Assembly: GCF_021155765.1 (NCBI RefSeq)
Contig: NC_060114.1
Span: 21,558,501-21,622,500 of the forward strand
Direction: 5' to 3'
DNA: 64,000 bases
DNA from: Diprion similis
Taxonomy: Eukaryota > Arthropoda > Insecta > Hymenoptera > Diprionidae
Numbering within the stretch: position 1 is the first letter of the stretch; every line of letters starts with the position of its first letter. Below are positions 1 to 64,000 of the stretch, in pieces. Under the pieces are notes generated by a model. That model had not been told where the DNA came from, ran no database searches, and saw nothing but the letters and a program-made list of their open reading frames with translations. Made by a program: the position numbers and the translations under genes.

Positions 1-31
<31 letters not shown>
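1..31. repeat. TAA trinucleotide repeat
   Basis: About ten AAT/TAA units at the window edge. Similar runs occur at about 2238-2280 and 2767-2785. Confidence 0.85.
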
Positions 32-123
32 GTGATAATCACAATCGTACTAAGTATCAAGTGGTTTGAGATGTTAGAAAGTTTTTTTCGTTCATTCAAA
101 TCGTTTCAATCGCGTCTCACAAG

Positions 124-533
124 GAACATCAGTTTGATGCCTCTCTCTGATTTCGTTGAGACTCGTATATGTTGTAGAACATTGAAAACTAAGAGACAGG
201 TATTTTTTTACCTGCAGAAAAACGGTTTAAAGGGACGAAAACGACCCCTAAAGATGAGCACTCAACAGGGTGACTCTTGACACGCTTCATGTATTTGAGT
301 GAAACCAACACTGAAATGTTTTTTTAATGAATAGGAAGACTTCAGCGTTAGTTTCATTCAAACCCATCGAGCGCATCAAGAAATCACCTCGATAGGTGCC
401 CAACTTTGGGAGTTGTTTTCACACCTCTAAACCGTTTGTCTGCAGATAAAAAAAATACATGTCTCTTAGTTTTCAATGTTCTACAGCATACATGAGTCCG
501 AACGAAATCAGAGGGGACACCAAACTGATGTTC
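124..533. mobile_element. Long foldback (inverted-repeat) element, about 410 bp
   Basis: The two halves are imperfect reverse complements along nearly the whole length, centred near 328. Anchors are GAACATCAGTTTG (124-136) with CAAACTGATGTTC (521-533), ATTGAAAACTAAGAGACA (181-198) with its exact complement (460-477), and GAGTGAAACCAACACTGA (about 297-315) with TCAGCGTTAGTTTCATTC (342-359). No transposase frame. Probably a decayed foldback MITE. Confidence 0.7.
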
Positions 534-1385
534 TTTGTCAGTTATTTGGCTCTGTTTTCATCCCGATATTCTTGACCACATACGTTATCGTTAATTTCAC
601 TCTATTTTTATCAATCACTGTCAGTAACGAACGTAGAGAAAAAGAAAGGAGAAAAATTTTCTAAACGTTCTAATTTTGAATGGCAAGACACCGTGTTGGA
701 AGACTGAAAACCCAAGGACTACACAAGACAAAGTTAAATCGAAATTTGGAGGAGAAAAAAAAAAGCAAAGCGTAACAAAATTAAGGACAATTAATGAGAA
801 CGAAAATGTTCATTGTCACGTGTGAGTACGGTGTTGATAGCTGGACGTTGCAAATGCTTAAAACGGCGTAGTCTCGTTTATCCTGATAAATACATGGGGC
901 AACCGGCTACTGCGTCAGCACAGAGATCTTGAGAGTGAGAAGAAGAAGCTGATCAATACGTCTCGACGAACGGCGAGGCTTCCTGTATCTCGGGTTCCGT
1001 ATCTCCGCTGTTGTATCCCTGAGATTGAGAAAGGGAAAGAAGTGCATCCAACCCTAATAATTCGGCAGTGGGATCTGTTCGTGACAGCTAAATCGTTTGG
1101 CACGTAGAAAAACAAATATTAACAAGAAGAAAGAGAGAGAAAAAAAAACAACAACAACAACAATAACAACAGCAATACCTCAGGGAGGATAAAATGTATT
1201 AAACACAGAAGTTTTTCTTCGATTTGGGAATGGAATGCGAATGTTATTACAATCTACAGGATGAATTACTCAACGGAGAGAAATCGTTGGATATGTGTTT
1301 GACTTGTGCAAATTTTCTGGACACCGTTAATAGTTCCTCGATACAGACTTGCAGTATCATGAGAAACACTGTTCGTGCAGTGGTT

Positions 1386-1709
1386 CTCATGCTACTGTAA
1401 GACCCACGATGTAATAGTGGGTGGGGGGTCAAAAGTTGGAAGAGTCTATATTACAAATGGCGGGTAGATAGAAATTTCAAAGATGCGAAAATAAACTAAC
1501 GAGAGTTGAATCGTTGGAAATCTTGGTTTTTGAAAGTCTTACTGATGAGTAGTCATTTTGATAAGTGAGACTTTCGAAAATCAAGATTTCAACTTTCGTT
1601 ATTATTTCATTTTCTCATGTTTGAAACTTCGATATATCGGTCCTTTGCAGTATCGAATCTTCCACCTTTTGACCCCCGCCCGTAATAGTAAGATTTGCAG
1701 TAATATGAG
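1386..1709. mobile_element. Second long foldback element, about 324 bp
   Basis: A near-palindrome centred near 1548. Outer arms are CTCATGCTACTGTAA on the left and TTGCAGTAATATGAG on the right. GGGGGGTCAAAAGTTGGAAG (1421-1440 region) matches the complement of CTTCCACCTTTTGACCCCC, and GAAAGTCTTACT near the centre matches AGTGAGACTTTC. Unrelated in sequence to the 124-533 element. Confidence 0.65.
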
Positions 1710-2409
1710 ATACCGCGTTGCCCGAAAATTCGAGGATAGATACACCGCGAATCCTCCTTGTGTAAAACCATTAATCATACGCAAAAACAATTGAGGATAC
1801 AGAATTTGCACATGCGTAAAAAATACATCCAATGGTTTCTCGCTGTTAGGGAGTATACAAGTTACATTTCTTGGCACTCTCCGTGCAAACAAAATGAAAT
1901 CAACATAACAACAGCAGTAATTTAATTATCCGTATATATTTACAAAAGGCATTAGAATTGACTCCGTTCCCCTCGATTGTTTTCATTTCTTGCGCATTTT
2001 GGATGCCGCAGTCGGAACAAACTAAATGCAATCGAGCGGGGCATGACACCAGTACAATTGGTTGGCTTTGGAAATCGAACTCTGTACAGAAAATTCGGAT
2101 CTAATCCCACGATTCGATTTTGAAAAGATCCTACAATATTATACATACAGGATACAGTTGAAATAATAACAATTACCTACGTTCGAATTGTTAAATGATT
2201 TTAATTTCGTCGTGTCGTATAAATATTTCAACATAATAATAATGACAATAATAATAATAATAATAATAAAACAATAATAATAGGTTTTAAAAATATAAAA
2301 TACAGAATTAAGTAATGATAAAGATAATGGTTTTGGAATTTGTTCACGTCATTATACCATTTATTTGATTTTTTTATCATTATTTTTTTTTTTTCGTTTT
2401 CTTCCTTCC

Positions 2410-2462
2410 TTCCACTTTTTTTTTTATTCTTTTTCTTTTTCTTTTTCTTTTTCTTTTTCTTT
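2410..2462. repeat. Pyrimidine tract with TTTTTC hexamer repeat
   Basis: Consecutive CTTTTT units preceded by poly-T and CCTT units, downstream of the KDM5 stop on the minus strand. Confidence 0.7.
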
Positions 2463-2810
2463 CACTGTACATGTATAGCATGAAAAATTGGGTAATGCAC
2501 AAATTTTCACACCTAGTGAAAGTAGAACATAAATTTTCTCATAAACGAATATTTCAAAATGTTTGTACTGATGTCAAAAATTATTGAATTATTATTATTT
2601 AGTCGTAGCAGTAATAGTATTAAAATGATGCGGTAACAGGGCAAATTAATGAAAGAAACGGTCCTCCGCGTAACAGTGCGACGAAAATTCGCGGCCACGT
2701 AGGGAAAAAAGAAAAAATGAAGAGAAAAAAATAAAAAAATAAAATTTAATTAAAAAAAAAAAAAAAATAATAATAATAATAATATCAAGTAGAGGAATAC
2801 TTTAATTAAT

Positions 2811-15234
<12,424 letters not shown>

Positions 15235-15571
15235 ATGGGAAAGCAATTTGGAACCCTCTATAAGCTACGAGGAATTGTTTTTTACCGACTTAGTCCGTAC
15301 GAGCAGCGGGCATTCGCAGGTGCGATATCTCAAGGTGTGCCGAACACATTTCGTAGGATAAAGGAAAACATGTTCACGATGGGAATCCGTGAGTATCTCA
15401 TGAGAGTCTTACGATATTGTGTGATTCGATTCAAACCAGTCTGGATTGTCTAATATGAGATGTTTTCTTGTTAAAGCCTTTTTAACAGCCTACTTGGTCT
15501 ACGACTGGGTAGAAAAGGAATACGCTCGCCTTCAAAGGAAGAACCCCAAGGATTATGAAAATGACGTATAA
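15235..15571 (+). CDS. UQCRQ: Cytochrome b-c1 complex subunit 8 (UQCRQ, QP-C)
   Basis: Small subunit of mitochondrial respiratory complex III, in the inner membrane beside cytochrome b. Two coding exons, 15235-15388 and 15477-15571, are joined across an 88-bp intron with a GTGAGT donor and a TTAAAG acceptor. They give exactly 82 residues, the usual family length. The protein starts MGKQFGTLYKLRGIVFYRLS, has the conserved SPYEQRAFAGAISQG stretch, then a single membrane-spanning segment around PFLTAYLVYDWVEKE, and ends in a charged KNPKDYENDV-type tail. Start context is CAAGATGG. There is no cleavable targeting sequence, as is normal for this subunit. The original frame runs on into intron 1 as a false longer ORF; the spliced version is the one that matches the family. 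Confidence 0.95.
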
Positions 15572-15701
15572 ATAATTAGTATTTACATAGTTTATTTATA
15601 GAAGATGGTTGGAAAGTCAAATAACATACATGCATATATCTATCTGTACAGAGTATCCGTGAATACTTGCGTATGTCGAATGTCTGAAGTTGTACTACAC
15701 G

Positions 15702-15707
15702 AATAAA
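15702..15707 (+). terminator. UQCRQ polyadenylation signal AATAAA
   Basis: A canonical AATAAA lies 131 nt after the UQCRQ stop codon, at a normal distance for a short 3' UTR. Confidence 0.6.
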
Positions 15708-17377
15708 GTCTCCTGTCAATTTAACGAGAAAGTGTTCATTCAGGAATACCGTTGGAAATTTAATGTCTAAGACTGTGTATTGCGCTCAACGAGCTGAAAG
15801 ATTTCTAATTTACCCGCCGAAGTCCTTGCTACTACCGTTCAAACGACGTCGGAAAAATTGACAACCTGAATTTCTTCGTAACCGTCCACCTAATTTTGTT
15901 CTGAATTCTTACAGCAGATGTTGCGGGCCATTCACTGGCCAAATTTGTTCAGAATTGATGTCTGATTAATTCGCAAAGAGAATCCTGCAAATTAAAAACT
16001 CAGTCAAGTTGAAGATAATCGAATTCAATCGATTTCGTAAAAACTTATCCCATAATATAATATGGCCATCTCAAAACTGAAAAATTGTGAAAAAAATAAC
16101 AGAAAGCCGTCCTATGACTTTCAAATTGTCTTAAAAACATCCTTTGGCGTTACAAGAATTTTTTAAAACACCGAATTTTCTTCCATCAACACTGGATTAT
16201 TGTTAGCTATAGTAACGATTCATGGATGTAAAAATTGTAATCCGACAGATTATCCACTATATCCTCCGAAAGAATCCCGGTTACGGTTTGCAAAGTTGCA
16301 GCTTCCGAATTCTATCACCGACGCAACTCAAATAGCCACCGCGAAGAAAACAGTTTGGGATTTAACTGTAAGATGGTTTTTGCCGCAAGATGAAGCTTAT
16401 ACCTTCCATGTTCCGCGAAATACGAATCAGTAAAATTAGGTTTAAATTCAGTGATACGCGCAAGCAAATACCCACGATTGTCGTGTACTGTTTTGCCGCC
16501 TTTGTCAGCGCTACAGTGCAAGCTGAGAGTCTGCTATCGGTGAAACAAGCACCCAGGTAAACCTAAGACCTCTTGTAACCGATCGTGTCGTGCTCGGCCG
16601 CAGGTCTCGGCGAATGGAAAGCTTGGTACCGTTCCACCTCGACCAATGAGGTGGTTCGTTTCATTTGCTACCTGTCCGTGGGTCGAAGGGGGTGAAGAAG
16701 GGGGACCCCCGCCCAAGTTTACCTGGGGCTTCGTCAGGAATAGAGGTACGGCACAGGTATTTCCAGTCGACAATGAGTGGGACCGAGGTCCGCCCAAAAC
16801 TCCGTTGCTCTGTGCCGTATTGTATATAGGTGAGTAGAGTGTGACGTCGGGACTGACACTTGTTGACGGAGTTGATAGTTTTTAAACTTTTTTCGTTCTG
16901 GTACCAGCTATACCAGTACGTTGATAAGTTTACAGTGAAAATTAAACGGCGGCGATTGGTCTTGTGCCACGCGATTACGATTAAAACCACCGTCATTTTG
17001 GATATTATAAGTTTCGTCCAGCCAAATCCGCGTTCTACCTAAACTCGGCTGTCACAAGGTATTTATCGATGATATTTTACTACACCCACCCACCCACACA
17101 CACACACATACACACACCGCGCAGCAGCAGAGATATGGACACTCGTTGGCTAGTCTTAACATCCGACTACTGTAATTTTGTATCAGTATGTACATTGAGT
17201 ACGAATAACACAACTTGCACGGAGCTCGAAGCGTGGATGCCGTTTCATCCATTATGCGGATTATTCCGCAACGTGTCTTTTTGCTTGGTTATTGTCCTCT
17301 TGAAAATCCAATTAGGATTTCAGTTTTTGGTGTGTATTAAGACTCGGGCGAAACCCGGTTGTAGCAGTGCTTAAACC
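15708..17377. other. UQCRQ-Eps8 intergenic / upstream Eps8 region
   Basis: No convincing gene is seen. The stretch 16590-16830 is more GC-rich than its surroundings and ends at 16830 in a strong donor-like ATATAG/GTGAGTAGAG. It could therefore be a non-coding first exon and promoter of Eps8, but this rests on composition and one splice-like site only. A short CA-rich run lies near 17085-17117. Open frames here lack domain-like content. Confidence 0.35.
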
Positions 17378-17405
17378 ATGTACCCCGCTTATGCTGCAGC
17401 ACAAG
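17378..17405 (+). CDS. Possible alternative first coding exon of Eps8
   Basis: An ATG opens nine codons (MYPAYAAAQ) and ends at CAAG/GTAAAT after one extra G. That phase is the same as the supported Eps8 first exon (23364-23409), so either could splice to exon 2 at 23497 and continue DGGSSGPPS. The tiny size makes the evidence thin: an ATG, a donor and a matching phase. If real, Eps8 has two promoters about 6 kb apart with different N-terminal peptides. Confidence 0.35.
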
Positions 17406-18822
17406 GTAAATATCGCGTTGGATTATGACGGCAAGGGGAAAGAGGATCGAAAGGAAAAACAAAAATTAGACCGGCGTAACTAACAAGAAAACCAAGGTGA
17501 TTAGAAATCAGTTCCAGGAACCAGCCGCACACGGTATACTAAATTCTTTAAGCGTCTATACCTCTATACATTGGACACAATATTCCATCTTGATGCTTAT
17601 AATTTTTGTTGATCCCCTCCCTTGTGATGATTAATTAAAACTTGACGAACAGCTCAGTCAAATTTGTCAAAATACTGATAAGTTCGTGCTAGTTCCTTGC
17701 CTATCAAGAATTCAAAAGTGTCGTGACTTATCTTCACCGATTAGGGTAATATGCGGTTAGACAAACACACGATCGACAGCCTCGGCGTTATTCCGGTAGT
17801 AGGTACGTGCACGCGCCATTCGAGCTTGATATGCACACTTGTGAAATTTTTTTATTAATTCCGATTCAGGGTGTGTCAGCCTAAGGCACGATAGCTTTGT
17901 GAAGCACGTCGTCGCCGCGCAACCTCCCATAAACGTAGGGTAATGTACGGAAGAACAACGCGGCACCTATATAATACCTACGCCTCGAAGAGATTTCCGA
18001 TGCGTTTCGTAACGGTCTTACTTTGCCTATACATATACCGACACCGCGCTGCAGGATTCGAACGCCGATTTTAGCCGTGCCGTAAGTACACGGTGCGTAA
18101 AATTTTACTTCGCATCGTGCAGACGCGTCCGCGGTATCGAAAATGGCTTGGAAACACCTGCGCCTAATTGTAAGTTCCAGCGGCTGCACGATCGTCGAAC
18201 GCTACATTATTCCCACATTCACAACCAGCCATTAGATTCTCAACCTTGGCCTTGACGAGGTCAGACGACCGATATCCAACTCGGCATCCGAGTGTCGACC
18301 TTTCTTATCTATACCGTATCCCTCCAATTCCAACACCTCAATCAATTTCACATCGCACTTTGCGGTACAACGATGAAGATCATGCATAACGTTACTATAG
18401 GCATATTTCTACACGAGGCATAGGCATATCATATTATTATACACAGGTTATGAATGTGTACGTGTATTCCGAGATGAAAGTTCCTCGACTATATATATAT
18501 ATGCATATACGTTAACGTACGTAAGTCGAACCGTGGCATGCGTACACGCGTCGTACCTTCTGCATTTGTGTCACCTGTATACATATACGTGTGTGTATAT
18601 ACGTGTTTCGTGTGTGGGATACGCGCGTCCATTACGGATTGGGAATTTCAAATGTGGTTAAAGTCGCCTTGGAATCTCTGGAATGCGATTCAGCCAAGAA
18701 CTGATCCCTTCTATAATACGTATACACGGCATATACACTGCAGCATGTTTATACACATGTATACCTGTATCTGTGTACATTAATACTATTTGATGCCGCA
18801 TCAGATGAGCGGAGCGGGGGCC

Positions 18823-18844
18823 GGGGGGGGGGGGGGGGGGGGGG
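18823..18844. repeat. 22-nt poly-G run
   Basis: An uninterrupted run of G (C on the minus strand), preceded by GGGGGCC. It is a possible G-quadruplex former and also a likely place for assembly length error. Confidence 0.8.
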
Positions 18845-19056
18845 CACCTTTCCTTACTTGCCCAACACCCTGCAGCCTCACAAGCTCAACTCGAATTCGA
18901 TAGTGTCAACATAAAGGCGCGTGCACACGTGACGTTTTATTGTTAGTTTTTCACCCGATGCGTTTTATCCTCTTTTCTTCTTTCTCCCAGCTCGTTGAGG
19001 ATCGATGATGATGTCATTTTTCATGGGTACGGGATGCACGTTCACACGTCGTCGTG

Positions 19057-19319
19057 TCACTCCGAACAATCAACCGCGAACAGAATTTGATTCCTCTTGA
19101 GGCGCGATACGATATCTAATTCTCGCTCCTCGTTCGCCTTTTTTGACGCGCCTATCTTTGACAACATCCGAGGCACGGTTTCCATCGCCATAGCCGTCTG
19201 TAGGTATCGAGGAAATTGAACGGCGAAAATCTCACACATAGCAGTAACAATGATGCCGGAAGGTTGTATTTCTTTGTCTTTATGCACGGAGTCATCCTTC
19301 TTATGATGCTCATGAGAAT
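19057..19319 (-). other. Unassigned terminal-exon-like segment (minus strand)
   Basis: A CATTTACAG acceptor precedes 19319, followed by an 87-codon open frame to a TGA at 19057-19059. The encoded chain has a basic/acidic start (SHEHHKKDDSVHKDKEIQ), a hydrophobic stretch (SGIIVTAMCEIFAVQFPRYL) and a charged end. It looks like ordinary globular protein but I recognise no family. No partner exon in the required phase was found. Chance is a real possibility. Confidence 0.2.
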
Positions 19320-20571
19320 CTGTAAATGTATTTCTAGAGAATTGGGTGGGAGTTTTGTAATTATAAGTTTCTATACCAGAACTAGTTCGAAGGAGACGCA
19401 GTTTTGACGGTATATAAAGGAGAAATTCACTGCCGAGTTGTTACCAATGTACTCCATTTCTCGACTGGTTGGTTTGCTTGCAGGCTACAGACTTTCCGTC
19501 GTTCGATCTGATCAATTGAGGAAAAAGAAAACAGCGCACAATCCACTTCTCCAATTTCTTTCACGTAAAAGCATATATACTTGTAGATACCGCGTGTGAA
19601 GAAGCAAGTATAACGTAATCGCCGTTTGTTGACACGCGTCGTGCGAGATTGAAAGTATTTCACATAATAATTCAAGCTGAGCCGCGTATAAACCGTTTGG
19701 CAAAAACTTTTTGCCGTCGGTACTTAATGTGTTGATTCAATATTGCGGAATCTTTTTTCTTCTTTTCGCATATTACGAATGTATACTAATTGAATTGCCC
19801 CGGTTCCGACCATCTCAACTTACTTTTATACGATTACCTAGAGATCTTCAAAATCCGGGAACCCAACTATTGGAAAATGTTCTTATGACGTCAGAGCCTG
19901 GTTGTCGGCGCCATTTTATCACCACATAACCTAAGTTTTTAATTTTAATTCAGACAAATCATACTTCCTCGGCTTTCAAATTGCTCATGTCACATAAATT
20001 AATTAAACATAATCAATATTATTCGGGTTCCACTATTCGTACGCGAAAAAAGACGGTCAACGGTCAGCTGTCAGCCTGGTTGCATTAGTTTTATTTCTTT
20101 CCACCAGATCACGCATTGCAAAGTGACAATCCCAATACATGAGTGCGTACGTGTATGTAAGTAGGCGAATATGTATCATCAGTGGTTTATTAATCGTACA
20201 ATGTGCGCGTGGTCCACTTTGTCGAACGTGAAACCAAAATGTGCCGTATACAGACTTGAATGCATGTATATTACAAATATGGAAGCAGCGATGCAGAAAA
20301 ATAAATAACAATAATCATCGTATTTGAAAAAAAATAATTACTCGTATAGCCGATGAATAATTTATTAAATTATTATTAAAATCTTAGTTTCTTTTCTTAT
20401 AATCGGCCAGAAAATATGCAACTAGTTATGTTTTAAAATTGCTAAACCACATTTGTGCTGGTTTAAAATTACTAATTACTAATTAGGGAAGAATTTAATT
20501 ATCGCCAGCGAGAAGGTATATATGTATATATAGAATAGTTATCGGTACGTGCATATGTGTATAATACGTAC

Positions 20572-20713
20572 CGAGGTGTATACGAACGTATAACAGTTGC
20601 TAATGAACCTGACTTCGATGGTCCTGCCAGCAAAGGCGTTGCGATGAAAGCACAAATTATCTTCTGACAAATAATCCAACAATTCTTTAACGTCCTCTTT
20701 ATGACCTCTTATG
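20572..20713 (-). other. Unassigned internal-exon-like segment (minus strand)
   Basis: Bounded by TTTCTTTGTAG on its 5' side and a perfect GTACGTAT donor on its 3' side. One frame is open across all 142 nt, beginning IRGHKEDVKELLDYLSEDN and continuing through FHRNAFAGRTIEVRFISN. The amino-acid mix and splice sites look exon-like. No family recognised. Its exit phase does not match the candidate terminal exon at 19319, so the two cannot be joined directly. Confidence 0.25.
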
Positions 20714-23111
20714 CTACAAAGAAATAAATTTCATTGAATTGAATTTGTATAACTGCCACTATGAACCAGGATATGTGAAAAACTGTTCCGCTCAGTTGTC
20801 ACAGATGCATTGGTTTTAGGTTTGCCGATTATTTTTCAACCATGCAAAAAGATATTTCGCGTAATCAACTGAGAGATTGGACAATTTTGGTGTAATTTCT
20901 GTACTCATGTGAGTTTAGGTAAAGATCCGTGAGGCAGGAAAACAGTGTCTGGCAAAGCTTGGTGTACAAGATATCACGCCGCTACCACAGTTTAAGAGTC
21001 GGTTTCGAAAATACCTTAGTTTAGCTTCGAAAGAGAATTAACCTGCGTGCCAACAACATTTTGTCTTCAAGTTGTGAAAAATATCGGGGAACTCAAATCG
21101 TCGTGCCTACAGCTATTTAGAAATTTACATACAAACACACACACATTCTCATCTCCATTAATGATTTTGGAACTGTTTATTTCCGTCGCCAAACCTCGAA
21201 GAGAGACGAGTTTTTGAAAAAATGTTTTCTTTCCTATCAAAATGATAAGATTTCTATTGAAATGTACGAGCTATTTTAAAAAACCATCGGCAAGGTGTGA
21301 CCGTTAATACCCGCTCAAGCTTTCAATTCCAAATAACCCTTAATTTTGTCAGGTCATAGTTTTCACCGCAGTTTTCACATACCATATATCATCTTGTAAT
21401 GGAAATTGACCGCATCGTTATATTGGGAATAATGTAAGAGATAGCGTGAAAAGAGAAAGCCTCGGCATTGCAGAGCCTATATATTTATAGCATACATTTG
21501 CACATTCTTTCCAGCCTTTAAGTGAAGCTTCTAATTATTTGATAAATCATTTAATTTCAACGTTGTATGAGTAACAATGTATTATTTATAATTTGGAGTA
21601 TTGATTGAGTATTTATATTTGCCAGATAATCAATAATTCGAACCAAACAATACAGCATCAAGCTGGCGTCACCAAGTTCAACAAATTCATCCCCGCAGTT
21701 TTCTTTAAGACAATATCATTGCTTATCCAATGTAAACTCATACTGGAAAATTTTGCCGAATTTAAATTATAAGTGGGAAAAGTTGTGTGCGAATAATGTA
21801 AATGTGGAAAGAAAAATTTGAATAACCGTGCAATCATGGTGATGACGGCAATCATAACTGTGGGAGATTAGTTTTGTCATTAGGTGTAACAATGCGCGTC
21901 AGAGAGCATGATATGCATAAAGGTATTATTCAAGGATAACTGCAGTAGTAGCAGCGTTTCGCAACGGCCTTTGGTGACCTCTGCAGAGTAAATACTTACC
22001 GAACGGAAATACATACACGCATGCATTCCTGCGGGCTACTCCTTTGGATTATGTTGGCGGCCTTATTGCCACGAACTGGTTTTTCGTATCGTTGACCTCA
22101 CCTTGTCGAGATATTTCTTCCTGTATACTTAAACACCCCAGTTGCCAACAATTTTGATTTATAACATCACAACAAACAATATAGCATGAGAGAAAGGAAT
22201 AGTGCAATATGCAAATAACGATAACTTTGCAAGGAATATGATAAATTGTAGGTATATATTAATTGTACCAGTATAACTGTTCTTTCATCTCTTCCTCTTA
22301 ATCTAATCTTTTCGCGAGGCACAATAAATGAGACATATAGTGGAATTCAGTCCATCCCCCGAATAATCACTGTTTCAATGAGTCACAATTGAGACTGTTA
22401 TCGCAGTCGGACTCATATCGAAGATTGTGCGAACGAGATGCCTGGGTAAACGTTATCAGTTATACTCACTGATCACCGAGGAGCTACAATCTAATCGGCG
22501 AGTGACTACAAGCTTAGCCTGAAACCTTGCAGAATTTGCGCAGACAGCTTATGAAAACACAATATAAACAGTCGGACCATTGAATATTGGCTCGATTTAC
22601 CGCAACGACAGATAAGGGAACGGTATATAAAAAGTATAAAGAACAATTACGGAATTACAACAATTTTGCGATAAGTCATCAGAGTTGACAACTGGATCAA
22701 TATTTCAGAATCTTTCAAGCCTAAATTGCGCACTTCTACTTATCGAATTGTTACACGTCCAGATTGGGATGCTTGAAAATTTTGATTTCATTGGTAGCTT
22801 TCATGAGGATTTCCTGTCATTTACGTAATGTTAATGTCTCACTATTGACCGAATCTGGTGCAGGCTAGCACATCAGATCAACTGTGGAATAGTATGTTGT
22901 GTAACAATGAGGCAAATTCGGTCTTTTCGGGCCGAGCGTAAGTTTGCAATATGAATCGTAGGTGAGCCCGAAGACGAATATTGCAAATATGCGAGGTGAA
23001 AAAACCGTTGCCTCGTTGCTGCACACGATTCTTTATATAACAAGAGTATCACACGTGATTTTTCACGAAGCACGAAATTGAGGTTAGGGTCGCGTAATGT
23101 CAGATTTGTTC

Positions 23112-23199
23112 GCGAAGCGTATGCGCGGAGTGCAGAAAAGACCACTTTAACCTCTAGGATTTGAAACAGTCTTTCAGTACTCCGCGCATGCGCATTCGC
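23112..23199. promoter_or_regulatory. Imperfect inverted repeat with NRF1/Ewg-type palindrome upstream of Eps8
   Basis: Arms 23112-23142 and 23169-23199 are near reverse complements (about 31 bp, a few mismatches) with a 26-bp spacer. The right arm holds GCGCATGCGCA (23184-23194), the consensus palindrome bound by NRF1 (Erect wing in flies). The left arm has the related CGTATGCGCGG. The site is about 170 bp upstream of the Eps8 start codon at 23364, a plausible core-promoter position. Confidence 0.5.
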
Positions 23200-23363
23200 A
23201 GACTCACTTGACCGTGCTTGCATTATATAAACAGATTTATATGACACTGGCATCCGAAAGCCTTTCTCAGTGACTCTTTACTACGTTTTCTATACACTGA
23301 TTTTACGATGTAATAATTCTGACTTTTTCTAGTTAAACGCTGAGTTGAAGCGGTGGTCGCACA

Positions 23364-26300
23364 ATGCCTTACTATAACAGTGGTCACAGCACGTCGACCT
23401 ACAACAAAGGTGAGTAGATTTTATTGCATTCTTATCTCGTGCTCCTAAATTGCTATTTAAGCTTATTCCGTGCATCTGTTTTTCCACATAATCCAGATGG
23501 CGGATCCAGCGGCCCTCCGAGCACATCCGGAGCCGTTGGTACAGGTTCCGAACCAACTTACCTGATGGAGCATTTGGCGACGTTCACCGTGACGATAGAA
23601 ACCGGCATAGTTTATCCCGCCGACGGGATGAGAAGGCTCCTTCAACTTGAAAAGAGCAATGGTATATGGAGTCAGAAAATGCAGCTACGTCTGGAAAGGT
23701 CGTGGGTTTTGATAATGGACAACGAGACCGGGGTAATTTGAGAAAAATTGCCGTTTGGCTGATTCGTCATACATTGAAAAGAGGCTAGAAGCAGCAACAT
23801 TCTTTTTCATATTTCAGGCAGTAATGGAGAGATTCCCAGCCTCATTGATACAGGAACCAACAGCGTTCACGTCCAGGGATCCAATGGAGATGTACAACAA
23901 CATTTTGGTATTCACCGTCGCCGACGACAGTGCGTCCGGCCAACGTGCCGAAATGCACATATTCCAATGTCAGAGCGTCTCCGCCCAGGACCTTGTCGAG
24001 GACCTCAAAATGCTGCAAATGGGGAAATTAGTCCCTGGTGGTTCTCCAAGAGGACCGAGGGGTCACATTCCACCTCCACCGGCTCTCCCTCCTCCGGAAC
24101 CTCCGTTAAACGGTGTTAATGTTCGCGAACAAGTCTCGGCATTCAATGCAGCAAACAGTGAGTCTGACAACGAGTTTGACGTCTTTGGTGTAATTCAAAC
24201 ATGACTGCACTCTAGATGTTCGATCTTTTGTGACGGAACTTTACATTCGCTTTGAATCTAAGATCCAGTCAGGGTTTCTTAATAATGCACTAGTATTATT
24301 TGAATGGGTTAATTTTGTTACTTTCCTTCATATTGACTCAAGACGATCACACATTATGCAGAGTTGTTTTTCATTTCTATAATAATCCACAATTAGCAGC
24401 CGTTGCTACTTTGATAAGCTTACTGGCACTTGAAAGTTTCACACGGCTTACGATTGAATCCTGCGTTTCAGATGACGGAACGAACGACATGTCGCGAGAG
24501 GAGAATATCGACGAGGTGTCGTCGACGTCTTCGGAAAAGTACGAAAGGGACGTTACAATACTTAACCACTGTTTCGACGACATAGAAAAGTTCATAGCAC
24601 GGCTTCAGCACGCGGCGGCGGCGTCTCGTGAGCTGGAACGTCGTCGCCGGAATCGTAAATCGAAGAAGAGGAACCTCGGCGACGGTATGTTGACGATGCG
24701 CGCTAAGCCACCACCGGAGATGGAGTTCATAGACATATTCCAAAAGTTCAAACTCTCATTCAACCTGCTCGCCAAGCTCAAGGCGCACATTCACGACCCA
24801 AACGCTCCAGAGCTCGTGCACTTCCTCTTCACCCCGCTGGCGCTGATCGTCGACGCTTCTCACGACACGAACTACGACCCAAACCTCCCGAACAAGGTGG
24901 TATCCCCCCTACTGACGCGCGAGGCCGTCAACCTGCTGATAAATTGCGTGACCAGCAAGGAGACCGAGCTCTGGCACTCGCTCGGTGACACGTGGCTGAT
25001 ACCCAGAGACCAGTGGAAGGGCCACGTCCCCCTTTACCATCCCATATTCATGGACGGCTGGTCCCCGGAGTACCCGATACCGGAAGACCGGGACCACGAC
25101 CACCTCGCCTCGCTGCTGAACGCGGACAAGCAGAAGAGGGACGAGATCCCGGAGCAGCAGAACCTCGGGGAGCCCTACTACAATCACCGGGACGTCGACG
25201 AGTCGCACTACAGCAGCGACTACCTCGAGTACGAGGGGGGTAGAGAGGAGCGTCCGAGCAACGACTACTTCGAGCGGAATTACGGACCAGCCTCTGACCT
25301 CTACGGCCGCGAGGACAGGGAAAGGGTCGAGCAGACGAGGGCGCACAGCGAGATATCCCTCGACTCGATCGAGCGTGGCTCACGCGGCGTGCCGGTCGAG
25401 CAGCGCGCGCAAGAGGCTTGGCTCGACGAGCTGGTGGCGCGACACGCGAAGATCGTCCAGGTGACCTATCCACGGACCGCGAACAACGACAAGGAGCTGA
25501 CGGTTGTCAGGGGCGAGTACCTCGAGCTCCTCGATGACAGCAGGAAGTGGTGGAAGGCCAGGAATTCGAAAGGGCAGATCGCCCACGTGCCTCACACCAT
25601 TGTCGCGCCTCACAGCAGCTCGACGAATCAGCCCTCCGGCGACAACGACGTCTTCAATAACCCGCTGTACACCAGCAGGTATCAGCGGCAGGGACATGGA
25701 TACAATTACGAGGTACAATATTATTATCGGAGTACTTCTTTACGTTTGGCTGAAAAGTTAAGGTTATGTGGTAGCCCTACCTGTACCGGCCGAGCAAAGT
25801 TTACCGGTCGGTAAAGTTAGGAGTACTAGAACTAAGAAAGACCGTTTACAAGATCCCCGGCAAGTTTTTTTAGTTGGAACCTCAGTTTACGCTATTCAAA
25901 TTTTCTCAGATCCATTTCTGTTGCGTAGAAGGGATGTTGTTTCATTCGTGTTCACCATCATTCGATTAAATAATATTGCTGAATATTTTTTTGGATGGTT
26001 TTTTCTCTTCCTGTCTTCCGATTGAGACGATGGAGCCCCTTCACTCTTGATTCAATTCTTGGAAAAGTTTTTGATCGCCTACAAATTTCTTCCTTGATTC
26101 AGGACTCTGAAGTCGAGGGCACGAGCACCAGTCCAGGACCTGACGCCTCGCATCGTCCTCATGCCATACCGCCTCCGGCCCCCGCTGACTGGGTTCGGAA
26201 AGAACGACTCGGGAAAAAAGGTGAATTTCGATATTTCTAAGGCCCATACGTCAAGCTCACCGACACCATATTATTATGTACATGTGCAACAGATTTTAGA

Positions 26301-29300
26301 CGAGCTCACGTATAATCCGGAAAAAATAAGTACCGGATAACATTCCTCTGTCTTTAAACAGAGAATATCGATCTACTTGAAATTTTATCATGGCGGACGA
26401 ACGATTTTAGAAATTCACGCGTCACGTCATTCAAGTTCTCATTCGTTCGCATTCTTCAATTAGATACGAACGAACTGCATGAAATTTTCAAATTATTTTC
26501 CGTCTTTGCTTTGAACGGTTGCAAAACTGACGTTCAAATATTTTATAATAAATATTGCGTATTTATCGATTAACAAATTCTCACCGTACCATAACTGTAC
26601 GTGTAGCTAGACAGACATAGCATTTCAAAGTGCTAAAGTTAAATATATAAGTACATATATACATACACTTTAACAATTATAACACTTAACACCCAATGCT
26701 TCGTCCAAGTAAATATTAGATGGTTGACGAGTCGAATTTTCGATTGCCAAATGCTTGTCTTGAAGCACTTATTGTTAATTGATGTCGACACCTCAACCAG
26801 ATCGGTGTATACCTCTCGGAAATTTGATCTGTCTAGAAGTTGAATCGTTTTAGTTTAATTAGGAATATCTGTTTGTCCGTTGTCTCATTATAATATGGGG
26901 GTTTCTGTTTGTGTCGTTGAATATATGTGCAATAACGACGTTTGTGGTCATTCGCATGAATCTATCACGTGCATAGAGATACGAAAATTTGTTACCGATA
27001 TACACATTTAAAACATGCGCAATAATCCGTTTTAATTTCTTTATCAGTTTTTCAAAGAATTACGTGTAGCGGAATATAATTTTTTGCGCATGAAAGTATA
27101 AAAATTTCATGAAATTTTCTTAAATGATAGCAAAACTTGCAAAACTTGGAATAAGTAAATGAACATGAAGAAATAAATTACATTGTTGACACGCCTTAGA
27201 AGGCGTGATTGTTTTGTATCACAGAGGTTGTACGATTATTTTTACACGTACATCGAATTACTTATATTCAAATTCCGAAATTAGGACTTGAATATTTCGT
27301 GAAGAAATATTTCCCTTTGCCGTAGTGCTTCGTATTTAGAATGTAAATAAATGTGGTAAGTATTGTTAGAACACACGCACGCCATCATTTGAAAATAATC
27401 CACCACATGCTCGATTATCAAAATTTAGTATCGGTCAATTCCAAGTGTTATACATTTAGTCGACCCTTGACATCGTAGTTATACACACATCTATACGTAT
27501 ACATCATCGCGTAAATTTGTTATGGAATGATAGTAAAATGATTTCTGTGACGTCTACCATTTTAATGTAAGAAGAAAAGAGAGTAAGTAATAAAAGAGAG
27601 AAAAAGAAAGAAAGAGTGAGAATGGGAGTGAACTAGGAGAGGAGAGAAAGATGAAGGAAGAGAAAAAAGAAAAAGAAAAACCCGCTGGAAAACAAAGGAA
27701 CAGCGAACAAACGGAACGGCAATAATTTTAAAAGCTTTAAGTCGCACGCGTGTCGCTTTTCAGTTGTTTCTCCGTTATTTTTAAAAATACTCGCTGTTCC
27801 CGAGGTTGTTTGTCGGTGTGAATTTTTCGTTTTTCTTTTTTCTATAAGCATACCTTGTTTACCGGATATGGATTCCACATCCGTCCAGTATTTTATTGTA
27901 TTGTAATTTATGTAAATCTTTTATTAATAAATATATACAATTAATTATGTATGTTTAAATGTTGTGATTGTTCATATACACGTATAATCTTACAGTTACG
28001 TACTCAGTTTCATGTTCACGCCGTTCATAGACAGATTGTGCAAAGTAAGGTTGTGTCCACGTTATATCTCCCGCATCATCGTATAACTCACGTATTATTT
28101 TTGTTCCCCTGTTCGTCTTTACACCTCGTTAATGTACCCCCGTTGGAGTTGATAAATAGAAAGAAACACCCAACATGCACCCAACGTTCACATACACAGA
28201 CACGAAAAAATTTTCGAATACCGCATGTAGTACGCAAAAGAAACTTCAGAGGAAAGCCGATGAAAGTTTCTTTACCTCCCTTTTTTCGTTGTTTCTATTT
28301 TTTGTCCCCTTTTGTGTCTCTATACGCGCACTGCATTGTGATCAAAGCGTCATGTCTGCCGATACCTTCGCTTCGAATTGTTGCTGCAAAAATTTTTTTA
28401 CCGCTTCCTCTGACAAGAAGTGACGCTACTGCGATTCGAGCCCGCGACGTCTCCACCCCAGTGAAAACACGTCTGCGGCAGGATGAAAATCTCTACTTTT
28501 ATGGTAAGTTATCTACGTGGGTTTTCCAATTGACGTACAGAAACAAGTCGATTCATCGTACGTATGATAAAATAGAATAGCTACCAATCCGCTGGTTCTG
28601 CCGATTCTTCTTTTGTCTGAGTAATTGGAAAACTCATCACGTTTTACGCATGCTTTCGAGGAAGTGCTTGAGGTTCGTCAATTTATCTAACCTCTATCAA
28701 AGTAACTCTAATCGTGGTAAGATCTTCTACCGAAGTAATGCTTTTGTTTCTCCGTCTTGCTAACACAATTGTACGATAACTGAAGGTATGTTCATCAAAT
28801 TACTGCACACTTAAAAAGAACTGGAAGAAAGTTTGCTAACAAGGATGATATTACTGCACTGTGCGACAAGTAGGATAACAGTATTTGATACACTAACCCT
28901 GAAAATTTTACTTCACCATTAAACGATTGACGACCATTATTATCATCAGCACAATTTCACACTCATCAATATGCTACTCATTCGAAGTTGCGGTGTACTT
29001 ACTCAAATTTGGTGAAGGGCATGTGATCGGTGACGCTCTTCCGGCGTTGAAGTATCTCAAACTGTTCCTTCGATTGGTTCACAGGTATTGCAGGAGATTC
29101 GAGCACGTCGAGTGACAGCCTCAGCGTTGACGATCTGTCGAGTATTTCACCCCAAAGTTCACGGTCAAAGGCCAGCACTATGCGTCAGAGCGACGAGTCT
29201 AGTTTCGCGTCGAATTCAAGTTCATTTTCCAAGGCGCCACCACCTCCGCCCCCTCCACCCCCGTTACCTTTGCCAATGTCAAGGAAGTCCACTGGTGATC

Positions 29301-30860
29301 CTCCAAGTTTTAGTAAAAGCGGGACGTCCAAGAGTAACAAATCGCTTGGGCCAGGTGAGGGTGAGACCATTCTAACATCATTATGGGATCCTTAAATTCA
29401 GAAAACGCCATCTGCTGGCAGTGAATATGCAGCACTGATACGTATTTAATTATAAAAGTGATCATTTATCAGACATTTTATCCCAAAGTGGCTCAATGTC
29501 ACTAAATGAAATTATAGCAGCTGGCACGGTAATTTCTGTACCTTGATATTCGCTAAATTTAACAAAAACGATCAGCCGATTATGCACACCGACGCCATGT
29601 TGTCATAACCATGGGATCCTGATTTCGGAATCACGCTACCGGATGTTATGTAAGTCAATTTGCTGTAATTCCAATTGTCCTTGTAGGACTCAGCAGCCAG
29701 GACCAAATGCAAGAAGAGCTCAAATACGTCCTGACAATGTTTCGCGAAAAAAGACGGAACTTGGATATCGTGAAGACACCGGACGTCTGTATCGATAATC
29801 GCTCTACGCCTAGTGAAGTTCAAAGCTGGCTGAGAGCTAAAGGATTTTCAGATAAGTACGTATATCATAGCCGTTGGCTATCGCGAAGATCCATCTTTGA
29901 CAACATAGCACTTAAGGTCATGTAGTATTCCTACCCTTACCGACCGAGTAAACTCACCCTTTTTCTTCCTGTAGTAAATAAACAAAGAAACGGAAAGGGT
30001 TGAAATTTCGACGGTGCATCGTTCTTTCTTTGAGGAATTCAGGAAAGTTATTCATATCCCGAAAATCGTCAAATAAATGTGTGATTTTTTTGAGATGCAT
30101 TACCATTCCCACATTTCCTGCATTTCAAGTACAAAACTGAAATACTTTCCGCCATTCCGGAAAGAATGAGGCATAAGATGTGCCATCGTGAGACCGTTTT
30201 CATGCAATATTGAGGTCGCTAGACGAGAACTAGGAATTACAATAATTTCGTCAATAAAAGGTGTTTATCTAATATAGGAATAAAAAGCGTGATTTTGCTC
30301 GATCGGTAAAGATAGGAGTACTACATGACCTTAAGAATGTGATACTTTGAATCAATTTACTTGTGTAGCTGCTAATTTCAATGATATTCTCACCATGTCG
30401 TTGCACTCGTCTTAACGTCATACTGTAATCAAAGAAATCAGAAGCTTTGTTAACCTTTCTTTGTAAAAGTCAACATAAAACAAGTGAAAAATTGCCTGAA
30501 ATGTTCTTGTGAACAGTATACAATATACTTATTTATTCACAGAACCTGTCGGCAACTCCGAGGAATGGCTGGCTACGAGTTGTTCATGTTGTCGAAGCGT
30601 CAACTTGAGCAATATTGCGGGCAGGCAGAAGGCAGGCGGCTGGACAGCCAAATCACTTTATCTCGTAACGTAAGAGGGGTGAGTTGATCTGTTTTGGAAG
30701 ATAGAAATTGTTTTTTGACTCAAAGTTGAATTTGTTAATTTTTTTTTAATTTCAGTACAAAACGGCGCGATCCAACGAACTGAAACAAATTTTGGACAAA
30801 GTACGCCAAAGAGTTGACGGCGACGAAGAGTTTCAGAACGGAGTAAAAAGCAACGTGTGA
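23364..30860 (+). CDS. Eps8: Epidermal growth factor receptor kinase substrate 8 (Eps8), nine coding exons
   Basis: Cytoplasmic adaptor linking receptor tyrosine kinase signalling to Rac and capping/bundling actin. Exons: 23364-23409, 23497-23732, 23818-24187, 24472-25712, 26103-26220, 29085-29354, 29687-29855, 30543-30678, 30756-30860; 2691 nt, 896 residues, with all phases consistent. Visible domains: an N-terminal PTB domain (about 28-150), a long linker with acidic, low-complexity DRDHDH and ERNYGP stretches, an SH3 domain (about 544-597, containing KIVQVTYPR, RKWWKARN and GQIAHVPHTIV), a polyproline run near residue 721 that could bind SH3 or profilin, and a C-terminal SAM-like actin effector domain (about 770-870, VQSWLRAKGFSDK, YELFMLSKRQLEQYC). 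Exon 3 must use the donor at 24188 (TTTG/GTGTAA), because only that keeps exon 4 in frame. Exon 4 is much more GC-rich than its surroundings. Arouser (aru) is a fly Eps8-family protein. Confidence 0.94.
25758..25832. mobile_element. Short copy of TTAA-associated inverted-repeat element in Eps8 intron 4
   Basis: Starting just after TTAA (25758-25761), the sequence GGTTATGTGGTAGCCCTACC, then TACCGGCCGAGCAAA, is followed at once by its approximate reverse complement (TTTACCGGTCGGTAAA, then GGAGTACTA). The same terminal sequences bound the larger element at 29916-30330, so this is an internally collapsed relative. It lies 45 bp after the exon 4 donor. The distal TTAA is not intact (CTAAG). Confidence 0.6.
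26221..29084 (+). other. Eps8 intron 5, no gene seen
   Basis: A 2.9-kb intron between exons 5 and 6. It holds purine-rich low-complexity DNA near 27570-27690 and AT-rich stretches. Open frames on either strand (for example around 27951-28580) are basic, aromatic-rich and without domain features, as expected from AT-rich non-coding DNA. Confidence 0.6.
29912..30334. mobile_element. 415-bp non-autonomous inverted-repeat element (MITE) flanked by TTAA
   Basis: TTAA occurs at 29912-29915 and 30331-30334. Between them, the left end GGTCATGTAGTATTCCTACC and the right end, read in reverse complement as GGTCATGTAGTACTCCTATC, match with few differences for at least 50 bp and recognisably to about 75 bp. 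There is no open frame of transposase size. A duplicated TTAA target is the hallmark of piggyBac-like insertion, though these ends are not the classical piggyBac CCC start. It sits in Eps8 intron 7. Confidence 0.8.
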
Positions 30861-33800
30861 ATTATTCTTTTTTGCCTTCGAACTTCTGATCGGTAATAAT
30901 TACCCGTTGATATGTATCGATGATGTGTAAATACGTTTGTACATATTCGGCCACGCACTTCTATTGGGTAGAACCAATAATCGAGTTCCATGTACAGCAA
31001 CAATCAATTTATATTCGTAATCATAAATAGTATTATAGTTAGTGAAAATAATTCAATATTACAAGTCAGTAAAAATTATAAGAGATTTTAATATTCTTAT
31101 ATCCCTGTTAGCACTATTTTGTTGTTATCGTTGTTTTTGATAACCTTCATGGTCCGTAAGAATTTCAACTAGAACGTATATTGATCATCGTGCATGTATA
31201 TAAAATTCTTTACAGTAATACCATAAATACATCAATTTAATAAATAATCTGAATTTTCTTAAAGATATAGGAAATTGAAGAGAAACAAAAAGATTACCGG
31301 TAGCTTATACGAAATTACACGAATCAGCTATTCATTCCATAGTCATGATTATTAATCCTTTTTCATTTATTTAAAGCAATACCATATACATTGTAACAGA
31401 TATATATATATTATATAGTATATATACATATAATATACCTACTCTGTCAATTATTACACTCAACATCGCTTATTCTTGTTCAGCTCAAAGTTCATGGGAA
31501 AATGACGAATAGTAATGTTGTCATGTTTGAAAATTTGTTTTCCGTTTGATATTTTTTGCCTTCTTAAAAACCACAGTAAATGCGTTATACGCAGACTTCC
31601 CGATCAGTATCGACTCCTGTTTTTTTCTCCTTTCAATATAAATCCGCAGCTTGAACCTTTGCCAACGTTTCGTATAAACATCATTTTCCTTAAATCACTG
31701 TAGAAGTTTTGTCCTGGAGTCATGACAATAATTTCAGACGTTCATCTATTCCGCGTAACTATCTATATCTATACGTGGCCAATAAATTCTTGCTCAAAAG
31801 ATGCGGAGTTTACGATTAAAAACTTCAGTACAAAAACACCGCGAAGTACATACATATCCGGGTGTAACATTATAATTTATATGTGTGTATTATAAGTATC
31901 GTCAAAAATGTTTTTTTTTTTTTTAATTTGTTAATGTACATATACTATAGGGTGTTGCGTTATTTTCTTATTGACCTGAAACGGTAAAAGTACAGGTAAA
32001 ATTTATAATAATATTGCCAGAGGTTCGTTAATTAAACGAAAGAAGAGAATTAGCAATTAACTCCCGCACACTGTTGTATCAGAGGAATTGAATTCATTTA
32101 CTTTTTTCCAAACACGAGTGTAAATATTATTTTCTATTATTCTTGGACTTCTCGTTCGTCATCGGTAAATTCATTTCCACGATATGTTGAGTTTCACAAG
32201 AATTCTTGGTTGTTTATTAATGATGTCGATTCCCTGATATTCACAGTTTTATTTTGTCCGTTAAATCACGTCGACCGGTAATCAATATTATTTGTCATTG
32301 TCATAAATTATTCAACTTTCACGACGTCTAATTACGTTTTGTTATATTCTTAGTGCTATTGAACACATAGCTTTCAAGATTATTAAATCAGCATTACTTC
32401 AATTGTATATTCAACTTTAATTATCGATTACACGTTGCTGCTAGAATAATTTTCACGGGGTGTTTTTAATAGGCTGCATTCTGATAATCTAATAATGGAA
32501 TATGATTTTTGCTGCGATTACGGCGAATAAGCAATATTAGTTTTTCGTCTATAGACCGATTTTCAGTTTCGATCAATAAATTGAATTATTCAATTAATCA
32601 ACGATCCGTGAAAAATCTTTATATTATGTGATTCTAGTCGGACGTACGTCACAATACCGATTCTGCAAACTTTTGACGCAAATTCGTTACCTAATGTTAT
32701 ACGTACGTAAAATCTTGTACGTAAAGACTATACATTGTATATCTGCAAATATATGATGTCTTATTCTGCGCCATATTTAGAACAAGAAAGAGCAATTATA
32801 CACCAAGATGCTTCAAATGACTTCCAGCGGCTTCTTCTGCTGGTTGTGAAACAAATATTTGCTTTCATACGTCACGCGTATGATCCGTGCAATACGAATT
32901 TAATTGATTATTTGCTCTTGTTAATTGATTAATCTGTGCGAAACGAGAATAAATATATTTATAAATAAATAAATAAGCGAACGAATTCAGTTGCCAAATT
33001 CTTGTTGAATTAAGAAAATGGAAGAGTTTTATGTCGATACGGTTATCAACTTCTCTGAACGCTGTATAATTGATGTAAATTTTATTCCATTTCACTTTAA
33101 TTTATAAATATAATACGTACGCTATTTTTTTTCCATATTATCTGGTTGCTGCACCTTTATTAGTCGAGAGTAATTAAAATCGAGTACGTTTCTATCGTAT
33201 GTAAATAAACTTGTGACAATTAGTTATCTACGCTAATATCATTATATTCGGTATAATGACAATCTTGTACTCACAGTAACGTTATGGATTAAAGAGAATC
33301 GCGTATTACAATAAAACCCATAAAATTATTAGCTCATATCGTCATTACAATTACTATTATTACGTTTATTATTATTTGTAACAGAAATATTTTTAAAAAA
33401 AGTTTGTTAAAACAAAAATTGTAACCATACCTAACGAAAACTTAACACAGAACTTAACAATATATTATATGCATTCTTATGTATATAAAGAGACGAGACT
33501 CAGTTTAAATAATCATTTGTCATAATATTATTATGTTCCCAAGCACCGCCGCCTTCGGAGAGATATTTGGCGATTTTACAAGCATTCCTTATTATCTTTG
33601 CTGCTGCAACATGCGCGCTAGAATAACTAACGGATATATATTCGAATAGTAATAAACGTTAGGATCTTGGCGCGTGTGGTACTTTGGCGTGTAAGTTACA
33701 AGATGCCGTTTATCGTGAAAGCTTGAAAAGAGGCAGGCATCCAGCTGGAGTGACAGGCATACAGACATCGACACGAGATTAGATGTAACAATAATTCAAG

Positions 33801-34248
33801 TCTTATCAAGCATAGCGAATGAACGAACGAATCAATGAACGAGTGAACGAATTACGAATAATGGTTAGGTATACCTATCTATCAGGTCTGCGGCACATTC
33901 GCACAACCTACTGACTTGGCGCCTCCGTTTCCTCCTTGGGTGGGACAGACCTTGATGAAGTTGAACGTTGGTGAAAACTTAACGTTTAATATTTGGTAAG
34001 TAGCGAAACGTCAAAGCTATAGATTACAAGCCGTGACGGTGATGTAGGACGCCGGGTGTTACGGAACGGGATGCAGGTATTGCGGTATTTATGAGGTAAA
34101 ACGTAACGTGGGATGGGAGCTGCTGTTGCCCTTCAGCCGGTTTGTCTTGTTATCAGTAATTTCTCTTACTCCGGGATAGTTTGCTTATCATTTCTTTTTC
34201 TTTTGCCTGCGCGTTAAGCGGAACCATGACGACCCTTAAGGGATCAAA
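30861..34248. other. Eps8 3' UTR and convergent Eps8-CRMP intergenic DNA
   Basis: Eps8 (plus) and CRMP (minus) converge here, so this 3.4 kb holds both 3' UTRs. An AATAAA at 31239-31244 could end Eps8 transcripts. The rest is strongly AT-rich with short TA runs (near 31400) and no coding signal on either strand. Confidence 0.55.
31239..31244 (+). terminator. Possible Eps8 polyadenylation signal AATAAA
   Basis: The first clear AATAAA seen after the Eps8 stop, 379 nt downstream. Further AT-rich candidates follow, so this may not be the main site. Confidence 0.35.
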
Positions 34249-35973
34249 TTACCAAAATCCGCCGGCGCTGCGACCACCCGGAGGATTATTGACGCGGATG
34301 CAAGCGCGACGAGCCTCGTCGACGTCCTCTGAAAATTCAGAACGATAGGGAAAAAAACTTAGAGAAACTAGCGGAAACAAAACACCATCGCGTTACCGAC
34401 GGAGCAGCAATGAGCGGGAAAGACTTACCGCTGATCGAAAAGGTAGAGTCCTGCAAGTTTCTTTGACCCTCGAGACGCGGACCCTTTGCTGACGGGGTGA
34501 CCACAGCTGACTCTGGCAAAGTTGGAACGCACGAGAGGTTCTGCAATTTCGGTTTCAGGCTGTCCACTGAACCGTTTGTGTAATTGTTGCTGATCGTCAC
34601 TGCGGTCGCTGCAGCAGCCGCTGCAGCCGCTTTAGCGGCTTCCCTCGCCTTCGCCATGGCCGCATCTTCTTCGGCGTATCGTTTCAACTCCGCTTCTGTC
34701 CGAGCCACTCCGCGTGGCTTCTGAAAATTTACCCTCAAGCTTGTATCTTATTAACGATTCGCCTGCCTCGACACTCGTTGTCGAAATCAGGGTGGCCAAA
34801 AATTTTGGGGAAACAATTACCTGGCGTTTTCCCAGTTCTAGTAAGTTACTGCAACTATAGCCGATTTAAATTCAATTCGAATTGAAGAAAAATATAATGC
34901 ACAAAAAAGTCAGTTTAAGCCAATTTGTTTTATCGATGAAAGAAAGTAAATTTCTTGCCTCAAAAAAACATTTCTAATCGACCAAATAAAAAATACTTAG
35001 ACATTTCCAGAATTTGCAGCTGATTCCCGATCATAAATTATTGGACATAAATTACCTTTTCTCGTTCGGAAATAAGGTCGTAGACGTACGGAGGGTACAC
35101 CGGAGTTTCCACAAATCTGCCATAGCCGTGAACAACTTTGACGTCACATTCGTCGACGCAGACGCGGCCGTTGACGATTACGTATTCGGGAACACCGTGG
35201 ACTTCCATACCCTGATTGGTTTGGACATGAAATTTGTTGATGCATGTTCGGACGATTAAGGCATACTCGTGCAGGTGACTGTTAAAACTGACCTCAAAGA
35301 TGTTGAAGTCGACTGCTTGCACGTGCGTCTCGGCAGAAATGGTGCGTTTCCTGTTTGGGTCCCAGATAACGATGTCCGCGTCGGAGCCGACGGCTATCAC
35401 ACCTTTTCTCGGGTAGACGTTGAATATCTTGGCAGCGTTTGTGCTCGTCACTGCGACGAATCTGGTCGGGCTCATTATCCCAGCCTGAACTCCCTTTTCC
35501 CAAACAACGGACATCCTGTCTTCAACTCCGTTGACGCCATTTGGAATTTTGGAGAAGTCGTTCTTCCCAAGTGACTTTTGCTCCGAATTAAAGGTGCAGT
35601 TGTCACTTCCGGTCACTTGGAGACCGCCCCTAGTCGTCAGGCAAACCATTTTGTAAGCATTGTAAATTTAATCTACCGCGGTGTATGATCCCCGTGATGT
35701 GACTTCAGAGTGGATCTCACCCTGGCAGTTGGCAATCGATAAATAAACATTTTACTGGTCAGAAAAGAAATTCGTCAAGAGTTTACGCCATGATATAAGG
35801 CGCGAGTTTGATCTTCTGCCGATGTAGGTTTACGTATGCTCATATTGAATTTATAGTTAATTTATCTCATGAAATTCAAATATAGTTTCGCAATTGCGGA
35901 GACATTTTTTACCCATCAATTTCTTTCTATCCCTAAATCCGTAGGATTCAATGACTGATTAAGAAGAGAAAGC

Positions 35974-36024
<51 letters not shown>

Positions 36025-39000
36025 CTCGACTTGTTTGTCGCGTATTTTTGCTATCTGAATTTCGCTGGTGTTACAATAGTCTTGCAGCACGTAAGACAGG
36101 CTTCTTCGACCTACTCATAAAGAGACTGCGTAATGTGTTTATACTACTGACTCTTACACGCCCACGCGACAAAAAATTATCATACAAAGTGCCTGTGCAG
36201 TTGCATCATCGCGCAATAGTGTAGGCATGATTAAACTCTCAGGTTTTGTGGTGAATTCATTGACGGACTTCAGGGGGAATTAACGATGAAGAAATAAATG
36301 TGAGAAACAAATTGACAATGAGTGACAAAATTATATCGATCTTGTACTATGGTTTCTGCTTTTGCAGCAGTTAATCTACTTACTGAGCAAGTTGCTCAAT
36401 CAAATATGCAGGTGTTGTTGGATCTGGTCTTAACGGAGGATTTGTGATCAGCTTTATAGCCTTGTTAACATCCTTTCCGTATTGATCTCTACCGTCAATC
36501 CCGAGGCTACTCGCTGGGGGTTCCCCGAACACGACGACACCGTTGGCGCGTTTAGCAGCTATAACATCGGCCGATGATTTGCTCGTCACAGGAGATACGT
36601 ACAGCGGACAATTTACCTAAATGTCAGATCATACAAAGTTGTCTAATTTCGAAAAGATCCCCTCAAGATGGTGTTTCCTCACATGGTACAAAAAAACGTA
36701 TCATCGCTATACTACCGTGTAATAACCAAGTAAAATAAAAGTAAAAAACAAAACGATATTACGACAAAAAGGCCTCTATACTGATGAAAAATATTCAAGC
36801 TATGCTTAAAAGCGTCACGGGCGAAAAAAATGTGCCAAAAGTGGTGCAATAAAAATCTACTGTAAATAAAATCAGCGTGCACGATCCTGAGTTTTGCAAC
36901 TACACACACCAAGTCTATACTAACAATAAGGAAGAGAACGAGCAATCTCAACGCAGGTACAAGTGCTGCATGGCCGCGGTGCGGCGGCGTCCGTTTATCT
37001 CCGCAGTTGGCGTAAAGTCAAACATGTCTCTTCCGACCAGTTTCACGGCGCTTATTGAAAAACTATGGAGACTTACGTTGCAAGCTGTATCATTAAATTG
37101 TAAGGTGTGTCAGGATCAGGCCTCAGAGGAGGGCTGAGCACGTGTCCAGCTGCGTGCCTCCAGCAAGAGTGTGCGTACTGTGTACCGTCGGTTCCTAAAG
37201 CAGCTGCCAATGTTTCACCCCACACTATCACACCGCGTCTTCGAGCTGCCTCAACTTCCTCGGCGGCACTCCGACTCATCACATGCACAACATACAGCGG
37301 GCAGTTGACCTAGTCGTGCACAACTACTATTTAAAAAAATTGTGGTAAAAGAAAAAACGTGCTAGAAAGGTCGCATGGTGGGGAGAAAACTGATAATAAT
37401 GATCGGCAAATGAAATATTGCTTGTGCACAATTGTACGCCTGGATCCGCTGCTCGTGACAGCGAAGATACGGTCAATGGTTACCTGATTAGCGATCACGC
37501 AGGCTCTGTTCACCGCTTCAGCTTCAACCTCTTCCGGGCGTGACATCTCATGACCCTCAGGTCCGGTCACACCGGCAGCCAGAAGTCTTTTGGTGTTCTG
37601 AAATTGTTTCGGACGGTGAATACTGACGTCTTTTAGAATTGAGAAGACGTCTTGCCGAATGTTGAATATTGCTTGTCTGCCACTGCCATAGACTTTTAAA
37701 ATGGTGGAAAGAAAGAGTCAAGGAGTGCGTCAGGCTCACCTCGGCAATTAGGTCACCATTTTCAGCGTGGACTTGAGCTACGGCTCCGATGTCTTTGCAC
37801 GACGCAAAAACTTCGATCAGCTCGGGATCCCTAAGCATGTAAGTGTCCTTGTAGGCCATGAACACTTTGAAACTGTTTATTCCGTGGTCCCTGGCTAGAA
37901 TTGCCATCTCTTCTTTGACCTGGGAACAATTCGATTTATGGTTCAGATTTAGGCTGTTCAAACTTTGCAGAACGAGCCTAGGTAAATTGATTTGTGGTTG
38001 CGTAAAAAGTCGAAAGTTGACTTTAGCGAGCAAGCAAACTGTGATTTCCATCAGTTCTGGGGAAAAAGAGAAAGCTTCGACACTTCTAATCTTTAATCTC
38101 CATGGTGAGTTCGTTGGTTTGAAAGAGGCTCGTCCCGGTTACAGATGTCTCACGAGCAAGTATACCATGGTGCGTATATATAAGCGAGTATTCGTGGATG
38201 AACCAGCTGCCCATGCAAGGAAATTTAAAACGTTTCCGTATTCCCGTTCTGAGAGTTCTGGTCTCTGCCTCTCATTATGTGTCGTTGCACTGGTTCGTCG
38301 GTTACCAGAATATCATTGGCTGAGTGGAAGATAAAGAATAACTGGCCTATGGCTCTGCACAGTAAAAAGCAAAGCTGACGTTAACTCGCTCGTTTTAACT
38401 ACAATAACTGTCCGTCTCGTTTTGCATCGAACACTATTGCTCTTTTTACTGATAGTGCATCACCACGTAAAAAATTCATCGTGAATTCAAAGTTTGGTTG
38501 TTTCGCTTTTTGAAGTGAATTCTTTATTGTTTTTCTCGTATTGATTCTGCTTCTGGCTTAATAATAATGAGTCAACGTCATAAGACTGTTAATTGTTAGA
38601 TACTAGCGGCTTGTTTGAAGAACGACCTACTTTTAATCATGTAAATAGCAGAAGGCTTGTAAGGATGAACTACATGGAAGGAATATACATAGATAGAACG
38701 ATTCCTCCCATCCACTTGCTCTATAAAGTATTATATCTACAATTTGTGGAGTACCTACTATAAACAAGGCATCAAGCACATGATTGCACAGTTGTGCAAG
38801 AGGTTACACATCTAATTGCTGAAAAACTAGCCCAGTTGACTCGACGAAAATAATAATATTTTCCCACCATGTCAGTGAGAGAATGTGGCCAAGTGTGGGT
38901 AGGCATACTCCGACCGCTTAAAGAGCTAAGAGACGAATAATGCAAATTAATTGACCCCCGTTTCGGCGCAGCAGCAGACTGACCACCAGCGTCTCTTAAA

Positions 39001-42000
39001 TGCCGACGTCCATTAAGCATCATCAAAGTTATAAAACGCACGGTCTGGTAGTTTGATCACCCTGCTGCAGAAATGACAGTGCGTGGAGGATGCGAATGCA
39101 GGAAGTCCCGCATTTAAAGCCTCAACAGAAAAGTGACGCTGATCATTGATTCGCGGGCCTACGGGCTGAAGGATCCACTTGGTAACGACTCCTCACCTTG
39201 CTGTTCCACGAAGTCACCCCGATGTGCAGCCCGTAGTCACAGCAGACCTTTTCGTCGGCAGTTGCTCTGTACCTGTCGTAAGCCTCGAGGAGCGACTCCC
39301 CTTGCTTGGGTATTGCGAAGTCTATAATCATGGTGGTACCGCCAGCGACAGCGGCCTTGGTCCCCTGATAAAAATCATCCACCGACTTGGTCCCCATGAA
39401 TTCCAGCTCGAAGTGGGTGTGAGGATCAATTCCTCCTGGCATCACATATTTCCCTCGTGCATCTATCACTCTGGTTCCACCTGGTATTATCAGGTTGCGT
39501 CCCAGCTGTCTGTGAAGCAAAATATTATCCTAAGTGGTATTTCTAACGCTATCGATGTACCATCGTACGATATGTAAAGTTGCGGATGAAAGGAATCAAG
39601 TCAACGTCGCGTTCGTTCGTTGGCAGTGTTTTAAGAATAGTCTGGACGTCAAAATACGTGGCGGCTCTCGATCTGGCTTGTATGTCTACCGTGACAAACG
39701 CTTCCGTTGCTGGTGCCCCTGCAGTCGTGATCACGCATGTGTTGGAGGGATTAAAATGATTCAGCCAATAATGGTGTGTGCAGAAGGGCGGACATTAGCA
39801 TGCGTCCGTCGATCCTGACAATCGTTCCTATATGACTACGGAGTAGAAAGTAATTAAGAGAGCATACTAATTGCCGATGTGAAGTAGATAAGGTGTGAAT
39901 TAATTCTACACCACGAACGATTCACACCGCGATCGAAGTTGATGTAATTATTTACCATTTTTACAGTATGAAAATGGATAAAATTACACAAAGTTGCTCC
40001 TCACGGTTCGGACTATTGGCTTATTTTCTTTGCTTTTTCAGAGTATGATGATAATTAGTACAACCCACTTGAAACGTACACGTGTATTCCAAGTTTAATT
40101 ATCGCAAAACACAACGCGAATTGTTCTCTTCAGCACGATACTGCGTGTGTTTATTTTATTTACATTAAAATATCATTTTAGCACCCAGCGTGGGCAATAC
40201 CCTCTGAGCTTTAAACTAGCGTGTACGTAAATAGATTAGGAAATACTCTAAAAATAGACAGAAATGTCTCTGTAGTACGTGTATGAGGTTAGCTGCAATG
40301 CGAAGAATATTCTATTGTTTTCAATAGCGGTTAGATTAGGGAAAAAAACACTATTAAGAGCTGTTTAAAACCAAACCGGTAGTTTTGATCTCGCGTTACT
40401 TTGTCGGCACTTGTTCCTTATAGTACCGTGAAATTATTTTCATTGTCTTCAATTATTATCACGCTGACATAATCCCATTCTCTCTTTACATTTACACTCT
40501 AATGAATACTTTCCTTTCAGTATCTAATTCATAAGGAGAGCATCAAAGCTAAGAGCGTGAAATTTGTAGTATACCTCTTCAATGCTCTCAGGTTCGGTAT
40601 CTCAGTCATTACGGGTAATCTCGTTTGGCCTCCATTGGCAGTGAATTGAAATTGGTAATGACCATGTCATCGACTTATCGCCGAGTCTTGATACACCACT
40701 TAATGTTATCTGAACCCGAAGCTCAGTTCGAATTTATTCATTATAAACGCGATATGAAAATGTGTAAGCATAATATGTGAATATATTTCAGGTCCACGAA
40801 AAACATTGCAAATTTTTTCCACAGTAATAATGGCCAAGATGTTTGCAGGGACTATTTCTGGTCGAATTATTGCAGTATCAGCTAAAGCTGAACCATCGAT
40901 CCGAAGCAATTGCGCAGTGTATAATAGGCGTGCTGTCCGCGCTTAAAGATTCTTGACGAAAAAATGGTGGGATTTGGAAGTTTGCCCGAATGCGGGCATA
41001 TTGTTTGGGGGTTTGTAACTCTCAACTGCGTTTGACTTCACGGATTTCGGCACAGTCCTCTTTGAGGTCGTATTGAAAGAGGAAGGTGTTTATAATGGTC
41101 AATTATACTCTCAGGATTGTTTAGGTTTAGAAAAAGCTCCCTGTCCATTGGCCTTGAATATAACTGATTCAATGATCCAGAAACTCTGCAGTGATATTGA
41201 CGCGGCGTATGTTGGCGACTATGTGACTGATCGTGAGTCACGAATATGAGCTGGGTGTTTTAATCTTAAAATTAAATCGGTCAGGCCACCCTCCGGCTTT
41301 TTGTTCACTGGGCACCAACAGCTTGGACTAGTTTCAAGGTAGTCCGAGTTAAAGTTACACCCCAGGAAAATATATCTGCCCTCACACTAGGAAACGCAAA
41401 GTGGTCAAATGCACGCTACGTGTTGGGATTCGGCTTCATTGTTTTGTGCAGTAAGAATTAAAGAAGGACAGACAGTCGTTATAATTGTCCATGCTTTTCT
41501 CAATACTAACTTGATCACACCGTCTTCAACGTAGACGTCGTTGTCCACAATTTCATCCTCGTTAACGATTTTTCCATTTTTAATGAGAAGCCTGTTTTGA
41601 GCGCTCTGAAAATAAGAATGAAAACAGAGAACATGAGTTGTAAGTAAAAATAGTGTGAATAATAATAATAATGGTAGTGACTCCGTCATGTGAAATTCTT
41701 CGAGTCACTCATGCATAGAGATATAGGTATACAATCATGCGAGTCAGGTTTATTTCGATAATCCCTTTCCCGCTACTTGGATCATCTATTTTTAGGTTTC
41801 GACTTTCTCCGCATTACAGGGGAAGATAGTTCGATTCCTTAAGGGGTTTTCACAGCGCTGGATTATATCCCAGGGCGTTGTCCTGCGGTTGTATTTGCAC
41901 CCTCGCGCTGGCAGGGTTCAAGGTATCAGCGCCACCTACGTCCATGCCCAACCCTCTGAAGTGGCCACCAATATAGATTTTCTCAATACAAGTCGTCAAC

Positions 42001-44231
42001 CTGGTCGCTATTCATCAATTACATATATTTTCCCAATTCATGGAGTATGTATCATGAAAATGTATAGTGTAGAGACTGCATAACCTGCACAGTTGTTCAG
42101 ATTTTAGACTGTACTCTGCATCGCAAATGGAAAAGAAATAACGAAACAATAAACCGCATGGACGAGTTCATCAAAACCAAGGATTGTGGAATGAAAAGTT
42201 TTTTTCGACCACATCGTCTTCACGTTTTGAATTTCATACATTTCTGCGATGCTCTGTTCAACATTAATACACCCACACGGAAGCGCTCGAGATTTAGCGC
42301 GGAAATTCTCTAGTACCGTATCGATCCGAGCGGAAATGGAAGGTCTGTGCCCTGGCATGATATTTTCAGCCACAGTAGACGGTGAGACGCTGTGAACTTT
42401 GAGTAATTTTATTTCAGACCTTGTCTATAACCAACCCTGAGTCTGAACTGCCCGACAGGTGAAAAGATCATTGACTAGATAAAGAGTGCAGTCACTGAAT
42501 TGAAGACTTTATATGAGAAGATTGTCGTTCGGGATAATGAAAAACGATAAAAATAAAAATATAATCAGCCGGGTATTTTGTATAGGTAGGTACTCTCTTT
42601 TCCTCGGACTCTGTATAATGAATTCCGAACAATGAGCGTAAAGCCTTATTAAATGACGACCTAGAATTGCCATAGCTCGACGTAAACGTTGCGGTCGGCT
42701 AGATTATAACGTGCTCGTAGCCTCGGGAATAATATATAATGGTATCGTACACTTTATCTAGTAACAAGCCGATTCATGCGCCGGTTCCCGGCACTTCCGG
42801 AAGTAACGTATGGAAATTTTCACGTGTCCGCCATGGCTGTATGGGTGACAGCTCCGGCAGGTAACGGTCAATGACAGTTTAATAAAAAAAAAAAAAAAAA
42901 GAAGAAACAAAAGAAAATGTTCTGATCTTCGACACACCTGCAGATACAGTAAAGAGCCTCTATAACATTTTACCCTTTTCACATCGCAACAACTCGTTAT
43001 ATTCATTTCCATGGAGACACGCGTTAGTGTTGATATCGATTCAGCGCGGTACAGCCGCGACGTCTACTGCAGATATTCTCGCAAGTCTAGTTTTTCAGTT
43101 CCTTAATGGCACAGGGAATTCGAATATTCAGTAGCACGTGACACCGTGTAGTCTTCAATTGAGGTCTCCGCGCAACTTTCTCATAATCATTTCATATACG
43201 GTATATCTAAACCTGCAGCGGTATCAACTGCGACAGTGTAGGGAGATCTTCGCCTAGTTAATTTTTCGCTTTTGTTATGCAGACTATAAGCAAGACTTTC
43301 TCAATTCATATTCCGTCACAGTCAACTGCCAGTCGTGAGCGGATGCTAGGCTGTGCATACATAGATTCTCTTTAGACACACCAGAGTGAAGGTCACTTGC
43401 AACGTATGCTAGGGGCTTATGGCAAGCGAAAAAACTACTGATAATATGTAGTCAATTTCAACTAATTTCGGTCGAAATTCATGATTCCGAATTAAAACAA
43501 CATTGTCATAACTGGGCAGTATCGTGGCGATGATAAACACTGTGCTTTCATTCAGCGTCCAGTCCCTGATCCAGATAGCGAATCTATCAATGGATGGCGT
43601 GCGGTTCACTTGTTTTAAACCATACACGATGTGTACCAATCATAGACAACCGATAACAACGATGAGGAGGTACACACTACGGAGTAGAGAGTGTGTTTTA
43701 TATCCACGGCTGAATGCAGATACCGCCTAGAGGAGAAAGAGGGGATAAATGCACTGTGAACAACTGGAATAGAGCGGTATCGCCGTCAAGAACATATACA
43801 GATACGTTATCATGAAAGAAAAGACGTGATATGGTGGAACAGGTATTTTCACAACCTCGGGTTCAAGGGTTGGGACTAAGAGTGGCTTATTTGACAATCG
43901 GCGCAGCGGCTGATCGCAGCCGATGAGGATTGAAACCGAAAACCGGTTCCAAACCGAAGCAACTCGTTCATGTTCGAATGGATTTCTGCCCGCCTTTCAA
44001 TACCACCGTTGACAAAGCTAATTTTTGAACGTTCTAACATTCGGTGCCATCATCAGTACAGGCGAACGTACACACTGATCGTTACCTACAGCATAAATAG
44101 CTTATTACGTAACCAGCGTCGGTTTACATTCATCCTACTACATAACGGGCTGCTTTTGTCGCGTAATACGTAAACGCGTGATCGTTGCTTACCTGGAGGT
44201 GAATTGGCACCTTCTTCACCGGTGTACTCAT
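34249..44231 (-). CDS. CRMP: Dihydropyrimidinase / collapsin response mediator protein, alternatively spliced
   Basis: Cytosolic amidohydrolase-family gene whose isoforms serve pyrimidine breakdown (dihydropyrimidinase) or neuronal cytoskeleton regulation (CRMP). Exons: 44193-44231, 41511-41605, 39197-39509, 37740-37919, 37484-37597, one of 37077-37309 (6a) or 36384-36616 (6b), 35056-35629, 34429-34720, 34249-34328. This gives 1920 nt, 639 residues, with all phases consistent. The protein starts [13 protein letters not shown], then [13 protein letters not shown]. Metal-centre residues in shared exons are H74 and H76 (DPHTHFE), K167 (the lysine expected to be carboxylated, [10 protein letters not shown]), H200 (AQVHAENG) and D334 (GSDNC); the remaining ligand H256 is supplied only by exon 6a. 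The tail after about residue 516 has an alanine run and ends [11 protein letters not shown], like the CRMP C terminus. Introns 2 and 1 are 2.0 and 2.6 kb. Confidence 0.95.
35975..36022. repeat. AG dinucleotide microsatellite
   Basis: Twenty-four AG units in the CRMP intron between exon 6b and exon 7 (CT on the transcript strand). The tract is pyrimidine-rich in the RNA and lies 46 nt outside no exon, so a splicing role is only a possibility. Confidence 0.9.
36384..36616 (-). CDS. CRMP: CRMP gene exon 6b (CRMP-like version)
   Basis: 233 nt, identical phases to exon 6a and 460 bp downstream of it. It encodes [19 protein letters not shown], so the position of H256 is proline, and the WRHAAGHV segment is replaced by [18 protein letters not shown] resembles vertebrate CRMPs. 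Acceptor ATTTAG, donor GTAAGT. Inferred product: structurally related but catalytically dead protein. Confidence 0.93.
37077..37309 (-). CDS. CRMP: CRMP gene exon 6a (dihydropyrimidinase version)
   Basis: 233 nt, phase 0 in and phase 2 out, same length and phases as exon 6b. It encodes [14 protein letters not shown], with the metal ligand H256, then [13 protein letters not shown] and the WRHAAGHV segment typical of catalytic dihydropyrimidinases. Acceptor GACTAG, donor GTAAGT. Joining both 6a and 6b would shift the frame, so they must be exclusive. Inferred product: active enzyme. Confidence 0.93.
39510..44192 (-). other. CRMP introns 1 and 2, nothing further assigned
   Basis: Apart from exon 2 (41511-41605) this interval has no coding segment I can support. 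A poly-A run lies at about 42884-42900. Open frames such as those at 42104-42373 and 42758-43012 show no family features. Confidence 0.5.
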
Positions 44232-47200
44232 GATCCCGGTTTTAGATCACTGCACAGTGTCACAGTGGTGTGGGACGAAACGATGCGCACTACCGTGTGT
44301 ATCTGCTCGATGCGATGCAACACGTATACTGTTACTATTGGTCTGCCAGGTCCTGGGGTGTTAATGTCAATAACAGTGGCGTACAGCGAGCCCGAAGAAC
44401 AGAAGCACAACCCTAACAACAACGCGCTGCGCCGTTCTTCTTCGAATTATACGGAACACGTTTCCGGAGATCTAATCGTCGCAGAGGCACGCTACGGTCG
44501 TTGGGTGGTTGGTTTTGCGACGGTCGGAGTCTGCGCGGCTGGTTCAACGGCTTGCGATCGACTGACTGACTGACGGACCCGGCGAGAACTCGCCGCCTGG
44601 TGGTTATTCGGATACTGGTTTAACGAAACACCTCGAAGAATCATCTCTTCGCGTAGCTGGTTCGCGCGACCCAGGCACCACGGTGCCGCAGACAGCGTAT
44701 AGCCACTTCTTCTTATCGCTATGGCCCTCAGACGAAAGAAGATGCTCTGCGTAGGAAATAATCTTAAAGATATTAGAAACTTGATTAGTAATGAATTATC
44801 TTTACAGCTTTACCATTTTCAAAGCGAGGAAAGGCTGAGAACCTGTGCATAGGAATTTATTCCCATAAACGGTTTTCAAACAGCGTGGAACTGGTTCGAC
44901 GATACTTGTTACAATTTCTCTCCTTATAGATGATTACTGAATGCCGTTGGAATTGATACCTCGTTTCTGAAGTTATACCTTTTCGCTCTTGCAGTTGGAA
45001 TCTTTCCATCTACTTTGGAACTTGCGGGTCAGTTTTGATTCGACCATTTTCTTTTCCGGTTTACTGCATGCGAAAATTTAATCTACGGTAGCGCAGGTTT
45101 GTTGAACCCGAAGAACGAATCGTATAATATCAGCTTGACCATATGAGTCGAACCGGTAGTTGCCTCTGCAAATACTAATGAACTTCCTAAGGCCACCGTG
45201 ACGGTAATTCTCAAGCCTTGAATGGAGTTTGCCTCAGGGTTTTTATACATCTGAGTTGAGTTCAGAGCAATTTTATTTTTCATAACAAATATGAATTCCT
45301 ACGAAGAGACCCATACAGTATTGCAAATTGCAGATTCTCCTTTATCTAACAATTGCTAGCAGGTAACTTTGGTTATTTTACCTTTCACGGAAAAGCGGAC
45401 TAAGGCTTCGCAACCTGCTAGGCTTGAACCATTGGATATCGCGTGAATAGTTTGGTGAGAAAAGTTGCTTGATGGATCCCTTGAGACTCAAGGGTCAATA
45501 CGCCCTTTTCTACCTCTCTAACAACCTGGATTCGAATATCTCTCGGCGAAAAGACGGTCGCTCAGGTTTTATACCTCACGGAATTTAAGAGGGTTGTGGT
45601 GAAGGTTATTTATATTTAACGAGGTTTCTCTGCTGCGGGAGTCGCTTCTCGTTCATTTTTGGACCTGCATAGACATACGTGCAGTCTATATCCGATTTAG
45701 ACGGAAGGCAACCGTAAAAATTACGAGGAATCATGTCTAATTTCAGGTTCTCACTATGATACTAAAAACATTCGTTTTATCGTTTTGATGTTTCGTTTGT
45801 ATTGTTTCGAACGATGATATTTTTAGCTCGTACTTTATCCAGATATCACAGCACTCGTGAGTGTAATCTCGAATTCTATTTTTTGGTTAAAGTTCACCCC
45901 GTTGGCAACGGTTGTTTTGTATGCTGCGACATGTTTATAGAAGGGATAAATTTTCATCGGAATGTGGACGGCATATTGACTCGAAGTTAATACTGACACA
46001 GGGTAAGAGGTGAGGTACAGACTCGCTGTAATTTTGTTCTCATATGTCGGTAAGGTTGTTTATTCATTACTGAGTAAAGGACTGGTATTGTAGCAAGGTG
46101 CTGTTCACTTGCGTGATTGATCTTCACCTGCAATAAGCGCTGATTCTTTCTCACGGATCTATTCGCGACTACTGACATAATCATCGCTTGGAAGGTCTAC
46201 TACCGATAACGACGCTGTCCCCGTCCCGTCTGTTGATCAGCTTCGTGGCACAGAGACAAAACAAAACGTCTACCACCACTAGCGGAACCTGGCGCCGAAA
46301 CTGCGAACTATTTCGGTTGTGGGTACTGTAGCTTCTGTTGCACGGCCACTGCCATATATACATATAGTAATACTTCGTGCCTGGAACCAAAGAATTCGGC
46401 GAAGCTGTTTAGCAACAAAAAGGCTCTGCTGGGCCATCTGTGTCGCACTGAAAAAATCATTACAGCTTTCTTTGCTTGTTTTCACCCCCGAATCATCAAA
46501 GGCACTAATGTATCATCATCCAAGATTACCCCCACTGTCTGTTTGAATTTTTTTTTATCGTTAAAGGTAAAATCTGATTCTTGTGTGGAGCAGCTGCCGT
46601 ATAGCTTACGTGAGTAACGATTGTTGATTCTCTTCGCGGTTATTATCCGGTATCCTCAAATTCCGTGAATCGTGCGAGGGGTCGGCTGCCATTATTATCA
46701 CGCGACTTCTTGCGAGTCGCGAATTATTTTGAGTTTTAACTTTGCTGAAATTTTGTTATGACAAAAATTTAACATCAATGAATCTCACTGAGTATTTGGT
46801 AATATTTGAAAATATTTAGATGGGCCTGTGATAAGCATTTTACGTCTTAAGTTTTCTACCATACTCTTGTGTGTAAATGGGAGCCCAGGAGTGATCGACG
46901 TCCTCTCATATTTCACGGCTCCGCTTACTTTTTCAAATTTGATTCCACCATATCTAACTGTATTGATATAACTATCACCTTATCATCTCTCATGTCGTAT
47001 GCGATCCATACATTTTGCTTCTTTTTTACCAATCATGTTATTACCGTGCCGACCTCACCTGCAATGTCTTTTGCGTGAGAATATTTTTACATTTCAGAGC
47101 TATGTTACTCATCATTTTATTCCGCATTTTGTACAGTTGTTTCTTCGTTTTCTTTATCGACGGCCAGTTTTGGTGGTAAGGCAACGTCGACCGAAGCTAA

Positions 47201-47581
47201 ACCAGAGTCTTGGACTGTCGTACCCCCGATACTCACCTTAGTATGCATCATTATCAATACCAGGTCACCCAGTCAAGGATGAAGTGGTAAGCGGTGTTCA
47301 ATTGAGGTGACGCCACTTTCTGGTACGAGAATGAGAATATAATGGTTAAAATTACGTCATGATTTGAATTAGTTTTCAAGGTATGGGATCAGAAAGAAAA
47401 CCGTGTAGTTGGAATGAAATGGAATGTCTTCAATATATAATAATGCAGGCATACAAAAATATGTATTTATTGTACATAGAGCATCATCAGCAATGGTTGA
47501 AACAGTCATTTTATATAATTCATATTTATTATCTTAACCTTAATAATCAATAAGATACATTTATTTTGATATTCGTTAGAC
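44232..47581. other. Intergenic DNA between CRMP start and Dscam2 end, including the CRMP promoter
   Basis: CRMP transcription must begin in or above this interval; no TATA box or sharply defined element is visible. The 3' end of Dscam2 lies at the other side. Minus-strand open frames at 45083-45283 and 46181-46485 are short, overlap each other in different frames and lack recognisable features. Confidence 0.45.
47466..47471 (-). terminator. Possible Dscam2 polyadenylation signal AATAAA
   Basis: TTTATT on the plus strand, 111 nt past the Dscam2 stop. A second copy lies at 47525-47530, 52 nt past the stop. Either could serve. Confidence 0.4.
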
Positions 47582-50500
47582 TTAAACTGTGATGGTAAAG
47601 TCTTTTGGTGACTTGGAGAGGGCGTTGAGCGTGATCCCCTTTTTGTGATGGAGTTTGAGCTTCATGTCCATGTCGCACTCAGCTTCGCTTGTCTCGTGGG
47701 CATCCATAAAGCCGGAGGGTGGTTTCAGCTCCAAGGTTGACATCTCGTTACCCCAGTCTTCGTTTCTCTCGCGGTTTATAGTTTTAACGGTCCGCCAAAA
47801 GTCGCGGGGTTCATCCAGCAGACAAAATGACTCGACAGATTTTCTCTCGTTAAGCTCTTTTGCTCGATTGCCGCAGACACTTGGAGCTTGCAACAGCCGA
47901 TTACAGACCGTGTTTGCAGAATGACTCGATGATACGTTCGCCGAATACGGACGCATTCCGGCCTCTGATAATTTTAATATTGTCCGAATCCCATTTGGAT
48001 CACGGCCTGGATCAACTGAAATATCTGGCGTTGCTCCACGACTCCTAAAAAAATCAGTGTAGCAAAGTGAAAATACCTTATCAAGCTGGATTATGTGGTC
48101 CATTTCACATCTGCCCGAGCCAGCGTTACTGCATGGGCAAAAGTAAGTTGCTCCAATCTCTAAAAAATGTCGCAAACATTTGCACGCATTAACACAAGGT
48201 CTTCAGTCAATGTTGCACACTTTTCTCTACTTTCTACACTAGTATAAGAATGCACAAATCGAATGTGGTTGCATTCTGTAAACTTGATGATTCAGAAGTA
48301 TAGGAAAGTGTACCGCATTTTACGACAAACGCTGCATTTTGTACAATATACATTGTATATTTGTAGTAAATTGTAAATCTTACATAGTATTATTCATTCT
48401 ATAATACCCAATGTAAAAATACGCAATGCACTTTCATCGGAGCAAATTTTACATACATTCCCCAGTGGTTAGATCAGTTCACTTTTTTCCACATGCCATG
48501 CAATCGAAAATTATTTTACAACAAAGTGTAGCTGAGTAAAGAACGTACAGAGACTCCATACCTCTGCTTTTCCAGTCTAGGAAAAGTCTTTCGTTCAGAA
48601 ATTGGTGACGCTTCTGTTGATGTGCTCGATTCTTGCGTGTGGTACATCACGTCTGATGTGCATTTGATGGAAAAAGTAGACAAGAAGTAACGAGTGAGAT
48701 TAGCACAGTATTAGCTGCTCCAAAATTGACACAGAAGTCCGAATACTAACTTACTATGATGAACCGCCCTCGGGACCCGAGCCAATCGTTGTTCACGACT
48801 TCGATGGACCCCGGAGTTTGGCCCCGGCGATCTTGCTATCATCGACGTTGGTCCCGAGTCGTCCAGATGATTTGAAGACTCTGTTCGACTGCTGGTACCA
48901 ACTTCCGTATCGCTATCAGATCCTAGAGTATCGTATTCCTCTGATTCCGACTTGAAAGACTTGGATTTGCGAGGGGAACGTCCTCGAACCTTGGCGTACT
49001 GATCCATGTCACGCTAAAAGAGGTTTAGCAAATCATCTTTGGATTTGCGCTGTCGCAAAATGAGGCTGATGACTTAAGTTTCATCATTGCCGGCATACCT
49101 GAGCTCCTTGAAGCATCGTCTCTCCGCGCTCGTAGAAGTAGGCCTGCCGCATAGGATTAGCAGATAGATTTTCTTGCTCAGGAAGGTGAAAAGTAGCGTA
49201 CGGGTATATATCCTCAGAATACTCGGGGATTCGTTCAAGACCATGATTAACTTCTCGGCAGGGTGACTGATGCCCTGGTTTTCTGGCAGTTGCGTAGTAT
49301 TGTTCTCTCTGCTCCATATTATGTTTGTTGTCCAAAGCCGCTTGGGTTTGAGAAGGCGGATCATTTGCTGCTCCGGCTCTTCTGGGGTCTGAAATGCGTT
49401 GTTGCAATGAATTCAGAATGCATCTGTTTAAAACGTTGAAAAATAGATACTTACGCGTCTTCAAACAAAAGCAAACGCCACCAACAGCCAATATCACTGC
49501 CAGTACTGATACAACACTAGGAGCGAGGACCTGTGCGTCCAAGTACAACGGAGTTTCCTCGACGTCTATCATGGAATCATCGAAGGCTCGTTTTCCACTG
49601 TTGTAACTTGAGGTGACGAACGTATACTCTGCTTGTGTAGAACCAGCATTGTTATACGCCGTCAGTCTTAATTCGTAACTGGTACTACTTGTCAGGCCAA
49701 CTATCGTATACCGCGAGTGCGGTCGAATGTCATTCGATGCTAAAGAAGAGTATAATAGTTTTTACGTTTGACGTAGAGTGGTTAATGATGATAACAAAGA
49801 AGTACAATGAATGCTTACCCAAATGCCACTTGTCAGAAAGCTTTCTATATTCAACAGCAAAGTAAAGAAGTGGGCATCCACCATCCTGCCAGGAGGCTAA
49901 TTCTAATAGTACTGAAGTTAGATTGGACCTGATGAGATGCTGCTTGGCTGGAGCAATAGGCTTTGACCCCTTAGTTCTTGCACTCTCGGTTTTGCTAGCA
50001 CTTCCACTTCCAATGCGATTAAAGGCTGCTAAATTGAATTGATACATGGTCCCACATTGAAGTCCTTCAAGCAAATAGGTATTAGCTCTTCGGTCTATTA
50101 TAACTTCCTCCCATTCAGCTGATTCTTTTCGATAAGCCAGCAAGAATCCTTTTATTGGTGAACCGCCGTTGTCCCCTTGCTTCCACTGCAGTTTAATTGC
50201 ATCGGTTGTCGTTCCAGTAGCTAGAAGCGTTGGTGGAGTTGGTGGAACTAGACACAAAGTGGGAAGTTTACCAATTAGCTGAAAAGTTGGATAGCAAAGC
50301 GGGGTTGATATATTGTTTCACATACGCGCAGGGCCACGGCCCGACAATATTCAATCTGCCGCCAAACTATGAATACCAGTTAAGGTAATTAGATAGTATA
50401 GTTCAGCAAGGCGTCGGGGATGATCAAATTTGTGACTCAAATGAAACTTCTGCGTGATGGTTTGCCAATTATTAAGGATTTTACCTTGGACTTGTAAACT

Positions 50501-53500
50501 GTAAACAATTTGGTCCAATCCCAGAGAATTCCTGACGTGACATGAGTAATTGCCTTGGTGACCACGCTGCACAGTCCTCAGAAGAAGAGTGTTGTCCAGA
50601 CCAATCTCCAATCTGGAATGATTCAAAACCGAGTGAGAAAACTTCGAACAGCACCGCTCATCAAATGCGACACACCATCCGGAGCTAGTAATATGTGATG
50701 TGGCTTACCTTTGTTGTTTTTGCAATTTCACATCACCGAGCCTCCACTCAGCTGATGGTCGTGGATCGCCAACAAATAGACATGCAAGCGTAACGTCCAC
50801 TCTCCACGGAACCGAAACCATACCACCGAACGAGATGATTGCAGCTGGAACTAATTTTCAAACATTGTTGATTTTCTGTTCGGAAATCGGAGCTTTAGTT
50901 ACGTCAGATCTACGATTGCAAATTTGATTACAAAAATTTCATTGATTCACCTGTTGAACTTGGCTGCAGTTTGATGACAGCAGATTTCGAACCTTCGCCC
51001 ACTTTCGTCCATGCCGTAACCCAAGCTTCATATACGTCTCGAACCTTCAAGCCCATAGCATCGTAGTGCAAATTTTGAGCTGGGACAGAATTTGGTGTAA
51101 CCTTTTTTTCGTGACCCTGATCATACGTTCTGATGTAGACAATGTATCTCGTCAGTACGCCATTCGGTCTGCGTGGCGGCAGCCAAGAGATCACAACTGA
51201 GTCCTCCCCACTGGTTACAGCCTTTATTTTCTCTGGTGCTTCAGGAACTGCGCAGGTGAAAGTATTGAAAATCAGGTCAATATTGTACAGAAGCTGATTG
51301 TGAGATGAAACGGTTCATTTTTATCAAGAACTCTGAAATATTGGTTTACCAGTTTCCTCCGTGGTGCAGGATACCGGACTACTGCTGACACCTTCGCCGG
51401 CACGAGTGTAAGCCAACGCTTGGACAGTGTAGTTTGTGTAAGGATTTAGCCCATGCAGAACTGTGCTCAGAGCATGAGTAATTTTTGTCTCACGAGAGCC
51501 TTGAATTTCAGACGATGTGGCGTCATTTGCTGCTTCGTACAGAAGCTTATACCCTTGTACGACACCGTGTACTTTGTCGGACGGTGGCGGTTTCCATGTG
51601 ACCTGGACGTTTTGGGCGGTCAGAGCAACGCAGGCCACGTTCTGAGGTGGAGCGCTAGGTACTGTGTCATAAAGTAAGGATTAGCCACATTTTTGTCCCG
51701 TAAGGGATTGCTAAGAAAAAGAACGAGACTTATGATCTTACCGTCTTCTAAAGTTTGTGCTATTATCGGATCTGACCCAGGTCCATCCCCTTTGCTATTG
51801 AAAGCCATGACGACCACACTGTACTGAGTGTATTTTTCTAATCCTGTTAGCCTGTAGTTGTAGGAACCATCGCCATTTCCCATTATGCCAACCGGTGTTG
51901 TGTTGACTGATTTTTCGTCATGACTAAAAAAATTAAGATGTTTTTAATCCTTGAGCAAAAAGCCTTTATCCGCCAATTGATCTGGACACTAAAGAAGACC
52001 ATAATAATTTGTAGTACCAGTACCCTAAATTTCTGTATGCTATATTGTATCCAAGAAGTTCTCCATTCCACAATGATCTGTCTGGTGGTTGCCAGGAGAT
52101 CCTGAGCTGCTGGGGTCCCAAGGGTTCGACAGACACCTGTCTCGGCGGTCCACTAGGAATTTCAACGTCAGTTTGTACCTGAAATAAAGAGTAAGGGACT
52201 CCATTGGATGAGTGAAAGATTAAGCTGAGTAATTGTCTGAAGATAATATTGATCGATGTTACTAACGTGGAGTATGTCGCTGGGAGCCGACGTTCCCAGA
52301 TGATTTTCAGCGTAGACGCGAAAGTGATACGTGGTTGCCGGCTTCAACGGTGTCACAAGAGCAACTGTCTTGTTACCAGTGACCAATTTTTGAGAGTTGT
52401 GGGCGTGCCAAACGTCTGTTGAAGAATTGAATATGTAAGGATTATTAATCCATTGCAACAGGGTGTTGAAAAAAATTAAACAATTTCTCACGAGCGTTTA
52501 CCCAAGCAGGATTAATGGTACAAGAATAGTTTATCGGGTTACAAAGAAGACTCTCGATAGAAGTGGGAACTAAGGTGGAAGTGAAAAGAAGGAGGAGATG
52601 TAGATGTGATTTGCGGGTGTCGAACTAGATGCTTTTACCCACCTTGTGCTTCTTTGTATTGAACGACATAGCTGATGATCGGAGAGTCGGGGTGAACAGG
52701 GTCCGAATCGCCGGAGGGCGGTGACCAGGCCAAGAGTATCGAGCGACTTCCTTGCTCGACCACGCGTAAGTTTCGTGGAAAGTTCGGTGGTTCTTGTACA
52801 AGGAGATGAACGTTTGCGCGGTCGTGACCGTAGGCGTTGCTGGCTACACACGTGTATTCGCCGCGGTCAGCGTGACCAGCCTCCGATATTCGCAATTCCG
52901 ATATCATGCCTCGCGGAACTGGTGAGTTGTGTAAAGTGTATCTGAATTTCAAGAACAACGGCTACGTCATTCAACCATCAACTCGTCGTGAAAATCACTA
53001 ATATTTGTGTAATAGTTTATACATTGGGACTCACTTTGAGATACCTCTAAGCCAGCCATACTCGCGATGACAAACTTTATATTGTTTCACGGGTTCACGG
53101 AAAAATGTTAAATTTATAAAAGTTTTCAAATCAGAAGTTGAAAACCCCTGATTACCAATCAGACAAAAATTTGGCTAGCCGACTTTGAAGTTACCATAGA
53201 AGTACAATCATCTTTCGTATCACCTAAAGTTTTGATATCACACAAAATCCAAATCATCACACTCTCTGCATAAATTAATTACGATCCGCGAAAATCGCGA
53301 TGAAATAGTCACGTACTCGGATTTGTGGCTTTGCGTTGGGCTCGTGAGCCCTTCGTATTTAGGGTTCGCGGTGTGGTCCGGGCTGCCTACATCAACTATT
53401 AGCTCCACCGGCGAGTGGCGCGAGGTAGTCTGGGGAGACCTACGTGAGTGGATTGGATACCAACCTAATGTCGTAGTTAGGGTCGACCCGACTGCCACGA

Positions 53501-56500
53501 GCACGCCAGCTGAGCTCGAGGGGTGAGTCGCCCTCAGTTTCACAGTGCAGGGTGACCGCCTCGCCCCGGCGCACCGACTCCTGCCTCGTCCTCACCGTCA
53601 CAGTGGGTCCCGCTGTGGCAACGGTCACGATTCTCATGTCATACAATTAGCAACGTTTTACGCTCGCTGTTGTCAGATAAGGTATTTGATTCACAGCGGT
53701 CAGTAGACGTGACGGGTAATAAACAGCGTCATGATCTGTTCGTGTGGTTCAGGTTGGTGTAATGAGAAATGTTCCGTCTGTAGGTTAATCGTGTAAGTTA
53801 CGACTACCAATGAAGTATTCGGTACCCTACAAATGTCTTCCATAAATATTGTTCGATATCGAGGGAGAACCCTGACCCACGTCAGACACTGAATGTACGA
53901 TATCCTAGATGGGATTTGAATATTTTACCATGAACGGTCAGACGAATGAGTTTGCTGAGTCCTGGACCTATCCCGTTGCTTGCTTGACAGAGATAGAAGC
54001 CACTATGCTCTTTCGCTACGCGAGGAATAACCAAAGAACCATTCCCAGCAACTCCTGCGCCTTCCGTACCGCCATAACCCAGCTCTCGATAGTCACCAGG
54101 TGTTTCGCCTGCAACATAGGGCACAAAATGCTTGACACCGAAATAAAACTGCACACGAAAAATGAAAATTCTTTTTTTGCTATAAAGTGAATTGAATTTT
54201 TTATTCACTTCCGGTAAATTACAATTCGAATAACTATGAAAATAAGGGGCTCATAGTTCTCTTAACGGCTTTCATAAAACCTGGACTCGAAGTTAACCCT
54301 CAACTCGAACTTCCGCGATGCAGATGAATGGTATCAGATTGTTGTAAACTATTTGAAAGTCAAATACTTTGACCAAATATTTTTCAATGTTTTCCAAGTG
54401 CTGAGGCTAAGTTTTTCGACCTAACTTTTCTTCGCGAAACTGTCGCTTAGCTCACTTACGGGACCCTTATAATTTCCTCAAGAGCAGAAAAACATCATCA
54501 AGATTTCTGGAAGCGCACTGCTTCTTGTTTTTGGACATAAGATTCTATCAGTACACCCTACATAGAAATTGTCTTCGGGATGTCTGACTTGGAACTTAAC
54601 TAATTGCTATCAGTTCAGATAGACATTGATCGAACAGATCCTATCTCTTGAGATATTACCAACAAACTTACCTACAGATTGTTTCCAAGCGACTGAAGGA
54701 ATCGGAAACCCTTCCGCTTGACAAGCCACCGAGACACCATGACCGACTATGGCGGTCTGATCGATAGGCTCCACGGTCCATCTTGGAGGAACTAGAAATA
54801 TGGTTCCGTTTATCCAAAATCTATTTCCGCCCTCCGGCCACTCGATTCACCAGTCTGCCTCACCGGAAATTCATGCTGAAACCTTTTCACGTGAATATTC
54901 TCGCACGGAGAGAACGACCTGATCTCAAGCCCGATCATATGAATCAACTAAACGACGGTTTCACCATGAAATGTCGCGATTGTTGGCGACAATAAATGCC
55001 AATTGCACTTCCGGGATTTCACTCAGAAGTATGATTGCCATTCGGTTGTATGATTGAATTTCTTATATATTGCAACGAAACAAAAACGGGTGTTCCAAAT
55101 TCCGTGCCAGACTACTATGTACTATAAAATGTTCCCGAATATAAGGTCGACCGTATCATTATTGGATATTTGAGTCGGATTGAGGTTGTTGAGTGGTAAC
55201 TACAACGACGTCAATCAGCGTTGCGTTTATTTTCAGTGACGTCACACTGGCAAATAATTCAAAATTGAAAAATGAACGGCGAAAAAGCGGGAACGAAATG
55301 AAAAGCAGAGAGAGCCATGTTGTCGAAATGAATAAAAGATCGATGTTGGCCGTGGCTTGGTTTAACATCCTCAAGTGAAACAAGGCAATTTCTGCAGGAT
55401 GTTCGTTAATTATAAACCGGTAATAACAATTTCAAATTATACACTAATTTTCCCCGCGTACAGTGATTTATCCGTAGCTATCGTGCTCTCGTGTGAATCT
55501 ATAGAGGCATGCCCTCGGGCCTTTCGTTTTAGCCCGGGTAAACATCAGCGTTGCGCGAAAATTACACGCGGAATTGGAACACCTCGTGATCACAGACGCA
55601 CAGACACACAGCCTCAGAATATTTCACTGTGCCTGTGTCTGAACCTCTGTTCGTGTGTATCTGATTCTGAATAACTTGCCGCCTACCTGCGGCACACTAC
55701 GCTAGAGCTTCGTCAACGTATTTAAACTTGCTCATTACTCATTCTACGGTAGCTAAACGTAACGTGATATCGTACCGAGAATTACATGCATTATCGTATA
55801 TTGGACTGTATGCGTGTGTCATGTATAGGTATAATGTAGACAGTGTCGGGATTGACGATGAATTTTCATTATCGTTTATATTCAGGTCATTTCACGCGCG
55901 GAATGCAGAGAACCGAGAAGATCCGCGGACGCGTCTCTGTAAATCAAAAGAATAGCCACATTTGTAATTACATTATTTCCAGTGTGAAAAAAATGGGACA
56001 CAATTCGGTATGTTATTCTGATCGCTCGGTTGTCAGTAAAACATTAGAAGGAGGTCAACAGGTGTTCCATTATTTGCTGAACGTGAAAGTACAATCGATG
56101 TACACAGATTGCGAATATCCGTGCACGTTCATATTCCGCATAGGCAGGTGAAATTAATCAATTTTCAATTTATATTTATACAGAATCACCTGGACAATCT
56201 CGTATTACCCTATCGTCATGCAAGTCCTGCTACCGACGGGCCCTGCCTTCGTACCAAGATCATCATTTCCACTACGTTAATTGACGCATCGTGTCAGACG
56301 AATATCGAACATTATACACGACGACCCGGACATTAATATTTATTGGACACCGTTGTTGTCAGAGATCAAAGCAACTTGAAATGGAATTCGCCGTTCGTGA
56401 TTCGTATATCACAGTTCGTTGTTGATTCTCAATATTGGTCGCGTTGCGATTCTTTTCAACTGCAACATCGATTGGTATCGAAAAAACGGTGCAATTTCTG

Positions 56501-59500
56501 ATTTTAATTTAGAAAATTTGGTTTGAAAACTGTGCTAAGAAAACATAATATCGTATTCATCGTCATCCTAGGCTAGTGTGTATTTGTTTGATGGGTTTTA
56601 TCAAATTCCATGCTGGACAGTCTGAAATCAGTTGATGGCAGGTTATCGGAAAAAATGTATTCCGTTTTCACTTGAAACGCTTCTGCGAATGTGACTTTTC
56701 ACGCGTAAAAGGTTTTAGACATCGGGCAGAACCATCGGAATGTGATTCTTTGTAGCGATGGCGAGTATGTCAAAATTGCTTACATTTTTTCCAACTCTGA
56801 ATATTGTGTATCGTATCGTCTGAATTGTAAATTACGATTGTTTCGTTACGAGTGTTACTCACAATTAACGTAAGTCATTTTGTCTGTACATTTACTATGC
56901 AACTATCTAAATATAATGTACTAATTACGTAAAGTAGAATGAGTATAAAATGTAATGGATGTTAAACTGTCACTATATATGACTATATAATAATGATATT
57001 AATAATCTCGAACAATACATTAATTAAACAGTTATTATCCAAGTGTTTTAGCATGCACTACCTATTATTATGAATAACCAAATGAACGATTATTGTAGTT
57101 TGTTTGTTAAACTGTGTAACACTAGTTTGCAATTTGATTTACCGCAGTATTTATGTATGTACCGTGTATATTGGTTTTTACGTGTGATTGTGCCACGTGC
57201 ATCATGTTGATCGGGTGCTTAACTCTGCCAGGATGTGAAAACGCAGTTTCCTAACATTCTTCAGTCGGTTCAGTGCTATTCGTAGTGTGGCTTAAGGCTC
57301 AGAGTTCGAAGTTTCGCCAAGAAAGGAAAAGAATATCAGCCAAATTGCCAAAAAGTCGTTTATCGAACGAAGTCGAAGAAAGATTGAATATTTTCAAGTA
57401 CCAGAATTCTTGTCCTTTCATTGATTCAAGGTTCTCCTGCCACACAAGGTCGGGCCGATCGCTGATGGTTAAGACTAAGTTCTTAGAGCTAGCTAGCAAA
57501 ATGCTGGACGGGTTTGGTGACCCACCGGTGACGAAGAGGCTTGCAAAATGTTCAGCAATACCCGCGGCGTTTCTGATTTGACAGGTGTAGTTTCCGCTGT
57601 GACTCGCAGTGACGCTATTAATCGTCAGTATGCTTGAAAATGGTGGATAGTCGCTTATCTGAATGCTGCTAGATGCGGACGAAGCAAGCGACGAGCCCTG
57701 CTCGGCGGACGGCCCAATTTGACCATTCTGAATCGGCCTGTTGTCCATCAGCCAAGATATGTTGAACGGTTGATCGCCCTGGCTAGTAGTGCACATCAGC
57801 TGTGTCCTCATACCTTCAGTGACCCCATCCTCGAAATAAAACGGCGAAATCCTCGGCGGAACTATAAGGTTAGGTAGCAGTGATGGCATTGAATGAATCT
57901 GGGACGCGTCCGCGTCGTTGGAAGAAGGTAGGTAGTTGGTAGTTGGATACACCGCGCAACTTTCTCAGGTTTATTTGCCTACTTATTCTTTCTACGGCCC
58001 TACGATCCACGATCTCAATTAGAAAGATCCCTAAATCACCTCCTGGAGTCTCGGTGTGCGTGTACGTGTACTTGTACATGGTGATACTGTGATTTTCGTA
58101 ACGGTCTTACGTTGCAGACGTGTTACTACTTACCGCTGGAATTCACTTCTCGATCATACTACTTATTGTGTTGTTGATGTTTCAACGTTACCAAACGCAG
58201 TACAAGTCCATAACAAGAAACAAAGAAGTATTGAAGTAAATATTATATGTAGCTAACGATTTACTCTACCGACCAGTACCTAAATCACTTTGTACTCTGA
58301 TCAATACGGTCAGACGGAGAGATCCGTTAATTTTTAACCTCTGTGCTGAGGTCGAATCTCATCTACCGGGATCAAGGTAAAAAGAAACTGGTTCAGGTCG
58401 AAAATACGACACAACACAAAGAGAATATTCCATTTATAGTATGTATATGTATATGTATATACATATACGTGTATATATATATATATTTATAGTTTCCAAA
58501 TATGATCATTCATGGACAAGAAAATTTCAAAAAAGTCCTACTACTTGGGGGTACAGGTATATGATGACGTGTACATACAATACGTGTATGATATGTATAT
58601 TAAAATACGGTAAGATATATCGGAAAGAAAATTACTCAATCATATTCTCAATAAATGTAATATCGATTACCAACGGTGAGATTAATTAATCTGTATGATG
58701 AAATTCTTTTGTGAATGTACAACATACAAGGTGTGAGCGATGAACTTCAGGCACAACGTGTGCTAAGAATGTTTGTATATTCCAACGGATGAAAAAATAC
58801 AATGGTAACAAGTTCCAAGTTCGAGTAAGTAAGTTTTGAGCAAGTATCAAGGTATTTATGTATATAGTAGCATAATGTCATAAGCGTGCAATCAGCGTGC
58901 AAAAGAGATTAGCGTGCAGGATGGGGAATTAGTAATTGATAATAAGAAAATTCATAAGTTATTTATATGAAGATAAAAGATCCACAAATCGCGTCGGTAT
59001 CAATAATTCGAAATCGAAATCCATTTGAAACTGACGCGATTCGTCTCATCGTTTAAGCGTGCAATGTTTTCAAGTTCAAATCATCAATTCTTTCTCTGCC
59101 CGCGTGTATTGTTCGCCAAGAAATGTTCGCAGCAAGAAATTAACCCAGGAATTTCATCACCGGGGTGGTTGGATATGAATTCTTCGGATAATCGGATTGC
59201 TGGGAACTAATCCTGTCGCTTCCACAACTCGTTTTTCCACGATCTATAACGCGTGGCCAGATCAGAAAAGAATGCGAAGAATGAGGTTGGTGCTTGAGAA
59301 ACACCAACGGTTTTTTACCGTTGACGTTGAGGAGTGCGGAATGTGCGACTGTAGCAGCGTCATTTGCTACACGACAGGTATAGGTGCCATTGTGAACGGG
59401 GGCGATCTTTCCAATGCTCAAGGCGCTGTTAAACTCGTCGAATTGTCGTACGGTGATCGTTTTGCCGGTCCGTTCGACCGGGGATTCGCCTTTCTTGGAT

Positions 59501-62500
59501 GGCAGTTCCAAAGACGCTTCAATCGATGCGTTATCTTTGAGCCACGTGAACGTGAGCGGAAGGTCGCCCGTCGCTACAACGCACTGAATGCTAGTTCGGT
59601 CTCCTACGTTTAAATCGCGACCGAAACTGAAAGGTGTGATTTTAGGTGGCACTGAAAGAATAATACAAAACAGGTCGCATTCCATATCAAAGCGGTACGG
59701 ACAGAAGACACGTGTGTGTGTGTGTGTGTGTTGTGTGTATTATGAGATAGGTATACACATATGCGAATCGTCGCAAAAGGCCAATCATGGTATCACGATT
59801 ATATGATTGATGCTGATCACTGTTTGATGCACGTTACGATATTTCATACTTTCAAACTTGTTCGCGTCGATCTTTCTTCTGTAAGATGTTGACTAAAAAC
59901 TAAACGACGCGAATTTTTTTATCTGCCATTAAACACTTTAAGGGAGTGAAGCCACCCTCCAAAGTAAGGCATGTCAAGCGGCGATTGGCCAGTTTCACCC
60001 ACAAGAATATAATATTTTTTAACCAATCTGAAGGCAAAAATTTTTTCATAACGAGAAATGAAAAATCTAAGTTCCTCTATACAAAAAAAAAAAACTGCCA
60101 ACACGCCCCAAATACGTATGCTTAGTTTATAGTCTACTGTAACATATTACAAAAGAAATCAAATCGGATAGATCGACCTGGGATACGTTCCTTGTAAGAA
60201 ACATCTCAATTCCAATTCGTACTTGGATGGTAACCCTGTAATCTGCATATTTTTCGAGACATCCCGACACGGACGCAATCAAGAGTTGCATATCTAAAAG
60301 AGAGAGAGAGAGAGAGAGAGAGATATTTCATTGTAGCTGCAAACGTTAATTTAAGATAAAAAGTTATAAGGAAAATTGTTCACGTGGTTCGACACTCTTT
60401 GGCTCTTTTCTCCTTGTTTTTTAATCGGAACGTACAACAACCAGTGAGAAGTGCAGGTGAAGTAGAGGTTGCTGGATTAATCATTGGGTCAGATGAGAGT
60501 GAGCATGTTTCTTGCAAGCTTTTAATTTTCAGCCCTTAGCCTTTAGCTTGAAGATTTTCGGTCTCGTTTTCCGTTTGCATAAACATGGAATTCCCCATTC
60601 TCACCACATTTTTCAAAATGGTAATAGCAATCAGAGTTTATATGCATCGCATGCATCATCAGTATGATTATGATGCCCTTGGATTCACTGACGTTCCAAT
60701 ATGGGTTACACTATAAGTCGATCAGGTTATTCCAAAGTTTTGAAAGCTCGATACCAGCAATGTCGTTCAGTGGATGCATAGTTGACATCAGGCGGCGGAA
60801 CGCTTTTTTATTTTTCTTTGCTTCTACCAGGAATCGTTAACGAAGGGGTATTCCAGGTTCGTGTAAACAAAATCAACTTTTGACTGAATAATTTGCGATA
60901 GACAGCTCGAGTGATTATATATATATACGATATATATATATATATATATATATATATGGATCGTTCTAGTTCCCTGGAACGTTCGGAAAATCCATCAACG
61001 AAACAAAAGGTGTGTTTGCAGTGCAACCGGAAAGCAACCCGATTCCAGAGAACTTGACGATGTTGCAGAGCTGAAAAGAGTGGTGCTTAAACGCGTGCAA
61101 GGAGGGCAGTGCTTGAGCGGTGCAGTGAATCGCTGTGCTCTGTGCTTGGACATTTTTTTCGATCAGTGTTTCCTTTCTTTCCTTTCTCCTTTTTTATCTT
61201 GCGAATAGCATTCGTCTGGTAGTTGCCACATCCAACGATAGGTGAAGCGCCATATTGTGTACGTATATGCACATGAATTTCACTGCGCTTGGACCGTTCA
61301 TTTCGGAAATGAAAACGTTATAACGAACAAATGATTATCGAAGGACCGACAATTTGAGTTTGAAAATAATGTCTAGGGGCGATAAAATGTATACATCATA
61401 TTTCCATTCTGGCGAGAGGTTTCAACCCAGCTTTCGTCGGTCTGAACCCTTCGCGAATCCTACAAATATTCCGGTTGTCCCTAAGCGTGTAGGGCGACAA
61501 TGCCGCGTTATGAATCGTAGCAAAGGGACGGTTCCTGCTGATTCAGTTCTATCGGATGCTGTCCCTTTAACAGACCTGAAGTTTCAATGCCCAGGATTAC
61601 GTCGATGGTGATCTGTTAGCTGAATTTGTAATTAGACGATCCATAGCTCGAATATTTTTCCGAGCCAAGTTGAAAGGTATTTCCAGGCACGTCGATAATT
61701 AAGGTAAACTTTGTTATCAGGGGTGTCAAGAATTCGTTGGTGAGATGCACCATTTCTGATAATCGAAGCTCATTAAGTGGAAAGAATTTCGCGTTTGAAA
61801 TGTCAAAAATTTTTATAATTTAGCTTCAAACATTCCGAATGCCCTCTGAGTTATTGGAAATCTTGAAGATGATCGAATCGATGTTTCTTTACGTTGATTA
61901 AAATTGACAAACGTGAGTATTACTCAGTTGGGTCCCAGTATAAATTCAGGCTACTATGAACATTAACTTTACGTTTGTATAAATTGAAGTCGTTCATAAT
62001 TTATTTCCCATTAAAATTTTTGTAGCCATTCCAATAATTCTGCGATATTCAAAGAATTCTCATTCGAGGTATGAAATTGAAGGGACTTGAGTTATGAAGC
62101 GCAGATTGAATATTGAAAAATTTTATCGCGCGGTACTGGGTCAGCGATCGTGTAAGATAGATATTGGCTGGACTAAAATTTCCTCTCCTATTTGATAATT
62201 ATTGTTATTCAACAGAGTTGTGTTTTGGAAAGACTCACCAAGAACACGAACATCCACCGCTCTCTGCGATGTAAAGTTGTGCTTGTTTTTTGCTGTGCAA
62301 GTGTAGGTGCCTTGATCAGCATTTTTTTGCACAGTTTCAATCAATAAAGATCCGTTACCAATTCGTTGCCGCATATTTGTTGGCAACCTGACTCCGTCTG
62401 TGAGAAATGAGCAAATCATGTGAATTGTGAAGTATTTATCAAGATATTAGAATCACGAATAATCATAATCGGTGGAGAAAAAATGCGAAAAAGTATGCAA

Positions 62501-63232
62501 ATAAAAATACTCTCAAACAATAATACTCTCAGCTTTTCACGCATCAGCAGAAAGAAAAGAAGTAATGCATGACGTGTGTTTAGCGTATGCTCTCTTACCT
62601 TTCTCCCAGACAATCGAATCAATCGGATAACCCGCCACGGGGCATTTGATATGCAGTTGTTTTCCAGCGACTGCTGAAACAGCGGGCATCGGTCGGACGT
62701 ACGGTAAACCTACGGAATTGAAAAAGCGGAGTCCTGTATTATTCCCTCTCTATTATCTATTTTCCAGGGTAGTTTTTCCAACAGCGTGAGAATGCAGCTG
62801 CACCGAGCAGATAACGAGACTCGGGCAGGCATGCATTTATCGCGTGAAAAGTTTTGTCCAAAACGAGAACTCTAAATCAATGATCACTCGAAGTGCCATT
62901 CCGTATTTCGGTTTGGAATCGGGTTAAGTTTTCACCGTAAATGTTGAGTCTCGCCGCGTTGCTGGCTTCTCCTGCGCGGCTGCTTGCCGTGCATTCGTAT
63001 TCACCCCCGTCTTCCGATTTCACCGATGAAATGTTTACGTGGGAGATTACGTCACCGTACACAGTGACATATTGCCCGATCAGAAGCCGGTCGTTTTGCG
63101 GCAAGGGAAAACCGTCGAGACGCCATGATATCTGCGGCGTTGGGTTTCCAGCTGCGCTGCACTTCAACGACACCGATGGGCCAGGCTGCATCGTCTGCTC
63201 GATAAAGCTGTTGACCAGCTGCGGCGAAATTT
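47582..63232 (-). CDS. Dscam2: Down syndrome cell adhesion molecule Dscam2, partial (Ig5 to C terminus)
   Basis: Homophilic neuronal adhesion receptor of the plasma membrane. Exons in order: 62936-63232 (Ig5), 62599-62709 and 62239-62397 (Ig6), 59319-59651 or 57526-57861 (alternative Ig7), 54672-54791 and 53929-54108 (Ig8), 53465-53612 and 52643-52941 (Ig9, start of FN1), 52267-52415, 52024-52178, 51742-51923, 51350-51661, 50951-51247 (FN1-FN4), 50709-50850 and 50485-50612 (Ig10), 49819-50247 (FN5, start of FN6), 49455-49739 (FN6, membrane helix), 49099-49388, 48755-49013, 48562-48652, 47582-48044 (cytoplasmic). About 1608 residues lie in the window, all in frame. The membrane segment is near VVSVLAVILAVGGVCFCL. 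Ig cysteines are visible in the domains (LKCSA/YECTA, IKCPV/YTCTA). Two rather than dozens of Ig7 exons point to Dscam2 and not Dscam1. The 5' exons (signal peptide, Ig1-4) are missing because the window ends. Confidence 0.93.
54792..57525 (-). other. Dscam2 intron between Ig7 alternatives and Ig8
   Basis: A 2.7-kb intron with no coding segment in the Dscam frame or elsewhere that I can support. Plus-strand open frames at 55375-56336 lack recognisable features. Confidence 0.55.
57526..57861 (-). CDS. Dscam2: Dscam2 alternative Ig7 exon, second in transcription order
   Basis: 336 nt, same phases as the other Ig7 exon. It starts VPPRISPFYFEDGVTEGM and has both cysteines (QLMCTT and YTCQIR). 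A serine-rich loop (SSLASSASSS) replaces the corresponding loop of the other version. Acceptor CCTTATAG, donor GTGGGTC. The two versions share the framework but diverge at most surface positions, as expected for isoform-specific homophilic binding. Confidence 0.93.
57862..59318 (-). other. Dscam2 intron between the two Ig7 alternatives
   Basis: 1457 bp containing an ATATGT/ATATAC low-complexity tract at about 58440-58490. This interval and the flanking introns are the natural place for the splicing-choice elements. I did not identify a docking/selector pairing by eye. Confidence 0.45.
59319..59651 (-). CDS. Dscam2: Dscam2 alternative Ig7 exon, first in transcription order
   Basis: 333 nt, entering and leaving in phase 1. 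It encodes a whole Ig domain starting VPPKITPFSFGRDLNVGD, with both domain cysteines (SIQCVV and YTCRVA). Acceptor TCTTTCAG, donor GTAAAAA. Inclusion together with the other Ig7 exon would keep the frame but add a second Ig domain, so exclusivity must be enforced by splicing regulation and not by frame. Confidence 0.93.
59652..62238 (-). other. Dscam2 intron between Ig6 and Ig7, simple repeats only
   Basis: A 2.6-kb intron with GT repeats (about 59710-59735), an AG repeat (60299-60322) and a TA-rich run (60916-60957). No additional Ig7-like exon was found, which supports a two-choice and not a many-choice cluster. Confidence 0.55.
60916..60957. repeat. TA dinucleotide repeat
   Basis: About twenty TA units with one interruption (ACGA) in a Dscam2 intron. 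Confidence 0.85.
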
Positions 63233-64000
63233 CTGCCAACAGTTAGACCGGCTCAGTTTTGTCGTGTGGCAATAGTAGTGATGCAAAACGGGGTTGTGCT
63301 TACAGATCCCGAAACCGACAATTTCAACCGTCTTACAGCTGATACACAAACCCTTCTTTGGGTTGGGGTTATCCCAATCACACGGGGGTCATCCTCACCC
63401 GAAAAAAGGGTTTGTGTCTCAGCTGTGAGGCAGCTAAAAATGTCGGTAAAATGTCGGTATCGGGATCTGTACGCTGAATCCCCCTTATATCACTATTGGC
63501 AATTATCAGATCAATGCTTGAATAAAACGACGAATTGAGAAATCAATGTACAGGCATAAATTCAAACATCCAAACTGCAGAGTGATGTTCAGGAGCAGAG
63601 AACGAAACGGGAGAAAAGTAGTCTCTTTCAACGACCTCGAACGATGGAAAAATTCTGCTCCCTCTAATGGACTAGAATAACCTCGACTTGGGATCATTTT
63701 CTCGGTAATCGGCGGTGGAGTTGCCGCAGGGTTAGAATGGGCTTTACCTCGGATGCGAAAGTCGCGGGCATCAATAAGCCCACCGCCTAGTTAACCTATG
63801 CAAATTTAGGGACTCAACTATCGTATCGCTTTGCTGACTGCTTCATCTAGTGGGTTGTACGAGGTGCAGCTATCAGCTCAGAGATCGCGTAGCCTTAGCG
63901 AATGTTGATGGGAGGGCTTATTCCGCAGTGAGAAGTGGCTAATCAGCATGGCTTTACGGAACGGTCGTAGAAGTCTCGCGTACCGTAACAATTTCGGTCG
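63233..64000 (-). other. Dscam2 intron upstream of Ig5, to window edge
   Basis: No exon is visible between the Ig5 acceptor and the window end. It contains the inverted-repeat element at 63301-63471. Confidence 0.5.
63301..63471. mobile_element. 167-bp inverted-repeat element (MITE) flanked by TA
   Basis: TA at 63301-63302 and 63470-63471 flank a sequence beginning CAGATCCCGA and ending TCGGGATCTG. The arms are imperfect reverse complements over most of their length, meeting near 63385 (ACACAAACCC on the left, GGGTTTGTGT on the right). A TA duplication with perfect terminal repeats fits a Tc1/mariner-type non-autonomous element. It has no coding capacity. Confidence 0.75.

Follow-up and report, generated by a model that had tools for sequence, protein, structure and literature searches.

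A Diprion similis CRMP/dihydropyrimidinase gene with two predicted mutually exclusive exons that differ in a metal-binding histidine

The analysed window, a stretch of 64,000 nucleotides of Diprion similis DNA, contains a CRMP/dihydropyrimidinase (DHP) gene on the minus strand (44231-34249; exons modelled by following splice borders and the open frame), in which two homologous exons of equal length, 6a and 6b, appear to be alternatives. Judged from the sequence and by analogy with the fruit fly, the gene is very probably arranged as in that insect, with a 6a form that would act as a dihydropyrimidinase and a 6b form that would be a catalytically dead CRMP, mainly of the nervous system. Dihydropyrimidinase carries out the second step of pyrimidine breakdown. 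In the proposed mechanism, splicing in 6a would supply all six dinuclear metal ligands and give a working enzyme, and splicing in 6b would keep the fold and the CRMP-like tail and lose the ligand at position 256, giving a dead CRMP found chiefly in the nervous system. An enzyme and a predicted pseudo-enzyme would thus be made from one gene by the exchange of 78 residues, and, because five of the six metal ligands are common to both forms, the isoform-specific loss of catalysis would be confined to one exon. We infer that the two forms are spliced, expressed, and active or inactive here in the same way as in the fly.

Gene model and the exon pair

On the minus strand, coding exon 1 (44193..44231; 13 residues, then GTAAGC) is followed by shared exons 2 (41511..41605), 3 (39197..39509, bearing ligands H75 and H77), 4 (37740..37919, bearing the carboxylated-lysine position K167 and H200), and 5 (37484..37597). 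An intron of 174 nt (37310..37483) separates exon 5 from the DHP-type alternative, exon 6a (37077..37309; residues 248-325), which carries ligand H256 and the segment WRHAAGHV. Exon 6b (36384..36616) lies beyond a 460-nt intron (36617..37076, GTAAGT...AG) and is itself followed by a 754-nt intron (35630..36383), shared exon 7 (35293..35629, bearing ligand D334), shared exon 7b (35056..35211), in which the amidohydrolase fold ends, and shared exons 8 (34429..34720) and 9 (34249..34328). Exons 7 and 7b result from the splitting of a large exon downstream of 6b by an in-frame, stop-free intron of 81 nt (35212..35292), after whose removal either isoform has 612 aa; this refinement leaves the exon-pair finding unaffected. 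If retained, the intron would add 27 residues ahead of GMEVHGVP, a site at which no insertion was seen in five of five solved chains among the matches listed. In its overall layout and at both its N- and C-terminal ends, the gene resembles that of an insect.

It had been predicted that 6a and 6b, together spanning 36384..37309, agree in length and phases, and this is exact: each has 233 nt, is entered in phase 0, and is left after two codon bases, the codon being completed by exon 7. Each exon is preceded by AG and succeeded by GTAAGT, and in each only one of the three forward frames is open across the 233 nt. The two peptides are identical at 37 of 78 residues and the two exons at 20 of 77 third codon positions; this level of residue identity, with third positions near chance, indicates an old duplication. 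When 6a was searched against the 64-kb window using tblastn, 6b was retrieved at E 1.3e-17 (48% identity), and the reciprocal search also gave about 1e-17, so that, as far as sequence comparison goes, the likeness is not due to chance. A third copy of the exon was not seen within the window, where the next matches had E values of 0.23 (6a query) and 4.4 (6b query), and neither 6a nor 6b, each compared alone as a 77-residue piece, matched a Pfam family.

The reading frame constrains how the two exons can be used. Joining both creates the junction ACG TAA, an immediate stop, and skipping both leads to a stop after eight codons; a full protein therefore needs exactly one of them. Together with the published fly gene, this frame logic strongly implies that 6a and 6b are mutually exclusive. 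According to the part of PMC3228551 that was available, mutually exclusive tandem exons are characterised by similar length, the same phase, conserved splice sites, and homologous sequence. The pair resembles such exons generally in length (233/233 nt), in frame (same phases), in splice-site type (AG/GTAAGT), and in homology (the tblastn match above), but differs in that the swap takes away a catalytic metal ligand.

A fly CRMP gene had been invoked as an instance of the same kind of switch, and that arrangement is indeed published. The available text of PMC8652244, which summarises Morris et al. 2012 (Genetics 191:1227), describes exons 9a and 9b of fly CRMP as alternatives that exclude each other: 9a forms are non-neuronal, resemble DPYS, and have the conserved histidine, 9b forms are neuronal and resemble CRMPs, and pyrimidine catabolism is supported only by the 9a form. 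Excerpts of two further articles describe a change of a zinc-binding His to Gly between fly CRMP isoforms, numbered 192 in that article's own scheme (PMC7954323), and regard the fly CRMP gene as the one for dihydropyrimidinase (PMC3650022); in the retrieved portion of PMC8442445 the mention is confined to the reference list. Term look-ups in the accessible portions of PMC3303723, PMC10153444, and PMC8131560 returned nothing on the exon pair. The literature search thus found the fly case; such a pair in another insect was not found among the matches listed, which is not proof of absence. The Diprion gene and Drosophila melanogaster CRMP share the plan of one gene with two exons that exclude each other (predicted for Diprion), one giving a DHP form with the histidine and the other a CRMP form that, in the fly, is described as being without catabolic function (PMC8652244, part of text). 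They differ in the replacement, which is Gly at a zinc-binding position in the fly (PMC7954323, part of text) and Pro here, the fly pair being known by description. Since the fly arrangement has already been published, the window gene adds one more case to a switch already known and is no new phenomenon. Deep conservation would be a reasonable conclusion, resting on the fly gene as described in these papers, and with a second species it becomes possible to test when the switch arose and how it relates to the vertebrate situation of separate genes.

Metal ligands, the CRMP-like tail and predicted activity

The ligands of the two zinc ions (H, H, K, H, H, and D), whose positions are taken from the human enzyme, were aligned to the solved human dihydropyrimidinase (2vr2) as H75, H77, K167, H200, H256, and D334, with a constant shift of 8 in the numbering. 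The three parts of the original prediction that concern these residues all agree with the alignment: 6a bears the histidine (VVHVMS) at residue 256 of the spliced product, one of the six ligands; 6b reads VSPVTS, with Pro at this position, and lacks the segment WRHAAGHV; and the other five ligands fall in shared exons 3, 4, and 7. With 6a the protein accordingly has the complete set of six ligands, and with 6b it has five. None of the six is altered in either of the two vertebrate DHPs or in any of the 18 bacterial DHPs aligned. The bacterial sequences derive from 80 loci kept of 311 confirmed prokaryotic DHP loci in genome contigs; from these 80, a hand-picked subset of 18 entered the ligand alignment, the diagnostic sites, and the larger trees, and 9 of these 18 entered the smaller tree set, while no relatives were found in viral contigs. 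Among the CRMPs, position 256 is changed in all four sequences aligned, to Asn in CRMP5 and to Lys in the other three (CRMP1, 2, and 4), and the ligands kept number two of six in CRMP2, three of six in CRMP4, and three of six in CRMP5, CRMP1 being present only in part.

The best solved match of the 6a product was human DHP (E 4.4e-196, 656 bits), against 600 bits for CRMP2, as computed with a 639-aa version that includes the 27 intron-encoded residues. Against the NCBIfam dihydropyrimidinase model TIGR02033 (cut-off 393.25), the corresponding 639-aa versions of the 6a and 6b forms scored 580.9 and 569.7 bits, respectively. Because the 6b form also lies above the cut-off, the model score does not discriminate the isoforms, and we counted these near-equal scores against the preferred explanation. 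The complete ligand set and the best match to a vertebrate DHP make it a well-supported prediction that the 6a form is an active enzyme. For the 6b form, the loss of one ligand, combined with fly catabolism that occurs only with the 9a form, argues soundly for a non-enzyme.

Given the chemistry of amidohydrolases, the histidine missing from 6b is a ligand of one metal of the pair; the 6b form might therefore still bind a single metal, and the five ligands that are left would permit such one-metal binding or residual activity. It is nevertheless improbable that the 6b form is an altered amidohydrolase with one metal bound or with another substrate. Such an enzyme would be in keeping with the intact state of five of the six ligands and of Y172 and N355, which would be substrate positions by the human numbering and are encoded by shared exons (a third such position, 305, was set aside as the expected residue is absent in human DHP). 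However, the one ligand that is lost is unchanged in 20 of 20 DHPs aligned (2 vertebrate and 18 bacterial) and has been replaced in all four CRMPs (by K in three and by N in one), and support of pyrimidine catabolism is described as lacking for the fly 9b form (PMC8652244, part of text).

Exon 8 encodes a 15-residue alanine-rich stretch, which links the amidohydrolase fold to a CRMP-like tail; the tail begins in this exon and ends with the 16 final residues and the stop in exon 9. CRMP C-terminal tails are characterised by NL..S.FS.S ... R ... PPGGRS, and these two exons encode a stretch of that kind. In a single comparison, the tail matched that of CRMP5 at a BLASTP E of 5e-10, and none of 2000 shuffles reached the local score against CRMP5, nor did any of 2000 against CRMP2; in a whole-database search, the tail stretch alone scored 4.6 bits against CRMP2, which is not significant. 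These comparisons indicate homology between the tail of the window gene and that of the CRMPs. Lying in shared exons, it is carried by the enzyme form too and cannot tell the isoforms apart.

Compared with vertebrate proteins, the 6a form shares the fold and all six ligands with DPYS, and the 6b form shares with the CRMPs the fold, the loss of ligand 256, and the homologous C-terminal tail. In contrast to the window gene, vertebrate DPYS and DPYSL/CRMP are separate genes, and the enzyme form of the window gene additionally has the CRMP tail. The vertebrate CRMPs have also lost more ligands (four of six in CRMP2, three in CRMP4, and three in CRMP5), versus one in 6b. Unlike in those proteins, the ligands that 6b retains are encoded by exons that the enzyme also uses, and selection for catalysis should preserve them in the CRMP form too.

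Splice sites and exon choice

At positions -5 to -24, the pyrimidine fraction is 0.40 at the 3' splice site of 6a, which is pyrimidine-poor next to the AG and has extra AGs at -16 and -19, and 0.55 at that of 6b. The corresponding fractions for shared exons were 0.85 (exon 2), 0.75 (exon 9), 0.40 (exon 8, with AGs at -15 and -21), 0.45 (exon 7), 0.50 (exon 4), and 0.50 (exon 7b). The acceptors of 6a and 6b look weak, yet some constitutive ones are no better.

Weak-looking 3' splice sites on both exons would suit a situation in which one exon is a relic that seldom if ever enters the transcript, leaving the gene with what amounts to a single product. We consider this very unlikely, as each exon is open in one frame and has kept its length, phases, and donor, with clear homology despite identity at only 20 of 77 third positions, and as both exons are in use in the fly (PMC8652244, part of text).

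Several means of selecting between the two exons were considered and rejected. RNA pairing gave no signal in this one species, the best duplexes among the three introns around 6a and 6b having z values of 0.0, 1.1, and -0.7 against 60 mononucleotide shuffles; likewise, the RNA around the 3' splice sites of 6a and 6b did not fold with unusual stability (z of -0.69 and +1.96). Steric exclusion, which presupposes a very short intron, is unlikely given the 460 nt between 6a and 6b, and incompatible splice-site classes do not apply, since both exons have GT-AG borders.

Two sequence features deserve mention. Exon 6b starts with GTAAAT (36611-36616, minus strand), so that joining exon 5 to 6b re-forms a donor-like CAG/GTAAAT, as at recursive splice sites. 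Recursive splicing here could help to skip 6b; we give this low weight because the GTAAAT bases also encode the Val-Asn of 6a and of both vertebrate DHPs. In the intron between 6b and 7, a perfect (CT)24 tract on the sense strand (36022-35975) could be a candidate site for a polypyrimidine-tract protein.

Affinities of exon 6b, age of the pair and flanking genes

The original prediction labelled 6b as CRMP-type, a label that its own sequence weakly supports. We defined diagnostic sites as those at which the two vertebrate DHPs are uniform, CRMP1/2/4 are uniform, and the two groups differ, with CRMP1 contributing only from residue 248 on. At the eight such sites in exon 6, 6b is CRMP-like at three and DHP-like at one, and 6a is DHP-like at four and CRMP-like at one. 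Shared exons 2-5, 7, and 7b contain 49 such sites, of which 22 are DHP-like and 12 CRMP-like in the window gene; within exon 5, five of eight are CRMP-like. The label is favoured by the diagnostic sites of 6b and by its tree position with CRMP1/2/4; against it, tree support is unstarred, and raw identity is no closer to CRMPs, with 41/78 and 44/78 residues identical to the vertebrate DHPs and 40/78 and 43/78 to CRMPs. When the 6b peptide was compared with solved proteins, DHPs and CRMPs were matched at about 1e-21: Tetraodon DHP came first (1.4e-21), CRMP1 followed (4.3e-21), and human DHP (1.4e-18) ranked under CRMP1, 2, and 4. That the best solved match of 6b is a DHP, marginally above CRMP1, was also counted against the preferred explanation.

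In a tree from the 78 columns of exon 6, 6b grouped with CRMP1/2/4 (support 94/89, unstarred), and in a 392-column tree of the shared exons, the window gene was placed outside vertebrate DPYS and the CRMPs (84/79, unstarred), with CRMP5 sitting with DPYS. The smaller set without CRMP5 gave unstarred supports of 92/90 for 6b with the CRMPs and 56/26 for the shared-exon placement, and leaving out the bacteria reduced the support for 6b with the four CRMPs to 62/16. Forcing 6a and 6b to be sisters cost 3.0-4.4 log-likelihood units; all five tests preferred a tree with the two apart, and the sister grouping was not rejected by the AU test (p = 0.18, 0.21, 0.12, 0.10, and 0.29). Holding 6a with the DHPs incurred no likelihood cost. 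For the shared exons, neither the placement of the window gene with the CRMPs (AU p = 0.33) nor that with the DHPs (p = 0.28) was rejected.

This pattern leans towards the trace expected of a pair older than the vertebrate duplication, and is not significant. Conceivably, though we regard it as rather unlikely, the exon pair predates the insect/vertebrate split; the bilaterian ancestor would then have possessed a single CRMP-tailed gene containing the two exons, and vertebrate DPYS and CRMP1/2/4 would be duplicates that kept one exon each. If so, an exon switch became separate genes in vertebrates. Such an ancient pair fits the position of the window gene outside DPYS and the CRMPs (84/79), the grouping of 6b with CRMP1/2/4 (94/89), the cost-free placement of 6a with the DHPs, and the location of the tail in shared exons. 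Against it stand the AU values for 6a and 6b as sisters (0.10-0.29), the low support for the shared-exon placement in the smaller set (56/26) and for the 6b grouping without bacteria (62/16), the failure of the AU test to reject the other shared-exon placements (p 0.33 and 0.28), long branches, an alignment of 78 columns, and the position of CRMP5 with DPYS. Duplication of 6a and 6b within this insect lineage, independently of the fly pair, would be compatible with the sister grouping not being rejected in the five AU tests (p 0.10-0.29), but is highly improbable given third codon positions near chance at 37/78 residue identity, the change of a zinc-binding histidine in the fly pair too (PMC7954323, part of text), and the fact that all five tests favour trees that separate 6a from 6b, with a margin of 3.0-4.4 log-likelihood units.

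Three other genes were noted in the window. A minus-strand gene at 4218-10751 has PHD, JmjC, and PLU-1 domains above cut-off and looks like a KDM5/Lid histone demethylase. The gene at 23737-29925 on the plus strand looks like an EPS8 relative: its matches to the EPS8 spectrin-like domain and to SAM_3 lie above cut-off, and those to PTB and SH3 lie below it. Upstream of the CRMP/DHP gene, at 49087-59739 on the minus strand, lies a Dscam-family gene with Ig domains and the DSCAM C-terminal Fn3 domain.
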